In this document: one piece after another, positions 1 through 64,000 of the stretch
How the letters are laid out: each line of letters starts with the position of its first letter
Position numbering within the stretch: the stretch's first letter is position 1
Assembly: GCA_030425645.1 (NCBI GenBank)
Contig: JAUHZK010000006.1
Coordinates: 1 to 64,000, forward strand
Reading direction: 5' to 3'
From: Gammaproteobacteria bacterium
Lineage (GTDB): Bacteria; Pseudomonadota; Gammaproteobacteria; JAPPPA01
Length of the DNA stretch: 64,000 nucleotides
The notes under the pieces: model-generated
What the model saw: only the letters and a program-made list of their open reading frames with translations
What the model was told of the DNA's origin: nothing
Database searches by the model: none
Position numbers and translations under genes: made by a program

Positions 1-1
1 T

Positions 2-109
2 CGTGACGTGTTTGATTACATCGAGTTGTTTTACAACTCAACGCGGCGCCATGGTACAAATGGCATGCTGTCACCAAGGCAGTTTGAAATGAAGAACGTG
101 AGTGTCTAA
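2..109 (+). CDS. IS3-family transposase (OrfB), C-terminal end only
   Basis: An open frame enters from the left edge and stops at a TAA at 107-109. Its 35 residues read RDVFDYIELFYN, then STRRHGTNGMLSPRQFE. This is the usual tail of IS3-family OrfB integrases: the DYIE-FYN-RRH segment followed by L-SP-FE. The DDE catalytic core would lie to the left of the window. No clear terminal inverted repeat is visible before the next gene ends at 125, so it is not possible to say whether the insertion sequence is intact. It marks the element as mobile or recently rearranged. Confidence 0.7.
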   Translation, partial: RDVFDYIELFYNSTRRHGTNGMLSPRQFEMKNVSV

Positions 110-124
110 TGGGCTAGTGGCGTA

Positions 125-364
125 TCATTTGAACTTGCCGTTTTGGTTTAGCACCACGGTAAATTTCTCTCTCAACGACATATCGTCGAATAGTCTGTTC
201 AGTGATACGCAGCAGCTCACACAATTATCGCGGCCATTAGGGCCACCCTTGGACTTGGCCCAAAGGTGTTCGATGGTTGCGTCGGCTCGCGTGAGTTTCT
301 TGTCACAGAAGAAGCATTTGTTGCCTTGCATAAACAGGAGTCGTTCAATCGGTTTTGTCGGCAT
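125..364 (-). CDS. Small HNH endonuclease-like protein
   Basis: A 79-aa protein with the layout of a minimal HNH nuclease. A CFFC zinc knuckle lies near residues 17-20, IEHL (the first H of HNH) near residue 32, and a KGG-NGRDNCVSCC segment supplies the Asn and the second metal-binding cysteines. The C-terminal tail after N-R-L-F is short and no other domain is present. It lies 25 bp after the 92-aa gene on the same strand, at the far end of the integrase module. Small HNH proteins are common in phages and integrative elements, where they act in packaging, homing or defence. Nothing here tells which role applies. Confidence 0.6.
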   Translation of the reverse strand: MPTKPIERLLFMQGNKCFFCDKKLTRADATIEHLWAKSKGGPNGRDNCVSCCVSLNRLFDDMSLREKFTVVLNQNGKFK

Positions 365-389
365 TATTGGTGTCTCGTTGATAGGTTGC

Positions 390-668
390 TTAATAGTCTT
401 CTGTCAGCGCTTGAAGGTGATCCATTAGCTCTGCAGCGGCGTGGCTTATCAGTGAAGGCGTCACCACCTCGGTGAGGTCAACGTGCCGGCTAACCCAATC
501 TATCAGGGCCGTTTTGTTCGTCTTGCTTGTGCCCGGCGACAAATAGGGCACTAAGGACTGGTTGTTTGGTATCTGCATCCGCAGCATTAATGCTTCAGTC
601 AGTTGCTGTGCATTGCGTGCTTTAATTTTTTCTGGCGTGTTTAAAAAGGTTCGATTATTGAGATACAT
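390..668 (-). CDS. Unknown 92-aa element protein
   Basis: I do not recognise this protein. It is soluble, with no signal peptide or membrane segment, and is predicted mostly helical, with LTEALMLRM and LISHAAAELMDHLQAL stretches. Its ATG overlaps the last 14 bp of the integrase frame, so it is probably translated from the same message by coupling. The overlap and shared strand support a real gene, possibly one belonging to the recombination module. A role in recombination directionality or element control is possible, but no motif shows it. Confidence 0.5.
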   Translation of the reverse strand: MYLNNRTFLNTPEKIKARNAQQLTEALMLRMQIPNNQSLVPYLSPGTSKTNKTALIDWVSRHVDLTEVVTPSLISHAAAELMDHLQALTEDY

Positions 669-1854
669 GTTGTGTCTCCGACTTATTGCTGCCGCTTAAA
701 GCTGCGTTGATGAGATTGTTGAAAGCTGAGCCGTCTTGGCGCGTGAGGTTAGGGACATAACGTGAGTACACTCGGAACAACATCGTGGTGTCTGCATGAC
801 CGAGCTGCTTGGCCACCCATTCAGGGTTCTCCCCAGCCGCTAGCCATAGTGTTCCTGCGGTATGTCGTGTTTGATAAGGACGTCGTTTCTCTAGGTCCAA
901 ATGACGTAGTAGGGGATACCAGACACGATTCGTGACGTTGTCCGTATCTAAGGGCTCACCTTCACGATTACAGAACACAAACTCTGATAAACCTCCCGTC
1001 GAAGCTTTCTGAGTGAGAAGCGCATCCATCACTGGTTGGCTGATATCAATCTCGCGTTGAGAGCCATCGGTTTTGGTGTATTCACATTCACCACGGATCC
1101 ACGTCTCGCGAACTAGAATCTGGCGACGCTCAAAGTCCACATACTTCCACTTGAGACCATGAAGCTCACCGGTTCGCATGCCCGTAAAGAAACGCACCGT
1201 GAAGTAAGGACGAAAGTCCTCTCGCACGTGATCCAAAATCCGTCGCACTTCCTCAAACGTAAACGGCTGAATATCCACACGCTGTTGCTTTAACCGCTTT
1301 ATCTTCGTCACGGGATTGTTAAAATCGAAGTCGTCGGCCGCCTCCGAAAGGATTTGCCCAAGTATTTGGATAATCCGGTTGATGGTTTTAGCGCTTAAGG
1401 ATGTATTTCCATTCCGGCCTTTGACTTTGGCGAGGCAAGACCGGAACTGTTTCACATCGACCTTATCGATGCGGCCGACTTCTTTATCCCCAAAGTAGGG
1501 GATTAGATGCTTATCTAACGTTGATCGGATAGTGGCGATGTGTGAACGACGCCAGCCGATCTTCATCTGCTCAAACCATGTCTCTGCATAATCAGCAAAG
1601 AAAGGCGTATCAACCGCAACAGCCTTCGGCTTGGCCGTGCCAGCAGAAAACTTCTCTGCGTTCTTGGAGCCGGGGAAGAACTCGCCATATTTAAAGGTGC
1701 CGAGTGAAATCTCCTCGGCCAGCCGCTTAGCCACCTTTTCCATTTTGCGACGGTTAGCTGGTGTATCGACCAAGGCAGTGTATTCCCTGTATCGCTGTCC
1801 CATATATCTAAAGTCGAAGTAAAGTTTATCTCTATGATTTCCAATGCTAGCCAT
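655..1854 (-). CDS. Tyrosine recombinase/integrase with DUF3596-type arm-binding domain
   Basis: Site-specific integrase of an integrated element. From the chosen ATG at 1854 the protein begins MASIGNHRDK and has the DUF3596 arm-binding domain (YFDFRYMGQRYRE, then DTPANRR and a G-F-YGEFFPGSKNA segment). A SAM-like core-binding domain follows (SHIATIRSTLDKHLIPYFGD), then the catalytic domain. Catalytic residues visible are the first Arg in FFTGMRTGELHGL, the YQTRHT box (this family has Tyr where others have His), LGH with the downstream His, and the Tyr nucleophile in the VYSRY motif. The open frame extends 35 codons further upstream, but that part overlaps the Xis-like gene in another frame. 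The ATG at 1854 overlaps the Xis stop by 8 bp, typical coupling. It sits at the element end near tRNA-fMet. Confidence 0.9.
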   Translation of the reverse strand: MASIGNHRDKLYFDFRYMGQRYREYTALVDTPANRRKMEKVAKRLAEEISLGTFKYGEFFPGSKNAEKFSAGTAKPKAVAVDTPFFADYAETWFEQMKIGWRRSHIATIRSTLDKHLIPYFGDKEVGRIDKVDVKQFRSCLAKVKGRNGNTSLSAKTINRIIQILGQILSEAADDFDFNNPVTKIKRLKQQRVDIQPFTFEEVRRILDHVREDFRPYFTVRFFTGMRTGELHGLKWKYVDFERRQILVRETWIRGECEYTKTDGSQREIDISQPVMDALLTQKASTGGLSEFVFCNREGEPLDTDNVTNRVWYPLLRHLDLEKRRPYQTRHTAGTLWLAAGENPEWVAKQLGHADTTMLFRVYSRYVPNLTRQDGSAFNNLINAALSGSNKSETQHVSQ

Positions 1855-2080
1855 GGCATGCCTCTCCATTTGCCATAGGAATTCCGAAAGTCGCTGTTTG
1901 TGCTGAACACATGTCAGCTTCGATGGTTTCCCAGATGTAAAGAATTTTGCGTCCACCAAAAGGCTTCAAATAGTGCTTCCCTTCGATAAGCACGCTGTCC
2001 TTCAGGCGTTCTCGAATAGTGCGCGGGTCGTATTTGATTCGTTCCGCTAGTTCTGCGGTGGTTAAGTACGTTTGAGACAT
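1847..2080 (-). CDS. Excisionase-like small DNA-binding protein
   Basis: A 77-aa protein beginning MSQTYLTTAELAERIKYDPRTIRERL. This is a MerR/AlpA-like helix-turn-helix of the kind found in recombination directionality factors. It is followed by a short basic wing (GKHYLKPFGGRKILYIWETIE). It lies directly upstream of the integrase and overlaps it by 8 bp, the usual xis-int arrangement. A good ribosome site (AAGGA, 8 nt upstream) precedes the ATG. Its own promoter appears to be the minus-strand TATAAT at 2117-2122, which overlaps an inverted repeat shared with the divergent regulator. It probably binds the 11-bp repeats near the element end, but this is inference. Confidence 0.7.
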   Translation of the reverse strand: MSQTYLTTAELAERIKYDPRTIRERLKDSVLIEGKHYLKPFGGRKILYIWETIEADMCSAQTATFGIPMANGEACHG

Positions 2081-2103
2081 AAAATATTCCTTTGGTATCT
2101 ATA

Positions 2104-2138
2104 TTGCTCATATATGATTATATTTAATCTTTGAGCAA
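2104..2138. promoter_or_regulatory. Inverted-repeat operator between xis and the XRE regulator
   Basis: TTGCTCA at 2104-2110 and TGAGCAA at 2132-2138 form a perfect 7-bp inverted repeat with a 21-bp AT-rich spacer, in the gap between two divergent element genes. The repeat covers the likely minus-strand promoter and the likely plus-strand -35 box TTGAGC (2131-2136). That is the geometry of a shared repressor operator, and the XRE protein encoded next door is the obvious candidate ligand. Confidence 0.45.
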
Positions 2139-2144
2139 AATCAA
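2117..2144 (-). promoter_or_regulatory. Candidate sigma70 promoter for xis-int
   Basis: On the minus strand, TTGATT (2144-2139) and a perfect TATAAT (2122-2117) are separated by 16 bp. The -10 box lies about 35 bp upstream of the Xis-like ATG. The site is nested inside the 2104-2138 inverted repeat, so bound repressor would block it. Confidence 0.45.
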
Positions 2145-2195
2145 CCAAAAAAGGTTAAAATGTAAAAAATAAGATCAATTATTGGCTTGGCTGAC

Positions 2196-2420
2196 ATGCT
2201 TAGGATTATGTTTAAGCAGCTTCTCGACGAGAAAGCTTTCAAAGAAAGACGAAGAATCTCTGTACAGGAGGTCTGCGAAGAGACAGGCATTTCTCGTCCT
2301 ACGTTGACCCGCGTTGCAAATGTTCCTGGATATAACGCGACTATTGATGTGCTTGATGCACTGTGCGACTACTTTGATTGTGAACCCGGTGAACTGCTTC
2401 AACGGGTTAGTGAGGATTAG
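2196..2420 (+). CDS. XRE/Cro-type helix-turn-helix regulator
   Basis: A 74-aa regulator from the ATG at 2196, the start that best fits the family (MLRIMFKQLLDEK). A TTG at 2187 would add three residues. It carries a Cro/CI-like helix-turn-helix (ISVQEVCEETGISRPTLTRVAN). A second helix pair (IDVLDALCDYFDCEPGELLQ) follows, which ends such small XRE proteins. It is divergent from the Xis-integrase genes, with an inverted repeat between them, so it is most likely the element's control repressor. It is the last gene before the chromosome-side junction. Confidence 0.75.
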   Translation: MLRIMFKQLLDEKAFKERRRISVQEVCEETGISRPTLTRVANVPGYNATIDVLDALCDYFDCEPGELLQRVSED

Positions 2421-2458
2421 TAGCCCGACGGTCAAACGGTTTTGCAGAGAACTTTTCA

Positions 2459-2502
2459 TGGCCTACAAATGGGCTACATTTGGCCTACATATGGTCTACA
2501 AC
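2459..2502 (+). repeat. Four tandem 11-bp repeats near the element end
   Basis: Four adjacent 11-mers run without gaps: TGGCCTACAAA, TGGGCTACATT, TGGCCTACATA and TGGTCTACAAC. The core TGG-CTACA is kept in every copy, and the period is close to one helical turn. They lie between the XRE gene and the tRNA-fMet promoter, near one end of the integrated element. In related elements, arrays like this are integrase arm sites or excisionase sites. The rest of the 2421-2620 gap shows no gene. The other attachment repeat is outside the window, so the exact junction cannot be placed. Confidence 0.6.
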
Positions 2503-2620
2503 AGAAGATTTTGAGTTGAGTTTGCATTGTGTATGGTTCTCCAAATTGGGCAGTTTTTTGCTTCAATGGTGAATTCCCAGAACTAAAACCCTTATTTCGC
2601 AATGTTTTCTTAAATAGCGG

Positions 2621-2649
2621 TTGCTAAGGCTAGGGGGCATCCCTATAAT
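2621..2649 (+). promoter_or_regulatory. Sigma70 promoter of the tRNA-fMet-rimP-nusA operon
   Basis: TTGCTA at 2621-2626 and a perfect TATAAT at 2644-2649 are separated by exactly 17 bp. A GC-rich discriminator (GCGCGCC) follows, and the tRNA begins 14 bp after the -10 box. GC-rich discriminators are typical of stable-RNA promoters under stringent control. This is the strongest promoter match noted in the window. Confidence 0.8.
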
Positions 2650-2663
2650 GCGCGCCATCCTGA

Positions 2664-2739
<76 letters not shown>

Positions 2740-2750
2740 AATTTGGACCG

Positions 2751-2793
2751 AAAAGGCTCCTTCTTTGTTAAGAATGGGGCCTTTTTGTTTTTT
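2751..2793 (+). terminator. Rho-independent terminator after tRNA-fMet
   Basis: AAAAGGCTCC at 2751-2760 pairs with GGGGCCTTTT at 2776-2785 (one G-U pair) around a 15-nt loop, followed by a T-rich tract to 2793. It lies between the tRNA and rimP, so rimP-nusA expression probably depends on readthrough or on a further promoter. NusA itself affects termination, so autoregulation at this site is possible. Confidence 0.7.
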
Positions 2794-2821
2794 GGCCGTT
2801 GGCCAAGTGATTTATAACGAT

Positions 2822-3271
2822 ATGGCAAGACGCGAGCAACAGTTACTGGATATCTTGGAACCTACCGTGGAAGCGATGGGTTACGAGTTGGTGCATCTGG
2901 AATTAATCCGCGCCAAAACCGTCACTTTGCGTCTTTATATTGATAAGCCGGATGGCGTTGGCCTTGATGACTGCTCGGCGGTTAGCAACCAAGTCAGCGG
3001 CGTGTTGGATGTTGAAGATCCAATTCAGTCTGAGTACAGCCTGGAAGTGTCGTCGCCAGGCTGGGACCGGCCGCTTGGCAAGCTCGAACACTACGAGCGT
3101 TTTGTCGGCGAGCGCGCGGCTATCCAGCTGAGCATTGCCATGCAAGGTCGCCGTAAATTTACGGGCGATATTGTTGCTGTAAACGGCCGTGAAATTGAAT
3201 TATCGGTAGACGGTAAGCCCGTCACCATAGATTTTGATCAAATTGAGAAAGGTCGGTTAGCACCGGCTTAG
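2822..3271 (+). CDS. rimP: Ribosome maturation factor RimP
   Basis: A 149-aa protein needed for late assembly of the 30S subunit in the cytoplasm. From the ATG at 2822 it begins MARREQQLLDILEPTVEAMGYELV, the normal start of the family. An in-frame ATG 57 bp upstream lies inside the terminator hairpin and is rejected. The N-terminal domain has LRLYIDKPDGVGLDDC followed by VSNQVSGVLDVEDPI. The family hallmark EVSSPGWDRPL is followed by the SH3-like C-terminal domain with FTGDIVAVNGREIEL. Length is as expected. It is followed 52 bp later by nusA, the conserved order. Confidence 0.96.
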   Translation: MARREQQLLDILEPTVEAMGYELVHLELIRAKTVTLRLYIDKPDGVGLDDCSAVSNQVSGVLDVEDPIQSEYSLEVSSPGWDRPLGKLEHYERFVGERAAIQLSIAMQGRRKFTGDIVAVNGREIELSVDGKPVTIDFDQIEKGRLAPA

Positions 3272-3323
3272 CACTTTATAGACATTGCCCAGCGTTAGCT
3301 GAACAACGTTAAGGAATCGTGAG

Positions 3324-4844
3324 ATGAAGAAAAAGGACATGTTACTGGTGGTTGAAGCGGCCTCTGCGGAGCGCGGTGTTAGCCAAGACGTCATGTTTGA
3401 AGCCTTGGAGTCTGCTCTGGCGGCGGTAACGCGCAAGCAGTATGAAGAGGAAGTGGATATTCGCGTGTCAATCGACCGTGAAACCGGTGACCACGATACC
3501 TTCCGTTGCTGGACCGTCGTTGAGCTTGAAGAAGATCAAGAAGAGCTAGAGCTACCTGATCAGCAGTACACCTTGGAGCAAGCACAAGCGATTGATCCAA
3601 CGGCTGAGCTGGGCTCGGTGCTAGAAGAGCAGGTTGAATCGGTAGAGATTGGCAACTTTGGTCGTATTGCTGCACAAGCTGCTAAGCAAGTGATTGTGCA
3701 AAAGGTACGTGAAGCTGAGCGTGAGCGCGTAGTTGAGCGTTTCCAAGACAAAGTTGGCCAGCTAATCACCGGCGTGGTTAAGCGTACCGACCGTGTTGGC
3801 ACCGTATTGGATCTTGGTGACAACGCTGAGGCAGTGATTCCTCGCGAAGAAATGATTCCACGCGAAGCGCTACGCGTTGGCGACCGTGTACGTGGTTTCT
3901 TAAAAGAAGCTCGTGGCGAAATGCGTGGCCACCAGCTTTGGGTGAGCCGTTCTTGCCCTGAGTTCCTAATTGAATTGTTCCGCCTGGAAGTGCCAGAAAT
4001 TGGCGAAGGCCTAATTGAGATCTTGGGCGGCGCTCGTGATCCAGGCAGTCGCGCCAAAATCGCCGTACGCAGCAGTGATTCGCGTCTAGACCCTATCGGT
4101 GCTTGCATCGGCATGCGCGGTGCGCGTGTACAGGCGGTTTCAAACGAGCTAGCGGGTGAGCGTGTCGACATCATTATGTTTGACGACAACCCGGCGCAGT
4201 TTGTGATTAACGCCATGGCACCAGCTGAAGTTGAGTCGATCGTAGTTGATGAAGATGCCGGTAGCATGGATATCGCCGTTGCCGAAGACAACTTGGCACA
4301 AGCGATTGGTCGTGGCGGCCAAAACGTACGTCTGGCGTCAGAGCTAAGTGGCTGGACGCTGAACGTGATGACTGCGGCGCAGGCGGAAGAGAAAACCGAA
4401 GCCGAGCAGCAAGTACAGGCGATTAAATTTGTTGACGCCCTGGGCGTAGACGAAGAAGTGGCCAGCATCTTGGTGCAAGAAGGCTTTACCACGGTTGATG
4501 AAGTCGCTTACGTACCTGCAGAAGAGCTACTGAAAATTGAAGAGTTCGACGAAGACATCGTTGAAGAGCTAGGTAACCGTGCCCGCGATTGGCTGCTTAC
4601 TCAGGCCATTGCTGGTGAAGAGACCGCCGGTGGTGCCGGCGCGCCAGCTGACGACTTGTTGGCATTGGAAGGCATGGATGAAGGTCTGGCTTATCAATTG
4701 GCGGCTCGTGGTGTTTGCACCCAAGAAGACCTAGCCGAAAGCGCTACGGACGAACTGTTAGAAATTGACGGCATGACCGAAGAGCGTGCTGGCGATTTGA
4801 TTATGAAGGCGCGTGCGCCTTGGTTTGAGGACGAAGAAGCCTAA
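3324..4844 (+). CDS. nusA: Transcription termination/antitermination factor NusA
   Basis: A 506-aa factor binding RNA polymerase and nascent RNA, controlling pausing, termination and antitermination. Domains in order are: the N-terminal RNAP-binding domain (1-130), an S1 domain around 135-200 ([28 protein letters not shown]), two KH domains ([10 protein letters not shown] with [14 protein letters not shown], then [15 protein letters not shown]), and two acidic C-terminal repeats with helix-hairpin-helix character ([14 protein letters not shown] and [14 protein letters not shown]). The acidic tail is typical of gammaproteobacterial NusA. The ATG at 3324 has an AAGGA site 8 nt upstream. It sits between rimP and infB as in other gammaproteobacteria. 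Confidence 0.97.
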
Positions 4845-4905
4845 GGGGTTAGCTGGCGAGACCGCACCCTGAGCATCACTTCAAACCATAATAGAGATCG
4901 GAACC

Positions 4906-7485
4906 ATGGCTAATAACACAGTAAAACAATTTGCAGAATCGGTGAAAGCACCGGTAGAGCGCCTGCTCACACAGCTGCAAGAGGCCGGCTTAGATATTAA
5001 AGATCCAGAACACGTTTTATCTGAAGAAGAGAAGATGAAACTGCTGGGTTACCTGCGCCAGTCACATGGTAAAAAGCCAGCGGCAACTCCGACTCGAAAA
5101 ATTACCGTTAAGCGCCGCACCACCGGTGAAGCCAAAGCGGCCGGCACTGCGGGTAAAGCCCGTACCGTAGCGGTAGAAGTGCGTAAGAAGCGTACCTTTA
5201 CGCCGGGCGCAGAGGCCGCTGCTGGTGAGAAGACTGAAGAGCAGAAGCGCGTTGAGGCCGAAGCCGAAGCTGCGCGTAAAGCGCTTGAAGCTCGCCGTGC
5301 AGAATTAGAAGCCGACAACAAAGCGATGGACGATGCCGCTAAGCAGCGTCGTGCTGAGCGTGAAGCGGCAGAAGCCGAAGCTAAGCTAAAAGCGGCGGAA
5401 GAAGCCAAGCGTAAAGCCGAGCAAGAAGCGATCGAAAAGAACGCTGAAAAAGTTCGTAAAGCCGCGGCTGAAAAAGCAGCGCTTAAAGCAGCTGCGACAG
5501 CGCCGGCTGCACCAGAAAGCGAAAAGTCGGCGGCGCGCCCAACGCGTAAAGCGCCACCGGCTAAGAAACAGGCACCTCGCGGTAAAGATAACCGTGGTGG
5601 TGGCGATGGCCAGCTGCACCTGGCAGCGGGCAAAGGTCGCCGCAAGAAGAAAGCGGCGCAGCGTAACGTCAAAGTTGAAATTGACAACCAGCACACATTT
5701 GAAAAGCCAACAGCACCAGTTGTTCGCGACGTAGAAGTACCAGAGACCATTACGGTGGCCGAGTTGGCTCAACGTATGGCCGTTAAAGGTGCTGACGTGG
5801 TGAAAACCCTAATGGGCATGGGCGCCATGGTAACTATTAACCAGTCTATCGACCAAGATACGGCGATGCTGGTAGTTGAAGAAATGGGCCACAATGCCAA
5901 GGCAGCGGTAGAAGAAAGTGTTGAAGACACGCTACTACAAAGCCAAGACGCTGATGAAAACACCGAAGGCCAAGAGACTCGTCCACCGGTGGTAACCGTC
6001 ATGGGTCACGTTGACCACGGTAAAACCTCATTGTTGGATTACATCCGTAAAAGCCGCGTAACTGCTGGCGAGGCTGGTGGCATTACCCAGCATATTGGTG
6101 CTTACCATGTGGAAACTGAAGGCGGCGTTGTTAGCTTCCTAGATACACCGGGTCACGCCGCGTTTACCTCAATGCGTGCCCGTGGTGCCAACGCCACTGA
6201 CGTCGTTATCCTTGTGGTAGCAGCGGATGACGGCGCCATGCCACAAACCGTCGAAGCGGTACAACACGCCAAAGCGGCCGGTGTACCGATGGTGGTTGCG
6301 GTAAACAAGATCGATAAAGAAGAAGCCGACCCTGATCGCGTGCGTAACGACCTTTCAGCGCACGAAGTAATCTCAGAAGACTGGGGCGGTGATGTGCCGT
6401 TTGTGAATGTCTCTGCTCACACCGGTCAAGGCATTGATGAGCTACTAGAAGCAGTACTACTACAGTCTGAAATTCTGGAGCTGACCGCTAACCCGACCAA
6501 GCCAGCGTCGGGTGTAGTAATTGAGTCTAGCGTTGCTAAAGGCCGCGGCCCGGTTGCTACCGTGTTGGTACAAGACGGCACCCTGCGTAAGGGTGACATG
6601 ATTCTATGTGGCCAAGAGTTTGGCCGTGTGCGTGCCATGTATGACGAAAATGGCCAAGAAGTGACCGAGGCTGGTCCTTCTATTCCGGTTTCTGTGTTGG
6701 GTCTATCAGGCGTGCCACAGGCCGGTGATGAAGCCCTTGTAGTAGCGGATGAGCGTAAGGCCCGTGAAGTGGCTGAGTTCCGTCAGCAACGTGAGCGTGA
6801 TGCTAAATTGAAGCGTCAGCAGGCGGCCAAGATGGAAGCACTGTTTGAGCAGATGAAAGAGGGCGGCGAGCGCGCCACCTTGAATATCTTGCTGAAAACC
6901 GACGTTCAAGGTTCTTGTGAAGCGCTACGCGAATCCTTCGTTAAGCTAAGCAACGAAGAGGTCAAAGTGAACGTAGTGACCGCCGGTGTTGGTGGTATTA
7001 ACTCTTCAGACGTTGACCTAGCGATGGCTTCAGAAGCCATTCTGATCGGCTTTAACGTCCGTGCTGATGCGGCTGCACGTAAGCTGCTGCAAGAGCATGA
7101 AATGGATGTGCATTACTTCAGCATTATCTACGAAGCCATTGATGTCATTAAGAACTCTATCAGCGGCATGATGACGCCGGATATCAAAGAAGAAATTCTG
7201 GGTACCGCGATTGTTAAGGAAGTATTCCGTGGCTCTGGCTTTGGTCAGATAGCTGGTTCCTTGGTTGAAGACGGTGTTTTACGCCGTAGCTGCCCAATCC
7301 GTGTTTTACGCGACAGCGTAGTTATTCACGAAGGCGAGCTGGATTCGCTACGTCGCTTTAAAGACGACGTTAACGAAGTACAGTCTGGTGTTGAATGCGG
7401 TATTGGTGTGAAGAACTACAAAGACGTTCGCCCAGGCGATCAGATTGAGTGCTTTACGCGTACTGAAGTGGCTAAGCAGATTTAG
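4906..7485 (+). CDS. infB: Translation initiation factor IF-2
   Basis: An 859-aa GTPase that delivers fMet-tRNA to the 30S subunit and promotes subunit joining. The N-terminus carries the IF2_N domain, then a long charged Ala/Lys/Glu-rich helical linker (about residues 90-250), and a second IF2_N domain ([25 protein letters not shown]). The G domain has G1 [10 protein letters not shown]3 DTPGH, G4 NKID and G5 SAH-TG. The beta-barrel domains and the fMet-tRNA-binding C-terminal domain follow (ending with [17 protein letters not shown]-type sequence). Size and order match the family. Its last base overlaps the rbfA start by one nucleotide. Confidence 0.98.
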
Positions 7486-7892
7486 TGAGCTTCAAGGAAT
7501 ACAGCCGTACTGACCGTATTGGTGAGCAGCTCAAGCGTGAGCTGTCGGAGCTGATTGCGCGCGAGTTCGAAGATCCGGCGTTGTTTGGTGTTACCGTGGC
7601 CGAAGTCCGTGTCACAACCGACCTTAAATACGCCAAGGTTTATGTCAGCTCGTTAAATCTTGCGGCCGGTATTGAGAGCGACTTCTCGCCGGTGCTAGAA
7701 AAGCTGCATGAATATGGGGGCAAAATGCGCCATATCTTAGGTAAGCGCCTGCGTTTGCGTACCATCCCAGAGTTCCGTTTTTACGAAGATACCGCCATGG
7801 CGCATGGCGTTGAAATGACTTCGTTGATTGATGAAGTGGTGGCTGAAGATCAGGCTCGTCATCAAGACGACGAAGACGGCGCGGATAGCTAA
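7485..7892 (+). CDS. rbfA: Ribosome-binding factor A
   Basis: A 135-aa KH-fold factor for 30S maturation and cold adaptation, acting on the 5-prime end of 16S rRNA. It begins at a GTG that overlaps the infB stop (TAGTG). The sequence shows the family pattern: RTDRIGEQLKRELSELI, LFGVTVAEVRVTTDLKYAKVYVS, and RLRTIPEFRFYEDTAMAHG near the C-terminus. A short acidic tail ends the protein. The one-base overlap indicates translational coupling to infB. Confidence 0.95.
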   Translation: MSFKEYSRTDRIGEQLKRELSELIAREFEDPALFGVTVAEVRVTTDLKYAKVYVSSLNLAAGIESDFSPVLEKLHEYGGKMRHILGKRLRLRTIPEFRFYEDTAMAHGVEMTSLIDEVVAEDQARHQDDEDGADS

Positions 7893-7894
7893 CC

Positions 7895-8833
7895 TTGGGT
7901 CGCCGCAGAAAGGGGCGTAGTGTTCACGGCATTCTGCTGTTGGACAAACCCGCCGGAATGACTTCAAACGCGGCGCTGCAAACCGTCAAGCGCCTGTTTA
8001 ACGCACAAAAAGCTGGCCACACCGGCAGCCTTGATCCCTTGGCTACCGGCATGCTGCCGCTATGCTTTGGTGAAGCCACCAAAGTTTGTAACTACCTTTT
8101 AGACTCCGACAAGTGCTACACCGTGCGTCTGCGCTTTGGTGAGTGTACCGACACAGCCGATGCTGACGGCGAAGTGATTGAAACCACGGCTACCAAAAAC
8201 GTTACCGAGCGTAAGCTGCAAAAGGCTTGTAAACGTTTCTTGGGTGAAATTGAACAAGTGCCACCCATGTATTCGGCGCTGAAGAAAGATGGTCAGCGGT
8301 TGCATGAATTGGCACGGCAGGGCATTGAGGTTGAGCGCGAGGCACGGACGGTTTATATCGACGAGCTCGAGCTAATCTCGATAACAGAGCAGGATGGCCT
8401 GCCTGAGGTGACCCTGCGGGTAGTTTGCTCTAAAGGCACCTATATTCGTTCTTTGGGTGAAGACCTAGCTGCCGAATTAGGCAGCCTGGCGCATGTGGTG
8501 ATGCTGCGTCGTGATTGGGTTGATCCCTACGAAGAGGCGCAGCTGGTAAGCCTAGAAAGCCTGCAGGCAGCGGCAGAAGAAGGTTTTGACCAGTTACATA
8601 GCTTATTAACTACAGCAGAATCTGCACTTTCAGGCCTAGCTGTTGTAGAATTGCGCGCCGATTTGGCTGGCTACATCAAAAATGGCAACCCCGTGTTCCA
8701 ATCCGATGTGCCTGCAGACGTCCCGGTTCGCATGCGTGAGCTATTGGACGACGGCCAAACCCGGTTTATTGGAATGGGCGAGTTGAACAGTGATGGAATG
8801 CTTGCTCCGACTCGATTGATTCGCTGCGATTAG
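7895..8833 (+). CDS. truB: tRNA pseudouridine(55) synthase TruB
   Basis: A 312-aa enzyme that makes pseudouridine 55 in the T loop of tRNAs. The start is a TTG two bases after the rbfA stop, giving MGRRRKGRSVHGILLLDKPAGMTSN; this reaches the family N-terminus at the right distance. The catalytic Asp is in GHTGSLDPLATGMLP. YTVRLRFGE-TDTADADGE, PPMYSALKKDGQRLHELARQG and the GTYIRSLGEDL motif are all present. A C-terminal PUA-like domain follows (about 240-312). Standard neighbours are rbfA and rpsO. Confidence 0.96.
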   Translation: MGRRRKGRSVHGILLLDKPAGMTSNAALQTVKRLFNAQKAGHTGSLDPLATGMLPLCFGEATKVCNYLLDSDKCYTVRLRFGECTDTADADGEVIETTATKNVTERKLQKACKRFLGEIEQVPPMYSALKKDGQRLHELARQGIEVEREARTVYIDELELISITEQDGLPEVTLRVVCSKGTYIRSLGEDLAAELGSLAHVVMLRRDWVDPYEEAQLVSLESLQAAAEEGFDQLHSLLTTAESALSGLAVVELRADLAGYIKNGNPVFQSDVPADVPVRMRELLDDGQTRFIGMGELNSDGMLAPTRLIRCD

Positions 8834-8911
8834 CGCAACGAACGGTCTTAATCGCCGACTTCTGTACCCAAATCACGGAAATCGGTTTGTTTTAGCGATT
8901 GGGAGAAATCA

Positions 8912-9178
8912 ATGCTAACGAATGAACAGAAGCAACAGATTGTTGCAGACAATGCTCGCGGCGCCGGTGACACTGGTAGCCCAGAAGTACAAGTTGCTTT
9001 GCTAACGCATCGCATCAACGACCTGCAAGGTCACTTCAAAGAGCACAAAAAAGATCACCACAGCCGTCGTGGTCTTTTGAAGATGGTTAACCAGCGTCGT
9101 AAGTTGCTGGACTATCTGAAGAAGAAAGACCTAGGTCGTTACCAAGACCTGATTAAGAAGCTTGGTCTACGTCGCTAG
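8912..9178 (+). CDS. rpsO: 30S ribosomal protein S15
   Basis: An 88-aa primary-binding ribosomal protein of the 30S platform. The sequence is nearly all diagnostic: [38 protein letters not shown] and [15 protein letters not shown]. The length is the usual 88-89 aa. A GGGAGAAATC ribosome site precedes the ATG. S15 usually represses its own translation through its leader; the 78-nt truB-rpsO gap could hold such a site, but I cannot assign the pseudoknot by eye. Confidence 0.98.
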
Positions 9179-9230
9179 TAGGTTTCATCGTTCTGTCACA
9201 CGAACAATTGAAACTTAGCTGAATAAGAAG

Positions 9231-9261
9231 CCTTGCGCCGTTTTGCGGCGCAAGGTTTTTT
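9231..9261 (+). terminator. Rho-independent terminator after rpsO
   Basis: CCTTGCGCCG at 9231-9240 and CGGCGCAAGG at 9246-9255 form a perfect 10-bp stem with a TTTTG loop, followed by six T. It separates rpsO from pnp, as in Escherichia coli. Confidence 0.9.
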
Positions 9262-9298
9262 CGTAAAAGGGGAATGGCGTTCAGAAGGGTGCTTATCT

Positions 9299-9386
9299 AA
9301 AAAAGCTTTATCACCAACTTGGTTTTACCAAGGCTTTTTCAGTAAGTGCCTCTGATGTCCTCTCCATATCCGCCGACATAAGTCGG
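9299..9386 (+). promoter_or_regulatory. Structured pnp leader
   Basis: Two hairpins precede pnp. The first is nested: AAAAAAGC near 9299 can pair with GCTTTTT near 9335, enclosing CTTGG/CCAAG. The second is CCGAC-ATAA-GTCGG at 9373-9386, ending 30 bp before the ATG. In Escherichia coli the pnp leader hairpins are cut by RNase III and allow PNPase to repress itself. The position here fits that role, but the sequence alone does not prove it. Confidence 0.4.
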
Positions 9387-9416
9387 TATTTAATTTGGAA
9401 ACATTAAGAGAAAAAT

Positions 9417-11534
9417 ATGTTTAATCCTGTAACTAAATCCTTCCAGTTTGGTGAGCATAGCGTTAGCTTCCAAACTGGCATGGTGGCACGTCAGTCTGAC
9501 GGTGCTGTATTTGTAAACATGGGCGGCACTGTTGTGTTGGCCACTGTGGTTGGTCAGCGTAACGTTAAGCCGGGTCAAGACTTCTTCCCGCTAACCGTTA
9601 ACTACCAAGAAAAAGCCTACGCGGCCGGTAAGATCCCAGGTGGTTTCTTCAAGCGTGAAGGTCGTCCAGCGGAAGAAGAAACGCTAACTGCGCGTTTGAT
9701 CGACCGTCCACTACGCCCACTATTCCCTAAAGGCTTCAAAAACGAAGTACAAGTTGTACTAACCGTGATGTCTTTAAACCCAGAAGTTAACCCAGACGTA
9801 CCTGCGCTATTGGGCGCAGCGGCTGCTTTGGCGGTTTCTGGTATTCCTTTCGACGGCCCACTAGCTGGCTGCCGCGTGGGTTACATCAACGGCCAATACG
9901 CCTTGAACCCTAGCGCTTCTGCTATGAAGCAGTCAGACCTAGACCTTGTGGTTGCCGGTACTGAAAACGCTGTATTGATGGTCGAGTCTGAAGCTAACCT
10001 GCTTTCAGAAGACACCATGCTGGGTGCGGTTAACTACGGCCACGAGCAAATGCAAACCGCGATTAAAGCGATTGCTGAGTTTGCTAGCGAAGTAGGCGTT
10101 GAAGCTTGGGATTGGTCTGCTCCAGAAGCCGACACCACCCTTGGCGACAAGGTTGAAGCACAAGTATCGGCTGATCTTGCTGCGGCTTACACCATCTCAG
10201 ACAAGATGGAGCGTTACACCAAAGTAGGCGAGATTCGTTCTGCAGCGGTTGAAGCCCTAGCGGGTGACGAAGATGCAGAGTACAGCGCCGACGACGTAGC
10301 GGCTGCCTTCGGCAAAGTTGAGAAAAATATCGTACGTAGCCAAGTATTGTCTGGCGGCGCGCGTATAGACGGCCGTGACCACGACACCGTACGTGGCCTA
10401 GATATCCGTGTTGGCGTATTGCCACGTACTCACGGTTCATCACTATTTACCCGTGGTGAAACTCAAGCGATTGTTGTCGCTACCCTAGGTACCGAGCGTG
10501 ATGCACAGATCATCGACGCGCTACAAGGCGAGTACAAGCAACCATTTATGTTGCACTACAACTTCCCTCCATACTCAGTAGGCGAGACCGGTTTCATGGG
10601 CTCACCTAAGCGTCGTGAAATTGGTCACGGCCGCCTAGCTAAGCGTGGTGTTATGGCGGTAATGCCTGATCCAGAAGACTTTGGTTACACCGTACGCGTG
10701 GTTTCAGAAATCACCGAATCTAACGGTTCTAGCTCAATGGCTTCGGTTTGTGGTACCAGCTTGGCACTAATGGACGCCGGTGTGCCTATCAAAGCACCGG
10801 TTGCCGGTATTGCGATGGGCTTGGTAAAAGAAGGCGAGCAGTACGCCGTTCTAACCGACATCTTGGGTGACGAAGATCACCTTGGCGACATGGACTTTAA
10901 AGTAGCCGGTTCTGAAGAAGGTATTACCGCGCTGCAAATGGACATCAAAATCCAAGGTATCACTACCGAGATCATGCAGAAGGCGTTGGCACAGGCTAAA
11001 GAAGGCCGTCTAACTATCCTTAAGCAAATGAACGAAGTGATTAACGACGCGCGTAGCGAAGTTTCTGAATTCGCTCCACGTAACGTTGTGATCAAGATCC
11101 ATCCTGACAAGATCCGTGACGTGATCGGTAAAGGTGGCGCGACTATTCGTCAGCTAACCGAAGAAACCGGCACCACCATCGACATCGACGACGACGGTAC
11201 TGTAACTGTATGGGCCACCGACGGCGGCGCAGCGAAGAACGCGATCGAGAAGATCGAAGCCATCACTGCTGAGCTTGAAGTTGACCAGGTTTACACCGGT
11301 AAAGTGCTACGCATCATGGACTTCGGTGCCATTGTTGGCGTACTTCCAGGTAAAGACGGTCTGGTACACATTTCTCAAATCGCCCACGAGCGTGTTGAGA
11401 ACGTATCTGATCACCTGAAAGAAGGCGACGAAGTGAAGGTTAAGGTGATCGAAGTAGATCGCCAAGGCCGTGTTCGTCTGTCTATGAAGGCACTGATCGA
11501 GCGTCCTAAGCAGGAAGAAGAAGCCGGCGAATAA
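9417..11534 (+). CDS. pnp: Polyribonucleotide nucleotidyltransferase (PNPase)
   Basis: A 705-aa phosphorolytic 3-prime to 5-prime exoribonuclease that forms a trimer and joins the RNA degradosome. Domains in order are: a first RNase PH domain (1-145), an all-helical linker (about 210-310), a second RNase PH domain (about 315-540), KH ([22 protein letters not shown]) and S1 ([24 protein letters not shown]). The second core has the catalytic region with [13 protein letters not shown] and [12 protein letters not shown]-type sequence. The length is normal. It has its own structured leader and a strong terminator 20 bp after the stop codon. Confidence 0.98.
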
Positions 11535-11554
11535 GCTAGCATTTCATGCCTGAT

Positions 11555-11589
11555 AAAAACCCGCGTCGCGAAAGCCACGCGGGTTTTTT
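11555..11589 (+). terminator. Rho-independent terminator after pnp
   Basis: AAAAACCCGCGT at 11555-11566 pairs with ACGCGGGTTTTT starting at 11577, around a 10-nt loop, with a run of six T. It closes the metY-pnp block. Confidence 0.9.
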
Positions 11590-11610
11590 ATTGCCTTGAT
11601 CCGGAATGAC

Positions 11611-11685
11611 GGGGACAGACCCCTTCAATCCGAAGCTCGAAAACAACCTGCCTATATAGTATTTATCGCAGCGGGGTCTGTCCCC
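11611..11685. repeat. Short palindromic intergenic element with 13-bp inverted ends
   Basis: GGGGACAGACCCC (11611-11623) and its exact reverse complement GGGGTCTGTCCCC (11673-11685) bracket a 49-bp AT-richer core. Each 13-mer is itself partly palindromic (GGGG...CCCC). This is the layout of a REP/REPIN-type or MITE-like unit inserted between the pnp terminator and the next gene. It contains no reading frame. Similar GGGG-CAGA-CCCC sequences are, to my knowledge, frequent in gammaproteobacterial intergenic repeats linked to Y1 transposases. Confidence 0.55.
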
Positions 11686-11713
11686 AATTAGCTCGCGTCT
11701 TTAAAATAACTCT

Positions 11714-12364
11714 ATGCAAGGTAATTCCTCTCCCGTTATTAGCAATCAAGCTGGTCTGCATGAGCAGCTAGAGGCGATGGTGCGCAAGCACCTGCAGACG
11801 CAGTTTCAGCGGCCGATTGCCGAACACGCCAAACAAGCTTGGCAGCAATTAAAGACAGAGTGGGGCGGTGCGCGCCCATTGGTGCTCGATTCGGGTTGTG
11901 GTACCGCGCAAAGCACCTTGCTGCTGGCGGAAAAACACGCTGACTGTCTGGTAGTAGGGGTGGATCGCTCGATTGCTAGGCTAGAAAAGCGCAAGCAGCT
12001 GCCTAGTAACGCCTTCTTGCTAAGAACGAATCTAGAAGACCTGTGGCGCTTGATGGCCGCCGACCAAGTGCAGCTGGCATATCATTACTTGCTCTATCCC
12101 AATCCATACCCTAAGGCGGCACAGCTGCGCTATCGCTGGCACGGCAGTCCGGTCTTTCCCGTCTTAACGCAACTGGGTGGTGAGCTGACGCTACGCAGTA
12201 ATTGGGATGTTTATCTGCAGGAGTTTCAGCAAGCTTGCGAGCTAGCCGGCAAAACTGACAGTAGCCTGATTGAATTGCCATATCAGCCGCAACCGCTAAC
12301 CGCGTTTGAAGACAAATATCAGGCCAGCCAGCAGGCGCTATGGCAGCTGTCTGTGAGCTTGTGA
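11714..12364 (+). CDS. TrmB-like SAM-dependent methyltransferase
   Basis: A 216-aa Rossmann methyltransferase resembling tRNA (guanine-N7)-methyltransferase TrmB but divergent. Motif I is LVLDSGCGTAQST, followed by VVGVDRSIARLEKR (acidic residue binding the ribose of SAM). The segment LYPNPYPKAAQLRYRWHGSPVFP corresponds to the TrmB signature FPDPW-K-RH-KRR, with Asn and Tyr in place of key residues. True TrmB is likely encoded elsewhere, so this may be a paralogue with a different RNA or other target. The ATG gives a sensible N-terminus. It stands alone, between an intergenic repeat and a convergent tRNA gene. Confidence 0.7.
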   Translation: MQGNSSPVISNQAGLHEQLEAMVRKHLQTQFQRPIAEHAKQAWQQLKTEWGGARPLVLDSGCGTAQSTLLLAEKHADCLVVGVDRSIARLEKRKQLPSNAFLLRTNLEDLWRLMAADQVQLAYHYLLYPNPYPKAAQLRYRWHGSPVFPVLTQLGGELTLRSNWDVYLQEFQQACELAGKTDSSLIELPYQPQPLTAFEDKYQASQQALWQLSVSL

Positions 12365-12375
12365 GGACAGGGAAA

Positions 12376-12451
<76 letters not shown>

Positions 12452-12553
12452 GCTAACAAGGCAGGTTTAGCGATGCGCTAAGGCGCGGCAGTATACGAAG
12501 CAGCCAAGGGCCAAGCAAGCCAGCTTTTCTGTTAATTATTGGCAAGCCGGCAG

Positions 12554-12583
12554 ATGACGCTGGCCTGCGCTTTGATTTATAAT
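12554..12583 (+). promoter_or_regulatory. Candidate promoter of purEK
   Basis: A perfect TATAAT at 12578-12583 has ATGACG at 12554-12559 as its best -35 box, with an 18-bp spacer. It lies 86 bp before the purE ATG and directly upstream of a hairpin-T-tract. No recognisable PurR operator was found. Confidence 0.5.
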
Positions 12584-12595
12584 AGCGACTTATGG

Positions 12596-12626
12596 CGGCT
12601 CCTTTATTTGGGGCCGTTTTTGTTTT
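12596..12626 (+). terminator. Hairpin-T-tract in the purE leader (candidate attenuator)
   Basis: CGGCTCC at 12596-12602 pairs with GGGGCCG at 12610-12616 (one G-U pair) around TTTATTT, followed by TTTTTGTTTT. It has the form of an intrinsic terminator but begins only about 13 bp after the candidate -10 box and ends 43 bp before purE. No gene on this strand ends here, so it may act as an attenuator, or as a terminator for transcription from upstream. Confidence 0.5.
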
Positions 12627-12668
12627 AAGTGATTTTTAAGGCACTTGGTTCAGGCAGGTTTTAGAGCA

Positions 12669-13163
12669 ATGAGCAACCCGCAAGTCGGCATCATTATGGG
12701 CAGCAAGAGTGACTGGCCCACCATGCAAAAAGCAGCAGAAATGCTGGATGAGTTAGGCGTTAGCTACGAGGCTAAAATCGTCTCTGCTCACCGTACGCCA
12801 GACTTGCTATACCAATACGCCGAAACCGCTGCTGAGCGCGGCATCCAAGTCATTATTGCTGGTGCTGGTGGCGCTGCTCACTTGCCAGGCATGTGTGCGG
12901 CAAAAACCATTCTGCCGGTGCTAGGTGTGCCGGTTAAGTCACGTACCTTAAATGGCATGGACTCGCTGTTATCTATCGTGCAAATGCCTAAGGGCATTCC
13001 AGTGGGTACGCTCGCAATTGGTGATGCTGGTGCGGCCAATGCTGGCCTAATGGCGGCGAGCATCGTGGCTTTGCAAGTGCCAGCAGTAGCTGACAAGTTG
13101 AATGCATTCCGTACTCAGCAGACCGATACGGTGCTGGGTATGTCTTTGGAAGACGCCGAATAA
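12669..13163 (+). CDS. purE: 5-(carboxyamino)imidazole ribonucleotide mutase PurE
   Basis: A 164-aa class I PurE, converting N5-CAIR to CAIR in purine synthesis. From the ATG at 12669 it begins [19 protein letters not shown], the standard start; an in-frame TTG 24 bp upstream adds nothing conserved. The active-site motifs [16 protein letters not shown] and [12 protein letters not shown] are intact. The conserved [17 protein letters not shown] and [12 protein letters not shown] segments follow. It is paired with purK one base downstream, which supplies its substrate. Confidence 0.97.
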
Positions 13164-13164
13164 G

Positions 13165-14337
13165 ATGACCGCAAACAAGCAAACTGGGCCGTTACCGGTT
13201 GGTTCTACCATTGGTATTTTAGGCGGTGGTCAGCTCGGCTGGATGATCGGCCGTGAAGCTAATCGCTTGGGCTACCGCACCGTAGTATTAGACGGTTCAG
13301 CCAACTGTTCGGCACGCCATGTGGCTGATGAGTTGATTGTGGGTTCTTTGTCCGACCCAGAGCTAGTGCAGCAAGTGGCGGAAAAGTCGGATGTAGTGAC
13401 GCTCGAAACCGAGCATGTCGATTACCGTTATATTCAGCCAATCGAAGAAACTGGCTTGCTACGTCCAGGCGCTGCGGTATTTAAAATGATCCAAGATCGC
13501 CTGCGTCAGCGCCGTTTCTTGGAACAACATCAGATTCCACAAACACCGTTCCAGTCTCTAGAGAATGAAGACGAGCTAACCCAGCTGCAATGGAATGGCG
13601 AGAAAGCCATTCTAAAAACCCGCAGCGGCGGCTATGACGGTAAAGGCCAAGTTCGGGTTGATAAGGCCGGCTCGCTTAAAGCCGCTTGGGCTGAATTGGG
13701 TAATACGCCTTGTGTGCTTGAGCAGTTTGTAGATTTCAAAATGGAAATCTCGGTGATTCTGGCGCGTGGTGTAGATGGTGATATTCGCGTTTACCCAATT
13801 GCAGAGAATGTTCACCGCAACCACATTCTGCACATGACTATTGCACCCGCACGAGTCAGCGACGCGGTGGTGAAAAAAGCCGAAGAAATTGGCGCAGCAA
13901 TTGCCGAAGCCATGGACTATGTCGGCCTGATGGCGGTAGAGCTGTTTCTAAGCAATGACGATGAATTGCTGGTTAATGAAATCGCCCCTCGCGTGCATAA
14001 CTCGGGCCATTTCACCTACGGCGCTTGTGAGACCTCACAGTTTGAGCAGCACCTGCGTGCAGTCTGTGGCTTGCCACTCGGTTCTAGCGGCGCAATTTGC
14101 CCGTCGGTGATGCTGAATGTTCTTGGCGACTTGTGGCCAGAGGCCCATGAAGAGGGTGCAGGTCAGCCAGATTGGCAGCATGTGTTTGCTAGCCCGGCTT
14201 CGCGTTTGTATTTGTACTCCAAGTCACCGGCACGGGTCGGTAGAAAAATGGGACATGTACTCGTTAAGCATGCAGATCTGGATACCGCTATCCAAACAGC
14301 AGAAGATATTTTCGAAAAACTTTCTACTGCTAAATAA
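13165..14337 (+). CDS. purK: 5-(carboxyamino)imidazole ribonucleotide synthase PurK
   Basis: A 390-aa ATP-grasp enzyme that carboxylates AIR with bicarbonate to give N5-CAIR for PurE. The ATG at 13165 follows the purE stop by one base; a longer open frame upstream overlaps purE and is rejected. The N-terminal PreATP-grasp fold shows IGILGGGQLGWMIGREANRLGY. The ATP-grasp core shows ILKTRSGGYDGKGQVRV and the metal/ATP region VELFLSNDDELLVNEIAPRVHNSGHFT. The length is typical. A terminator follows. Confidence 0.96.
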   Translation: MTANKQTGPLPVGSTIGILGGGQLGWMIGREANRLGYRTVVLDGSANCSARHVADELIVGSLSDPELVQQVAEKSDVVTLETEHVDYRYIQPIEETGLLRPGAAVFKMIQDRLRQRRFLEQHQIPQTPFQSLENEDELTQLQWNGEKAILKTRSGGYDGKGQVRVDKAGSLKAAWAELGNTPCVLEQFVDFKMEISVILARGVDGDIRVYPIAENVHRNHILHMTIAPARVSDAVVKKAEEIGAAIAEAMDYVGLMAVELFLSNDDELLVNEIAPRVHNSGHFTYGACETSQFEQHLRAVCGLPLGSSGAICPSVMLNVLGDLWPEAHEEGAGQPDWQHVFASPASRLYLYSKSPARVGRKMGHVLVKHADLDTAIQTAEDIFEKLSTAK

Positions 14338-14341
14338 AACC

Positions 14342-14370
14342 AAACACCCAGCCATTGAGCTGGGTGTTTT
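14342..14370 (+). terminator. Rho-independent terminator after purK
   Basis: AAACACCCAGC at 14342-14352 and GCTGGGTGTTT at 14359-14369 form an 11-bp stem with a CATTGA loop and a short T run. The following gap to 14583 holds no gene; it presumably carries the promoter of the ABC operon, which I could not place. Confidence 0.85.
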
Positions 14371-14583
14371 GTATCTGGCTAGGGCTTTTTCTTAATCCTA
14401 GCGCCGCAGTTAAATATTAGCTGTTATGCTTATCGCATCAGGCTTTGGAACTGTTTTTGCAGAATTACAGTCACAGTCTTGAAAATTATTTTGCTATCCC
14501 CAGTTTTTGGAAATCCGCTACCCGCATTAGCTGGGTAGGTGGCCAACTGTGAATAGCGTTTATTTGGAATTAGGAGGCACAGC

Positions 14584-15540
14584 GTGATTGAAATCAATCA
14601 CCTAACGAAGCAATTTGGCGCCTTCACCGCGGTAGACGACCTGTCTTTTACCGTTAAACCCGGTGAAGTGCTTGGATTTTTAGGCCCTAATGGCGCCGGC
14701 AAATCCACCACCATGAAAATGATTACCGGCTTTCTCACGCCCAGCAGTGGCAGTGTCAAAGTCTGCGGCCATGATGTGGCCGATGAGCCGGTCACCGCTA
14801 AGCGTTTAATGGGTTATTTACCCGAAGGTGCGCCTGCCTACGGCGATATGACGGTTAAAGCCTTTCTTGAGTTTATTGCCCAAGTGCGTGGCCTCGACAG
14901 CAAGACCGCCCAGCAACGCATTCAAGCCGTAGTCGAGCAGGTCAACCTGCATGCGGTGTTAGAAAAGAATATCGACACCCTGTCTAAAGGTTATGGCCGC
15001 CGTGTTGGTCTAGCTCAAGCCATTTTGCATGATCCGCAAATTCTGATTCTGGATGAGCCCACAGACGGGCTCGACCCCAACCAGAAACACGAAGTGCGTA
15101 AGCTGATTTCGAGCATGGCGCAAGACAAAATCATTATCGTTTCTACCCACATTCTTGAAGAAGTTGAGGCTGTGTGTAGCCGCGCCGTAGTGATCGCAGA
15201 TGGCAAGCTACTGGCCGATGACAAGCCGCAGGCCCTTGCCGCACAGTCTAAATACCATAATGCCGTGAGTCTAACGATTAGCGATCAAGACGCCGCGGCA
15301 GCCGCGGCTGGGCTGAAAACGCTCGCAGGCGTTGCTGAGGTGGAAGTGAATGCAGCCGGCCGTATTACCGTGCTGCCGCAAGCCGATGCTGAGATTTACG
15401 CAGCGGTTAAAGCGCATGCTGAGCAACAGTCTTGGGCGCTACAAGAGTTGTATGTAGAGCAGGGCCGTTTGGATCAGGTGTTCCGCAAAATTACGCTGGG
15501 TGAAGAACTGAGTGTCAATCAACTAGGGCGCGCGGCGTAA
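14584..15540 (+). CDS. ABC transporter ATP-binding protein, GldA type
   Basis: A 318-aa ATPase of an ABC-2-type export system. Walker A is GPNGAGKST, the signature loop LSKGYGRRVGLAQA, Walker B ILILDEPTDGLDP and the switch His is in STHILEE. A C-terminal extension of about 90 residues follows the nucleotide-binding domain, as in Gld/Nos-type ATPases. The start is GTG with an AGGAGG site 7 nt upstream. It is the first of four genes with tight spacing (11-15 bp gaps). The related Gld proteins act in gliding in Bacteroidetes, but in gammaproteobacteria this set is not tied to motility and its substrate is unknown. Confidence 0.88.
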   Translation: MIEINHLTKQFGAFTAVDDLSFTVKPGEVLGFLGPNGAGKSTTMKMITGFLTPSSGSVKVCGHDVADEPVTAKRLMGYLPEGAPAYGDMTVKAFLEFIAQVRGLDSKTAQQRIQAVVEQVNLHAVLEKNIDTLSKGYGRRVGLAQAILHDPQILILDEPTDGLDPNQKHEVRKLISSMAQDKIIIVSTHILEEVEAVCSRAVVIADGKLLADDKPQALAAQSKYHNAVSLTISDQDAAAAAAGLKTLAGVAEVEVNAAGRITVLPQADAEIYAAVKAHAEQQSWALQELYVEQGRLDQVFRKITLGEELSVNQLGRAA

Positions 15541-15551
15541 GGAGTAGCAAC

Positions 15552-16280
15552 GTGATTTCAATTATTCTGAAACGTGAGCTCGCTAGCTATTTCGCAACGC
15601 CATTGGCTTACGTCTTTATTATTATTTTCCTAGCCTTAGCCGGTGTTTTCACCTTCTATATGGGTAGCTTTTTTGAACGCGGCCAAGCCGATTTGCTGCC
15701 GTTCTTTAGCTTCCACCCTTGGCTATATCTATTTTTGGTGCCGGCCATTGCCATGCGCCTATGGGCTGAAGAGCGTAAAAGCGGCAGCATTGAGCTACTA
15801 CTGACTTTGCCAATTACCATGTGGCAGGCGGTGCTGGGCAAGTTCCTAGCGGCGTGGTTGTTCTGTGGTTTGGCGCTGAGCCTGACGTTTCCGATGTGGC
15901 TCACCGTCGCATGGCTAGGTGAACCAGATCACGGCGCTATCGCTACCGGTTATTTGGGTAGCTGGCTAATGGCGGGTGGTTTTCTTGCCATTGGCTCTTG
16001 TGTGTCCGCACTCACTAAAAACCAAGTTATCGCTTTTATTGTTGGCCTCGTGGTTTGTTTCTTATTCTTGGTCAGTGGCTTCCCCTTAGTGATGGATGCC
16101 TTCTCTGGCTGGGCGCCGGCGGTATTGGTAGAAGCAGTCGCCAGTCTCAGCTTTATGACCCACTTTGAAGGCTTGAGCAAAGGCGTGATTGATCTACGCG
16201 ATATTTTGTTCTTCTTTGCAGTGATGGCGGCTTGGCTTTATGCCAATACGCTGGTTGTTGAAATGAAGAAAGCAGACTAG
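15552..16280 (+). CDS. ABC transporter permease, GldF/ABC-2 type
   Basis: A 242-aa inner-membrane protein with about six hydrophobic segments, beginning MISIILKRELASYFATPLAYVFI, the typical start of ABC-2 permeases in this group. The loop MRLWAEERKSGSIELLLTLPIT is the characteristic coupling-helix region. The start codon is GTG with AAGGAG 8 nt upstream. It follows the ATPase by 11 bp and precedes the GldG-like subunit by 13 bp. It likely forms the channel with a second copy of itself or with the GldG-like partner. Confidence 0.88.
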   Translation: MISIILKRELASYFATPLAYVFIIIFLALAGVFTFYMGSFFERGQADLLPFFSFHPWLYLFLVPAIAMRLWAEERKSGSIELLLTLPITMWQAVLGKFLAAWLFCGLALSLTFPMWLTVAWLGEPDHGAIATGYLGSWLMAGGFLAIGSCVSALTKNQVIAFIVGLVVCFLFLVSGFPLVMDAFSGWAPAVLVEAVASLSFMTHFEGLSKGVIDLRDILFFFAVMAAWLYANTLVVEMKKAD

Positions 16281-16293
16281 GGAGGACCAGAAC

Positions 16294-18180
16294 ATGAATC
16301 AGAAACATTCTGCACGTGCTGGCCTAGCGCTAGTTGCGGTTATCTTTTTAGCCTTTGTTGCCGTTAGCCAAACTCTGTTTCGCGGCGCGCAACTGGACTT
16401 TACCGAAAACAAACTCTTCACCCTGTCAGAAGGCACCAAAGGTGTGCTGGCTAAAGTAGAAGAGCCGGTACATTTACGTTTTTATTTCTCGCGCGGCATG
16501 GCGCAAGACATTCCTAGCGTGCGCTCTTACGCCGACCGCGTAGAAGAGATGCTGGAAGGGTTTAAAGAAGCCGCCAACGGCAAAATTCGTCTTAGCGTGA
16601 TTGACCCCGCGCCGTTTTCAGAAGACGAAGACGAGGCGACTGGCTTTGGCCTGCAAGGCGCACAGCTGAATGCCGGTGGCGACAAGCTTTATTTCGGTTT
16701 GGCAGGCACCAACACCATTGGTGACGAGGTGATTGTGCCGTTTTTCCAACCGGAAAAAGAACAGTTCCTTGAATACGATCTCAGCAAGCTAGTTTATGAA
16801 CTCGCCAACCCACAGAAAACCGTGATTGGTTTGATGTCTGGGTTGCCGGTCATGGGTGGTTTGCCGCCTGGGCCGGGTCAACCCGGTGCGCCAGCTTGGG
16901 TGCTGTTTGAGCAAATGCAGTCGTTCTTTGAAATCCGTAATCTGCGTGAAGACCTCACCCAAGTGCCAGACGATATTGATGTGCTAATGGTGGTGCATCC
17001 AAAAGATTGGACTGAGCCAACCCAATACGCGATTGAGCAATACATTCTTAAAGGCGGCCATGCCGCTATCTTTGTTGACCCTTGGGCAGAGCGTCAGCCG
17101 GCTGATCCAACCACGGGGCAAGGCGATATTCGTGTTTCTAGCCTGAATCAGGTCTTTAAAGCTTGGGGTATTGAGGTGATTGATAGCCATATTGTTGGCG
17201 ACGCTCAATACGCTTTGCAGGTGCAAGTAGCGGCGGATCGTCCGCCAGTGAGCCATCTAGGTATTGGCGCTTTCCAAGGCGATGCCTTTAACGCCAATGA
17301 CATCACTAGCCAGAACCTACAAACCGTCAATATGGCGAGTGCGAGTTATATCTGGGATGACGATGACGACCTAGAAGAAGGCAAAGTGCGTACCGAAACT
17401 GGCGCCAAACTAGAACCGCTGATTCAGTCATCTGAATTAGCACAGCCAATCCCGGCCGCACGTTTCACCTTTATGCCAGACCCAGCGGCGTTATTAGACG
17501 GATTCTTGCCTACCGGCGAGCGTTACACCGTCGCTGCCCGTGTTACCGGTGAAGTGCCATCCGCATGGCCAGAAGGCGGCCCGGAAGGGGCGGATGTGGA
17601 TAACCCTGTGCTGAAGTCGAACGGCGACATCAACGTAGTTTTGGTCGCAGATACCGATGTGCTGAGCGATCGCCTTTGGGTGCAAGTACAACCGTTCTTA
17701 GGACAACAAATCGCTACACCTTGGGCCAACAACGGTGACTTTGTGGTCAACGTGTTGGACTCGCTAGCGGGCAGCTCTGACCTGATTAGTATTCGTAGCC
17801 GTGCTGGTTTTGCGCGTCCGTTTACCCGTGTCGCCGACATTCGTAAACAGGCCGAGCAACGCTTCCGCCATAAAGAGCAGGAGCTAGAAGCCGAGCTACG
17901 CGAAACCGAGGCGCAGCTAACGCAACTGCAACAAGCCAAAGGCGACGACAATCTAAGCTTGTCATTAACGCCTGAGCAGGAGCAGTTGTTAGAGCAGTTC
18001 CAAGACAAGCAAATCCAAATCCGCAAAGACCTGCGTGAAGTACGTCACCAGCTGGATAAGGATATTGAAGCCCTAGGTACCCGCGTGAAGCTGATTAATA
18101 TCGCACTAGTGCCGTTGTTGGTGGCCTTGTTTGCCGTGTTCCGCGCGATTCGTCGCAACCGCAAGTTGGCAGCGGCGTAG
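16294..18180 (+). CDS. GldG-family ABC transporter auxiliary protein
   Basis: A 628-aa protein with one N-terminal membrane helix (ALVAVIFLAFVAVSQTLF), then LDFTENKLFTLSEGTKGVLAKVEEPV, the start of the GldG periplasmic domain. A long soluble region follows (about 45-540). Near 540-600 lies a predicted coiled coil (RHKEQELEAELRETEAQLTQ), and a C-terminal membrane helix (INIALVPLLVALFAVFRAIR) ends the protein. It is flanked by the permease and a DUF4340 protein, the common order for this system in proteobacteria. The large periplasmic domain probably couples ATP use to a cell-envelope substrate; that substrate is not known. Confidence 0.85.
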   Translation: MNQKHSARAGLALVAVIFLAFVAVSQTLFRGAQLDFTENKLFTLSEGTKGVLAKVEEPVHLRFYFSRGMAQDIPSVRSYADRVEEMLEGFKEAANGKIRLSVIDPAPFSEDEDEATGFGLQGAQLNAGGDKLYFGLAGTNTIGDEVIVPFFQPEKEQFLEYDLSKLVYELANPQKTVIGLMSGLPVMGGLPPGPGQPGAPAWVLFEQMQSFFEIRNLREDLTQVPDDIDVLMVVHPKDWTEPTQYAIEQYILKGGHAAIFVDPWAERQPADPTTGQGDIRVSSLNQVFKAWGIEVIDSHIVGDAQYALQVQVAADRPPVSHLGIGAFQGDAFNANDITSQNLQTVNMASASYIWDDDDDLEEGKVRTETGAKLEPLIQSSELAQPIPAARFTFMPDPAALLDGFLPTGERYTVAARVTGEVPSAWPEGGPEGADVDNPVLKSNGDINVVLVADTDVLSDRLWVQVQPFLGQQIATPWANNGDFVVNVLDSLAGSSDLISIRSRAGFARPFTRVADIRKQAEQRFRHKEQELEAELRETEAQLTQLQQAKGDDNLSLSLTPEQEQLLEQFQDKQIQIRKDLREVRHQLDKDIEALGTRVKLINIALVPLLVALFAVFRAIRRNRKLAAA

Positions 18181-18195
18181 CGGGGGAGAGAGACG

Positions 18196-19224
18196 ATGAA
18201 ATCATCTAGCAAAGTCTTATTGGCCCTTGCTGCCGTATTAGTGCTGGCAGCGGTTCTACTGCGCCCACAATCGGATAGCGATACCGCTACCACTGACTTA
18301 CTGATGCCCGAACTGCAAGCGCAGCTAGAGCAAGTCACTAAGGTAGAACTGGTAACCGCCGGTAATAACGCCAAAATCACGCTGGTGAAAGCTGATGGCT
18401 TCTGGGGCCTAGAGCAACGTGCAGGCTATCGCATTGAGTTCGATCGCCTGCGCAGCATCCTACGGGCCTTGGCACAGTTAAAAACGGCCGAGGCCATGAC
18501 CAGCAATCCGCAGTACTTTGATCGTCTGCACCTGGTTGATGTCGCCGACGCCAACAGCAATGCCAAAGCCATCCGTATTTATGGCGAAGACGGCAATAAA
18601 GTGGCTGGCTTGCTACTTGGCGACAGCCTCTATCGTGGTGATACCGAGTACACCTACATCCGCGTAGAAGGAGACAACCAAAGCTGGTTGGTCGCGGGCG
18701 GTTTAGATTTGTGGCTTACGCCAACGCAATGGTTGGACAAAGACCTGTTGGACATAGAGCGGGAGCAAATCAATGCTGTAGAAGTCAGCCATGCCGACGG
18801 CGAAACCCTCACCGTAAAGCGTGAAACCGACGAAAACGGCCAAGCAAGCAAAGACCTGCTGGTGCAAAACGTACCTAGCGGTAAAGAGCTACTTTACCCC
18901 AGTGTTGGTAATGGCCCCGCAGAAGCCTTACAAAACCTACGCTTAGATGACGTGCAAGCCGCCAGCAGCTTTGGCTGGCAGCCAGACAATATCGTTACCA
19001 CACGTCTAACGCGCAAAGACGGTATTACTATCGTTACCCAAGCCGAGCGGCGAGAAACCGAATATTTTCTAGCGATCAGCGTTGAGTATGCCGGTGAAGA
19101 TGACGAGCTAAAGGCCGAGGCTGAAAAGCTCAGTAATCAGTTCAAAGGCTGGGTTTACAGCATCCAACCCTATAAATACCAAGCACTCGCCAAGCGAGTG
19201 CAACAGATGTTGAAAGACGAGTAA
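18196..19224 (+). CDS. DUF4340 domain protein of the Gld-type ABC operon
   Basis: A 342-aa protein with an N-terminal signal anchor (VLLALAAVLVLAAVLL) and a periplasmic domain. Conserved features of DUF4340 are visible: a VELVTAGNNAKITLVKADGFWGL strand pair, FDRLRSILRALAQLKTAEA, and a repeat of the same fold with WLDKDLLDIEREQINAVEV. It is the last gene of the four-gene operon, with a GGGGGAGAGAG site before its ATG and a terminator 5 bp after its stop. The function is unknown, and it is always found with the GldG-type subunit. Confidence 0.82.
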   Translation: MKSSSKVLLALAAVLVLAAVLLRPQSDSDTATTDLLMPELQAQLEQVTKVELVTAGNNAKITLVKADGFWGLEQRAGYRIEFDRLRSILRALAQLKTAEAMTSNPQYFDRLHLVDVADANSNAKAIRIYGEDGNKVAGLLLGDSLYRGDTEYTYIRVEGDNQSWLVAGGLDLWLTPTQWLDKDLLDIEREQINAVEVSHADGETLTVKRETDENGQASKDLLVQNVPSGKELLYPSVGNGPAEALQNLRLDDVQAASSFGWQPDNIVTTRLTRKDGITIVTQAERRETEYFLAISVEYAGEDDELKAEAEKLSNQFKGWVYSIQPYKYQALAKRVQQMLKDE

Positions 19225-19228
19225 AACA

Positions 19229-19254
19229 AAAGGCCGCAAAAGCGGCCTTTTTTT
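19229..19254 (+). terminator. Rho-independent terminator of the ABC operon
   Basis: AAAGGCCGC (19229-19237), an AAAA loop and GCGGCCTTT (19242-19250) are followed by more T to 19254. It could also slow transcription from the opposite strand. Confidence 0.9.
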
Positions 19255-19263
19255 ATGGGTACG

Positions 19264-19710
19264 TTAGAAATTCCGTTCGTGTTCTATACGCGTAAGTTTT
19301 ACTAGCTTAGATATAAAGGCTTCATGTTCATTTATCGTAAAGAAGTCTCCAATACGGTATTTGGTACCTGACGCGAGAAGTAGATATAGATTGGGGTTGT
19401 ATCTTCCCCAAGTGCTAACAACTTTTGACGTGCGAATACTTGCTTCGAAGTTTCTAAAATTTATCCCTGCAATACGATAGCGGCCATAAATTTTGTCGTT
19501 CGTCGTGTCGAAAATAGTTTCAGCAACAGAAGTTGGTGCTACAAACAAAAAAATCGTGCCAATGATCGCGATTAGGGCGGTAGCAGCATTGTTGGCTTTA
19601 TAAAGTAGCAAAAGGGTGGCTAGCGACAGCCCCCAGCAAAGGGCTTTAGCCCAGACAGGTCCTTCTGATGATATCCAGATTCGGTCAGGGGTTTTTTCTA
19701 TTAATTTCAT
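19264..19710 (-). CDS. Unknown membrane protein
   Basis: A 148-aa protein that I do not recognise. Two adjacent hydrophobic segments lie at about residues 22-60 (ALCWGLSLATLLLLY and ATALIAIIGTIFLFVA), followed by a soluble domain rich in beta-type sequence (NDKIYGRYRIAGINFRNFEA, then LYLLLASGTKYRIGDFF). The ATG at 19710 is preferred over a TTG one codon upstream. No strong ribosome site is visible. It is the last of three small membrane-protein genes on this strand, and the base composition looks more AT-rich than the flanking genes. It may have been acquired as a group. Confidence 0.55.
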   Translation of the reverse strand: MKLIEKTPDRIWISSEGPVWAKALCWGLSLATLLLLYKANNAATALIAIIGTIFLFVAPTSVAETIFDTTNDKIYGRYRIAGINFRNFEASIRTSKVVSTWGRYNPNLYLLLASGTKYRIGDFFTINEHEAFISKLVKLTRIEHERNF

Positions 19711-19776
19711 CAAATTAGAAATGCGATTGGACTAAACGATTTATCTAGAAAGTTAACGGGTTCTCTCTCTTTTCGC

Positions 19777-20202
19777 TCAGCGGGTGCTTGCTGACTTGTC
19801 AGTACTGTATTTTGCCAATATACCCAGAGCGGCCCAAACCCCAACAGCGAATGCTGACGGTGCGACCGCGACGGGTAGTATTTGGCCAGTAATCACTAGC
19901 AACCAAATACATGTTACTAGGCTAGAAGTCAGGAAGGCCAAGGCGCCTAGATAAATAAATTGCTCCCCGTGGGAAAAATTGAAGGGGTTGCTATGCCAAT
20001 TATGGCGTTCTATGTCTGGACGTTTACCGGTCACGATGGCAGCAATGAGGGCGGCAATTAACAGTAGAGAGGGAAACGTCAGACCAATAACGATTACATC
20101 TAGCCACGAGATTGACGCTTGGTATATCTGACCTATTGGGCTTACTAACGCAAGTAACCCAGAGACGGCAATTATAATTTTCCGAAATGTTTTCCAGATA
20201 AT
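19777..20202 (-). CDS. Unknown membrane protein with non-standard or unclear start
   Basis: The open frame runs from an in-frame stop at 20215-20217 to the stop codon at 19777. The first standard start codon is a GTG at 20034, which would leave only 85 aa. The 56 codons before it read like a real protein, with hydrophobic stretches such as SWLDVIVIGLTFPSLLL and a Lys/Arg-rich start (WKTFRKIII). The best upstream candidate is an ATT at 20202 placed 5 nt after AGAGAG. That gives about 141 aa with four hydrophobic segments. Either an ATT start is used, an upstream frameshift has removed the true start, or the short form is the product. The family is unknown. Confidence 0.4.
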   Translation of the reverse strand: MIWKTFRKIIIAVSGLLALVSPIGQIYQASISWLDVIVIGLTFPSLLLIAALIAAIVTGKRPDIERHNWHSNPFNFSHGEQFIYLGALAFLTSSLVTCIWLLVITGQILPVAVAPSAFAVGVWAALGILAKYSTDKSASTR

Positions 20203-20253
20203 ACTGACTCTCTGTTAAATAGCGTCCCTTTAGCGAGAGCCCGTTAACGATCT

Positions 20254-20529
20254 TTACCGAGCCACATTAACATTTTTACGTGTCGCCGCGTGGATTGCGA
20301 AAGAGCATATTGGGTACAGAGGAAGATAAAGAAGACCACCGAAAATGAAGCCTTGAGCAACGTACTGTTTGGTTGAATATGGAAAACACATGAAAGCTAG
20401 GAAGGCGACACCAACTAGCAAAAGCATTGCGCGTGCTTTTCGATTTCTATCGCAGGTAATGTGCCAAATGTTCCAAAGCCAAAATGCTATGGGCACAGGC
20501 ATGAGATATGCCAAGATTTCGTTACCCAC
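20254..20529 (-). CDS. Unknown small membrane protein
   Basis: A 91-aa protein with three predicted membrane segments (ILAYLMPVPIAFWLWNIW, AMLLLVGVAFLAFMCF and FIFGGLLYLPLYPICSFAI). The start codon is a GTG and no clear ribosome site is visible. It lies first in the row of three small membrane-protein genes. I recognise no family. The position between a conserved ABC operon and a lipid-metabolism locus says little about its role. Confidence 0.45.
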   Translation of the reverse strand: MGNEILAYLMPVPIAFWLWNIWHITCDRNRKARAMLLLVGVAFLAFMCFPYSTKQYVAQGFIFGGLLYLPLYPICSFAIHAATRKNVNVAR

Positions 20530-20597
20530 AATGCGATCTCACGCTAGCTAGCGGACAAAGGTCTAATAATGTTCATGCTGCGCATGGGGGCTATTTT

Positions 20598-22097
20598 TTA
20601 ACTCACCCGCCTCAACTGCGGCGCGCGTTTCTGCTCAGGCCCGGCTGGTGTTTGATGCGCTTGTAGTTTGAGTTTGTGGATACAGCTTTCAAAGGTTTGG
20701 CTAATCGTTACGGCGTTACGCATGCGTTCGATTTCTGGCCAGGTTTGGCGCATGCCGGCGTCGACAAAGGCTTCGATATCGGTAGGGCTTGGGTTAGATA
20801 GCACTTTGGCGAAGAGTCGTGGATCGAATTTCGGGATCACGGTGATGTCGCCATAGTATTGCTGGTTAAGCATCTTGTGAGCTTCGCCCAATGCGCGTTT
20901 GGCGAGTGGGTGGTCAACGCTGTTTTTAGCCACATCTAGAATTTCTTTGGTGTTGGCTTCTAGGGTGGTGCGGGTAATACCGCGGGCCATGCCCCAAAGG
21001 CCGGAGCGGCGTTTGACTTTCTTCTTGCTCATAAACGGCGCCACGTGCGGGTTCACTTGGCTAACGATGTAGTGATTAACGTCGTGCAAGCGGGCCAGGC
21101 GCAACATCGGTAGATCAGACGTCAGGCTGCCGTCAGACCATTTAAGCGTGGGTAGGTAAGGTACGATATTGCCTTCAACATCTTTCGCCAGTAAGCGCAC
21201 CGGCGGGAATACCGCTGGAATGGCGCAGGAGGCGAGTGAGGCAGTGCGAATCAGTACGTTCGGGCCGGTGAGGTAGTTCATCAGCCGTGGCATTTGGTTG
21301 CTGGCGACGGCTGAGATAGGAATATTCAGGATACGGCCGGTGCGTTCAAAGGCTTCCTCAAAGCTGAGGTCACCGATATTTTCTTGTAGGCAGTGTGATA
21401 GTTGCTTGCCGTCCATTACAGAACGGTTTTTGATGGCGCTTTTAACGCCATGCGGGCGGAAGGCTTGTAGGTAAAGGTACTCGGGGTCGAAGAAGGCGGG
21501 GATTTCTTCGTCGGTATGGGCGCAAACGGCACCGGCAATAATGGAGCCGGCGCTAGAGCCTGACATCACGCGTGGCATTAAGCCTTCTTCATAGAGTGCT
21601 TTGCAAACACCGATATGGAACATACCCAGGGTAGCGCCGCCTGAAAGTAGTAGGCCAGAGCGGCCAAAGCATTTGGCGGTACGTTTAAAGAAACGCATTT
21701 TTTCGCCAAACGGCAGTTCTTCAAATTCGTTATCGCAAATCCACTGAAGTGCCTCGGCAACTTCATTGATGTATTCGGTAACAATGTTCTTGGTGCCAAC
21801 GTGGGCGTGTTGGTAAAGCGCCGGGTTGGCCATATTGCCGAGGTTGCCGTGCAGGCCCTCGTGTAACCAATAAACGAGTTCGCGCACGTCTTCATTGGCG
21901 CGTAGTTGGCGCAGTTCGTTAAGGCGGTTACGTAGTAAACGCCATGAGTAGAGCTCGCTTTTTTCTTCAGCCTTCCAGTCGTTATTGCCTTCCAGCTCAT
22001 CCATGCGCTCGGCAATCTCACGCCATTCGCTGTAGTTGCTGGCGTTGTCGAGCTGGGTTTCTAGGGCTTTGAGCGGGTCGGTACTGAACAGGCTCAT
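20598..22097 (-). CDS. Patatin-like phospholipase with DUF3336 N-terminal domain
   Basis: A 499-aa lipid acyl hydrolase. The N-terminal 140 residues match the DUF3336 helical domain seen in triacylglycerol-lipase-type patatins (WKAEEKSELYSWRLLRNRLNEL, then EGLHGNLGNMANPALY). The patatin core has the oxyanion loop LLLSGGATLGMFHIGV, the nucleophile elbow GSSAG near residue 182, and the catalytic Asp in WSDGSLTSDLP; Ser replaces the more usual Gly/Ala after DG. The ATG at 22097 has AAGGA 9 nt upstream and is preferred to a TTG two codons earlier. It lies downstream of the glycosyltransferase-phosphatase pair on the same strand, suggesting a role in membrane or storage lipid turnover. Confidence 0.85.
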   Translation of the reverse strand: MSLFSTDPLKALETQLDNASNYSEWREIAERMDELEGNNDWKAEEKSELYSWRLLRNRLNELRQLRANEDVRELVYWLHEGLHGNLGNMANPALYQHAHVGTKNIVTEYINEVAEALQWICDNEFEELPFGEKMRFFKRTAKCFGRSGLLLSGGATLGMFHIGVCKALYEEGLMPRVMSGSSAGSIIAGAVCAHTDEEIPAFFDPEYLYLQAFRPHGVKSAIKNRSVMDGKQLSHCLQENIGDLSFEEAFERTGRILNIPISAVASNQMPRLMNYLTGPNVLIRTASLASCAIPAVFPPVRLLAKDVEGNIVPYLPTLKWSDGSLTSDLPMLRLARLHDVNHYIVSQVNPHVAPFMSKKKVKRRSGLWGMARGITRTTLEANTKEILDVAKNSVDHPLAKRALGEAHKMLNQQYYGDITVIPKFDPRLFAKVLSNPSPTDIEAFVDAGMRQTWPEIERMRNAVTISQTFESCIHKLKLQAHQTPAGPEQKRAPQLRRVS

Positions 22098-22150
22098 TGG
22101 CAATAATCCTTAGGCGTTTTTAACAGTCCCTAAGGGTATTACCAAGTGAG

Positions 22151-22171
22151 GCATTGTGCAAAGCACAATGC
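22151..22171. repeat. Perfect hairpin between patatin gene and small ORF
   Basis: GCATTGTGC, AAA and GCACAATGC form a 9-bp perfect stem. On the minus strand it lies just after the small 51-aa gene, but no T tract follows, so it is not a standard intrinsic terminator. It could be an mRNA processing or stability hairpin, or a dyad for a regulator of the patatin gene. Confidence 0.4.
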
Positions 22172-22186
22172 AGATAAAAACGCGGC

Positions 22187-22342
22187 TTATTGCTCAGATT
22201 GACGCGGTTTGTAGTCGTAGTGCGTGAGGCTGTCGGCCTGGCGTGGCATAGGGGTTCTAGGCTCTTTGCTGGCCATTTCCATAAAGCTGATGCGCCGTTG
22301 GCGACGAACCCGCAGATGTGCGGTGTTAAAACGTTTATTCAT
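22187..22342 (-). CDS. Small basic 51-aa protein
   Basis: An ATG-to-TAA frame of 51 codons with an AAGAG ribosome site 7 nt upstream, in the gap between the PlcP-like gene and the patatin gene. The N-terminal half is strongly basic (RRQRRISF), the middle has KEPRTPMPRQ, and the tail has THYDYKPRQ. There is no membrane segment or cysteine. The composition and the ribosome site suggest a real gene, perhaps nucleic-acid- or lipid-headgroup-binding, but no family is recognised. It is co-oriented with, and possibly part of, the lipid-remodelling operon. Confidence 0.5.
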   Translation of the reverse strand: MNKRFNTAHLRVRRQRRISFMEMASKEPRTPMPRQADSLTHYDYKPRQSEQ

Positions 22343-22441
22343 GCTGTGTCTCTTTTATATTTTTTACTAAGCGTTTTGAGCGATGTTTTGTGGCATTAGT
22401 TCCACTACATTGCTTTCACCTGGTAGCGGCCCGTCTAGGCC

Positions 22442-23233
22442 CTAGTCAAAGCGCTTGTCGGACCAGTCTAGCAGCTCCATGCTGCCGTCGTGGTTTTCTA
22501 CCAATGCCGTGCAGCTGTCTACCCAATCGCCGGTGTTGTAATACTGCACGCCGTTAATTTCGCGAATCTCGGCGTTGTGGATGTGGCCGCATACAGCGCC
22601 ATCTAGTCCGCGTGATTTGCATTCATGGGCAACGCTTTCTTCAAAGTCGCCGATAAAGTTCACTGCGGTTTTCACCTTGCGTTTCGCGTAGTCGGATAGT
22701 GACCAGTAGGGCAGGCCAAGATGGCGACGGGCAAAGTTGAGCGTGCCGTTTACTTTCATCAAACCGTTGTAGGCAGCGTCGCCGGCGAGTGCAACCCAGC
22801 TGTGGTAGCGGGTGACTACGTCAAACATATCGCCGTGGGTGACCATTAGTTTGCGGCCATCGGCGGTCTCGTGAACGGTCTCGTTAACGATTTTGATATT
22901 GCCCATTTGCAGATTGAAATCGACAAAACGGCGCAAGAAGTCGTCGTGATTACCGGTGATGTAGATCACCTCGGTGCCGCGTTTGGCGCGGGTCAAAATA
23001 CGGCGGATCACGTTGCTGTGTGATTGTGGCCAGTAGAATTTCGACTTTAGACGCCAGCCGTCGATGATGTCGCCGACTAAGTACAGCTGTTCGCTGTCAT
23101 GCTCTTTGAGGAAGCGCGCCAACAAGTTGGCTTGGCTACCGCTAGAGCCGAGGTGAACGTCGGAAATCCAAATCGTGCGATATTGGGGTTGTTGGTTAGT
23201 TTTACTGTTTTTCATATTTTCTTTTTTCATCAT
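22442..23233 (-). CDS. plcP: PlcP-like metallophosphoesterase (phospholipase C type)
   Basis: A 263-aa calcineurin-fold phosphatase with intact metal motifs: D25-x-H27 in ISDVHLGS, GDIIDGW (D55), GNHDD (N95-H96), THGD (H133) and GHIH (H217, H219). Such proteins are usually labelled UDP-2,3-diacylglucosamine hydrolases, but the long YWPQSHSNVIRRILTRAKRGT and LGLPYWSLSDYAKRKVKTAVNFIG segments are those of the PlcP group. PlcP removes head groups from phospholipids during phosphate starvation (shown in Sinorhizobium and marine bacteria). The context supports this: it lies 16 bp after a glycosyltransferase gene, behind a Pho box, with olsBA divergent. The ATG at 23233 has AAGGA 5 nt upstream. Confidence 0.75.
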   Translation of the reverse strand: MMKKENMKNSKTNQQPQYRTIWISDVHLGSSGSQANLLARFLKEHDSEQLYLVGDIIDGWRLKSKFYWPQSHSNVIRRILTRAKRGTEVIYITGNHDDFLRRFVDFNLQMGNIKIVNETVHETADGRKLMVTHGDMFDVVTRYHSWVALAGDAAYNGLMKVNGTLNFARRHLGLPYWSLSDYAKRKVKTAVNFIGDFEESVAHECKSRGLDGAVCGHIHNAEIREINGVQYYNTGDWVDSCTALVENHDGSMELLDWSDKRFD

Positions 23234-23249
23234 TCTGTTCCTTGCCGCT

Positions 23250-24353
23250 TTAGGCGGCGTGACGCAGCAGGCTGCTGCTGTCAGTGAGTTCGTTTATCCA
23301 GCTGAGTAAGCGTTGTGCCGCGTAGTCGCGGGCGTCGCGTGATTGCTCTGAGCGGCTATAGGCCGCAATGGCGGCGCGGAAGTTAAAGCTGTTGTCTAAA
23401 AAGGCTTCGATGCCTTCGCTGCTCAGGGTATTGAGGCTGGTGCGGCGGCCGATGCCCATGCGTTCGACCATAAAGGCGTTTAGGTTCTGCTCGAAGCAGT
23501 CTTCTGGCATCACCAATACCGGTTTTTTTAGGTATAGGCATTCGCCCATGGTTTGGTTGCCGCAGGTAGATAGCAGTGCCTTGCTGCCGGCGAGATCAAT
23601 CGCGAACTGGGTTTTGCTTAATGGTTTATAAGTAACGTTGTCGCATGGCTCGCGCTCACCTGCGCCATAAACAATCACCGGCACGTTCAAGTTAGTCAGC
23701 GCTTGGTGCACATGCGGTAAATATTGGTGTTCGCCTTTATTGAAGTAGGCCAACAAGTAGTCGCCGCTATGCGGGCTTAGGGCGCGAATCTCGTCGCGAA
23801 TAATGGGACCAACCACTTCGATATCGTCGCTATTCGGTAGCGCGGTATAAAAGCTAGTGACTAGGGTTCGATCGGCTTTGGGTAATAACCATTTATAGCC
23901 GAGGCGGTCTAGGTGGCCGCGAAACCACTGCTGCGGCGGAAACGGCGGCAGGCAGTGATTAATAATTCCGACATGATCAAAGCTGATAATCGGCACATTG
24001 AGGTCTTTAGCGACCCGCGTGGTCCAGATCTCAGAGTCGGTAATAATAATGTCGACACCCCAGTCTTTTAGTTCTTGGCAGAACTGTTGGTAAAACGCGC
24101 CTTTAAAGAGGGCGTCTTTCACGATTGGGTAGTTACGGAAAATAGTCAGCGGTGTGGAAAGTTGGCCGCTGCTGTCGTATTGATAGCCAATACAGGGAAT
24201 GCGGGTGGTTGGAAACTGGGCGGCCAAGGCATCGTAGGCGTCATTGCCTGCGAAAACTCTGACCTCATGTTCCGCCATCAATTGCGGTAATACGGCGGCT
24301 GTTCTCGTGGCGTGGCCTCTGCCGTATCCCATTACGCCGTAAGCAATCTTCAT
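23250..24353 (-). CDS. MJ1255/VC2487-family glycosyltransferase, probable glycolipid synthase
   Basis: A 367-aa GT-B fold enzyme related to MurG and diacylglycerol glucosyltransferases. The N-terminus MKIAYGVMGYGRGHATR carries the acceptor-side Gly-rich loop and His. The C-terminal donor site has LLSTCGNQTMGECLYLKKPVLVMPEDCFEQNLNAF. The ATG at 24353 has an AAGGCGAG ribosome site; two ATGs further upstream are less likely. It is the first gene of the operon with the PlcP-like phosphatase. The likely reaction is transfer of a sugar to the diacylglycerol released by PlcP, giving phosphorus-free glycolipids. The donor and product cannot be read from the sequence. Confidence 0.72.
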   Translation of the reverse strand: MKIAYGVMGYGRGHATRTAAVLPQLMAEHEVRVFAGNDAYDALAAQFPTTRIPCIGYQYDSSGQLSTPLTIFRNYPIVKDALFKGAFYQQFCQELKDWGVDIIITDSEIWTTRVAKDLNVPIISFDHVGIINHCLPPFPPQQWFRGHLDRLGYKWLLPKADRTLVTSFYTALPNSDDIEVVGPIIRDEIRALSPHSGDYLLAYFNKGEHQYLPHVHQALTNLNVPVIVYGAGEREPCDNVTYKPLSKTQFAIDLAGSKALLSTCGNQTMGECLYLKKPVLVMPEDCFEQNLNAFMVERMGIGRRTSLNTLSSEGIEAFLDNSFNFRAAIAAYSRSEQSRDARDYAAQRLLSWINELTDSSSLLRHAA

Positions 24354-24426
24354 ATTGCTCGCCTTTACTTCTTTCATATTCGCAGCCAATGTTGCGGCAG
24401 GCGTGTTACAGCGGTGATGCGAATAG

Positions 24427-24444
24427 ATGACTTTTTGATGACAG
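24427..24444 (-). promoter_or_regulatory. Candidate Pho box for the glycosyltransferase-plcP operon
   Basis: On the minus strand the sequence reads CTGTCAT-CAAA-AAGTCAT. The first half matches the PhoB half-site CTGTCAT exactly and the second matches 5 of 7, with the correct 11-bp period. It lies 74 bp upstream of the glycosyltransferase ATG. Confidence 0.5.
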
Positions 24445-24465
24445 CTGAACGTTTGTAAGTCACTG

Positions 24466-24494
24466 CTGTCATTAAACTTTCATGTTAATGTCAC
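24466..24494 (+). promoter_or_regulatory. Candidate Pho box for olsBA
   Basis: CTGTCAT-TAAA-CTTTCAT at 24466-24483 matches the PhoB-binding consensus (two CTGTCAT repeats, 4-bp AT-rich spacer) in 13 of 14 half-site positions. A third, weaker repeat ATGTCAC follows at 24488-24494 in the same 11-bp period. It lies 58 bp before the olsB ATG. Confidence 0.7.
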
Positions 24495-24552
24495 CTGCAG
24501 TTCAAGCAGCGCCACAAAGATGGCGCCATCAAACTATCGATAGAAGAACGTT

Positions 24553-25338
24553 ATGGACGTAAGTACCCAAAACACGGCTTTGGATACCGTTGTAGAGCCG
24601 CTAAGCGAGAGCGATGGCCGCTACCAAGTCAGTATTGCCACCACGTTAGAAGAGGTTCAGGCCTCGCAAAAAATGCGTTATGCCATTTTTGCTGAAGAGC
24701 AGGGCGCGGTGTTGCACACCACCACACCAGGCTTAGATGCGGATGAGCTAGACCCTTATTGCATGCACTTGCTAGTGCGCGATAGTGAACAAGATTGCTT
24801 GGTCGCTAGTACCCGAGTGTTGAACGATGAAAAGGCGGCGTTATTTGGCCGTTTTTATTCTGAGTCCGAATTTGAGATGCACGCCGTTAAAGCACTGGAA
24901 GGCCGCAAGTTAGAAATTGGCCGCACCTGCGTACACGCCGACTACCGCAATGGCGCGGTGATTGGCTCGCTGTGGCAGGGTTTGGTAGAGCTGATGTACC
25001 GCGACGGTTATCAATGGCTATTTGGCTGCGCCAGTATTCCATTGGAAGACGGTGGCTCTAACTTGCATGCCATTATGGACCGCTTCCGCCGTAAATATAT
25101 GTGCGCGGAAAGCCACCGAGTAACGCCGCGCGTAAACGTGCCTGCGGTGGCCGATGATCAAGCGCTGACCGCACTACGCATTCCGCCGCTGCTTAAGGCC
25201 TACGTTAGTTTGGGCGCTCATATTTGCGGCGAACCAAGCTGGGACGAGGACTTTAATGTGGCCGACGTGTTTGTGCTGTTAAACGTCGATAACTTGTCTA
25301 CTCGTTATGTCCGCCACTTCGCCCGTAGTCAGCAGTAA
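24553..25338 (+). CDS. olsB: Ornithine N-acyltransferase OlsB (GNAT fold)
   Basis: A 261-aa acyl-ACP-dependent acyltransferase forming lyso-ornithine lipid from ornithine. The sequence has the OlsB-type GNAT core: ASQKMRYAIFAEEQGA, DELDPYCMHLLVRD, the acyl-donor strand KLEIGRTCVHADYRNGAVIGSLWQGL, then YRDGYQWLFGCASIP and the C-terminal IPPLLKAYVSLGAHICGEPSWDEDFNVADVFVLL. The last segment is a hallmark of hemolysin-like/OlsB acyltransferases. Its 3-prime end overlaps olsA by 32 bp, and a Pho box lies upstream. This matches the phosphate-controlled olsBA pairs of other proteobacteria. Confidence 0.85.
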   Translation: MDVSTQNTALDTVVEPLSESDGRYQVSIATTLEEVQASQKMRYAIFAEEQGAVLHTTTPGLDADELDPYCMHLLVRDSEQDCLVASTRVLNDEKAALFGRFYSESEFEMHAVKALEGRKLEIGRTCVHADYRNGAVIGSLWQGLVELMYRDGYQWLFGCASIPLEDGGSNLHAIMDRFRRKYMCAESHRVTPRVNVPAVADDQALTALRIPPLLKAYVSLGAHICGEPSWDEDFNVADVFVLLNVDNLSTRYVRHFARSQQ

Positions 25339-26143
25339 GGCAGCTGATATCAGCTTTAGCGGCAGTCTGCGCGAAGCCTACCGCTGGCCTTTGGTGGTTG
25401 CTCATGTCTTGAAGGGCATGGCCTTGGTGAAAACCTTGGGCTATGTGTCTGACGCGGCGAGGATTGCCAAATATCAAGCCGATTTGGTTTCTCTTATTGG
25501 CATTGATGTGCGCGTTGTCGGCACGCCAATCGAGCAAACAGCCTTGTGGGCTTGTAACCATGTTTCCTGGGTAGATGCGCCGATTATTGGCAGCTTTCCG
25601 GGCTGTGTGTCGGTGGCGAAGCAAGAGGTGTCTGAATGGCCAGTGATTGGCGATTTGGTAAAAGCTGGAGATACGCTGTTTATTAAACGCGGCGCCAACC
25701 AAGCCAATGACGTTCGCGACCAAATGGTAGAAGTGCTAAATGGCGGCCGCAATGTGGTGGTGTACCCAGAAGGGACTACTACCGCGGGCGACCAAATCAG
25801 CTACGTGTTTCCCCGTTTGTTGTCAGCCGCTACCACTGCCGGCGTGCCAATTCAGCCGATCAGCTTGCGTTATAGCGATGCGGCGAACGGCGAGTCGATT
25901 GCTCCGTATATCGACAATATGGAATTCCTACCGCATTTGCGCCGCTTGCTGGCAGAAAAGCGCATTGAATGCACGCTAGAGTTTTTAGAACCGGTTGATA
26001 GCGAGCAGCCGCGTGACGATATCGCTAATCAATTGCGTCAGCGTTTAGCGGCTAACTTAGCGTTACCAGCCACGGCTAACCAAAAACGCGAAATTGATTT
26101 GCATGCCTTGATTGCGTTTTTGAAATCTCGGCATGGAATCTAG
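25307..26143 (+). CDS. olsA: Lyso-ornithine lipid O-acyltransferase OlsA (PlsC family)
   Basis: A 278-aa PlsC-type acyltransferase. Motif I is NHVSWVDAP (the HX4D variant with H-V-S-W-V-D), motif II has LFIKRGANQANDVRDQM, motif III is VVYPEGTTTAGDQI and motif IV is PIQPISLRYSD. A hydrophobic segment precedes motif I. It overlaps olsB, so the two are co-translated and the substrate is most likely lyso-ornithine lipid rather than lysophosphatidate. Its length and position agree with OlsA. A separate plsC is presumably elsewhere. Confidence 0.83.
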   Translation: MSATSPVVSSKAADISFSGSLREAYRWPLVVAHVLKGMALVKTLGYVSDAARIAKYQADLVSLIGIDVRVVGTPIEQTALWACNHVSWVDAPIIGSFPGCVSVAKQEVSEWPVIGDLVKAGDTLFIKRGANQANDVRDQMVEVLNGGRNVVVYPEGTTTAGDQISYVFPRLLSAATTAGVPIQPISLRYSDAANGESIAPYIDNMEFLPHLRRLLAEKRIECTLEFLEPVDSEQPRDDIANQLRQRLAANLALPATANQKREIDLHALIAFLKSRHGI

Positions 26144-26213
26144 TTGCTAGAGTAGTTCGTTTAACCGCGCCGATTCGGTACACTCGTCAGCAAGAAAAAC
26201 CTTGGGGGCGATT

Positions 26214-27395
26214 ATGCTGGCGCGTTTGTGGAAACCGGCGATCTTTGTTTTTGTAGCTGTAAATTTATGGCTGCTGCTATTTGGTAAAACCTACGTTTAT
26301 ACCGCGGTGCTGCATCAGGCACCGAATATCGATGATCTTGATTTATTTCCCTTGCGCACGGTAGCCGCCGCGCCAGACGCGACGCCGTGGCCGAAAGCTT
26401 TGGACTATAACCAAGGTGAATACCCGGCGGCTCTGACACGGGTATTGGAAGAGTTCGATACCACGCAGTTTTTGGTTATTCAAAACGGCGAGATCAAATA
26501 CGAGCGATATTGGGATGGATACGGCCCCGAAGACGATAGTCGTGCCTATAAGAACTCCAACTCTTTTTCCGCCGCCAAGTCGATTGTCTCGATTTTGATT
26601 GGTACCGCTTTAAAAGACGGACATATTCAATCCTTAGACCAGAAAGTGGCCGAGTATGTTGACTCGTTTAACAACGGTGCCAAGGCTGACATTACTATCC
26701 GCCAAGTACTGCAAATGGCCTCTGGTTTGGATTTTATTGAGGCCTATAACAAGCCGGTATCGGATACCACTGAGGCCTATTACGGCGACGACTTAGTGGG
26801 TTTAGTTGAGCGGTTAGGCATTGAAGAAATACCTGGCACCACTTGGCGCTATAAAAGCGGCGATACCCAGGTATTGGCGATGGTGCTAATGGCCGCGACC
26901 GACAAATCACTGAGTCAGTACGCCAGTGAAGCGTTGTGGTCGAAGATTGGTGCCACTAAAGATGCCCAATGGAGTTTGGACACCGAAAACGGAGTCGAGA
27001 AGGCGTATTGCTGTTTCTATTCCAATGCTCGTGACTTCGCCCGTATTGCTCAGCTGTATATGAACGCGGGTAAAGCACCGAGCGGCGAGCAAATTGTGTC
27101 GCCCAGCTATGTGCAGCAATCGGTGGTGCCGAATGGGATTCCCGCTGACGGTGAGCAAGCGCCGTCTCACTGGTATGGTTACCAGTGGTGGATTATGCAG
27201 CATGAGGGCCATCCGATTTTTTATGCGCGTGGTATTTTGGGCCAATACGTAATGGCGATACCGGACCTCGATGTGATTGTTGTACGTTTAGGACATGAAC
27301 GTAGTGAAACCAAATTAAATCGTCACCCGATCGACGTATACGGTATTTTGGACGGCGTATTTGAATTACTAAAAGTGCCGCAACCCGGCGAATAA
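26214..27395 (+). CDS. Serine hydrolase of the beta-lactamase class C / esterase EstB family
   Basis: A 393-aa protein with an N-terminal membrane anchor (AIFVFVAVNLWLLLFG) and a periplasmic serine-hydrolase domain. The nucleophile motif SxxK is S119-A-A-K122 in SNSFSAAKS. The Y-x-S motif is in WRYKSGD, and the family segment VLQMASGLDF lies between them. A C-terminal YARGILGQYVMAIPDLDVIVVRLGHE strand replaces the KTG triad. ATG 26214 is preferred over a TTG four codons earlier because GGGGGCG precedes it. It begins 70 bp after olsA. Relatives include esterases, D-aminopeptidases and 6-aminohexanoate hydrolases; the substrate is not known. Confidence 0.8.
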   Translation: MLARLWKPAIFVFVAVNLWLLLFGKTYVYTAVLHQAPNIDDLDLFPLRTVAAAPDATPWPKALDYNQGEYPAALTRVLEEFDTTQFLVIQNGEIKYERYWDGYGPEDDSRAYKNSNSFSAAKSIVSILIGTALKDGHIQSLDQKVAEYVDSFNNGAKADITIRQVLQMASGLDFIEAYNKPVSDTTEAYYGDDLVGLVERLGIEEIPGTTWRYKSGDTQVLAMVLMAATDKSLSQYASEALWSKIGATKDAQWSLDTENGVEKAYCCFYSNARDFARIAQLYMNAGKAPSGEQIVSPSYVQQSVVPNGIPADGEQAPSHWYGYQWWIMQHEGHPIFYARGILGQYVMAIPDLDVIVVRLGHERSETKLNRHPIDVYGILDGVFELLKVPQPGE

Positions 27396-27410
27396 CAGGA
27401 GACACAAAGC

Positions 27411-27914
27411 GTGAAGACTTTTAGCGATAGCTACGGTATCGATTGTGATCAGGAAAAGGCCATCGAGCTGATGACGACTGAACATTACATCACTGAAAAA
27501 TATCTGGCGCTTGGCGCTAATCAGTTAAAGGTAACCGTGCTCGAAGATAGCGCTGATAAATTCCATAGCCGTGTTGAGCGAGTGGTGCGCATGCGTGAAA
27601 AAGCGCCGGCTTTTGCGCGCAAATTAGTGAAAGAAGAAATGACTGTAGTGCACGAGGTTTGGTGGCATAAACAGGGCGCTGAGAAAAAAGGTGGGTTTAA
27701 AGGCGAGCTACCCGGAATGAGTGGTGGCATTGAGGCCGATTTGACCATGTGCAGCGGTGCAGATGGATTGGCAGAAATTCGAATTGAGGGTCGTGTGAAG
27801 GTAGGGGTGCCGTTAATTGGTGGGCGTTTAGAAGGTTTTATGGCTGGGATTGCTTCTGACAAATTCCGTGAGGATATTGAGGCGACCCGGCAATACTTAG
27901 CTGACCATTGTTAG
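27411..27914 (+). CDS. DUF2505 protein (SRPBCC/START-like fold)
   Basis: A 167-aa protein starting at GTG with AGGAGA 10 nt upstream. The N-terminus MKTFSDSYGIDCDQEKAIELMTTEHYITEKYLALGANQ, followed by an alternating strand pattern (LKVTVLED, HSRVERVVRM) and the C-terminal KVGVPLIGGRLEGFMAGIASDKFREDIEATRQYL helix, matches DUF2505. That family has a START/Bet-v1-like lipid-binding fold in Actinobacteria and gammaproteobacteria. It follows the serine hydrolase by 15 bp and probably shares its message. A lipid or hydrophobic ligand is inferred from the fold only. Confidence 0.72.
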   Translation: MKTFSDSYGIDCDQEKAIELMTTEHYITEKYLALGANQLKVTVLEDSADKFHSRVERVVRMREKAPAFARKLVKEEMTVVHEVWWHKQGAEKKGGFKGELPGMSGGIEADLTMCSGADGLAEIRIEGRVKVGVPLIGGRLEGFMAGIASDKFREDIEATRQYLADHC

Positions 27915-27935
27915 CATCACGAGAGGAAGAGAAAA

Positions 27936-28397
27936 ATGACACACGTATTGAAACTATCTGCCATTGCGGCAGCGTCAATGTTGGCGGCTGCTTGTGCAAC
28001 CACGTCACCGCAGCAGGCTAGCAGTGGCGAGCAAAATTGGCCGGTAGTCTCCGAACCGACTTTGTTCGAAAACTCACCAAACCGTAGCGCTGCCAGCGCT
28101 GCGCAGATCGACTTCGCTGCCGGTAGTGTTTCCTTGGGCGACGGCGCTGAGCACCGTGATCCCATTAAAACCATTGCTGCCAATATTAAAGCGGCCGGCG
28201 GTAAGGCTGTGATTACGGGTTACGCTACTGCTGACAAAGGTGAGGCCCGTGCGCAAGCGACTGCGAATTACCGTGCGCAGTCTGTCTACTACAAGCTGGC
28301 CCGTGCTGGAGTGTCTAAGTCATCAATGAGCATGGAAACCCAAACCTTGCCTGCTGGCGCCGGTGCCGCTGGTCGTAAAGCCACCGTTAGCTGGTAA
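27936..28397 (+). CDS. Small envelope lipoprotein with OmpA-like C-terminal domain
   Basis: A 153-aa protein with a lipoprotein signal (HVLKLSAIAAASMLAAAC), where the Cys at about residue 20 would be lipidated. A poorly conserved spacer follows, then a region resembling a degenerate OmpA/MotB peptidoglycan-binding fold: IDFAAGSVSLGDGAE, ITGYATADKGEARAQATANYRAQSVYYKLARAGV. The usual Asp and Arg peptidoglycan contacts are not clear, so binding is doubtful. It follows the DUF2505 gene by 21 bp after GAGAGGAAGAG and ends the plus-strand run. Confidence 0.65.
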   Translation: MTHVLKLSAIAAASMLAAACATTSPQQASSGEQNWPVVSEPTLFENSPNRSAASAAQIDFAAGSVSLGDGAEHRDPIKTIAANIKAAGGKAVITGYATADKGEARAQATANYRAQSVYYKLARAGVSKSSMSMETQTLPAGAGAAGRKATVSW

Positions 28398-28412
28398 TTT
28401 AATGTGTTCAGT

Positions 28413-28437
28413 CGCTACTAGCTTTTGCCTAGTAGCG
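28413..28437. terminator. Stem-loop between converging genes
   Basis: CGCTACTAG, CTTTTGC and CTAGTAGCG form a perfect 9-bp stem straddling the stop codon of the minus-strand gene at 28418. There is no T run on either side, so it is a weak candidate for a terminator and may instead block exonucleases at the two converging 3-prime ends. Confidence 0.35.
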
Positions 28438-29218
28438 GTTGCACATTGCCGCTAAACCAACTGCCCATGATTTGAATGCCTTCAAGTCCGGGCAGTTGAC
28501 CAATTTTATGGTCGACCTCGTTGACGAGTTTGTCGCCATAACCTTCACCGAATAAGTCGGTAAATAATCGCGCCACTTCGGCGTCGGTTTTTACGCCTGC
28601 GCCGACTGGGCTCCAAAAGCGTTGCAACATAAATCGCACTAGTTTGCGGTGGCTTGGATTGGCTTCAAGCCGTTTCTTAGCGTTGTTGAAGTACCAAGAA
28701 AAATGCACCCGTTCTTGTTTCATAATGCGTTTCACAATCTCATCTAAGATTGGGTTCTTAGTGGTTTCGCGAATACGTTGATAGCCAGCGTGGGTCGTGA
28801 ATTCCTGTACCGCACCCCAAGTCATATATAGCGTCACAAAGCGGTCATTTAACAGGCGTGACACTTTGCTGGTGACCCAGGCCAGTAGCTTTTCGCCGAA
28901 AGTGGCGTTGCGGCGGACTTCAGCAATACGATTTTCTGCCAATTGCGTGCCGCAAACTTCAAGTAATTTGGCTAGGGCCTCGCCGTGAAAATACTCTTCG
29001 TAGTTCCAAGCCGACAGAAAACCAATCACGCCCGGGTCGTCAATCGCCGAGGTGTGTAGCAAGTCACGCATATACATAATGGTTTGCGCTTCAATATCAC
29101 TAAAGTAGGTGAGGATAAATTCTTCTTCTTCAGTAAGACCGCTGGCCTTAGCCGCGGCCCAGTCGATGTCGCTGATATCGAGTTTGCTAGAAATTTCGAG
29201 TACGCGTTCGGTTTCCAT
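28418..29218 (-). CDS. Ferritin-like di-iron protein, acyl-ACP desaturase-like
   Basis: A 266-aa helical protein with the carboxylate/His pattern of di-iron four-helix-bundle oxygenases. DIEAQTIMYMRDL supplies the first Glu, WNYEEYFHGEAL an E-x-x-H pair, AVQEFTTHAGYQRI a further Glu and His, and MKQERVHFSWYF the last E-x-x-H. This layout is closest to stearoyl-ACP desaturase-like and related ferritin-like proteins. It may introduce a double bond or hydroxyl into a fatty acyl chain. The ATG has an AGGGAAG site upstream. It lies 65 bp after the pentaheme cytochrome gene on the same strand, so it may either end that operon or be separate and related to lipid synthesis. Confidence 0.65.
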   Translation of the reverse strand: METERVLEISSKLDISDIDWAAAKASGLTEEEEFILTYFSDIEAQTIMYMRDLLHTSAIDDPGVIGFLSAWNYEEYFHGEALAKLLEVCGTQLAENRIAEVRRNATFGEKLLAWVTSKVSRLLNDRFVTLYMTWGAVQEFTTHAGYQRIRETTKNPILDEIVKRIMKQERVHFSWYFNNAKKRLEANPSHRKLVRFMLQRFWSPVGAGVKTDAEVARLFTDLFGEGYGDKLVNEVDHKIGQLPGLEGIQIMGSWFSGNVQPLLGKS

Positions 29219-29283
29219 GGTCTTCCCTGATTGTTAGCCATGAGATTGCGACCCCTCGCTCTAATGGCTGCTTGCCCCTGCGC

Positions 29284-30576
29284 TTACAACTCTTTGTCTA
29301 AGGCCCGCATAGCCGAACGGAATTGACCGATGTTGTAGTTGCGCTCACTGGCGACACTGGCAAATAGCTCGCTGGCCTTGTCTTTATAAAGTGTAGGTTC
29401 TAATGCGCGTAATAACAGTTGGCTGGCAAATACGGCTTGCTCGGCAGCGTTATAGTCATCAAACAGACCGGTTTTGCCGCCATGCACTATGCGTTTTAGG
29501 AGGCTGCGCTGAGCGTCTTCAGCCAGTAGTTCTTGGCTCTGTGTGTTTTGCAATTGACGCAATAAGCCAATGCCGGCGCTGGCCTCGGCTTTAAGCTGCT
29601 CGATAGATCGCTGAGAGCTACTATGCAAGGCATGTAACCATTGCTTAAGTGGTTCGTGTTGCGCTGGTTGTAATGCCGACGTTAGCGCCCAGACCATCAT
29701 CAAGTGGCTATCCGCAATGCGCACGCTGCCAGGGGGCAGTGGTTTGGTGCTGCGGGGTTTCCAACGTACGTCGGTTAGCGGGTGGTGGCAGGCTTGGCAA
29801 TCAAATACAGCCAGTTCTGGAAATAGGTCGGCCGGATTTAGCCAGTCGGAGGCCAATAGCTCAAGCCAGCCGATGGCATTGGCGTAGACACCGACTATCC
29901 AGGTTTGAATGGGGTCGCTGTCGTTTTTACGCTGTTGGTAATCTTGGTCAAGCCGGAAGTGTGCGGGTTGCAGCTCAGTAAAGGTTTGTAGGTCGAAGCT
30001 TAGGCGCGGGTGGCCGGCACCCATGATGCGGTGGGTGGTGAACTTGTCTTCTGTGCCCATATGGCAAGAGAGGCAAAGCTCGGCGCGGGCCTTAGGTTCA
30101 TGGGTCGGGTACATGCCAGCAGCGATGTTTTCTTCAACGCTGCGGTCTTTATTGGTGTGGCTTTTGAGCCAGTTTTCAGCACCGCCATGGCAAGCCTCGC
30201 AACCAATGCCATCGTTGTAGGTAAATTTGCGGCCTTGGGCAGCGGGCTCAGGGTTGTCTAGGTGACAGTCCATGCAGACTTTGGCCTGATGGGCTGGCTC
30301 CGCTAAACCTAGGTTAAAGGCAATGCGTTGCGAGGCCTCGTTGCGCAGTGTTTTCATGCCTCTAGAGTGTGCGTCCTGACGTGACCAAATGACGTATTCA
30401 TTTTGCAGCACGCGGGTTTTCTCTAGGGCTTTAACCGAGCCATGACAGGTACTAGAGGCACAGGTGGCGACACCGAGATGCTTGTCATCAGCCTGTTGCG
30501 GTAATTCTGCTGCGGCGTAGGTTGCAAGTAGCGCTAAGCCGAACAGGGCAGTGAATTGTTTAACTAGGGCGCTCAT
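29284..30576 (-). CDS. Periplasmic pentaheme cytochrome c, c554-like
   Basis: A 430-aa secreted cytochrome with a Sec signal (ALFGLALLATYAAA). Heme sites are at C39 (CASSTCH, a CX4CH variant), C101 (CMDCH), C126 (CEACH), C168 (CLSCH) and C260 (CQACHH). Additional His residues suitable as distal ligands include HSRGM near 70 and HRIMGAGHPR near 182-189. The arrangement resembles cytochrome c554-family proteins. The helical C-terminal 150 residues carry no heme site and are of unknown role. Its ATG overlaps the stop of the decaheme-LVIVD gene by 4 bp, so the two are coupled. It is probably the soluble carrier of the conduit. Confidence 0.83.
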   Translation of the reverse strand: MSALVKQFTALFGLALLATYAAAELPQQADDKHLGVATCASSTCHGSVKALEKTRVLQNEYVIWSRQDAHSRGMKTLRNEASQRIAFNLGLAEPAHQAKVCMDCHLDNPEPAAQGRKFTYNDGIGCEACHGGAENWLKSHTNKDRSVEENIAAGMYPTHEPKARAELCLSCHMGTEDKFTTHRIMGAGHPRLSFDLQTFTELQPAHFRLDQDYQQRKNDSDPIQTWIVGVYANAIGWLELLASDWLNPADLFPELAVFDCQACHHPLTDVRWKPRSTKPLPPGSVRIADSHLMMVWALTSALQPAQHEPLKQWLHALHSSSQRSIEQLKAEASAGIGLLRQLQNTQSQELLAEDAQRSLLKRIVHGGKTGLFDDYNAAEQAVFASQLLLRALEPTLYKDKASELFASVASERNYNIGQFRSAMRALDKEL

Positions 30577-33500
30577 GGTGCGGTTTCCTCGCGCCGGCTG
30601 TCTAGCAGCCGTTTATTGACCTTAGACGTAGGTACAAACCATGGTTTTCCATTCTCGTCTAAGTAAAGCTTTTTCATTTCCTGTTCATTAAATGGTCGCG
30701 AACCTAAGCGTCCAAATACGGCGACTTGGCCGCCAGTTTCATCGGCACCGCGATCCCGCTCTAGACCTCGTGAGAGAGCTACAGCGGGGGCATCTGTTGG
30801 ATGCCAAGCAATCAACTGCGGTTGCGGTTTAGGGCTAAAGCCGTAGAAGTTGGGTTGTGTATCGGGTGCGGTGAGTTGCACCACTTTTAAGCCGTACTGG
30901 CCGTCAGCCACATAAGCAAACAAGCTGGCGTTGGTACTGGCAACAACAATGTCGCGGGCGTCTTTAATTTGACCGTCAGCGGTAAATTTTTCGATTAGTT
31001 TGGGCTTCTCTGGCTGAATGATATCGATTACGGCAATGCCTTCTTCACCGGCGGCGACATAGGCATAGGTGCGTGCCAAATGAATACGTTGCGCATCTTT
31101 TAGCGGCAGTGCTTGTTTGAGCACAAAGCTAGGTTGCTGTGGGTTAGTGACGTCCACGACCTGCAGACCGCGTTTGCTGCTAACAAACAGATAGCGGAAC
31201 TGAATAGCTGTGGCACGCGGATCTTCAATTCGTAATTCGGCCACAACCCTTGGCGCTAGCGGTTGATCAGCATTCACGATGACCACGGCATCATCGGTGG
31301 TGATGTAAAGATAGTAACCGGCGGTGGTGATATGTTTGGCGCCGTTAAGTACGCCATGCGGATTCCAAGTGAGTGCTCTTTCGAGGTGATTGTTGCGGAA
31401 TTCGCCGTCGGCCAAGGTGTTGATGTTGCTTAAAATTAGACCTTCTTCGGCATCGGTAATCAGGGCGTAGCTATAGATAGGGTGGAAGGGTTGCTCTTCG
31501 TTCTCCTCACGCATTAATTCGCCTTCATTACGCTGCGGCGCAATCGGCTGCGTGGTGGATAGCGATAGGCAGGTAGCGTTTTTGCTTTCTAACTGGGTGT
31601 CATGCCCGAGCTCGGAGAAGGGCGCCTTAATAATGCGTTGGCTTATGCCCTTGTTGGCAATGCTGGCAACGTCGTAAACATTCATGCCTTTGCTGCCTTC
31701 GGCGGCGAATAGGTATTCACCGCGTAGCTGTAGACAGCCAATACTGTCGCCTTTGTGGGTATGTGCGGTGGCTAGCTGCTGTTGGCGGTCTTGATGTTGC
31801 TGGTAGTAATCGGGGTAGGCGTATTTTTGTAAATAACTACCGATCACCGCCTGCGGTTCGTCCCACTCGGTGACTTGTACGGCACTAATGCCATCTTCGG
31901 TGCCGAGATAGGCGTGGTAACCCAAGAAGTCGTAGTAGTGGGTGCCGTGCATTAACAGCTGCGCCATGATGGCGTTGTTGTCGCCAGACTCCGATAAGTG
32001 GCAGTCGTCGCAGCGTTTGGTTTCTTCCTTACGTGCGGTATGCGGGAAGTGCGGGTTAAACGCCTGTGAGCTGTAACCACTAGCCGCGATGGGCGGCTGC
32101 TGCACGTAGATTTTTTCGCGGTTGGCATTAGTAGATGACAACACGAGTGCTGAAGTAGAGCGGATTGGCGCGACTTTATGGCCTTTTACGGTGCTGTGTT
32201 TGCCGAGCATAAAGGTTTGATCACGCACGACTTGAGGGTTGTAGGTGGCGTAGTTGCGGGATTCGCCGCCTTCATAGTGGTGGCGTTCGGTTTTCCAGTT
32301 GGCCTCAATCGGCAGGTGGCAGCCGCCGCATGACGTGGTCCAGCTGGTATGGCAGGTGTAACACTCCATTTCTTCGTTAGCATGAGCGAGGTCTTTGCCG
32401 ACATATTCCCAGCCCCAATCTAGGGTCTTGGTGTCGGTAGACATTAGCTTGGCTTTGGCGGCGTCGCGGTTGTATTGCTTATTACCCTTAGTGACGGTGT
32501 TTTTCACCAGAGACAATTCCCACTCTAGGCCGGGGGTGACCGCCGAGCGTTGAATCAGTTTTTTACCGACCCATTCAAAGCGTTTTTGGCCGTCTGGGTT
32601 GCGAATCAGGCTTAAGTCGGTGCTGCGGCCAGGGCCGGCGGGGCCAGAGGTTTTTAGGTTGGGGTATTCACTCACAGTACCGTGGCAGTCGATACAGCCA
32701 ATCTCTACCGCAGCGGCCACTTCTCCGTAAATATGGCCGTCAGAGTGGGCATCTTGGGCGTAGTGGCAGTCCACGCAGTGCATGCCAACGTCCAAGTGGA
32801 TGGAGGACATATGCACGCCTTTGTCGAATTTTTTCGGATCGTCATTGGCAACGATTTGATCGTCTTCGCTGAGCAGGTTGCCATCGCGGTCGCGTTTATA
32901 CACGGCACGGAAGTTCCAGCCGTGGCCGTGGTAATCGGCAAACTGGGTGTCGTTCAGCTCTGGATTGAGTTTGGAAACGTCTTTGAGGAACTCCAAGTCG
33001 GCCCATTTTCCGCGTGGGGCAGCGCCTTCTGGGTTGCGCTCATAGACCTCGTGCATTTCATGGGCATCGGGGTACTGTTGCTCTTTCGGCCACATCGCTG
33101 GTGCGTCTGATTCGTAATCCCACATGGTGTAACCGAGGTAGCTATTCACAAACATATTCGGTTGGTGCATATGGCAAACGATGCACTGGCTAGAAGGAAT
33201 GGCGCGGGTGAATTTATGTTGCAGCGGATGCCCTGGTTCGTCTTTGGGAATAGTGGGGTCAACGCTAATGCTTTTGCCTTCGTGGCCGTATTGGCCATAC
33301 CAAGCTGAGTTTTTCTGATCGCGGTCGTTGGCATAAACCACGTGGCAGCCGGCGCAGCCTGAGTGTCGATAGTCGCCGGGTTGATCATTGGTGCCCATAA
33401 ACCAGCTCATGGGGTCGTTAAGGCGGGTTTTGGTCATATTCAGCACCGGCACGGAGATACGCTGGCCGGTGCCGGGGCCGCGGTTAGACTGCTTGAAGTC

Positions 33501-34445
33501 TGGGCGGCCAGGCTCCTCTAGGCGTTGAATTAGGCCTAAACTGTTGGGGTTGCCGGTTTCTGGAAAGAGGTTGGTGAGGTTGCGACCACCACGTTCAAAA
33601 ACGCGGAAAATATCGCCGGGTTTTAGGGTTTCCCAAGCGGGTAGCGGGTTAATGCGGTCAACAATATTGTGTTTTCTGGCAATTTCTTCGGAAGGCGCAG
33701 GGCGGCCCTCGAGCGCAGCCGGTTGTCCGTCTGGCGTATAGGCCTCGCCAATCATGGGTCGCTTAAACGGCAAAATACCGTTGTTATAGGCCGCCGCGCC
33801 CCAGAACATGGCGGCGTTGCTCATAAGGCTGCGTTCTGAGGCTTTAATAATATCCAAATGGCAGGCGCCGCAGGCTTGGCGTGCTACGCGGTAGTCGGAC
33901 GGATTGATAAAGCGCACAAACTCCTGGCTTTCCTTGTTCAGTAAGGTGTAGGTGCGTTCTGGGTTGGCCGAAGACGGGTAATGCCAAGTTTCGGGGTAGA
34001 GCGGTTGCACATGGGCGGCATCAATCGCCGCCTGATAATCGGCTGGGTAATCCCGGATCAGTTCATTGCGGTGAATTTTTGCTTCGTTATCGTCGTGGTG
34101 TTTTTCGGTTGCATGGTCGGCCCGCAGTTGTGGCCGTAGCCGGCTAATGTCATCGAGACTGATGCCATCTGGCCGTTGTACTTGCGCATTGCCGCCGTGA
34201 CAGTCTGTGCAGCCGAGGTTAATACCGTCATTGCTGTGCATATTGTAGGCGTCTGACTGGCTATGGCAGGAGACGCAGCCTTCGCTTTTAGTGGCGGCTT
34301 CTGCTGGGCTTTGTTGCGCCGGTGCTGCTGGGTAATGCGGGTACTCAATCTCGCGCGGTTTTTCGTGGCCGCCCGCGGCAGCGGCGTTGCCAGCAGCACC
34401 GAGTAGGGCAATGAAGAGCAGGGATTTGGCGTAAGCAGTGCGCAT
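30573..34445 (-). CDS. Decaheme cytochrome c fused to an LVIVD beta-propeller
   Basis: A 1290-aa secreted protein (signal SLLFIALLGAAGNAAAA). Ten CXXCH sites occur between residue 57 and about 815: CVSCH, CTDCH, CGACH, CAGCH, CIVCH, CVDCH, CIDCH, CYTCH, CGGCH and CDDCH. From about 880 to 1240 the protein has repeated blade sequences such as YLYITTDDAVVIVNADQP, YLFVSSKRGLQVVDVTNPQQP, YAYVAAGEEGIAVIDIIQPEKP and FAYVADGQYGLKVVQL. These are LVIVD repeats forming a propeller, often seen in surface proteins. It lies 4 bp after the barrel gene. I infer an outer-membrane-associated or surface electron carrier with a docking or substrate-binding propeller. Confidence 0.85.
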   Translation of the reverse strand: MRTAYAKSLLFIALLGAAGNAAAAGGHEKPREIEYPHYPAAPAQQSPAEAATKSEGCVSCHSQSDAYNMHSNDGINLGCTDCHGGNAQVQRPDGISLDDISRLRPQLRADHATEKHHDDNEAKIHRNELIRDYPADYQAAIDAAHVQPLYPETWHYPSSANPERTYTLLNKESQEFVRFINPSDYRVARQACGACHLDIIKASERSLMSNAAMFWGAAAYNNGILPFKRPMIGEAYTPDGQPAALEGRPAPSEEIARKHNIVDRINPLPAWETLKPGDIFRVFERGGRNLTNLFPETGNPNSLGLIQRLEEPGRPDFKQSNRGPGTGQRISVPVLNMTKTRLNDPMSWFMGTNDQPGDYRHSGCAGCHVVYANDRDQKNSAWYGQYGHEGKSISVDPTIPKDEPGHPLQHKFTRAIPSSQCIVCHMHQPNMFVNSYLGYTMWDYESDAPAMWPKEQQYPDAHEMHEVYERNPEGAAPRGKWADLEFLKDVSKLNPELNDTQFADYHGHGWNFRAVYKRDRDGNLLSEDDQIVANDDPKKFDKGVHMSSIHLDVGMHCVDCHYAQDAHSDGHIYGEVAAAVEIGCIDCHGTVSEYPNLKTSGPAGPGRSTDLSLIRNPDGQKRFEWVGKKLIQRSAVTPGLEWELSLVKNTVTKGNKQYNRDAAKAKLMSTDTKTLDWGWEYVGKDLAHANEEMECYTCHTSWTTSCGGCHLPIEANWKTERHHYEGGESRNYATYNPQVVRDQTFMLGKHSTVKGHKVAPIRSTSALVLSSTNANREKIYVQQPPIAASGYSSQAFNPHFPHTARKEETKRCDDCHLSESGDNNAIMAQLLMHGTHYYDFLGYHAYLGTEDGISAVQVTEWDEPQAVIGSYLQKYAYPDYYQQHQDRQQQLATAHTHKGDSIGCLQLRGEYLFAAEGSKGMNVYDVASIANKGISQRIIKAPFSELGHDTQLESKNATCLSLSTTQPIAPQRNEGELMREENEEQPFHPIYSYALITDAEEGLILSNINTLADGEFRNNHLERALTWNPHGVLNGAKHITTAGYYLYITTDDAVVIVNADQPLAPRVVAELRIEDPRATAIQFRYLFVSSKRGLQVVDVTNPQQPSFVLKQALPLKDAQRIHLARTYAYVAAGEEGIAVIDIIQPEKPKLIEKFTADGQIKDARDIVVASTNASLFAYVADGQYGLKVVQLTAPDTQPNFYGFSPKPQPQLIAWHPTDAPAVALSRGLERDRGADETGGQVAVFGRLGSRPFNEQEMKKLYLDENGKPWFVPTSKVNKRLLDSRREETAP

Positions 34446-34449
34446 AGCG

Positions 34450-36201
34450 TTAATACATCAACGTCAGGTTGGCGAGGATGGAGTAAGGCGACTGGTCTGT
34501 GCCGTAGAGGTTTTCAAACCCTTCACCAGGAATTAAATAGGCCGCTGACAGTCGGCCAACAATGTTTTGTGTGGCGAAGGGCCGGTAGATGGCTGAAATG
34601 GATAGATCAAAACCAATCTCGGTTTCTATTTTGCCTTGGTTGCGGGCCGCTTCTAGCACGGCGGTTTCGGCAAACCAAAGGTGGTTGGCGTTAAAGCTTA
34701 GGCGCGTGCTAGGTGTTAGGTCTAAGTCAGCGCCCAGTCCCAGCAAGGTAATGCCGGGGTTGGTGAAGTTAGACTGGCCCTGTTCTTTAGATGATCGCAG
34801 GCTGTTAAGAATGCTATTGCGCCCCGATAGGGCGACGCGGCCGCCACCAATTAATGGCACGGTTTGCCTAATCCAATAGCTGGTATCAGCGCCAGCAAAA
34901 AGTGGGTTTTCAAATACAGCATCAAAGCCGCCAGCGTCGTTATCAAACGGATCGTCATCGCCTGAGGCGTGTAAAAATGAAAAGCGCCAGCGCACCCAGC
35001 TTTGATCGAAGCCCAGCTCGGCTGCAATAAAGTAAGCGCCGATGTCGCCGGGTTCGTCGATAAAGGTGCCGCGACTTTCATCGCCAATCGCGTAATAGGC
35101 CGAGAGCGTGATGTTCAAGCGCTCCCAGTGGCCGTCGCCGTTATAACCTAAGTAGGTGACGTCGTAATCGCGTGGCACTTCGATGCCGATAGAGGCGGGG
35201 CGGGCAATAAAGCCGTTAGTGTCATAGAGCACTTGGTCGCCTTCGCGGTTACGGTTGTGCAGCAACACAAACTGCGAAAAGTAGCCCAGTTTGGGCATGT
35301 CCTGCCAGTAGAGGTTGGCAACAAAAACATCGTCGTCTCGTAAGCCTTGTTCTACGTCATTAAGGCCACTGTTGGTGTCTTTTTCAATGCGTCGGAACCA
35401 GCCAAGGTTGTATTGGAATTTGTTGTTGTCGCGAATACCAAATAGCCGCACGCCGAACTGTTGGTCGTTGAATAAAAAACCTCTAAAGTCGGCGTTAAAT
35501 GGTTGAATTCCAATGCGAACTGAGTCGAAGTCGTAACGGTCGGAGACGTTGCGAATATGGTAATCAAATAGCGCTGCCTGAATGCCAACGTGGTTGTCGG
35601 TACGGTGCGTGCCGGCATTGGGATCAGCCCGCGTAACGGCCCGCTCGTTCGCGTCTAAGACGTTGTAGTTAATCACTGGCGTGAAGCGAAATTCGTAGTC
35701 AGGCGGGCGGAAGGTGGTGTCGCCTTTATAGAGTACCGTTTCCAAAATGAGGTTGCCCGCGGTGACCGTGGTGTCGCCCTCACCGATCAGATTTAAGGCA
35801 CCGCTGTCGTTGGTGGTGGCGTTGCCAACGGGGATAGGGAAATGCCGCGGCTCGTAGATAAGGTCGGCGATACCAATCAGGCTGAAAAACCAGTCATCAC
35901 CAAAGATCGGCCGGTCGCCTTTGAGCCAATTATTGTTGTTGTATGGGTCCCAGAGGTTTTCTGGGTAGCCGAGGGCGCTAACAATACGCCAGCGGTCGGG
36001 CACGGTGATGCCGTCGCTTAGGCGCTCAATTTGGCGTTTGTCGTCGTCACGGTGGTGGCAGCTGTCGTCGTCCCATTTTAATACGGCTTCACCAGGTCTA
36101 GATAAGGGTTGGCTTTGGTCGCATTTGCCGTCCGCAGCAAAGCTGCTGGTGCTGCTTAATAGTAGGGCAGCGATAAAGCCGGTTTGGAGCTTATTTGCCA
36201 T
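34450..36201 (-). CDS. Outer-membrane beta-barrel protein of the cytochrome operon
   Basis: A 583-aa protein with a clean signal peptide (MANKLQTGFIAALLLSSTSSFAAD). The chosen ATG at 36201 has GAGGAG about 10 nt upstream; two earlier in-frame ATGs are too close to that site. A Cys-containing N-terminal segment follows. The rest is a series of alternating amphipathic strands with aromatic belts (WVRWRFSFLHASGDDD, LNITLSAYYAIGDESRG), ending in SPYSILANLTLMY with a C-terminal aromatic, the usual barrel-insertion signal. It is enclosed by multiheme genes. I infer a porin sheath for an electron conduit by analogy with MtrB/PioB, although direct sequence similarity is not evident. Confidence 0.75.
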   Translation of the reverse strand: MANKLQTGFIAALLLSSTSSFAADGKCDQSQPLSRPGEAVLKWDDDSCHHRDDDKRQIERLSDGITVPDRWRIVSALGYPENLWDPYNNNNWLKGDRPIFGDDWFFSLIGIADLIYEPRHFPIPVGNATTNDSGALNLIGEGDTTVTAGNLILETVLYKGDTTFRPPDYEFRFTPVINYNVLDANERAVTRADPNAGTHRTDNHVGIQAALFDYHIRNVSDRYDFDSVRIGIQPFNADFRGFLFNDQQFGVRLFGIRDNNKFQYNLGWFRRIEKDTNSGLNDVEQGLRDDDVFVANLYWQDMPKLGYFSQFVLLHNRNREGDQVLYDTNGFIARPASIGIEVPRDYDVTYLGYNGDGHWERLNITLSAYYAIGDESRGTFIDEPGDIGAYFIAAELGFDQSWVRWRFSFLHASGDDDPFDNDAGGFDAVFENPLFAGADTSYWIRQTVPLIGGGRVALSGRNSILNSLRSSKEQGQSNFTNPGITLLGLGADLDLTPSTRLSFNANHLWFAETAVLEAARNQGKIETEIGFDLSISAIYRPFATQNIVGRLSAAYLIPGEGFENLYGTDQSPYSILANLTLMY

Positions 36202-38164
36202 TACAAACATTCTCCTCATTGCTATCTAGAAACGGTTTCTGTGGACAGTTGATATAACGTAGGCGGGTGCCTTGTGGCGTCAATTGGTCGGCGCGTATGG
36301 CTACCGGGGCGTTGTTTACGGTGCCTAGCGCTAGGCCAGCATTATGTACGCCAAGAAATGAAATCATATCGTCCTGATCAATGCCGTCGCCCGAGACGCC
36401 GATAGCGCCAATGAGGGTGCTGCCGCGATAGATGGGCACCGAGCCTGGGAAAATTTGGCTGCCGTTAGCGAGGCGGCGGAAGTCAGGGTCGGGCGGGCCG
36501 CCGAGTCCGGCGCAGCCTTTGGGTACGTCGGTACCGACTAATTCGGCTACAAAGGCAACGTGGCCAGCGATACCGTTATAGCTGATATCAAGCTGAAAGC
36601 CGGAAGAAAAAACGCTCCAGCGGTCCTTGCCGCCACTGAAGGGTTTGCTTAAGGGCCCATGTGGGTTGCCATTGATGCCATCCGGGTAGAACGGTCGAGA
36701 GAGGTTGCCGCCTGAGCGGTCAGCAAAGGCAAAGGCACCGTCCGCTAATGCCGTAGGGGAACCGAGAAAGTCCCGGACTGCGGTGATGTAGTCACTGAGT
36801 TTGATGGTTTGTCCGCTAGTGCCATCAGCGTTTAAGTAGGTGACATCGGCTAGCTTGTCCATGACATCGGCCGCTTTATCACTGGAAAAGAAGGCCGCCG
36901 TGCGTGCTTTTTGCAGCGACACGTCTAAACCGAAAACTGGCGCATCGCGGCCACGGACTTGGCCAAGTACGGTGCCGTCTACATCTACCACTGAAATCGA
37001 AACTCGAGCCGGTGTGCCTAGTGGCCGTCTAATTTGGCCGCGCGCACGATTGGCGATTAGTAATGCTTGTTTGAGCAACTCCGATACTTCAGTGGCGCTG
37101 AGGCCGCTGGCGCCGGCAATGGGCGGAAAGCGATTGCTGTCGCTGCCATCAACTGCTACAAAAGCGTCGGCATCGACCAAGGCTTGGTCATTGGGGTCGC
37201 CGGGGAAATCTCCCACAGTGGCGGCACGAATGCCTGAGGCGGGTGTGCCAAAGGCAGTGCCGGCCCTGACCACCGCGGGCTCAAAGTAGGATCTAACTTC
37301 AAGTAAGCTGCCCGAGGAAGGGGTAGCGGGAGCAGTGCTGGGGTCTCGAATGAGATCGGCTGCCGTGGCATCGGTAAATCGTAGCACCTTGCCGTCTACA
37401 GTAATGCGATCAGCCCGCCGCTCAATGGGTGCAGTAAAACCTTGGCTGCCGGCGAGGGCGATCGCTTCATCAAGATCGCTGTCAGTGTCTAACAGGTTTT
37501 TATCGATACCGTAAATACCGTCGGCTATCACACCAATGCCGCCAACCGGCACGCCGTCTTTATAAAGGGGAATGCCACCGGGGTCAGCGGCCAATCCCAG
37601 TGGGGAACGTTGGGGGCCTGTTTCACCCGCACGCTGCATAAAATCAGAGCAGGGAAGCTGCGAAAATTGCACGCCAAATAAAGGCCCGGCGGCTTGCCGT
37701 AGTTCCCCGGGATTAAAATGCTCCTGCACGATTTGGTTTGCCGTGCGGGTGGTGAAGGCATTGCCTTCGGTGCTGAGAAAACTCGCGGTAATGGCTTTAG
37801 CAATCGCGGCCATGCCACTAGGAATGAAGTTGAGACCTTCTAGGCCTTCGCCTTCGCGGGCGCCGGTATTGCTATCAAGTGGCTCGCTAGTGACGGTGGC
37901 GGTTTTGTCAGCGCCGCTCATGGCAAACACGCTCAACACATTGCCTACGCGGTCGGTAACAGCGATGGTGGCACTGGCGTTGCGTGCGAGGGCTTCTTCT
38001 ACGGCTTGCGACGTTACCCGATTGACATCGGCTTCAGTTAGGAAACTAGAGGCATTGGAGCAGGCGCCGGAGCAGCCACTTTGGTCACCGCCGCCTCCGC
38101 TGCTGCAGGCGCTAATGGCAGCGGTGATAAATAGAGCAAACAGGAGTTTGGCTTGTTTTGTCAT
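36191..38164 (-). CDS. Lipoprotein with two GlcG/HbpS heme-binding-type domains
   Basis: A 657-aa lipoprotein: the lipobox region ISACSSGGGG follows a short signal, then a Gly/Ser/Cys-rich linker. Two copies of the GlcG/HbpS fold are visible. The first has VTSQAVEEALARNASATIAVTDRVGNVLSVFAMSG, then PLYKDGVPVGGIGVIADGIYG. The second begins LLKQALLIANRARGQIR and SISVVDVDGTVLGQVRG, and ends in VPIYRGSTLIGAIGVSGDGIDQDDM. HbpS-type domains bind heme or act as small-molecule sensors. Its stop overlaps the barrel start by 11 bp, and its ATG overlaps the previous gene by 4 bp. It could cap or assemble the conduit at the membrane, but its job is unknown. Confidence 0.75.
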   Translation of the reverse strand: MTKQAKLLFALFITAAISACSSGGGGDQSGCSGACSNASSFLTEADVNRVTSQAVEEALARNASATIAVTDRVGNVLSVFAMSGADKTATVTSEPLDSNTGAREGEGLEGLNFIPSGMAAIAKAITASFLSTEGNAFTTRTANQIVQEHFNPGELRQAAGPLFGVQFSQLPCSDFMQRAGETGPQRSPLGLAADPGGIPLYKDGVPVGGIGVIADGIYGIDKNLLDTDSDLDEAIALAGSQGFTAPIERRADRITVDGKVLRFTDATAADLIRDPSTAPATPSSGSLLEVRSYFEPAVVRAGTAFGTPASGIRAATVGDFPGDPNDQALVDADAFVAVDGSDSNRFPPIAGASGLSATEVSELLKQALLIANRARGQIRRPLGTPARVSISVVDVDGTVLGQVRGRDAPVFGLDVSLQKARTAAFFSSDKAADVMDKLADVTYLNADGTSGQTIKLSDYITAVRDFLGSPTALADGAFAFADRSGGNLSRPFYPDGINGNPHGPLSKPFSGGKDRWSVFSSGFQLDISYNGIAGHVAFVAELVGTDVPKGCAGLGGPPDPDFRRLANGSQIFPGSVPIYRGSTLIGAIGVSGDGIDQDDMISFLGVHNAGLALGTVNNAPVAIRADQLTPQGTRLRYINCPQKPFLDSNEENVCNGK

Positions 38165-39828
38165 TGCGCCTCTCCGGTCGTGTTCATCCAGCCGTGTTCG
38201 GGTAAGTGGTAGCTATGGCAATCAATGCACTGGGAGTCGATCAAGCTGCTGTCGCCGGGGTTGCCGTGGCAAGTTAAGCAGTTTTCTCGGCTTGGGATGA
38301 GCACATCTTGCGAGTGCTCAGACGTTTGCGCGCCGCTATGGCAATCCGTACAAGCCATTGATTGATGGCCAGCATGGTCGAATTCGGCGTCATCTATCCA
38401 GCGCCTGTTAACGTTCACTGGGCGGATATTCCAGGCACTGATAAGGTCTCCGCTCTCTAGCGCAGCGGTGTTACGACTGACTTCATGACAGGTAACACAG
38501 CCGCGTTTTTCGATAAGTTCGCTGGCTAGTTCAATTAACGTTAACGCTTGTTGCTGCTGTCGTTTATTGGGGCCGGGCCGTTGCAGCGACGGTTCTTTAG
38601 CGGCAGCAGCAGTGCGGCCATTTAGGCTTGATTTAAGCTCGGTTAGACCTTTTAGGCCAGCGATGTCACGTAGTGTGGCGCCGATGTCGCCATGACGGAC
38701 GAATAGGTCGGGGTTGTCGGCGTCAAAGTCGAGCCGGTGGCAGCTATCGCAATGTGCTTCCATATTGATGTCTTGCATGCCGCGGCCGCCCGGCTCGGGT
38801 TGATGGCAGTCGTTGCATTGCATGACTTTAGGGTTACCGTCCTCACCATCTAGTCCCTCGGGGGCTAAATGTACGTCGTGTGGGAATATTAAGCCGCTTT
38901 GTTCCTGTGGTTGCTGCGCCGCATTCTGTTGTGCCCATTGCCATTCAAGCGAGTCTTGTTGCCAATGCGGCGTCAGTAAGGTGATTTCAGGATGGCTCAG
39001 GCGCCAGTCATGGATATTGGCCTGTTTGCTGTTGCCATTGCTGAAGTGTTGAATGTCTTCATGGCAATGTACACACAGCTGTTTGTCGCCGGTAATCAAC
39101 TCGGTGCGACCGTTGTGTTCCTTGTGACAACTTTGGCAGTCGGCATTCTGTAACTCATCAATGGCAAAGCGTTGCGGGTCAGCATGTGTCGCCACTTCTT
39201 GGTGGCAAGTCATGCAGGCGCTGTTTTCGACTTGTGCAAAAGGCTGTTGATGGCATTGGCTGCAGTCGTCGGCAAAAAACTGGTGGGCTGGGTGAAACTC
39301 GCCGCTATTCCAGAGGCTGTGATTCGGTAGTAGCGGAATATCGGTATCGTCGGCTAAGACGTAGCGTTGCAGCAGCGGTGCCGCTAGAAAGATCAGGCTG
39401 ATGGCGAGCAACAGCCCCCATGACCAGCGTCGCTTCGAAAACCCACTGTCGGCCAGTCGCGTTTGAAAGGGCTTATATGCCGGCCTTGCGGTGGTTTCGT
39501 CGACATCGACGTTTACCGTAAGGCCATCGGCCGTTAGTTGAACCCTGAAGTGATGATTGCCAATTTGAAATTGGTCATCGTTTTCTAGCCAAGCTTGCTG
39601 AACCGTTTTGCCGTTTAAGCTAACGCCTTGTTCGCTGCGGGCGACTAACTGTAGGCGATTGTTTTGGTACTCAAGGCTGGCATGGCGAAGGCGCACGTTT
39701 GGCCAGTCGAGCTGGATGTCTTGTTCATTACTAGCACCGATATCTACGTGGTCTTGTGACAGCTTGCGATGGCCGTCGGCGACTTCGCCGTTGCTGGTGA
39801 TCCGTGTTCTGATGATGTGAATGGTCAC
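38161..39828 (-). CDS. FHA-like domain / membrane anchor / decaheme cytochrome c
   Basis: A 555-aa three-part protein starting at GTG. Residues 1-105 resemble a cytoplasmic FHA fold (VDIGASNEQDIQLDWPNVRLRHASLEY, then GVSLNGKTV and NDDQFQIGNHHFRVQL). The Arg and Ser that contact phosphothreonine in GR and SxxH are replaced, so binding may be lost. A single helix near 134-155 (WGLLLAISLIFLAAPLLQRYVL) follows. The periplasmic part has ten CXXCH sites: CSQCH, CMTCH, CQSCH, CVHCH, CNDCH, CDSCH, CVTCH, CTDCH, CLTCH and CIDCH. It starts 4 bp after the cytochrome b gene. I infer that it takes electrons from that protein in the inner membrane. Confidence 0.8.
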   Translation of the reverse strand: MTIHIIRTRITSNGEVADGHRKLSQDHVDIGASNEQDIQLDWPNVRLRHASLEYQNNRLQLVARSEQGVSLNGKTVQQAWLENDDQFQIGNHHFRVQLTADGLTVNVDVDETTARPAYKPFQTRLADSGFSKRRWSWGLLLAISLIFLAAPLLQRYVLADDTDIPLLPNHSLWNSGEFHPAHQFFADDCSQCHQQPFAQVENSACMTCHQEVATHADPQRFAIDELQNADCQSCHKEHNGRTELITGDKQLCVHCHEDIQHFSNGNSKQANIHDWRLSHPEITLLTPHWQQDSLEWQWAQQNAAQQPQEQSGLIFPHDVHLAPEGLDGEDGNPKVMQCNDCHQPEPGGRGMQDINMEAHCDSCHRLDFDADNPDLFVRHGDIGATLRDIAGLKGLTELKSSLNGRTAAAAKEPSLQRPGPNKRQQQQALTLIELASELIEKRGCVTCHEVSRNTAALESGDLISAWNIRPVNVNRRWIDDAEFDHAGHQSMACTDCHSGAQTSEHSQDVLIPSRENCLTCHGNPGDSSLIDSQCIDCHSYHLPEHGWMNTTGEAQ

Positions 39829-39832
39829 GGCA

Positions 39833-40696
39833 TTACCAATATAGAAATACCACTACGACATGCGCAGTTAGGGCGGTTAATAGGGCAATGGTGGCCGGCA
39901 CATGGAGCATGAGCCAGATGTCTAACATGGCGCGAATGCGGATGTCTTTGCGAATGCGTTGCAGTAGCTGGCTGCGGCGGTTGAGTGCTTCAATAATATT
40001 GCGAAGGTTGGCGTTGTGCTCGGGGTCGTTGTCGCCTAGTAAAGCGGCAAAATGAGCAATAACGGTTCTTTGGTTAGGGTTTGACTGGCGTTTGTCATTG
40101 ATAACCACGGATGAAAAATCTTTTTTGCTGAGCTGTCGCCAGGCGTTGCCGCCGAGGCTGGTGCCTTCTAGGCTGCTGTCGACTGCCGCTCTAAGGTCTT
40201 CGTCGAGCATTTGGCTGCAGCTCACGACTTGGCGATCGGCATCGTCAAGTTGGGCCAGTAATTCTGCCTGGCTACGGTTGTCGCGGTTGCTGCTTAATGG
40301 TCCTGGATAGCGGACATAGACAACAATGCCGAAAAAACCGCTGCTAATGACTAAGCACATCAGTACATAGGTCAGGGTGTGTAGATTCCACGCGAACTGG
40401 AAGCCAGTGTGCAAGGTGCCGATAAAAAGCAGTCCCATGCCCAAGTAGATATGGGCCGACAACCAACCCTGTACCGTGCTTGATGTTGAGTGGTAATTGC
40501 GTTTACGGACGCCAAACCATGCCAGCCAAACGATCAGCAAGGCAGCAATAGTGCCGAGCGTGTACCCCAACCACGTGCCGCCATTGGCGACAGGTTGTGG
40601 TGAGTGCCAAGCGTAAGCAGCAATAGATGCAGTGGAAAGTAGCGTTGCTATTTTGAGCCAGCGAGCTTTTTTGTAGCGTAGCGTGGATTGGTGCAT
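39833..40696 (-). CDS. Di-heme cytochrome b-like membrane protein
   Basis: A 287-aa protein with five predicted membrane helices (about 13-30, 43-62, 81-100, 107-127 and 263-286). Two helices each carry a His pair spaced 14 residues apart: H82/H96 and H265/H279. This is the pattern of a bundle holding two bis-His b hemes, one near each membrane face. A soluble loop of about 130 residues (ELLAQLDDADRQVVSCSQML and following) separates the two helices. It heads the six-gene cytochrome operon. I infer a quinol-oxidising entry point that passes electrons to the FHA-decaheme protein. No known b-cytochrome family is a clear match. Confidence 0.68.
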   Translation of the reverse strand: MHQSTLRYKKARWLKIATLLSTASIAAYAWHSPQPVANGGTWLGYTLGTIAALLIVWLAWFGVRKRNYHSTSSTVQGWLSAHIYLGMGLLFIGTLHTGFQFAWNLHTLTYVLMCLVISSGFFGIVVYVRYPGPLSSNRDNRSQAELLAQLDDADRQVVSCSQMLDEDLRAAVDSSLEGTSLGGNAWRQLSKKDFSSVVINDKRQSNPNQRTVIAHFAALLGDNDPEHNANLRNIIEALNRRSQLLQRIRKDIRIRAMLDIWLMLHVPATIALLTALTAHVVVVFLYW

Positions 40697-40739
40697 GACG
40701 GCCTATAGAGCAACGTTTTATAAATAATAGGAGAGCGCC

Positions 40740-40850
40740 ATGAGTATCGCCAATGTGGCATATGCTTTCAAACAAAAAATGGTACTGTTATTCAATATCG
40801 ATTCGTTTTTTACTAGGCATTTATGCGACTCAAACACGCCCGCGGCTTGA
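40740..40850 (+). CDS. Candidate 36-aa leader peptide of the cyclase gene
   Basis: ATG at 40740, with AGGAG at 40729-40733 and a 6-nt spacer, opens a 36-codon frame. It overlaps the first 28 bp of the cyclase gene in another frame and ends at TGA 40848-40850. This ribosome site is far better than the one before the cyclase ATG (AGG only). Translation of the leader could feed ribosomes to the cyclase start. The peptide (MSIANVAYAFKQKMVLLFNI and on) has no known family. Confidence 0.3.
   Translation: MSIANVAYAFKQKMVLLFNIDSFFTRHLCDSNTPAA
40743..40771 (-). promoter_or_regulatory. Candidate promoter of the cytochrome operon
   Basis: On the minus strand, TTGAAA (40771-40766) and GATACT (40748-40743) are separated by 17 bp, 47 bp before the cytochrome b ATG. 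The -35 box matches 5 of 6 consensus bases and the -10 box 4 of 6. It lies in the 126-bp gap shared with the divergent cyclase gene. Confidence 0.4.
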
Positions 40851-43063
40851 TCATTCGGCTCACCATCGCTATCGCGATGACAGCGGTGTTTGTTATGCAC
40901 GTTAGAGGCGATTGGCATTTGGCTTTGGTTGCCCAAATGGAACGCAACTTATACGACGCCCGTTTACGTTTAGCCTTACCAGATGAGCGCCCTAGCTCGG
41001 TGGTGATTGTTGATATTGACGAAAAGAGCATTGCTGAATTAGGCCACTGGCCGTGGCCAAGAGATGTATTGGCGCAGTTGTTAGATAAGTTGTTCGACGA
41101 ATATGGCGTCCGTGTCGCTGGTTTTGACGTGGTCTTCGCGGAGCCTTATGAGGCTTCGGCATTGAGTTTGTTAGATGACTTAGAAGGCCAGCTTAGTGAC
41201 TTGAACGCTGAAGACCGCCAGTTAATTGCGGCGCAAAGGCAGCGTTGGAATACCGATGAAACTTTTGCGGCCTCATTGATTGGGCGTGACGTTGTGCTTG
41301 GTTATGTCTTTAAGGACCGTTTAACCGCAGATGAGCCGGTGGGGGCGGGGCGCTTGCCAGAGCCGCTGTTCACTAAGGCACAAGTAGCGCGTTTAGATTT
41401 GGCGATGGCCGAGGCGCAGGGCTATGTTGCGCCCTACGAAATGCACACGTTTGCGAGTGAGTACGCCGGATTTTTTAGTAACCCCTATGTCGATAGCGAC
41501 GGTATTTTTCGTCGCGTGCCATTAATGCAGCAATTTGAAGGCGATGTTTATAGTTCGCTTTCGTTGTCAGTGGCGAGTGCCGCCTTGGGCGGAGTGATGC
41601 CCAGTTTTGTTTTTGCCGACCCTGAGAATGCTGCCCTCGACGCCGTTAACCTAGAAGGTTTGCAGCTCGGGGATAGGTTTTTGCCTGTGGATGGTCACCT
41701 GAATGCGCTCGTGCCGTATCAAGGTCCAGCTGGCAGTTTTCCCTATGTCTCTGTGGTTGACGTGCTGTCTGGGCAGGCTGATATAGAAACCTTATTCGAC
41801 AGCATCGTGTTGGTTGGCACCAGCGCCCCGGGTTTGTTGGATTTGCGTGCCACGCCTGTTGGTGCACGCTTCGTCGGGGTCGAGATCCACGCTAATTTAG
41901 TGCATGGCATTCTCAATGGCGGATTAAAGAGCAGCCCGCACTATATGCAGGGGGTTGAGCTGGTGGCTTTGTTGATGGTTGCAGTGCTTGTAACTCTGTT
42001 GAGCTTGCTGTCTGCCGGGCTAGGGATTGCTGGTTTGGTGGCCTTGGTGGTGGCGGTTTTTTATGCCGGTTTATACGGCTGGCAACATCATGATTTAAAT
42101 ATTCCGGTGGCTTCCTCCATCGCCTTGGCGACCAGTCTGTTTTTGCTGCAATTTGCCTACTCTTACGCCGTTGAGTCGCGCAAGAAACGGCACTTGTCGA
42201 AGGTGTTTGGCCAATACATTCCGGAAGAACTGGTGGCTGATTTAGATGCCTCTGAAGAAGAAGTCAGTTTGGAGGGTGAGAGCCGTGAAATGTCGGTCTT
42301 GTTCTCTGACGTGCGCAGCTTTACTAGTATTTCAGAAGGCTTAGATCCAATTGAGCTCACTCAGCTCATGAATGAGTTTCTAACGCCGATTACCCGCGTT
42401 ATTCATGAGAACCGGGGCACCATCGACAAATACATGGGCGATGCGGTAATGGCGTTCTGGGGCGCGCCTTTGCACGATGATCGGCATGCTTACCACAGCG
42501 TTACCGCAGGCCTAAAAATGATTGAGGCGCTAGATGCGTTGCAGCCGCATTTCCGCAGCCGTGGTTGGCCTGAAATTAAGGTTGGTGTTGGTGCCAATAC
42601 CGGAGCCATGAATGTCGGCAATATGGGCTCTGAGTTCCGCATGGCATATACCGTGTTGGGCGACACGGTTAACCTTGGCTCGCGGCTAGAAGGTTTAACC
42701 AAACAGTACGGTGTGCAGTTTATTGTGAGTGAGTCGACGGCCTTATCCGCGCCGGAATATCTTTACCGTGAACTCGATGCCGTTAGGGTTAAGGGCAAGC
42801 AGGAACCGATACGTATATTTGAGCCATTAATGGCGGTTGAGCAGGCTAGTGAAGCCGACATCGAAATGATCGGCTACTGGAATCAGGTACTAGAGTTTTA
42901 TCGTTTTCAGCAGTGGTCGGAAGCAAAGCAGGCATTGCAATCCTTGTTGGCTGATGACCCGCAACGGATGATTTATCAGACTTATCTGCAGCGCATAGCG
43001 GCGTTTGAGCAATCGCCACCACCGCCTGACTGGGATGGTGTTTTCACTCATACCAGCAAATAG
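40823..43063 (+). CDS. CHASE2-domain class III adenylate/guanylate cyclase
   Basis: A 746-aa membrane cyclase. After a first helix (LTIAIAMTAVFVMHVRG) comes a periplasmic CHASE2 sensor (about 35-365) with the family motif SSVVIVDIDEKSIAELGHWPWPRDVLAQLL and, near its end, VLVGTSAPGLLDLRATPVG. Three closely spaced helices follow (about 374-450), then the catalytic domain. Metal Asp residues are in VLFSDVRSFTSIS and in the DKYMGDAVMAFWGAP segment. MAYTVLGDTVNLGSRLEGL holds the transition-state Asn and Arg. The Lys of DKYMGD favours ATP. It is divergent from the cytochrome operon and followed by TPR-barrel and FecR genes, suggesting a sensory unit producing cAMP for the nearby cyclic-nucleotide-binding oxidoreductase. 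Confidence 0.88.
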   Translation: MRLKHARGLIIRLTIAIAMTAVFVMHVRGDWHLALVAQMERNLYDARLRLALPDERPSSVVIVDIDEKSIAELGHWPWPRDVLAQLLDKLFDEYGVRVAGFDVVFAEPYEASALSLLDDLEGQLSDLNAEDRQLIAAQRQRWNTDETFAASLIGRDVVLGYVFKDRLTADEPVGAGRLPEPLFTKAQVARLDLAMAEAQGYVAPYEMHTFASEYAGFFSNPYVDSDGIFRRVPLMQQFEGDVYSSLSLSVASAALGGVMPSFVFADPENAALDAVNLEGLQLGDRFLPVDGHLNALVPYQGPAGSFPYVSVVDVLSGQADIETLFDSIVLVGTSAPGLLDLRATPVGARFVGVEIHANLVHGILNGGLKSSPHYMQGVELVALLMVAVLVTLLSLLSAGLGIAGLVALVVAVFYAGLYGWQHHDLNIPVASSIALATSLFLLQFAYSYAVESRKKRHLSKVFGQYIPEELVADLDASEEEVSLEGESREMSVLFSDVRSFTSISEGLDPIELTQLMNEFLTPITRVIHENRGTIDKYMGDAVMAFWGAPLHDDRHAYHSVTAGLKMIEALDALQPHFRSRGWPEIKVGVGANTGAMNVGNMGSEFRMAYTVLGDTVNLGSRLEGLTKQYGVQFIVSESTALSAPEYLYRELDAVRVKGKQEPIRIFEPLMAVEQASEADIEMIGYWNQVLEFYRFQQWSEAKQALQSLLADDPQRMIYQTYLQRIAAFEQSPPPPDWDGVFTHTSK

Positions 43064-43186
43064 ATCAGTAACTTCTATACTGTGGGGTAGGTGATAGTGG
43101 TGGGCGAACGTCTGCACTCTATACGGGGTCGTCAATCCGCTATATGCTAATAGTGAATATACAAAGTGTTAACAGAAAGGGTTGCT

Positions 43187-45061
43187 ATGAATTTGCGCAA
43201 ATGGCGCGTTACCGTCTTGTTTTTGACGCTGACAGGAGCGGCTGCGGCAACGGCCAATACAGCCTCAGCCAGTGAAACACAGTCTCCGTTAGAGGCGGCG
43301 TTCATTGCGCTGGCCGATAATAACCCTGCGGCTGCCGCTAAGGCCCTTAAAACTGTGTCGGCTGAGCGTTCAGCAATGCTGGAGTACCAACTCATGTTGG
43401 CTATTTCGCAGCTTGAGTTGCAACAATTTGAAGCCGCCCAATTAACGTTTCGTGGCCTAGCCAAACAGGCTGTGCGTGATCGAAGCGCCATTATGCTAGT
43501 TACCCAGCAACTGTATAGAAAATTGCAGATCGCCCGCACGGCGGGCGGTTATCCACTACCACTGGCTGCCAAGCATTACGAGTCAATGGATAGTGCGCGG
43601 CGCATGAACATTAACTTTAACCGTCGCTTGTTGGGGCTTCCCTATATTGGTGATGTGACACCTTGGAAAGCCACTAGTGCTCCCGCGCAAAGCTTTAAGC
43701 CGAGACCGAAACCCTATGCGGGCCCTCGCCAAGCGCCCGCGGCTAAGCAAGCGCCTGCGGCTAAAGCGGTGTCAGCAAAAATATCGGCGGTGTTGATGAC
43801 TGAAATGCAGCGCGCCGCGCAGCTGCTTGATCAGGGCAATGCTGCTGAAGCCTTCGCCTTGTTACAACCACATGAGTTTGATGGTGCCGGTAATTTGCAA
43901 TTTGATTATCTGCTGGGTACGGCGGCGGTAGATGCCGGCGCTGCTGATGAAGCGATTTTTATTCTGCAACGGGTGTTAGTGCAAAACCCTCGCCATGCCG
44001 CAGCCCGCTTAGAGCTAGGGCGAGCTTATTATGCAAATGGTGATTACGCCGACTCGCGGACCGCTTTTGAGACCGTGTTAACGCAATCGCCACCGCCAGC
44101 CGCTAAAGCGCTATCAGAGCAGTATTTAGTGGCAATTGATGATTATTTCTCGAGCCGTCTAACTAGCTTGGTACCGTTTGTAGAAGCGCGTATTGGTTAC
44201 GATACGAATGTGAATGGCGCCACTGATGATGCGCAGCCTTTCAGTGCGCTGGTGGGGGTGCCTGCGGCCATTCGCGGATTGACCCTGCAACAGAACAGTT
44301 TAGAAACTGACTCGGCCTTTATTAACGTGGCTGCTGGCGCTGGCTATAGCAAGCAATTTAAACCGCGTTACTTTTTCCGTACTGGGGTTCGTTTAGACGC
44401 GCAAAGTAATGCGGACGCTAGCTTTGTTAATACGCAGTCATTAAAGGGTTATGGCAACTTTGAATACCGCCAAGGACGCCAACTTTTAGGCCTTGGGCTA
44501 GACGTATCGCATAGCTACGTGGGCGGCGACTTTAATGCTAATACCGCTGGCTTATCTTTGCTGGGTGGCACCAGCTTAAGCAAGCATTGGTCTGGTAACG
44601 CGCAGCTACGGGCGGCTGTTCGACGCTTTACCCGAACGCAGGATGTCAAAGATAGCACCGACCACACCTTGTCGCTTTCGGCAACACGCTATTGGTCTGG
44701 TAAAAACCGTGTGACGAGCACCCTGGGGGTTATTGCTCAGGATGTCGACGCAGAAGCGGACATTCACAGCAAACGGGTGTTGGGTTTCCAAAGTAACGTC
44801 AAATGGGTGGCGTTTAGATCGGCCCTAATTTCGGTGTCTGTTGCGGCGCTACGCGCTGATTACGAGGCAGTCATTGTCGGCAGCGAAGATCGTGTTGACG
44901 ACAGTTATTTGCTGGGATTCGGGGTCACTAAATATTCCTCGCGTAATCCCAATTTGAAGTGGTTATTCAATTTAGACGCAACGCGTACGGACTCAAGCCT
45001 AGCGTTGTATAACAGTGATGGCGTTAAAGCCTCTCTAGGAGTGCGCTATGACTTCCGCTAA
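43187..45061 (+). CDS. TPR-containing outer-membrane beta-barrel protein
   Basis: A 624-aa exported protein; the ATG at 43187 with AAAGG 6 nt upstream gives a proper signal peptide (LRKWRVTVLFLTLTGAAAATANT), better than an ATG 7 codons earlier. N-terminal helices and two TPR-like repeats (QAPAA-linker, then NAAEAFALLQPHEFDGAGNLQFDYLLGTAAVDAG and HAAARLELGRAYYANGDYADSRTAFE) occupy about residues 25-320. From about 335 on there is a barrel-like series of strands beginning VPFVEARIGYDTNVNGATDD and ending KASLGVRYDFR. This resembles surface-lipoprotein-assembly-modifier-type proteins. It overlaps the FecR gene by 14 bp. Confidence 0.72.
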   Translation: MNLRKWRVTVLFLTLTGAAAATANTASASETQSPLEAAFIALADNNPAAAAKALKTVSAERSAMLEYQLMLAISQLELQQFEAAQLTFRGLAKQAVRDRSAIMLVTQQLYRKLQIARTAGGYPLPLAAKHYESMDSARRMNINFNRRLLGLPYIGDVTPWKATSAPAQSFKPRPKPYAGPRQAPAAKQAPAAKAVSAKISAVLMTEMQRAAQLLDQGNAAEAFALLQPHEFDGAGNLQFDYLLGTAAVDAGAADEAIFILQRVLVQNPRHAAARLELGRAYYANGDYADSRTAFETVLTQSPPPAAKALSEQYLVAIDDYFSSRLTSLVPFVEARIGYDTNVNGATDDAQPFSALVGVPAAIRGLTLQQNSLETDSAFINVAAGAGYSKQFKPRYFFRTGVRLDAQSNADASFVNTQSLKGYGNFEYRQGRQLLGLGLDVSHSYVGGDFNANTAGLSLLGGTSLSKHWSGNAQLRAAVRRFTRTQDVKDSTDHTLSLSATRYWSGKNRVTSTLGVIAQDVDAEADIHSKRVLGFQSNVKWVAFRSALISVSVAALRADYEAVIVGSEDRVDDSYLLGFGVTKYSSRNPNLKWLFNLDATRTDSSLALYNSDGVKASLGVRYDFR

Positions 45062-46922
45062 GTTCAATCTTAAGCGCCTTTGCTGGCAAGCCAGCGTGTT
45101 GGTATTGCTAAGTGTTTTTAGCTTGGTGTCGCACGCCGCTGACCCGGTTGGAAAAGTGCTATTCGCCATCAATGATGTTCAAATTGAGCGCGCCACGGGG
45201 GGCAGCCAAACCGCCGCTAAAGGTGATGCGCTCTACGAGGGGGATACCGTGATTACCGGCACCCAAGGGCGTGCGCAGCTACAGTTTGTAGACGGTGCCC
45301 GTACGGCCTTAAGGCCCGGGTCTGAATTGGTCATCGAATCTTACCGTCCGGTTACTGAAGAGCAGAATGGAGAGCTGCTGGTCGCCAATGGTGGCTCTGC
45401 GGTGTTGGGCTTGCTTAAGGGTGGCATGCGAGCAGTGTCTGGCAAGATTACCAAAGGCAACCCAGACGGTATGACAGTGAAAACACCGGTCGCTACCATG
45501 GGGATTCGTGGCACCGATTTTACGGTTGTCCTGACCCGCGGTGACGGCGAGGCCGTGGTGCTAAATATCTCAGTGCGCGACGGTGTTGTTCGCGTCAGCA
45601 ATGAACTCGGTGAAATTGACGTCACGACTGGCGAGTTTGCGCAGGCGTTGCAGGGCATTTTGCCGCAGCTGCTGTTAGAGCCACCGCCAGCGTTATTGGA
45701 TGATACGGCCGGCGGTGCTACCGGGAGCGGCCAAGGCGGCAGTGCCGGTGGTTCAGCAATAGGGTCGTCTAGTAGCCCCTCAGGTAGTTCGTCGGGCAGC
45801 AATACTTCGGGTAATTCCCCAGGCGGTTCAGCAGGCAGTGGTACCGGCACTGAAGGCGGCAGCGACAGTAGTAACAATACCGGCAGTAGCCCGACGGGTA
45901 TGCGGCACAATGCGCCGGTAACTAATAGCGATGAACCACCGGGCGCGTTGCCGCCTCCACCACCTACAAGTCCGCCGGTGCCGGAGAATCCGCCTCAGAC
46001 AACGGACGGCCAAAATCTTGAAGACCCAGAAACAGAGCAGGAAGAACCGCCACAGGTCTTTAGGCTTTCAATGGGCGCTGACCAAGACGGTGGTCCTGAT
46101 GCCGCCGATGATGTGATTGTTGGCGGTGCCGACAATACCTCTGAGGAGCTTATTCGTGACAGCAATGGTTCTCTGCGCCAGTTCACTACGCAGAATGCGA
46201 GTTTCTTGGCTCAAGGCGCAAACGATGTGGTCACGGTCAGCATCATTGGTGTTGACGTTGATACGGCTCAGGTGCGTGATCGTGGCGCTGATGCCGTTAC
46301 TGGATTTGAATGGGGGCGTTGGGCAAACGGTACCGCGGCAGTTGCGTCGGCCGGTGGCGGTGCGCCTGAAGTGGTGAGTCTAATCGGCGATCAAAGTATT
46401 CATTGGGTCTATGGCCTGCCGGTAGAAGGTGAGCCTTTGGCTGAAGTTCGTGGCCAAGCCATGTATGTGGCGGTTGGTGGTACCACGCCGACAGACAATG
46501 CGGGCAATACTGGCACCTTGGATACCGTATTTTTGGTGGCGGATTTTGAGACCGCAGATGTGTTCTTAGATATGCAGTTCACCATGAATCACCCAGAGTC
46601 GATCGAGCAGTTAACGTGGAATGTTTCCGCCGACGGTCAGATGGCTGCTGGTGGTGTGATGCCGTTTAGTGGCAGCTTGGTTAATGGCGGTATTACCACC
46701 GATTTTGAAGGCTTTCCAACGCCTGCGGGGCAAGTGTCCGCTGGGGGCTTCTCGGGTAGCTTTTCGCCCAATACGGTAACGTTTGGCCCCGATGCGACCG
46801 TGCCGACAGGCGCAGGTTTTGGTTATAGTTTCTCAGGATTCTGTGACTGCAGCCCAGATGGCAACATTACCGTTAGCGGTGTCGCTGTGGTTGGTAACCC
46901 TGAGAGTGAAGGTGGCTTGTAA
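45048..46922 (+). CDS. Secreted FecR-domain protein with low-complexity linker
   Basis: A 624-aa protein with a Sec signal (LVLLSVFSLVSHA) and a FecR domain (about 28-190). The FecR core GKVLFAINDVQIERATGGSQTAAKGDALYEGDTVITG, then AQLQFVDGARTALRPGSELVIESY and TPVATMGIRGTDF, is complete. A long Gly/Ser/Asn-rich linker (about 222-290) and a Pro-rich stretch follow. The C-terminal domain of about 270 residues has strand-rich sequence resembling that of heme-binding or surface-exposed barrels (GGFSGSFSPNTVTFGPD). An AGGAG site precedes the ATG, which overlaps the upstream gene. Periplasmic FecR proteins of this type are often next to CHASE2 cyclases; there is no sigma factor here. Confidence 0.78.
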   Translation: MTSAKFNLKRLCWQASVLVLLSVFSLVSHAADPVGKVLFAINDVQIERATGGSQTAAKGDALYEGDTVITGTQGRAQLQFVDGARTALRPGSELVIESYRPVTEEQNGELLVANGGSAVLGLLKGGMRAVSGKITKGNPDGMTVKTPVATMGIRGTDFTVVLTRGDGEAVVLNISVRDGVVRVSNELGEIDVTTGEFAQALQGILPQLLLEPPPALLDDTAGGATGSGQGGSAGGSAIGSSSSPSGSSSGSNTSGNSPGGSAGSGTGTEGGSDSSNNTGSSPTGMRHNAPVTNSDEPPGALPPPPPTSPPVPENPPQTTDGQNLEDPETEQEEPPQVFRLSMGADQDGGPDAADDVIVGGADNTSEELIRDSNGSLRQFTTQNASFLAQGANDVVTVSIIGVDVDTAQVRDRGADAVTGFEWGRWANGTAAVASAGGGAPEVVSLIGDQSIHWVYGLPVEGEPLAEVRGQAMYVAVGGTTPTDNAGNTGTLDTVFLVADFETADVFLDMQFTMNHPESIEQLTWNVSADGQMAAGGVMPFSGSLVNGGITTDFEGFPTPAGQVSAGGFSGSFSPNTVTFGPDATVPTGAGFGYSFSGFCDCSPDGNITVSGVAVVGNPESEGGL

Positions 46923-46949
46923 GCCGTAACGCTTTGCGGCGGCTAGTGG

Positions 46950-49361
46950 TTATTCTTCGAGATTGGCCACTAGCTCAGTCAGCTGTTCGGGGCCTAGTCG
47001 CATGGCCGCGCCGGTGGGGCAGGAGCGCACGCAGGCGGGGCCGCCTTTTTGGCCAACACACTGGTCGCATTTGACGGCCTTCTTAACCACGTCTTTAGGT
47101 GATTTGAAGCTGGGATCTTGGCCTGGTCCGGGCCCTTTGCCAAACAGCAACCATTGCCATAAAGATGGTTTTTCCGGCGGTTTTGCTGCCAGTTGAATGA
47201 CGCCGTAGGGACAGTTGCGGACACAGTTGCCACAACCGATACAGCTATCTTTGATATAAACCTCACCGTTGTCTGCACGACTAATGGCGTCCGGTGGGCA
47301 TTCCTTCATGCAATGCGGGTTTTCGCAATGGCGGCATGAGGTTGGTAAATGCAAACAGGCGAAACTGACGCCAGCTTCTCGGTCGAGCCGAGAAACGCCA
47401 TCGTGGGTGTCGGCGCAGGCTTTTTCGCAGTTGTCGCAACCGACGCATAGGGTTTCGTCAATCACGAGAGCATTCGTCGCTTCGCCGAGTCCTTGCTCCA
47501 TCATAAATGACAGTACGGCACCATTGCGGGGCTGAGCCTCCATGCGGGTATCGTTCTGGATGCGGGTTTGCAAGGTTTGTCTGATTTCCTTGCGAATATT
47601 CGGCTCTAAGGCGAGTAGGGCATTGAAGGCTTCGCTATTCAGAGCAATGGTTTCTGAGGCAACGTTGGCGGTGATGGTGGCGGGTTGGTCACTGCCGGAG
47701 AGTACGGCGGCTTCGCCGATATATTGGCCGGCAGATAGGTAACCAATGACTGTTTCTTGCTGTTGTAGCTGGCGCGAAATACGCACTGAGCCTTTGCGAA
47801 TAAGGTGGAAACTGACATCGCTATCACCTTCGCGCATGATTTGGTCGCCCGGTTTATAGCTGTTCAGCGTCGCTGCTGCGGCGATAGGTTGGAGCTCGGG
47901 AATGCTTCGGTCTGGCGCGAAGCGTGTTTGGATGGTGCGGATGATGAAGGTTTCGTCGAGCACACGTTTCACGGTGTCGTCCGAAGCAATCAACTTGTTC
48001 ATCGTGCGTCGTGGGGTTTCAATCAGGACGCAATCCTCACCAGCGACAATGGTGGCGGTGCGCCGGCGGCCTGAGAGTAAGCCCATTTCGCCAAAAAACG
48101 CGCCCTGAGGGATGGTGATGCGGCGCTTACCGGCTTGGTCGAGTAATACATCAACACTGCCGTTGGCGATGGTATAGAAGGTGTTGCTGTAGTCGCCTTG
48201 TTTAAAGACGATATCGTCGCTTTTGGGGTGGTGAATATTGCTGTCGAGAATAACTTCTCGGAACATCAAGGCATTAACGTCAGTAAATACCCGTAGCCTT
48301 TCTTGGAACAGCGCCAGTGTGGCATCAACGTCGAGCGCAAATGGTAAATCGGCTAGCTTTTCTTCCAGCAGGGGGTGGTCGGCTGGTTTGATGTCATTGC
48401 CGAGTATGTACTCTACAACTTCATAACCTTGGTTCATGGCTTGCTTAATGAGCGGGTAGCCGCCGAGAGCGCCAATAACATAGAGTCCGCTCACATTGCT
48501 TTCGTACTGCGCTGTCAGCTCGGGTAGTGCGCCGGGGCTGTCGTTGGGGAATTCAATGCCGCAGCTTTCAACGAAAGGTCGTGGGGGTATGGCACCCAGT
48601 CGGGCAATGATGCGATCGGCTGCAATGGTGAGTTCGCCAGTGTCCGTTTTTAAGCTCACATTCATCGGCGTATCGGCCTCTGGCGTGAGTGCAATGCTGC
48701 CGACATTGGCGCTATAAACAATGTTTAGCAGGCCGTCTTCTGCCGACTTAAGAATAAGATCAATATTGCCTTGTTTGGCGCGAGCGAACTCGTCCCTGCG
48801 GTTGACGATGTAAACCTGATTACGGTTGGCTGGATTGGCTAGGCCAACGGCATTTTCAATCGCGGCGTCACCGGCGCCGAGCACCACAATGGTTTCGTCT
48901 TTGTATTCGTTGGGATCGTCTAGCTGGTATTGAACGCGGTCAAAGTCGTCATTTTCAACGCCTACGCGGCGAGGGTTACCCTGCAAGCCGATGCCCATAA
49001 TGATGGTTTCGGCTTGAATGGTTTTGCCGTTCTTGAGGCCAATATTGAAATCGCCTTTAGCACCGCTGATTTCGGTAACCTCGGCGTTATATTCGATATT
49101 AACCTTGAGTTCGCTGAGGCTGTTTTCCCAAGAGCTGAGAATGTCTTCTCGTTTACCAACGTCAAATTCGAAAGGGCTGCGGAGCGGTAAAATGCCGGGT
49201 TCTGCCATCACATGTTTACCTTTTTGGTACTTCTGGATGGTGTCGGCGTGTTTCGCTTTGGCTTCTAACAGGATGTGTTTAACACCGAGTTCGGCGGCGT
49301 GCCCGGCGGCACTGAGCCCGCCCGGCCCAGAGCCGATAATTGCGATTTGATATTTACTCAT
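46950..49361 (-). CDS. FAD/NAD(P) oxidoreductase with two cyclic-nucleotide-binding domains and a four-cluster ferredoxin module
   Basis: An 803-aa protein with three modules. Residues 1-320 form a thioredoxin-reductase-like flavoprotein (IAIIGSGPGGLSAAGHAAELG for FAD, VVLGAGDAAIENA for NAD(P)H, GLYVIGALGGYPLIKQAMNQG near the end) without the CxxC disulfide. About 365-620 holds two cNMP-binding domains. The first phosphate cassette FFGEMGLLSGRRRTAT keeps the Glu and Arg; the second, YIGEAAVLSGSDQPAT, has lost the Arg. About 640-790 is a DmsB/NrfC-like module with four Cys groups (CVGCDNCEKAC, CRHCENPHCMKEC, CIGCGNCVRNCP, CDQC...CVRSCP). It is cytoplasmic. I infer a cAMP-gated enzyme passing NAD(P)H electrons toward the membrane. 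Confidence 0.85.
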   Translation of the reverse strand: MSKYQIAIIGSGPGGLSAAGHAAELGVKHILLEAKAKHADTIQKYQKGKHVMAEPGILPLRSPFEFDVGKREDILSSWENSLSELKVNIEYNAEVTEISGAKGDFNIGLKNGKTIQAETIIMGIGLQGNPRRVGVENDDFDRVQYQLDDPNEYKDETIVVLGAGDAAIENAVGLANPANRNQVYIVNRRDEFARAKQGNIDLILKSAEDGLLNIVYSANVGSIALTPEADTPMNVSLKTDTGELTIAADRIIARLGAIPPRPFVESCGIEFPNDSPGALPELTAQYESNVSGLYVIGALGGYPLIKQAMNQGYEVVEYILGNDIKPADHPLLEEKLADLPFALDVDATLALFQERLRVFTDVNALMFREVILDSNIHHPKSDDIVFKQGDYSNTFYTIANGSVDVLLDQAGKRRITIPQGAFFGEMGLLSGRRRTATIVAGEDCVLIETPRRTMNKLIASDDTVKRVLDETFIIRTIQTRFAPDRSIPELQPIAAAATLNSYKPGDQIMREGDSDVSFHLIRKGSVRISRQLQQQETVIGYLSAGQYIGEAAVLSGSDQPATITANVASETIALNSEAFNALLALEPNIRKEIRQTLQTRIQNDTRMEAQPRNGAVLSFMMEQGLGEATNALVIDETLCVGCDNCEKACADTHDGVSRLDREAGVSFACLHLPTSCRHCENPHCMKECPPDAISRADNGEVYIKDSCIGCGNCVRNCPYGVIQLAAKPPEKPSLWQWLLFGKGPGPGQDPSFKSPKDVVKKAVKCDQCVGQKGGPACVRSCPTGAAMRLGPEQLTELVANLEE

Positions 49362-49408
49362 AGCAGCCGGTTTGGCGTGGTTGTGGTCATGTGGTTTTTG
49401 AACAAAGT

Positions 49409-50773
49409 TTATATCACACCATAAGCGAGCATGGCGTCAGCAACCTTGGTAAATCCGGCGATATTGGCGCCGTTTAGGTAGTTGACGTAGCTGCCTTCGT
49501 CACCGTGTTCAACGCATTTACCATGAATGGCTTGCATGATCTCGCGTAGGCGTGCGTCTAAGTCATCTCGTGTCCAGCTCAAGCGCATACTGTTTTGGGT
49601 CATCTCAAGCCCGGAAACGGCAACCCCGCCAGCGTTGGCAGCTTTAGATGGCGCATAAAGTATCTTGGCATCAATATACTTCTGAATCCCCTCGGGTACG
49701 GTCGGCATATTGGCGCCTTCGGAAACCGCTATGCAGCCGTTGTCGATTAGGGTTTGGGCTTCATCAGCGGAGATCTCATTTTGAGTCGCACAGGGCAGGG
49801 CAACGTCGCAGGGTAAACCCCAAGGGCGTTGTCCCTCATGGTAGCTAGCATTCGGGTATTGCTTGAGGTACTCGTTAATACGAACGCGTTTAACGTTCTT
49901 CAGTTCTTGTACGTGAGCTAGGCGCTCGGCATCAATGCCGTCAGGGTCGTGAATAAAGCCACCAGAATCCGACAGCGTTAATACTTTGCCGCCGAGTTGG
50001 GTAAATTTCTCGGCGGCGTATTGGGCAACGTTACCGGAACCGGAAACGCAGGCGGTTTTGCCCTCAATGTCGTGGCCGGCGTGTTTGAGCATGTCTTGCA
50101 GCATATAAACCGCACCATAGCCTGTGGCCTCGGTGCGGATGAGCGAGCCGCCAAAGGCCAAGCCCTTACCTGTGAGTACGCCAGTGAATTCATTAGTAAG
50201 ACGTTTGTGTTGGCCAAACATATAAGAAACCTCACGCGCACCGACGCCAATGTCGCCGGCCGGTACGTCGGTTTGGTGGCCGATATGGCGCGAGAGTTCG
50301 GTCATAAACGCTTGGCAAAAGCTCATCACTTCACGGTCTGATTTGCCCTTGGGGTTAAAGTCAGAGCCGCCTTTGCCAGAGCCCATTGGCAGGCCGGTAA
50401 GGCTGTTTTTAAATGTCTGTTCGAAGGCTAGGAATTTGAATGTCGAGAGGGTGACATCTTTATGGAAACGTAAGCCGCCCTTGTAGGGGCCGATGGCGTT
50501 GTTATGTTGCACCCGATAGCCACGGTTTACCCGAACGTTACCGGCGTCGTCTTGCCAGCACACTCGAAAGATAATAATGCGATCTGGTTCTGTCAGGCGC
50601 TCTAGGATTTTGGCTTCTTGATAAATGGGCTTGTCGATAATGTAGGGGATGATCGTTTGCGCGACTTCTCCTACTGCCTGATGGTATTCGTGCTCGCCTG
50701 GATTGCGACGAGCTAGGCCTTCCATAAACTGCTGATAATGCTCGGCGGCCTTGCCGGTGAGTGCTGTGGTCAT
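49409..50773 (-). CDS. gdhA: NADP-specific glutamate dehydrogenase
   Basis: A 454-aa hexameric-type enzyme catalysing reductive amination of 2-oxoglutarate in the cytoplasm. Substrate-binding motifs include YRVQHNNAIGPYKGGLRFH and LPMGSGKGGSDFNPKGKSD with the catalytic Lys. The Rossmann domain shows ACVSGSGNVAQYAAEKFTQLGG, and the C-terminal part NAGGVAVSGLEMTQNSMRLSW is standard. The length and sequence suit the NADP-dependent family for ammonia assimilation. It lies 30 bp after the DUF3307 gene and 47 bp before the oxidoreductase on the same strand, so a shared message is possible. Confidence 0.96.
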   Translation of the reverse strand: MTTALTGKAAEHYQQFMEGLARRNPGEHEYHQAVGEVAQTIIPYIIDKPIYQEAKILERLTEPDRIIIFRVCWQDDAGNVRVNRGYRVQHNNAIGPYKGGLRFHKDVTLSTFKFLAFEQTFKNSLTGLPMGSGKGGSDFNPKGKSDREVMSFCQAFMTELSRHIGHQTDVPAGDIGVGAREVSYMFGQHKRLTNEFTGVLTGKGLAFGGSLIRTEATGYGAVYMLQDMLKHAGHDIEGKTACVSGSGNVAQYAAEKFTQLGGKVLTLSDSGGFIHDPDGIDAERLAHVQELKNVKRVRINEYLKQYPNASYHEGQRPWGLPCDVALPCATQNEISADEAQTLIDNGCIAVSEGANMPTVPEGIQKYIDAKILYAPSKAANAGGVAVSGLEMTQNSMRLSWTRDDLDARLREIMQAIHGKCVEHGDEGSYVNYLNGANIAGFTKVADAMLAYGVI

Positions 50774-50803
50774 GATGGGCTCCCGTGATGCGTTGTGGGC
50801 GGG

Positions 50804-51157
50804 CTAGTTGAGATAGAAAATCCAAATAAGCCACCACAATATTTTGCTGCCAATGTGGAGCAGCTGGTCGGTGTGGAAACCAAAGCGATTTTGGCTTTTG
50901 GCGTGATCAATCGCGGCATGAGTGAATGTTTCGGCAACGGCCAAACCGAGGTGGCCAAGCACCAGGTAAACCATTAGTCCGTGAATTAAACTGTGGGCGG
51001 CTAAAACGTGTAGCCAAACTAAGTGTGGACGTTTGGTTACGCCGTCTTTGAACTTAATCTGCGAGCTTTTGAAGCGTGCGACAAACTCCGTCTGTAAGCC
51101 AAAATCTGCGAGTGCGTGAGCCGCTAGTAGTAGAAACAGCGCTTCGAAAATTGTCAC
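50804..51157 (-). CDS. DUF3307 membrane protein
   Basis: A 117-aa inner-membrane protein starting at GTG with AAGGA 8 nt upstream. It has about three hydrophobic segments and the DUF3307 pattern: LLLAAHALADFGLQTEFVARFKSS, then HVLAAHSLIHGLMVYLVLG and AIDHAKSQNRFGFHTDQLLHIGSKILWWLIW. Conserved His and Asp residues face the membrane interior, as in other members. The function is unknown. It precedes gdhA by 30 bp. Confidence 0.8.
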   Translation of the reverse strand: MTIFEALFLLLAAHALADFGLQTEFVARFKSSQIKFKDGVTKRPHLVWLHVLAAHSLIHGLMVYLVLGHLGLAVAETFTHAAIDHAKSQNRFGFHTDQLLHIGSKILWWLIWIFYLN

Positions 51158-51277
51158 ATCAGCGTCCTTTTGCAGGCTTCTTTACGACTTTGGTTAAGAG
51201 CCGCCTGTCATTTAAAGATGGACGATGAGTTATCTAAATGCAAATAGTATCTGTGGCGCGGTAGCGCACCCAAAAAC

Positions 51278-51306
51278 AACAAACCCCGCATTGTGCGGGG
51301 TTTGTT
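51278..51306 (-). terminator. Rho-independent terminator after pckG
   Basis: AACAAACCCCGCA (51278-51290), TTG and TGCGGGGTTTGTT (51294-51306) form a perfect 13-bp stem. On the minus strand it is followed by GTTTTTGG, so it terminates pckG. Confidence 0.88.
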
Positions 51307-51331
51307 AAAACAGGGCCTTAATAGCGTAAGA

Positions 51332-53071
51332 CTAGTTAAGCGCGGCCTGTGTTTTTTCCAGCTCGTCAAACATTGCCTGCGGTACACGACCACCGAAGCT
51401 TTCGAGGTAACGTTTAACGCCGTTGGCTTCTTCGCGCCAGTGTTCTACTTCAACGCTGGTGAGGCTACGCATGACGTCGTCAGCAACATCTAGACCGGCC
51501 AAGTTGATAGCGCCCGGTGCTGGCAGGTTACCAATCGCCGTTTCTTCGGCGGCAGCACTGCCTTCGCAGCGGCCGATAATCCACTGCAATACACGTAGGT
51601 TTTCGCCAAAGCCAGGCCACAGGAAGTTGCCGTCTTTGTCTTGGCGGAACCAGTTCACGTGGAAGATCTTAGGCAGGTTGCTGCTCTTGTTAGAGAAGCT
51701 TAGCCAGTGGCTCCAGTAGTCAGCAAAGTTGTGACCACAGAATGGTTTCATTGCCATTGGATCGCGGCGAATTTCACCAACGGTACCTTCGGCGGCGGCG
51801 GTTTGCTCAGAACCAACTGAGGCACCCATCAGTACACCATGTGTCCAGTTGCGTGCTTCCATTACTAGTGGTGCTAGCTCACGGCGGCGACCACCGAATA
51901 CGATTGCCGAAATTGGAACACCAGCAGCGGATTCAGCTTCTTCTGAGTAGCAAGGGTTTTGCGTGGCAGAAACAGTGAAGCGTGAGTTCGGATGTGCCGC
52001 AGGGGTGCTACCGTCGTAAGGGTTGCCTTTCCAATCGGTAACAGGCTCGCCTTCTGGATGGCCTTCCCACCACGGTTGGTTGTCGGCGGTGACGCCAACG
52101 TTAGTAAAGATGGTGTCGCGTTGAATCATGTCGAACGCGTTCTTATTGGTTTTAGGGCTAGTACCTGGTACTACACCGAAGTAACCGGCTTCTGGGTTGA
52201 TCGCGTATAGGCGGCCGTCGCTGCCAACGCTCATCCAAGCAATGTCGTCACCTACGGTCCAAATCTTCCAACCTGGGAATTGCTCAGGCGGGATCAGCAT
52301 CGCGAGGTTGGTTTTACCGCAAGCAGAAGGGAAGGCGGCGGCGATGTAGTGGCGCTCGCCTTCAGGGCTTTCTAGGCCAACGATTAGCATGTGCTCGGCT
52401 AGCCAGCCTTCTTGGGCCGCTTGATAAGAGCCAATGCGCAGCGCATGACATTTCTTGCCGAGTAATGCGTTGCCGCCATAACCTGAGCCAATGCTCTTAA
52501 TGCTCAGCTCTTCTGGGAAGTGCATGATTAGGCGTTTGTTTGGATCAAGCTCACCAATGCTGTGTTGGGCTTTTACGAAAGTGCCTTCGCGCTCAATACG
52601 TGCCAGCGCGTCCTTACCCATACGAGTCATTAAGCGCATATTGGCAGCTACATAAGGGCTGTCGCTGATTTCAACGCCGCAACGTGAAATTGGTGAATCA
52701 ATCGGGCCCATGCAGTAAGGAATAACGTACATGGTGCGGCCTTGCATGCAGCCGTCAAATAAAGCGTCTACTTTTGCGTGGCCTTCAGCCGGTGGCATCC
52801 AATTGTTATTTGGGCCTGCAACGTTTTCATCTTCAGTGCAGACAAAGGTAAGTTTTTCTACACGGGCAACGTCGTTAGGGTCAGAGCGGTGAAGGTAGCA
52901 ACCAGGGTGAGTTTCTTGGTTTAGCTCCAATAAATCACCGTTATCTAACATCAGCTGGATCAGCGCTTGATATTCAGTGTCGGAACCATCGCACCAGTGG
53001 ATGCGGTCGGGATTGGTTTGTTTGGCGACTTCATCTACCCAGTCTTGTAGGGCAGCTAGCGTGGTGTTCAT
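51332..53071 (-). CDS. pckG: Phosphoenolpyruvate carboxykinase (GTP)
   Basis: A 579-aa gluconeogenic enzyme converting oxaloacetate and GTP to PEP. The GTP-type family marks are clear: the kinase-1a loop FPSACGKTNLAM, the metal site region IWTVGDDIAWMSVG, RTMYVIPYCMGP, and RRRELAPLVMEARNWTHGVLMGASVGSEQTAAAEG. The C-terminal NWFRQDKDGNFLWPGFGENLRVLQW segment is also typical. The GTP form is common in marine gammaproteobacteria, in place of the ATP form PckA. It is divergent from the PBP1b gene with a 153-bp gap, where no strong regulatory motif was found. Confidence 0.96.
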   Translation of the reverse strand: MNTTLAALQDWVDEVAKQTNPDRIHWCDGSDTEYQALIQLMLDNGDLLELNQETHPGCYLHRSDPNDVARVEKLTFVCTEDENVAGPNNNWMPPAEGHAKVDALFDGCMQGRTMYVIPYCMGPIDSPISRCGVEISDSPYVAANMRLMTRMGKDALARIEREGTFVKAQHSIGELDPNKRLIMHFPEELSIKSIGSGYGGNALLGKKCHALRIGSYQAAQEGWLAEHMLIVGLESPEGERHYIAAAFPSACGKTNLAMLIPPEQFPGWKIWTVGDDIAWMSVGSDGRLYAINPEAGYFGVVPGTSPKTNKNAFDMIQRDTIFTNVGVTADNQPWWEGHPEGEPVTDWKGNPYDGSTPAAHPNSRFTVSATQNPCYSEEAESAAGVPISAIVFGGRRRELAPLVMEARNWTHGVLMGASVGSEQTAAAEGTVGEIRRDPMAMKPFCGHNFADYWSHWLSFSNKSSNLPKIFHVNWFRQDKDGNFLWPGFGENLRVLQWIIGRCEGSAAAEETAIGNLPAPGAINLAGLDVADDVMRSLTSVEVEHWREEANGVKRYLESFGGRVPQAMFDELEKTQAALN

Positions 53072-53224
53072 GGTGGGACTTTAGTCTCTTCTTCCGGGTC
53101 AGGCGCTGGGCGCAAAAAATAAAGCACGCAGTTTCGCGTTCAATGGCAGCGAATGCAAGCGATAAAGCCGGTTCCGCTGCTAGAATGGCGAGGAATTTTT
53201 CATCGTGCCGCGTTATTGCCTTTT

Positions 53225-55552
53225 ATGGTCCAGAAAAAAGCCTCGCGCGCTTCTAGTAAGCGCAAATCAAAAGCGAAACCAAAATCCAAGTTGTGGTGGC
53301 TACTAAGCCAGGTCACGGTGCTGGCTGCGGTGGTGGCTGTGGGCTGGGTTGTTTGGCTAGACATTCAGGTGTTGCGTGAATTTTCGGGCAAAAAGTGGTC
53401 AGTGCCGGCGCGTGTTTATGCTCGTCCAATGGAGCTATACCCCGGCGCTGCGATTTCGCCCGATATGCTGGCTCGCGAATTGTTGGTGTTGGGCTACCGT
53501 GAGGTAAAAACACCGAGTCGAGCTGGGCAGTTCAAGAAGTCTGGCAGTCAGGTGCACTTAATTAGCCGTCCTTTCCGCTTTTGGGATGGTGACGAGTCGG
53601 CGCGTGAACTTAATGTGCGTTTTGACGGTGATCGAATTGCGGCCTTGTTTGATCCAGCGAGTCGCAGCAATACCAGCTTGGCACGTCTGGATCCGGCTTT
53701 GATCGGGTCTATTTATCCGTCACACGGTGAAGACCGTATTTTAGTGCGTTTAGATCAAGTGCCAGAGGCGCTGGTGAGCGCGTTAATCGCCACTGAAGAT
53801 CGGCGCTTTTATGACCATTGGGGAGTCGACCCTAAATCTATTGGTCGCGCGCTGGTGGCCAACGTAAGGGCTGGAGGAGTTGCCCAGGGCGGCAGCACGA
53901 TTACTCAGCAATTGGTTAAGAATTTCTTCTTAGATAGCCGCCGTACACTGGTGCGTAAAGCCAACGAGGCGATTATGTCTTTGTTGCTAGAGCTGCATTT
54001 TTCGAAAGAAGAAATTTTGGAAGCCTATTTAAATGAAATCTATTTGGGCCAAGACGGGGCTCGTAGTATTCATGGTTTTGGTTTGGCGGCTTGGTACTGG
54101 TTCCAAACGCCATTGGAAGAGTTAGCCCTGCATGAAATTGCCTTGTTGGTCGGCATGGTTAAAGGGCCGTCTTACTACAACCCGCGACGCGCGCCAGAGC
54201 GGGCACTAAAACGCCGGAATCTGGTGTTGCAGCTGATGGCTGACGGTAGCCCAGCTTGGGCTGAAGAGGTTGAGTCGGCAAAAAGCCAACCGTTAGACAT
54301 TGTCGAGCGCTCGGTGATCGGTACCAGTCGCCACCCAGCCTTTATTCAGCTAGTGCGGCAGCAACTACAACGCGATTACCGTAGCCAAGATCTCGAGTCC
54401 GAAGGTTTACGTATTTATACGACGTTTGACCCATTGGTGCAGCGCGCCGCCGAACAAGCCGTGCGGGAACGTCTAACGCAGCTAGAGCAAGAGCGCAATT
54501 TGGCCATTGGTAGCCTGCAAACCGCCGGCGTTTTTGCGACCACGGAAACAGCCGAAGTTTTGGCGGTAGTGGGTGGCCGTGACCCGCGGGCGAGTGGTTT
54601 TAACCGAGCCTTGATGGCAAAGCGGCCGATTGGCTCATTGGTTAAGCCGGCTGTGGTTGCGGCGGCATTGGCTGGCCCAGAAGGCTACACTTTGGCTAGT
54701 TTGGTGAATGATGAACCGGTTACGGTACCGTTGCCGGGTGGTCGTGAATGGCAGCCAAAGAATTATGGTGAGCGCTACTGGGGCAAGGTGCCAGCTTACG
54801 AAATCTTGGTTCATTCTTTGAATGCGGCAACGGTTGATTTAGGTATGACGATTGGTGTGCCTGCGGTTGTTGCTCAGTTACGCCAGCTGGGTTTAAGTGA
54901 AGATCCAGAGCCATTTCCATCATTATTATTGGGTGCGCTGGAACTGTCACCGTTGCAGGTAGCTGGCCTTTATCAACCTTTAGCTGCGGGTGGTTACCAA
55001 CGGCCTTTAAGTGCGATCCGCGAAGTGCGTGATGCCGTCGGTGCGCCGTTGCAGCGCTATCCGCTGGACGTTAAACAAGCAATGGCGACGCCGGTGGCGG
55101 CGCTGCTGAATTGGAATATGCAACAAACCGTAGAGCGTGGCACCGCGCGGGCCTTGAGTTGGCTAATGCCTGAGTCGGCCGGCTTGGCGGGCAAAACGGG
55201 CACCACCAACGACTTGCGCGACAGTTGGTTCGCCGGTTTTGGTAGCAACATGTTAGGTGTGGTGTGGGTTGGACGTGATGATAACGAGCCGGCCGGTCTG
55301 ACGGGTGCTTCGGGCGCGATGCGTGTCTGGGCCGATACCATGAAATCGGTGGCTTTAGAGCCGATTGTGACAGGCCTGCCTAACGGTGCTGAATGGCATG
55401 CGATTAAGCCTGAAACCGGTGCCTTGGCTGACGGCTGTGCGGATACTACAAGGGTACCGTTTATGAGTAATCGGCTGCCGCTAGAGCAGGACGCCTGTAT
55501 GCAAAAAGATGCCCCGGGTTTCCTTAAGAAAATATTTAATTGGTTGGAATAA
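53225..55552 (+). CDS. mrcB: Penicillin-binding protein 1B
   Basis: A 775-aa bifunctional class A PBP building peptidoglycan at the inner membrane. After a basic cytoplasmic tail comes one helix (LLSQVTVLAAVVAVGWVVWLDI), a UB2H-type domain (about 70-145), then GT51 with the catalytic Glu in ATEDRRFYDHWGVDPKS and the GGSTITQQLVKN motif. The transpeptidase domain has S-x-x-K in RPIGSLVKPAV, S-x-N in HSLNAATVD and KTG in LAGKTGTTND. The ATG at 53225 is preferred over one 24 codons upstream, which would place unlikely sequence before the basic tail. It overlaps the next gene by one base. Confidence 0.93.
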   Translation: MVQKKASRASSKRKSKAKPKSKLWWLLSQVTVLAAVVAVGWVVWLDIQVLREFSGKKWSVPARVYARPMELYPGAAISPDMLARELLVLGYREVKTPSRAGQFKKSGSQVHLISRPFRFWDGDESARELNVRFDGDRIAALFDPASRSNTSLARLDPALIGSIYPSHGEDRILVRLDQVPEALVSALIATEDRRFYDHWGVDPKSIGRALVANVRAGGVAQGGSTITQQLVKNFFLDSRRTLVRKANEAIMSLLLELHFSKEEILEAYLNEIYLGQDGARSIHGFGLAAWYWFQTPLEELALHEIALLVGMVKGPSYYNPRRAPERALKRRNLVLQLMADGSPAWAEEVESAKSQPLDIVERSVIGTSRHPAFIQLVRQQLQRDYRSQDLESEGLRIYTTFDPLVQRAAEQAVRERLTQLEQERNLAIGSLQTAGVFATTETAEVLAVVGGRDPRASGFNRALMAKRPIGSLVKPAVVAAALAGPEGYTLASLVNDEPVTVPLPGGREWQPKNYGERYWGKVPAYEILVHSLNAATVDLGMTIGVPAVVAQLRQLGLSEDPEPFPSLLLGALELSPLQVAGLYQPLAAGGYQRPLSAIREVRDAVGAPLQRYPLDVKQAMATPVAALLNWNMQQTVERGTARALSWLMPESAGLAGKTGTTNDLRDSWFAGFGSNMLGVVWVGRDDNEPAGLTGASGAMRVWADTMKSVALEPIVTGLPNGAEWHAIKPETGALADGCADTTRVPFMSNRLPLEQDACMQKDAPGFLKKIFNWLE

Positions 55553-56031
55553 TGTCAAAGCCTTTGTCTGTCTTTAGTTTTCGATTAGTGGCGCTGTGGC
55601 TGCTGGCTTTGCTGTTGTCAGGTTGTGCGACATTTGGCGGGGCAGGTGGTCAGCAGGGGGCTGGCAAAACTAACCCTTGGGCTTCGCAAGCGCCTTATGA
55701 GTGGCCGCCATATCAACAAAGTGATGCCTCAGATTTGGCTCTGGGACCGGCGCCACAAGCATTGTTGGCCGAGGCCGATGCTCACTACGAGGCTGGTCGA
55801 GTCAGTGCCAGTGCCGCCAGCTTGGAGCGTGCTTTACGGTTGGCACCGCGGTCGCCGGTGGTGTGGTACCGCCTAGCTGGTTTACGAGCCAGTCAAGGCG
55901 ATCTAGCAGCAGCGAACCGTTTGGCTGAAAAAGCCAGCAGCTTGGTCACTACTGAAACTAGCCCGCGTATCCGTCAGTGGTTGAGCTGGTTAGATGATTG
56001 GCTAATCTCACAGTTGCGTCCTGCGGCCTAA
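55552..56031 (+). CDS. TPR lipoprotein, LpoP-like PBP1b activator candidate
   Basis: A 159-aa lipoprotein with a signal and lipobox (LVALWLLALLLSGC, Cys at about 25). After a Gly/Pro-rich spacer, one or two TPR motifs follow (ALLAEADAHYEAGRVSASAASLERALRLAPRSPVVWYRLAGLRASQGDLAAANRLAEKA). The ATG overlaps the mrcB stop (TAATG), so the genes are coupled. This matches the arrangement of LpoP with PBP1b in Pseudomonas aeruginosa, where the TPR lipoprotein is required for the synthase to work. The identity is inferred from architecture and location; I cannot align it here. Confidence 0.72.
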   Translation: MSKPLSVFSFRLVALWLLALLLSGCATFGGAGGQQGAGKTNPWASQAPYEWPPYQQSDASDLALGPAPQALLAEADAHYEAGRVSASAASLERALRLAPRSPVVWYRLAGLRASQGDLAAANRLAEKASSLVTTETSPRIRQWLSWLDDWLISQLRPAA

Positions 56032-56049
56032 TCTCGATTATTCGCTGCT

Positions 56050-58047
56050 GTGAGTAATTATTCCTCTCAAGCGCGGGAGACCGCCGATATCCTCGGAAAC
56101 GAGGGTGTTTTTGCTGAAGCCATTGATGGTTTCCAAGCGCGTGAAGCGCAGCAGAGCATGACAGCGGCCGTGACCGATGCGATTTTGCAGGGTAGTCAAT
56201 TGCTTGCTGAGGCAGGCACCGGCACCGGAAAGACCTGGGCCTATTTGGTGCCGGCGTTGTTGCACGGTGACAAAGTGATTGTTTCTACCGGCACCAAAGC
56301 GCTGCAGGATCAGCTGTTTCTGCGTGATTTGCCGCGAGTTAAAAAGATTCTGCAAGCGGACTGTGATGTGGCGTTGCTGAAGGGGCGTGCCAATTATCTT
56401 TGTATTCACCGTTTAGAAACCGCGAATGAAGGCTATGACATTACGCCTGCGGATCATGCCTATATTCACAAGCTTAAGACCTGGTCCCGCAGCACAGTCG
56501 ATGGCGATGTGGCGTCAGCACCGAAGGCGCCAGAATCGAAAAACGCAAACGGCTGGGCGCACTGGGGTCGAGTCACGTCGACCAATGAAAACTGCCTAGG
56601 TCAGCAATGTCCGCAATGGGATGGTTGTTTTGTGGCGTCGGCGCGACAAAAAGCGATGGAAGCCAAGCTAGTGGTGGTGAACCACTATTTGTTGTTGGCC
56701 GATTTCGCGCTTAAAGACGAAGGTTTTGGTGAGCTGCTCCCGAATGCCGATACGGTGATTATTGATGAGGCGCACCAGCTGCCCGAAATTGCCGGCAAGT
56801 TTTTTGGGGTGTCCACTAGCGCTCGGCAAATACGCAATTTAGTTGATGATGCTAAGCGTGAGCAGGTGGAGCTTGGTGAGCAGGACCCACTGTTGATACG
56901 CCATTTAACGGCGCTTGAGAAAGCTACCGCCGACTTTCGTTTGGCACTGGGCGACCGTGATGTGCGTGGCGTTTGGGTGCAGCCTCCCGACAGTATTAAA
57001 GACGCGCGCAATGAGCTGATCGGCACGTTGGGGCGCATCAAGGGCTACTTAAAACAGATTAAAGAGCGCTCAGCTGGCATTGCTAACGCCTATGAACGTG
57101 CCGGTGACTTGTTGCGCTCTTTGAATCGATTGCGTGCTACCGAAGAGCCTGTGCCGCAGCTGGAATTGGAAGACCAAAGCGAAGACGTGCATTGGTTTGA
57201 AACCCGTGGTCGCGGCTTTGCGCTGCACAGTACGCCTTTGGATGTTTCTAAGCCGCTAGCGGAGAAAGTGTTCTCGCTGCCGGCTTCTTGGGTGTTTAGT
57301 TCGGCTACTTTGTCGGTGGCTGGTGACTTTACTCATATCAAGCAACAACTGGGTTTGCCAGAGGCTGACAGTCTTAGCTTGCAAAGCCCGTTTGATTACG
57401 AAAATAACAGCCTGCTGTATTTGCCGGAGGGCATTCCAGAACGCCCGGGTGATGAGGCCACAGAAGCGTTGGTAGAGAATGTGCTACCGATATTAGAAGC
57501 CGCCAAGGGCGGGGCGTTTCTGTTGTTCACCAGTTATCGCGCGCTGAATACCGCCGCCAAGCTTTTGCGTGAGGCGCACGGTGATCGTTTATTGGTTCAG
57601 GGTGAACGTGCGCCACGCGCACTGGTGGATGAGTTTGTTGAACGCGGTGACGCTTGGTTGTTAGCTACGCAAACCTTCTGGGAAGGGGTTGATGTGCAAG
57701 GCCAAGCTTTGTCGGTGGTGGTGATTGACCGTTTGCCTTTTGCTTCGCCGGGTGATCCTGTTACCTCAGCGCGTATTGCGGCCATGAACCAAAGCGGTAA
57801 TGCCTTTATGGATTGGCAGCTACCGCAGGCAGTGATTAACTTAAAACAGGGTGCTGGACGCTTGATTCGCGATGTGTCCGATTATGGCGTGTTAGTGCTG
57901 GGCGACAGTCGAGTGACCACAAAACGCTATGGTCAGCGTTTTATCGACAGCTTGCCGCCGATGCCTCAGACACGAGATGTTGAAGAAGTGCAGTACTTTC
58001 TAAAGCATCGAGATCAACAGCAGGACCCGCAGCAGGTAAGTGCATGA
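56050..58047 (+). CDS. yoaA: DinG-family ATP-dependent helicase YoaA
   Basis: A 665-aa XPD-like superfamily 2 helicase with an iron-sulfur cluster. Walker A is AEAGTGTGKTWAYLVP, the cluster Cys residues are in NYLCIHRLE and NCLGQQCPQWDGC, and Walker B is VIIDEAH. The C-terminal motifs VFSSATLS, TQTFWEGVDVQG and QGAGRLIRD are intact. The GTG at 56050 follows the lipoprotein gene by 18 bp. YoaA acts in DNA repair at stalled forks in Escherichia coli. Its stop overlaps tsaB by 4 bp, a common neighbour pair. Confidence 0.92.
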   Translation: MSNYSSQARETADILGNEGVFAEAIDGFQAREAQQSMTAAVTDAILQGSQLLAEAGTGTGKTWAYLVPALLHGDKVIVSTGTKALQDQLFLRDLPRVKKILQADCDVALLKGRANYLCIHRLETANEGYDITPADHAYIHKLKTWSRSTVDGDVASAPKAPESKNANGWAHWGRVTSTNENCLGQQCPQWDGCFVASARQKAMEAKLVVVNHYLLLADFALKDEGFGELLPNADTVIIDEAHQLPEIAGKFFGVSTSARQIRNLVDDAKREQVELGEQDPLLIRHLTALEKATADFRLALGDRDVRGVWVQPPDSIKDARNELIGTLGRIKGYLKQIKERSAGIANAYERAGDLLRSLNRLRATEEPVPQLELEDQSEDVHWFETRGRGFALHSTPLDVSKPLAEKVFSLPASWVFSSATLSVAGDFTHIKQQLGLPEADSLSLQSPFDYENNSLLYLPEGIPERPGDEATEALVENVLPILEAAKGGAFLLFTSYRALNTAAKLLREAHGDRLLVQGERAPRALVDEFVERGDAWLLATQTFWEGVDVQGQALSVVVIDRLPFASPGDPVTSARIAAMNQSGNAFMDWQLPQAVINLKQGAGRLIRDVSDYGVLVLGDSRVTTKRYGQRFIDSLPPMPQTRDVEEVQYFLKHRDQQQDPQQVSA

Positions 58048-58754
58048 CCGCGACCATTTTGGCTATTGAAACCTCTACTCACGCTTGCTCAGTGGCTTTG
58101 CAGAAAGGGCAGGATGTCTTGCACCGTCGCGAGCTGGCGGCGCGTAAGCATGGAGAGCTTTTGCTGCCGTGGGTGCAGGGCTTGTTAGCCGAGGCTGAGC
58201 TGGAGGTTGCGGCACTGGATGCCATCGCCGTTAGTCGCGGGCCCGGTGCGTTTACTGGCGTGCGTATGGGGATTGCGGTCGCGCAGGGTTTAGCTATGGC
58301 GCATCACAAACCCACGATAGCTATTTCATCCTTGGCCGCCTGTGCGCATGGGGCTTGGCGGCAAACGGGTGCCAATAAGCATTTGGTCGCCTTTGATGCG
58401 CGTATGGGCGAGTTGTACTGGGGCCAAGTCTTGGTTGCAGAGGCAGGGCAGGCACGGCTGCTGCACGAATCCGTCCTGCGACCTGAAGATGTAGAATTGC
58501 CGCCTGACGAAGATGGCTCATGGCTGGCTGTGAGTGATGGTTGGGCTGCTTATCCTGAGTTTCAGCAACGGGCGCAGGCCTGTTTGTTGGCCGACAATAG
58601 TATGCAGTCTTGGTTGCCTGACGCCGAAGATGTACTCGCCTTGGCGCAAACAGAGTATGCCGCTGGTCGCGTATTAGAGCCTGAGAACCTTCAACCCAAA
58701 TATTTGCGGGACAACGTTGCTCAAAAGCCGAAAAAGTCCCCTTTAATAGTGTAA
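58044..58754 (+). CDS. tsaB: tRNA threonylcarbamoyladenosine biosynthesis protein TsaB
   Basis: A 236-aa ASKHA-fold partner of TsaD needed for t6A37 in tRNAs reading ANN codons. The phosphate loop ILAIETSTHACSVAL, the VSRGPGAFTGVRMGIAVAQGLA segment and LVAFDARMGELYWGQ are typical. The length is normal. The ATG overlaps the yoaA stop (ATGA). Confidence 0.94.
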   Translation: MTATILAIETSTHACSVALQKGQDVLHRRELAARKHGELLLPWVQGLLAEAELEVAALDAIAVSRGPGAFTGVRMGIAVAQGLAMAHHKPTIAISSLAACAHGAWRQTGANKHLVAFDARMGELYWGQVLVAEAGQARLLHESVLRPEDVELPPDEDGSWLAVSDGWAAYPEFQQRAQACLLADNSMQSWLPDAEDVLALAQTEYAAGRVLEPENLQPKYLRDNVAQKPKKSPLIV

Positions 58755-58791
58755 TTAGCTGTGCTCTCGCAGCGTTAATTAGGAAATAGAA

Positions 58792-59286
58792 ATGGCGCAA
58801 TCAAAAAGCACCTTGTTGAAAATTCTAGACGGTCTATCTGTCCTCCCAGAGAAGGCTCGCCCGAAAGCCTTTTCGGTTGTATTTGGTACCGCTGTTAAAT
58901 TTTTTGGCACCGCCAGCCTTAAGTTTGAAGAACTCAGCACCGAGCGTACGGTGGTCTTTATTAAAAACCGTCGTAAAGTTCAAAACCATATTGGTGGTGT
59001 GCATGCGGTGGCCATGGCCTTGATTGCAGAAAGCGCGACCGGTTCTTTAGTGGGTTTGAACTTAGGTGGCGACTCAATTCCAGTGATTAAAAGCATGACG
59101 GTTAATTACCTGAAGCGCGCTAAAGGCGATATGCGAGCTGAAGCGTGGCTAACGCCAGAGCAGATCGAGTTGATTAAAAGCACCCCGAAAGGTGAGGTTG
59201 ATGTGGCTTGTAAGGTAACTGATGCCGAAGGCAAAGAGCCAATCACGGTGCAAATGATTTGGGCGTGGACGCCTGCGCGTCGTTAA
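58792..59286 (+). CDS. DUF4442 hotdog-fold protein
   Basis: A 164-aa protein of the DUF4442 group, related to PaaI/YiiD thioesterases. The hotdog pattern is visible: IGGVHAVAMALIAESATGSLVGLNL (the long central helix and its preceding loop), then PVIKSMTVNYLKRAKGDMRAEAWL and ITVQMIWAWTP as the closing strand. The usual Asp/Glu near the helix is a Glu in LIAES. It follows tsaB after 37 bp with an AGGAAA site and ends at a terminator. Acyl-CoA or acyl-ACP hydrolysis is possible, but no substrate can be assigned. Confidence 0.8.
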   Translation: MAQSKSTLLKILDGLSVLPEKARPKAFSVVFGTAVKFFGTASLKFEELSTERTVVFIKNRRKVQNHIGGVHAVAMALIAESATGSLVGLNLGGDSIPVIKSMTVNYLKRAKGDMRAEAWLTPEQIELIKSTPKGEVDVACKVTDAEGKEPITVQMIWAWTPARR

Positions 59287-59310
59287 GCGTTTAATACGCC
59301 TATAAAACAA

Positions 59311-59345
59311 AAAGCCTCGTAGGATTTTCTACGGGGCTTTTTCTT
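59311..59345 (+). terminator. Rho-independent terminator after the DUF4442 gene
   Basis: AAAGCCTCGTAG (59311-59322), GATTTT and CTACGGGGCTTT (59329-59340) form a 12-bp stem with one G-U pair, followed by TTCTTTT. Confidence 0.85.
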
Positions 59346-59421
59346 TTGGGGAAAAGATATTGGTGCGGGTTTCGGCCCTGGAAGGATTACGCCTTTGTGT
59401 TTATTTCTTCCCGAAGGCCGA

Positions 59422-59577
59422 GTCTATTTTTGAGGCATCAAAAATAGACGAAAAAATGCCTCACCCACCGCGCGGCCGCTGCGCCCCTTGTCGTGGTTTT
59501 GGCTTGCGCTACTCACAAAATCGAGCGCCTGCGGAACTCGCTGCGCTCAAACAGGCCGCAGGCTCAATCTCGATTTT
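59422..59577. repeat. Palindrome-rich intergenic region
   Basis: This 327-bp gap (59346-59672) has no supported gene but strong dyads. GTCTATTTTTGA (59422-59433) and TCAAAAATAGAC (59438-59449) form a perfect 12-bp stem with a GGCA loop. TGAGGCAT, which includes that loop, can pair instead with ATGCCTCA further right. A second unit has AAAATCGAG (59517-59525) with CTCGATTTT (59569-59577), enclosing GCCTGCGG (59527-59534) with CCGCAGGC (59556-59563). The part GAACTCGCTGCGCTCAAACA looks like a widespread type of gammaproteobacterial intergenic repeat. It may be a MITE-like insertion or a structured RNA. Confidence 0.45.
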
Positions 59578-59672
59578 GCTCCGTTGCTCAGCCGCACAAA
59601 GGGCAGGGTGCTGCTAGCTCGTTAGCCGCATCTGGACTTTGCGAGCGCATTTTAGAAGTGTTTAAAGAATTT

Positions 59673-61223
59673 TTACTGCTTAACGACTTCGGCGCTAGTC
59701 AGCTGAATCCGTAATTGTTTGGCTTGCTCCGGGCTCCAAGGTCCAAGGCCGGTTTGGCGTTGGCTTTGCTGTCCGGCAGCAACCACGTCGCGGAAGGGTT
59801 GTTTCCAGCTGCGTTGGCCGTCGCTGACGGTGATTAATACGTTGCGCACGTCAACATTGGTTGGGTTTTGTAAGGTCAGTATCAGTTCGCCCTGATAGTT
59901 AAGACCGCCGCCAACTTTGAGATATTTGGATGGGTTTTGTGGCAGATCTAGGCGCACTAAAGCTGCCTGTGCTTTCTCTCCGTGCACGCCTTTAGCTTGG
60001 CTAGCCGCTTGGTAGTTTTGGATGGCTTGTTGGTTGTTGCCTTGTCGCTCGGAAACGAGGCCGAGGTAATAGTGCCCTGGTGCGGTGGGCAGTAATTCGA
60101 GGCTGCGTTTAAGATCGCCAGCGGCGGTCTGGTTCTGTTTGAGCTCGGCGCGGGCAATACCGCGGTCTAGCCAAGTCATAAAGTATTGGTCGTCTAGCTG
60201 CAACGCTTGCTGATAGTTTTTAAGGGCGCTATTCCATTGTTTTTTGCTGGCGTAAATGTCGCCTTTGAAAGAGTGGAAACGCGCTTCTTTGGCTTCGATT
60301 TTAATGGCTCGATTGATATGTTTTTCCGCTTCTGAAGGGTTTTTCTCAGACAGGGCCTTTTGCGCTAGGCGGTAAGCCTCATAGGCGGGGCGAACCGTGC
60401 GCGCGTAGCGAGTCATCTGTTGATAGCGTTCACGGTTTAGAGTGCCGCCCGGAGGGAAGTCAGCTGCGGTTTTGCGATTGCGCTCAACCCGCTCCTGTGA
60501 AGGAGGGTGGCTAGAAAATAGTTCGCTAAAGAAGTCAGATTTGCGACCTGCGGATAGGCGCACAAAGGCCTCTTGTAGGGTGATCGCTGCACTCGGGTCA
60601 TAACCGGCTTTGTGCATATACTGCATGCCGTATAGGTCTGACTCGAGCTCGGCATCGCGGCCGCGTTTGGCCATGGCATATTGAGCACCGACATTGGCTA
60701 CGCCTAAAACGCTGCCGGCTTCTTTTTGTCCACCCATGGCGATGGCGGCTCCGAGTACAACGCCTTGCAGCAAAATGCCCCGTGTTTGTGCGCGTGCACC
60801 ATGGCGGGCGGCGGCGTGTACAACTTCATGGCCGAGTACGGCAGCGAGCTCGGCCTCGTTATCCAGCTCCCAAAGTAACCCTAAGTTAATGGCGATTTTG
60901 CCGCCGGGCAGTGCCCAGGCGTTTGGCACCGGGTTGTTCAATAAGACAAATTCATAAGGCAGGTCGCGGTCACTAACAGCAGCTACGCGGCGGCCAATTT
61001 CTTCAACATAGGCTGACAATTTGGGGTCAACTTTGTATTCGCCGCCCTCGGCTTGGCTAAGTGGGGCGTAGGACTGTGCGCCGATATTCAGCTCTTGTTG
61101 CTCGCTAACGAAGGTGAGTTCACGTTTGCCGGTGACCGGGTTGACCACGCAGGAGCCGAGTAAAACAGCCGCTGCTAGTAGCGTCAGCGTGCGCAAGAAG
61201 GTGGTTTGCTTGATTAATAGCAT
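59673..61223 (-). CDS. M48-family metalloprotease lipoprotein with TPR repeats
   Basis: A 516-aa envelope protease. From the ATG at 61223 (GGGGA upstream) the lipoprotein signal runs LRTLTLLAAAVLLGSC, followed by VVNPVTGKRELTFVSEQQELNIG. The zinc site is HEVVHAAARHGA, with the third ligand Glu in AELESDLYGMQYM. A TPR region follows (about 290-420: AEKHINRAIKIEAKEARFHSFKGDIYASKKQWNSALKNYQQAL and related). A C-terminal beta domain of about 90 residues ends in IQLTSAEVVKQ. It resembles BepA-type periplasmic proteases involved in outer-membrane quality control, but the extra C-terminal domain differs. An upstream ATG in the same frame has no signal-sequence support. Confidence 0.85.
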   Translation of the reverse strand: MLLIKQTTFLRTLTLLAAAVLLGSCVVNPVTGKRELTFVSEQQELNIGAQSYAPLSQAEGGEYKVDPKLSAYVEEIGRRVAAVSDRDLPYEFVLLNNPVPNAWALPGGKIAINLGLLWELDNEAELAAVLGHEVVHAAARHGARAQTRGILLQGVVLGAAIAMGGQKEAGSVLGVANVGAQYAMAKRGRDAELESDLYGMQYMHKAGYDPSAAITLQEAFVRLSAGRKSDFFSELFSSHPPSQERVERNRKTAADFPPGGTLNRERYQQMTRYARTVRPAYEAYRLAQKALSEKNPSEAEKHINRAIKIEAKEARFHSFKGDIYASKKQWNSALKNYQQALQLDDQYFMTWLDRGIARAELKQNQTAAGDLKRSLELLPTAPGHYYLGLVSERQGNNQQAIQNYQAASQAKGVHGEKAQAALVRLDLPQNPSKYLKVGGGLNYQGELILTLQNPTNVDVRNVLITVSDGQRSWKQPFRDVVAAGQQSQRQTGLGPWSPEQAKQLRIQLTSAEVVKQ

Positions 61224-61300
61224 CTTGTCCCCATTGGATGCAGTACATAGTGAGATTACCCACGTATTATGTGCAGACAATCAGGGAATGTCAGGGCTCA

Positions 61301-61693
61301 ATGCAAAATATTGCAACTCAAGGCGCGGTGCGTATCGATAAATGGTTATGGGCAGCGCGGTTTTTTAAAACACGGCAGATGGCTACAGACGCGGTGAGTG
61401 GCGGCCATGTGCATTTAAACGGCGAGCGGGTAAAGCCAGGCCGCAAAATTGGCGTGAATGACCAGCTTAGAGTGAATAAAGCCGGCATGACTTGGCAAAT
61501 TACTGTCTCTGGATTGGTAGAAAAGCGGGTTTCGGCGAAACTGGCACAAAGCTTGTATGTCGAAAGCGCAGAAAGTTTGGCTGATCGCGCTTTGCAGCAA
61601 GAGCAACGACGTTTAAATGTGGTGGCGCCAGCGCCGAAAACAAAACCCGACAAACGTCAGCGTCGACAGCTTTCCCAAATAAAATTCGACTAG
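61301..61693 (+). CDS. hslR: Hsp15-type S4 RNA-binding protein
   Basis: A 130-aa protein with an S4 domain (VRIDKWLWAARFFKTRQMATDAVSGGHVHLNGERVKPGRKIGVNDQLRV) and a basic C-terminal tail (KTKPDKRQRRQLSQIKFD). The layout is that of Hsp15, which binds stalled 50S subunits carrying nascent chains and helps recycle them after heat stress. The ATG at 61301 has an AGGG site and reaches the known N-terminus; an earlier frame start overlaps the leader region of the divergent protease. The gap to icd is 52 bp. Confidence 0.9.
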   Translation: MQNIATQGAVRIDKWLWAARFFKTRQMATDAVSGGHVHLNGERVKPGRKIGVNDQLRVNKAGMTWQITVSGLVEKRVSAKLAQSLYVESAESLADRALQQEQRRLNVVAPAPKTKPDKRQRRQLSQIKFD

Positions 61694-61745
61694 TCGGCTA
61701 AAATAGGCCGACTAGAACTCAGCATTGCATAAGGATTTACAGCGA

Positions 61746-63512
61746 ATGAGCTATAAGCATATTAAATTCCCCGAGGGCGGTGAGCGCATCACCATTGATG
61801 GCGACAACATCAAGGTCCCTAACAATCCTTATGTGGGTTATGTGGAAGGCGACGGTATTGGCCCTGATATCACCAATGCCAGCCTGCGCATTTGGAATGC
61901 TGCGGTTGAAAAGGCCTATAACGGCGAGCGTGAAATTAAGTGGGTAGAAACCTTCTTAGGTGAAAAAGCCGCTGGCATTTATGACGGCGATTACTTCCCG
62001 CTAGAGACGCTAGAAGCGACTAAAGAGCTGATCGTTAATATCAAAGGCCCGCTAACCACGCCGGTAGGCGGTGGTTTCCGCTCGTTAAACGTAGCTCTGC
62101 GCCAAGACCTGGATTTGTACTCTTGTGTGCGTCCGGTTGAGCATTTCCCTGGTGTGCCGTCGCCCGTGCGCAAGCCAGAAGAAGTTGACGTGGTGATCTT
62201 CCGCGAAAACTCGGAAGACGTGTACTCAGGTATTGAGTACCAAGCCGGCAGTGAAGAGTGCGACAAAGTTACACAGTTCTTGCGTGATGAAATGGGCGCC
62301 AAGTTCCATGACGGCAGCGCCATTGGTATTAAACCAATCTCAGAATTCGGCACCAAGCGCCTAGTGCGCAAAGCGATTCGCTATGCTATTGAAAATGGCC
62401 GTGAGTCAGTGACCTTGGTGCACAAGGGCAATATCATGAAATTCACCGAAGGCGGCTTCCGTAACTGGGGTTACGAAGTGGCGCGCGATGAATTTGCCGA
62501 GTTCACCATTACCGAAGATGAGCTTTACAACGAGTACGGCGGCAAGCAGCCAGAAGGCAAGGTGGTGATTAAAGACCGTATTGCCGACATTATCTTCCAG
62601 CTGATGTTGCTGCGCCCAGCCGAATTTGACGTCTTGGCGACCATGAACCTGAATGGTGATTATCTATCTGACGCGATTGCTGCAGAAGTGGGTGGGGTAG
62701 GTATTGCACCGGGCGCCAATATTGCCGACCACGTGGCCGTGTTTGAAGCGACTCACGGCACTGCGCCGAAGTATGCCGGCCAAGACAAAGTTAACCCGGG
62801 TTCTTTGCTGTTCTCTGGTGTAATGATGTTGGAATACATGGGTTGGAAAGAAGCCTCTGAGCTGATCCGTGCTGCCTATGTGCAAACCCTAGACGACAAG
62901 ATTGTGACCTACGATTTTGCTCGCCAAATGGAAGGCGCAACCGAGGTTTCTACCAGTGGTTTCGCTGATGCGATCATCGAGCGCATTAACGGTGATATTG
63001 ATATTGAAGCGCTGCGTGCGCAACGCGAGAAGCAACTAGAGCAAGAGCGTAAAGAGCGCGAAATCAAGCGCTTGCTGCAACCTCTTGAAGAAATGGTTGA
63101 ATCTGGTCGCATGCCGCATGCGGTGGGTGATGTGATGACTCGCAACATCATCAGCATCCCGTCTGACACCATTGTGGACGACGCCATGCACAAAATGCGT
63201 GAGCATAAAATTAGCTCGATTGTGGTTGAGCCAAGTGATGCTTCTGGAGAGTGGGGTGTGATGACTCGTCGCGATGTCTTGTCTCGCGTGGTGACTGCCA
63301 ATCGTTCTACCTCATCTGTGACGGTCGATGAAATTTGCTCACGCCCAGCACTAACCGTTACACCAGAAACCAGCCTGCATGATGCGGCTGATTTCCTAAC
63401 CAAGAACAACATCTCGCGTGCCTTGGTTGAGCAAAACGGCAAGATTATTGGTATCGCTTCTGAAACCGATATTTTTGACGCTGTCGAAACCTTTGGTTGG
63501 ATTCCTGAATAG
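61746..63512 (+). CDS. icd: NADP-dependent isocitrate dehydrogenase with C-terminal CBS pair
   Basis: A 588-aa protein. Residues 1-420 are a complete NADP-type isocitrate dehydrogenase: [43 protein letters not shown] (the Ser is the AceK phosphorylation site in Escherichia coli), [42 protein letters not shown] and [21 protein letters not shown]. After a charged helical linker ([19 protein letters not shown]), two CBS motifs follow ([34 protein letters not shown] and [36 protein letters not shown]). CBS pairs usually bind adenine nucleotides, so the enzyme may have an added energy sensor. The ATG at 61746 has AAGGA upstream; a TTG 21 bp earlier is less likely. Confidence 0.93.
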
Positions 63513-63532
63513 GGCTTTATAACCCTGACTCG

Positions 63533-63558
63533 AAAGGCGCCTGCGGGCGCCTTTTTTG
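63533..63558 (+). terminator. Rho-independent terminator after icd
   Basis: AAAGGCGCC (63533-63541), TGCG and GGCGCCTTT (63546-63554) are followed by further T. Confidence 0.9.
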
Positions 63559-63634
63559 TTTCTGGCCAAGCTCAGCATTTACGGGGCGCTTCTGCTAAAA
63601 TGCGCGCCGTTCCAATATCTGATTTTGCTGTGAC

Positions 63635-63997
63635 ATGACGGACATTCCAGGGCCGCTATTTCGTGTGGTTTTTGCTAATGAAGACAAGCTGTTTGAGGTT
63701 TACGCGCGTAGCGTTGGCCAAAGCGGTTTGTTCGGCTTTATTGAAATCGAAGAACTCGTCTTTGGTGAGCATTCCGGCATGTTGGTAGACCCCGCCGAAG
63801 AGAAGCTTAAAAGCGAATTCAAGGGCGTTAAACGCACTTATGTGCCCATGCATTCGGTAATTCGTATCGACGAAGTCGAAGAGCGTGGCGAGGCCAAAGT
63901 CAGAGAGATGGATACCAGCGCCGGTAACGTGCGTTCCTTCCCGGTATATAAGCCCGGCAGCGGGCCTAGCGGCGGTCAGGCGCCCGCAGGTAAGTAA
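63635..63997 (+). CDS. DUF1820 family protein
   Basis: A 120-aa protein. The sequence PLFRVVFANEDKLFEVYARSVGQSGLFGFIEIEELVFGEHSGMLVDPAEEKLKSEFKGVKRTYVPMHSVIRIDEV is the complete DUF1820 domain, a small strand-rich fold found in gammaproteobacteria. A Gly/Pro-rich tail ends the protein at TAA, 3 bp before the window edge. The function is unknown. Confidence 0.85.
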   Translation: MTDIPGPLFRVVFANEDKLFEVYARSVGQSGLFGFIEIEELVFGEHSGMLVDPAEEKLKSEFKGVKRTYVPMHSVIRIDEVEERGEAKVREMDTSAGNVRSFPVYKPGSGPSGGQAPAGK

Positions 63998-64000
63998 TGA

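Follow-up and report, generated by a model that had tools for sequence, protein, structure and literature searches.

Electron conduits of the MtrCAB and PioAB type are multiheme systems built from an inner-membrane donor, a periplasmic multiheme cytochrome, and an outer-membrane barrel; MtrB, the sheath of a decaheme, has 26 strands. To our knowledge, known conduits are all quinol-fed. In Geobacter sulfurreducens, genes for a porin, a 5-heme cytochrome, a large multiheme protein (ExtM), a 10-heme cytochrome, and an inner-membrane cytochrome b are clustered in extHIJKLMNOPQS, together with those for a Rieske protein, a rhodanese, and the selenocysteine protein ExtKL (PMC5877670).

The locus described here lies in a 64,000-nucleotide stretch of gammaproteobacterial DNA (the window) and shares the general plan of MtrCAB and PioAB. 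It appears to differ from them in its barrel, which is modeled with approximately 18 strands and an AlgE-like fold rather than as a 26-strand sheath, and in its input, which appears to be of the NAD(P)H rather than the quinol type. The original prediction had set the locus apart from the Mtr and Pio systems, and the three protein-family models tested agree. With the DmsE-family model that covers MtrA and PioA (TIGR03508, cut-off 192 bits), the two decahemes scored 18.0 and 21.6 bits; with the MtrC/OmcA model (TIGR03507, cut-off 209 bits), the FHA protein scored 16 bits and the LVIVD protein gave no score; the barrel had no NCBIfam match at E 0.1, including the MtrB/PioB model (TIGR03509). A search of the genome with TIGR03509, conducted without a positive control, gave no match. 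MtrB and PioB did not appear in the lists of fold matches to the barrel, although such absence by itself excludes nothing.

Judged by the ExtM model and by gene content, the closest known system is Geobacter ext, with which the locus has its logic in common but whose ExtM model it does not satisfy. The LVIVD protein scored 48.3 bits against the ExtM equivalog (NF040943, cut-off 800 bits), with only residues 547-816, in its heme region, matched, and the cut-off was not reached anywhere in the whole genome either. Neither a Rieske protein nor a rhodanese is found among the seven core genes; conversely, a flavin-cNMP-FeS protein, FHA, GlcG, and LVIVD are absent from the ext description in the available part of PMC5877670. 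The prediction that the system is undescribed also held: in the open-licence PMC literature, where absence is no proof of novelty, we found no published description and no paper joining LVIVD, GlcG, FHA, or an alginate-export porin with multiheme cytochromes. GlcG, heme-binding, and alginate proteins go unmentioned in a paper that treats the MtrCAB system of Halieaceae.

Organization and conservation of the locus

Six minus-strand open reading frames had been predicted at 29284-40696, and all were confirmed, along with the 4-bp gaps (39829-39832 and 34446-34449) and the overlaps of 4, 11, and 4 bp that join them. They encode a 287-aa cytochrome b (39833..40696); a protein with an FHA domain, a single transmembrane segment, and a decaheme c part (38161..39828); a 657-aa lipoprotein with two GlcG/HbpS domains and four conserved Cys (36191..38164); a 583-aa predicted outer-membrane barrel with no hemes (34450..36201); a 1290-aa decaheme c protein with a C-terminal LVIVD β-propeller and a signal peptide read from its sequence (30573..34445); and a 430-aa pentaheme, cytochrome c554-like protein (29284..30576). 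The expected 25 c-heme sites are present: 10 CxxCH motifs in the FHA protein, 10 sites in the LVIVD protein, and 5 in the pentaheme protein (four CxxCH and one CX4CH, CASSTCH). Pfam recognized FHA, cytochrome c3/c7, HbpS/GlcG, LVIVD, and cytochrome c554 domains in the block, and gave no match for the window's own barrel and cytochrome b.

The predicted extent proved too short. In a relative (G010), cytochrome b is preceded by a gene whose product combines a pyridine-nucleotide/FAD part, two cNMP-binding domains, and a ferredoxin part, and by this means a seventh core gene was recognized in the window at 46950..49361 on the minus strand (803 aa). In other genomes this flavin gene opens the operon, with a median distance of 2 bp to the gene for cytochrome b. 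In the window, three plus-strand genes stand between it and the six-gene block: a CHASE2 sensor-class III nucleotide cyclase gene divergent from the block (40823..43063), a gene for a TPR/SlipAM-like protein (43166-45061), and a gene whose product is, by its own sequence, of the FecR type (45048-46922). A gene for a GdhA-family glutamate dehydrogenase (49409..50773, minus strand) adjoins the flavin gene and is a recurrent neighbor of the block. At the other end of the block, a minus-strand gene (28418-29218) codes for a 266-aa protein with weak desaturase/ferritin-like similarity, which is 90-91% identical beside all three copies in the genus.

Scanning of genome contigs with the LVIVD-decaheme alignment yielded at least 593 confirmed loci in Alpha-, Beta-, and Gammaproteobacteria, 80 of which were retained for analysis. 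Carriers include Halieaceae, Steroidobacter, Lysobacterales, Limnobacter, and Sphingobium, hosts that we take to be largely aerobic heterotrophs. The genes follow one another in the order flavin protein, cytochrome b, FHA-decaheme, GlcG lipoprotein, barrel, LVIVD-decaheme, and usually pentaheme, often followed by genes for PP2C and a double-FHA protein. In 49 of the 56 loci for which 9 kb or more of upstream sequence was available, all six genes from the flavin protein to the LVIVD-decaheme were on the same strand, and a pentaheme gene lay directly downstream in 41 of 73. Heme-motif counts were invariant among homologues (59/59, 84/84, and 53/53). We conclude that the genes form one conserved operon, as had been proposed; chance or mis-called open reading frames are ruled out by the invariant heme counts and the synteny.

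The further expectation that all six predicted genes co-occur as a block was correct for most loci, but some genomes have the inner-membrane trio alone. Among 398 genomes drawn from the phylum, the LVIVD protein was present in 11; the barrel was present in the same 11 and in G187, whose contig stops just after it; and the flavin protein was present in these 12 genomes and in G037, G068, and G186. In G068 and G186, the inner-membrane trio is present and no barrel was found, and the two modules are thus separable.

Both Sphingobium herbicidovorans and Sphingopyxis indica also carry the system on conjugative plasmids, where its products are annotated just as hypothetical, heme-binding, cyclic nucleotide-binding, or multiheme proteins. 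On the Sphingobium plasmid (pMSHV; locus L136), genes for a two-partner-secretion transporter and a large hypothetical exoprotein (378-6656 and 1-290) immediately precede the cytochrome genes. Near the G010 block lies a gene for a SulP-family transporter whose N-terminal part is an FHA domain (L023, 3621-5705), with homologues in L050, L058, and L071.

A second, diverged copy of the entire region is found in the genome of the window (G000) on the 38-kb contig C14 (L115, L020). It contains glutamate dehydrogenase, the flavin protein, FecR, TPR, the CHASE2 cyclase, the six-gene block, and a ferritin-like protein, as well as an ECF sigma/anti-sigma pair that is absent from the window copy. A simple recent duplication was rejected as its origin: the LVIVD protein of C14 is nearer to that of G001 than to that of the window (90 against 84%), and the greater nearness of C14 proteins to G001 points to an older divergence or another origin of C14. 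In this second copy and in G001, a lipoprotein-like open reading frame of approximately 2250-2450 aa lies beside the flavin gene (L115, 8833-15588; L117, 4467-11822); none was seen at the corresponding place in the window.

Probable electron entry and the proteins of the envelope

The flavin domain resembles thioredoxin reductase, YpdA, and ferredoxin-NADP reductases, and contains no CxxC. A thioredoxin or bacillithiol disulfide reductase was ruled out, given the lack of CxxC and a GSGPGG motif in place of GxGPCG (YpdA). The 16 invariant Cys of the protein, which are its only conserved ones, are all in its FeS part and fit four [4Fe-4S] clusters. In two genomes, the flavin-FeS protein and cytochrome b are fused in one open reading frame (G068, 1118 aa, L142 7850-11206; G186, 1123 aa, L143 3052-6423), and the G068 fusion lacks none of the 16 FeS Cys or the five cytochrome b His. 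Of all the findings, this natural fusion speaks most strongly for electron transfer between the two proteins. In cytochrome b itself, the His pairs 82/96 and 265/279, each 14 residues apart, would hold two hemes b; His106 is a fifth invariant His beyond the four expected heme ligands. NOX/FRD enzymes likewise move electrons from a flavin through a membrane by way of two b hemes, with His pairs 14 residues apart, but here a TrxR-like flavin domain is combined with ferredoxin clusters, and the chain would continue into c-hemes. A Ferric_reduct domain (PF01794) was matched weakly in only 2 of 27 cytochrome b homologues, with a best E of 0.11, and PDB homologues were found neither for cytochrome b nor for the LVIVD protein.

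The part of the original prediction that had electrons travel from quinol to the surface was not borne out, since the entry protein is of the pyridine-nucleotide/FAD/four-[4Fe-4S] kind and adjoins or is fused to cytochrome b. The electron donor is likely NAD(P)H, acting via flavin, FeS clusters, and heme b. Two features suggest NADPH instead of NADH: an NRR..R-like, though variable, motif, and the repeated presence of the GdhA-family glutamate dehydrogenase, which neighbors the block in 11 loci and is inside or directly beside it in L128 and Sphingopyxis indica, where it is NADP-specific by model and by annotation, respectively.

In the FHA-decaheme, a single hydrophobic segment separates the FHA domain from the hemes in all 56 homologues. 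Exactly 10 fully invariant His outside the motifs accompany its 10 hemes, and 5 fully invariant extra His accompany the 5 hemes of the pentaheme protein; these counts would be expected of bis-His wires. The LVIVD-decaheme has 13 such His for its 10 hemes, which makes a catalytic heme or active site possible. Its heme region was modeled poorly (mean pLDDT 51), and the propeller, the sole usable part, matched generic propellers in Foldseek.

The 583-aa protein, predicted to be an outer-membrane barrel, was modeled as one, with a mean pLDDT of 84 and approximately 18 long strands. Its best match was AlgE (Foldseek 1e-17; Z 28.6, rmsd 2.8, 361 residues aligned, 14-15% identity), whose 18-strand fold it shares but not its context, which here is that of multiheme cytochromes. 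The Alginate_exp model (PF13372) matched 8 of 49 barrel homologues, the window protein not among them, with a best value of 1.1e-6. Sixteen Arg in the strands are near-invariant. The GlcG protein has the lipobox ISAC in the window, and candidate lipoboxes are present in 42 of 63 homologues. The proposed set of wires over the inner membrane, periplasm, and outer membrane is supported. With 18 strands against the 26 of MtrB, a heme wire through the barrel may not fit in the modeled structure; the alternatives are a new mode of docking of the LVIVD protein on the barrel and a barrel that acts as a substrate channel.

The neighboring genes suggest that the system is under strict control. The CHASE2 cyclase is the likely source of a cyclic nucleotide, and genes for cNMP phosphodiesterase-like proteins adjoin the alphaproteobacterial copies. 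PP2C and FHA genes are present in many loci, and a protein that is kinase-like by its sequence in four; the second G000 copy and G001 have an ECF sigma/anti-sigma pair. A promoter scan was uninformative (4 sites versus 9.1 expected).

Proposed electron path and its alternatives

We propose that the seven proteins form a chain for electron export that starts at cytoplasmic NAD(P)H and reaches the outer membrane, and put the probability of this reading at about one half. Its basis is gene content, conservation, cofactor motifs, the flavin-FeS/cytochrome b fusion, and the predicted barrel fold. Points against it are the small strand number of the barrel, the poorly modeled LVIVD heme region, the three opposite-strand genes that part the flavin gene from the block in the window, and the occurrence of the inner-membrane trio apart from the outer-membrane module in G068 and G186. 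NAD(P)H, the presumed donor, would reduce the FAD of the soluble flavin-cNMP-ferredoxin protein, and electrons would pass through four [4Fe-4S] clusters to the inner-membrane diheme cytochrome b. From there they would probably move to the FHA-anchored decaheme at the periplasmic face, then to the soluble pentaheme, and on to the LVIVD-decaheme, which, with the AlgE-like barrel and the GlcG lipoprotein, may reduce some acceptor at or beyond the surface. Cyclic nucleotides, presumably made by the nearby cyclase and degraded by phosphodiesterases such as those encoded elsewhere, may gate the flavin protein, and phosphorylation involving FHA, PP2C, and kinase proteins would control the inner-membrane step. 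Two points favor outward flow: the strong reducing power of NAD(P)H, and the lack of any evident energy-coupling part in the conserved set. A fuller formulation, in which aerobic proteobacteria bypass the quinone pool by trans-envelope export through a cNMP-gated flavin-ferredoxin protein, a b-cytochrome, 25 c-hemes, and an AlgE-type complex under FHA/PP2C control, is put forward more tentatively.

The same NAD(P)H-fed inner-membrane chain could instead serve a periplasmic reductase, with the barrel admitting an anionic soluble substrate and the LVIVD-decaheme reducing it, for detoxification or respiration, as has been proposed for ExtI with selenite and tellurite in Geobacter. We consider this less likely, though in its favor are a porin- or exporter-like barrel of 18 strands with near-invariant Arg in them, a possible active site in the LVIVD-decaheme, and the partial match of that protein to ExtM of the selenite/tellurite operon. 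According to PMC5877670, an extI mutant reduces less selenite and tellurite and keeps Fe(III) citrate reduction. However, the full ExtM model was far from matched (48 of 800 bits), no substrate-specific enzyme family was recognized, and a lipoprotein and a barrel encoded with cytochromes also fit an outer-membrane complex.

Much less probable are two further readings. Electrons could flow inward, from a metal, a cathode, or a partner cell to NAD(P)+, given that multiheme wires are reversible and that one homologue comes from a metagenome-assembled genome named Biocath_Gamma_022; yet electrons would have to move uphill from bis-His c-hemes to NAD(P)+, no energy-coupling subunit was seen in the conserved set, and the named hosts are presumably aerobic heterotrophs for the most part. 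Alternatively, cytochrome b could be a quinol oxidase feeding a conduit to the surface, with the flavin protein merely a regulator. Weak similarity to cytochrome b561 (PF01292) in 26 of 27 cytochrome b homologues and the apparently regulatory cNMP domains are in line with this, but the two proteins occur as a fusion and all 16 FeS ligands are retained, which implies that electrons pass from one to the other.

If NAD(P)H-fed export does take place, many supposedly plain aerobic heterotrophs would own a dedicated, signal-controlled route for NAD(P)H electrons to the outer membrane. A direct feed from NAD(P)H under second-messenger control would represent a different bioenergetic design, with a bearing on metal reduction at the surface, on extracellular superoxide, and on redox overflow.

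Follow-up and report, generated by a model that had tools for sequence, protein, structure and literature searches.

In the stretch of DNA analysed here (64,000 nucleotides, the window), a CHASE2 class III cyclase lies next to a multiheme cytochrome operon and an oxidoreductase, OX, that carries two cyclic-nucleotide-binding (CNB) domains. We give a probability of roughly 0.55 to the reading that a dedicated, envelope-sensing cyclase supplies cAMP as an allosteric effector of OX, the electron-entry flavoprotein that would form the NAD(P)H gateway to the multiheme chain. That a whole transmembrane electron chain is gated directly by cAMP, with a cyclase dedicated to one redox enzyme and no transcription factor, is a more tentative proposal, to which we give somewhat less than even odds. 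The cAMP-gateway reading is based on the linkage of the genes, the order of the domains, conserved residues and a cyclase clade specific to the cluster. If it is true, the OX system would offer a compact, testable example of how a second messenger controls electron flow. OX is a candidate point at which an undescribed cytochrome chain takes electrons from NAD(P)H or returns them. The genes concerned are the following.

29284-30576, minus strand: tetraheme cytochrome (4 CXXCH)
30573-34445, minus strand: large decaheme cytochrome with C-terminal LVIVD/propeller repeats (PF08309, 10 CXXCH)
34450-36219, minus strand: outer-membrane barrel, 18 predicted strands, AlgE-like fold (AlphaFold model; Foldseek AlgE E=8.5e-17)
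36191-38164, minus strand: HbpS-like exported protein (PF03928, 3.8e-20)
38161-39828, minus strand: FHA-domain decaheme cytochrome (PF00498, PF14522, PF14537; 10 CXXCH)
39833-40696, minus strand: CYTB, inner-membrane protein, predicted di-heme b (two His pairs spaced 14)
40823-43063, plus strand: CHASE2 and class III (adenylate) cyclase, 746 aa (Pfam PF05226, 1.2e-53; PF00211, 7.7e-22)
43166-45061, plus strand: exported TPR and outer-membrane barrel protein, Slam/T11SS-like (TPR_19, 1.6e-12)
45048-46922, plus strand: exported FecR-domain protein with a conserved Gly-rich C-terminal domain (PF04773, 3.9e-10)
46950-49361, minus strand: oxidoreductase OX, 803 aa, two cNMP_binding domains (Pfam, 121 bits)

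Open reading frames and Pfam searches bear out the layout given in the initial annotation, namely a CHASE2 cyclase divergent from the cytochromes with the TPR-barrel and FecR genes behind it, and a convergent oxidoreductase with two CNB domains. The cyclase is separated by 126 bp from the start of the cytochrome operon at 40696, which runs on the minus strand to 29284 in the order CYTB, FHA-decaheme, HbpS-like protein, barrel, LVIVD decaheme and tetraheme. The FecR gene overlaps the TPR-barrel gene. OX lies outside the cytochrome operon, convergent with the cyclase, TPR-barrel and FecR genes.

This position of OX is exceptional. In 84,980 species genomes scanned, 80 loci with OX relatives were found, 52-88% identical, in Gamma-, Alpha- and Betaproteobacteria; Alcanivorax and Cognaticolwellia are among the culturable members. 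The family is rare: of 369 genomes sampled within the class, 14 carry it. Among the 62 loci with at least 6.5 kb 3' of OX, the CYTB and FHA cytochrome genes follow OX directly in 59. The complete order OX, CYTB, FHA cytochrome, HbpS-like protein and barrel on one strand is found in 55 of the 62, and CYTB and FHA alone in four. The three exceptions are L066 and L084, where the cluster lies upstream of OX, and L006, a locus of the window's own genus, where OX is displaced. Tetraheme relatives are found directly before OX in L066, L081 and L084. Since OX shares an operon with CYTB and the FHA cytochrome at 59 of 62 loci, it belongs to the core of the electron-transfer system, and as a rule it opens the multiheme operon. 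The window is therefore a rearranged form, in which co-transcription of OX with its neighbours was lost because OX has left the operon and is now convergent. A glutamate dehydrogenase gene is located next to or near OX (window 49409-50773; also L006, L023, L029, L047 and L059, unrelated loci), and in L029 it stands between the cyclase and OX. It is a possible supplier of NAD(P)H.

The OX protein is built of a FAD/NAD(P)H module (residues ~1-320), CNB1 (~375-460), CNB2 (~490-605) and four [4Fe-4S] motifs (632-785), the last being absent from the initial annotation. Among 82 OX sequences the flavin-module motifs and the 16 Cys of the four [4Fe-4S] motifs are invariant. No CXXC is present within the flavin module, and the only Cys before residue 639 are C267 and C444. 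An ordinary thioredoxin reductase was thus rejected as its identity, since the flavin module is without a redox CXXC. The score for YpdA, a bacillithiol disulfide reductase, is also far short of the full-length equivalog cut-off (97.7 against 339.9 bits). Three modules are seen in the AlphaFold model (pLDDT 78.5, pTM 0.62), in which the relative domain placement is unreliable; Foldseek searches place its flavin part closest to YpdA and TrxR-like ferredoxin-NADP+ reductases. In the PDB, the CNB pair is best matched by chains of PKG and PKA-R. The two phosphate-binding cassettes are encoded as follows.

48051-48104, minus strand: CNB1 cassette, residues 420-437, GAFFGEMGLLSGRRRTAT, with E425 and R434 invariant
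47676-47729, minus strand: CNB2 cassette, residues 545-562, GQYIGEAAVLSGSDQPAT, with E550 kept and Arg559 replaced by Gln in this genus

CNB1 of the window OX is a cNMP_binding domain with both the cassette Glu and Arg, and G424, E425, G431 and R434 are found in all 82 sequences. In CNB2, E550 is also present in 82 of 82 and R559 in 78 of 82; the window protein keeps E550 and has Gln at position 559, as do the OX proteins of contig C14 and L006. The spacing between the cassette Glu and Arg is 9, as in PKA regulatory subunits. From these residues CNB1 is a predicted cAMP-binding site. It is followed after its Arg by Ser/Thr, which does not separate cAMP from cGMP. CNB folds of FNR/DNR/NtcA-type proteins bind other ligands, and the Arg of CNB2 is lost in the window genus. 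An explanation in which the CNB domains are structural or take another ligand (nucleotide or metabolite), with the cyclase linkage a matter of history, would suit both facts. We regard it as unlikely, since the cassette Glu and Arg are invariant in CNB1 and kept in CNB2 of 78 sequences, and since every catalytic residue is retained in the linked cyclases.

The window cyclase scores above cut-off for both CHASE2 (182.7 bits) and Guanylate_cyc (78.2 bits), with the CHASE2 sensor predicted in the periplasm and the cyclase domain in the cytoplasm. The two metal-binding Asp, the Lys/Thr adenine pair and the transition-state Asn/Arg (D496, D540, K536, T610, N617 and R621) are identical in 28 of 28 relatives. 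In class III cyclases the Lys/Thr pair indicates ATP as substrate, and cAMP is the predicted product.

For the upstream side of OX, 45 loci with at least 7 kb 5' of the gene were informative. In eight of them (L013, L016, L030, L033, L038, L046, L055 and L060) the cyclase, TPR-barrel and FecR genes stand in this order, co-directional and directly before OX; a ninth case is G182 (L170). The stop codon of FecR and the start codon of OX overlap by 4 nt in L016, L030, L055 and L060. This is the sole co-directional signalling unit upstream of OX that recurs across lineages. A different arrangement, with the cyclase inside the cluster and divergent from CYTB, occurs in the window genus and in G039. 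G266, with OX and a cyclase 12 kb apart, was left out of the linked count because gsp-type genes intervene, as they do beside solitary cyclases. Thirteen linked cyclases form one clade (100/99 support) apart from 14 solitary relatives, and the subgroups within it match those of the OX tree; a Rheinheimera assembly belongs to this clade. The one exception is L029, where a distant CHASE2 cyclase, probably a separate recruitment, occurs in the order cyclase, glutamate dehydrogenase, OX. Few lineages are linked: four changes of label are seen along the OX tree.

The cyclase has many relatives (in 92 of 369 class genomes), and on that ground a chance neighbourhood might be proposed. The same gene order in several families makes this very improbable; a rough binomial estimate, for lineages that are not independent, is about 1e-13. 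The conserved order, the overlaps, the cyclase clade and the recurrence of the upstream unit led us to reject chance linkage. The solitary CHASE2 cyclases belong to the same family (~45-50% identity) but fall outside the linked clade and are not beside TPR-barrel, FecR or OX. Neither TPR-barrel nor FecR genes adjoin the 14 unlinked relatives that were inspected; their neighbours are FHA/PP2C/CHASE2-like, gsp or clpA genes, or others. Solitary cyclases beside FHA, PP2C-like and CHASE2-like genes occur in many gammaproteobacteria (L160, L162, L164, L165, L169 and L172).

The comparison of genomes for co-occurrence, which had been proposed as a check, showed a conserved neighbourhood, both in a second copy on contig C14 and in other families in which the cyclase, TPR-barrel, FecR and OX genes are clustered. 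The initial reading of direct gating by cAMP is supported in part. A producer and a predicted binder of the nucleotide are linked in several lineages, in the best cases within one operon whose genes overlap, the linked cyclases are a separate clade and the CNB1 signature is kept in every relative, but a linked cyclase is absent in 37 of the 45 informative loci, and in those the cAMP, if it is the ligand, comes from elsewhere. In the cell of the window, five class III cyclases share the cAMP pool. OX might be regulated by cAMP while the linked cyclase mainly serves a CNB-EAL protein, a CNB-MMPL transporter or Crp, the genes being neighbours through a shared envelope/redox programme. Both CNB receptors exist, most OX loci are without a linked cyclase and a Crp-type HTH is encoded in 18 of the 19 OX-bearing genomes searched. 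Even so, we consider this division of labour somewhat unlikely, in view of the 4-nt overlaps of FecR and OX and the cluster-specific cyclase clade; the cluster showed no further gene with a CNB domain.

The upstream unit contains two exported proteins. Of ten TPR-barrel orthologues, nine match the SlipAM and TPR_Slam profiles (best E-values 1.2e-6 and 2.2e-5, respectively), and the window protein is below both cut-offs (SlipAM 16.3 bits, cut-off 22; TPR_Slam 18.8 bits, cut-off 35.2). The profile matches suggest a Slam/T11SS-like outer-membrane translocon. The FecR domain is present in 8 of 8 orthologues, whose C-terminus gave no other convincing family. The FecR protein could possibly be the cargo of the TPR-barrel. 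A TbpB-type handle was looked for in its C-terminus and no Pfam match was obtained in the eight orthologues; cargo status is therefore a suggestion only. The T11SS literature examined makes no mention of FecR. A role as anti-sigma factor was rejected, as no FecI sigma factor or TonB receptor gene is adjacent to 45048-46922. The resemblance to Slam translocons, together with the divergence of the cyclase from CYTB rather than its junction with OX in the window genus and G039, would fit a cyclase, TPR-barrel and FecR unit that senses envelope stress or surface maturation for the outer-membrane cytochromes and not for OX. We think this very unlikely, because in its operon form the unit abuts OX, the sole protein of the cluster with CNB domains.

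On the electron-transfer side, CYTB gave no Pfam, NCBIfam or PDB family match. Its two His pairs, H82/H96 and H265/H279, are invariant and show a spacing of 14 as in di-heme b cytochromes, and CYTB is predicted to be one. The FHA decaheme is predicted to be membrane-anchored, with its FHA domain in the cytoplasm and its hemes in the periplasm. Most relatives keep the FHA Arg, which the window genus has lost, and many have Ala/Pro in place of the usual Ser that precedes His. To be noted, the FHA domain is a second signalling-type domain within one electron chain, beside the CNB domains. The barrel of the operon is modelled with 18 strands and an AlgE-like fold (AlphaFold, Foldseek) and has no PDB sequence match. 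Multihemes and an outer-membrane barrel in one operon are also known from Shewanella MtrCAB and the Geobacter porin-cytochrome complexes. Membership in the MtrCAB type was rejected, as the barrel is AlgE-like and not of the large MtrB/PioB type, and the system is therefore not to be filed as MtrCAB. Further differences from MtrCAB are the FHA-anchored decaheme, the di-heme b protein and an NAD(P)H module in place of a quinol dehydrogenase.

The cAMP-gateway reading may be put as a sequence of steps. OX would dock on CYTB, and electrons would be exchanged between NAD(P)H and the outer cytochromes by way of FAD, the four [4Fe-4S] clusters, heme b and the membrane-anchored decaheme; this order of carriers is our proposal from the domains and genes present. 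In the envelope, the FecR protein, handled by the Slam-like TPR-barrel, would signal to CHASE2 and so set the activity of the dedicated cyclase. The cAMP would bind CNB1, and in most relatives CNB2 as well, and would alter how the flavin module contacts the Fe-S module. The result would be immediate allosteric control with no transcription. Here cAMP as both product and ligand, the allosteric effect and its sign, and the thing sensed are what we infer. Points against the reading are the 37 informative loci that lack a linked cyclase, the small number of linked lineages, the loss of the CNB2 Arg in this genus, the Ser/Thr of CNB1 that fits cAMP and cGMP alike, the cAMP pool shared by five cyclases, and the departure of OX from the operon in the window.

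In Shewanella, cAMP control of multiheme electron chains is exerted on transcription through Crp. Unlike in that route, the predicted cAMP receptor here is the redox enzyme OX itself. The initial annotation had set direct gating against control through Crp. For the window genome (99.5% complete) this agrees with the absence of any HTH_Crp_2 above cut-off (best 21.3 bits, cut-off 27), and its sister genome has none above cut-off either. That sister genome is the exception among the 19 OX-bearing genomes searched. With a Crp-type HTH in the other 18, the absence of Crp characterises this genus and does not hold for the system in general.

Direct control by cAMP through a fused CNB domain is known from MtPatA/Rv0998, a mycobacterial CNB-GNAT protein acetyltransferase (PMC4964394). 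Like OX, this bacterial enzyme carries its CNB domain joined to the catalytic part, and we take it as a precedent by analogy for the control proposed here; it differs as an acetyltransferase with one CNB, whereas OX performs flavin/Fe-S electron transfer, has two CNBs and is accompanied in some lineages by a linked cyclase. The thioredoxin reductase from the Red Sea Atlantis II combines an N-terminal CNB with TrxR-like FAD/NAD(P) domains in one protein (PMC6544261). In contrast to OX it has a single CNB, at the N-terminus, no reported Fe-S block and no known cytochrome linkage. Residues 1-320 of OX share fold and FAD/NAD(P)H motifs with YpdA/Bdr and TrxR-like ferredoxin-NADP+ reductases at ~20% identity, but OX lacks the flavin-module CXXC and carries the fused CNBs and four Fe-S clusters. 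Its four-cluster ferredoxin block is shared with AegA/YgfT and HydN/HycB-type Fe-S proteins. In AegA this block is also joined to an NADPH flavoprotein. In the AegA/YgfT type the domain order is reversed and no CNB is present, and OX scores far below the curated cut-offs. Collections and literature searched gave no characterised member of the OX family, and no description of the cluster of cyclase, TPR-barrel, FecR, OX and cytochromes was found in the literature searched.

Contig C14 of the same assembly (G000:C14:1-38472; L106, L107) carries a second copy of the whole region corresponding to window 24.5-51 kb, at 52-91% identity. It may be a paralogous second locus or a stray contig of a sister species. 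Its DNA identity to the sister genome's locus is 79.8%, compared with 76.1% for the window, and because C14 is thus nearer to that locus than the window is, we do not count it as proof of duplication. C14 also encodes an extra 2251-aa Ig/cadherin-like protein, whose gene separates FecR from OX, and has an ECF sigma/RskA pair after the tetraheme gene. In the window, the gene 3' of the tetraheme gene (28418-29218) has a weak match to fatty acid desaturase 2 (ferritin-like), and its product is 91% identical to its C14 counterpart.

The CNB proteins of the window genome are only OX (two copies if C14 belongs to it), the CNB-EAL protein and the MMPL-CNB transporter. The transporter has a C-terminal CNB and is encoded at 6596-9397 of L115 (G000 C2). 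A zinc-ribbon/AAA class III cyclase (10315-13848) lies ~1 kb away, and the two are a second cyclase-CNB pair in this genome. The CNB-EAL protein (L116:5664-6857, G000 C11) possibly provides cross-talk from cAMP to c-di-GMP.
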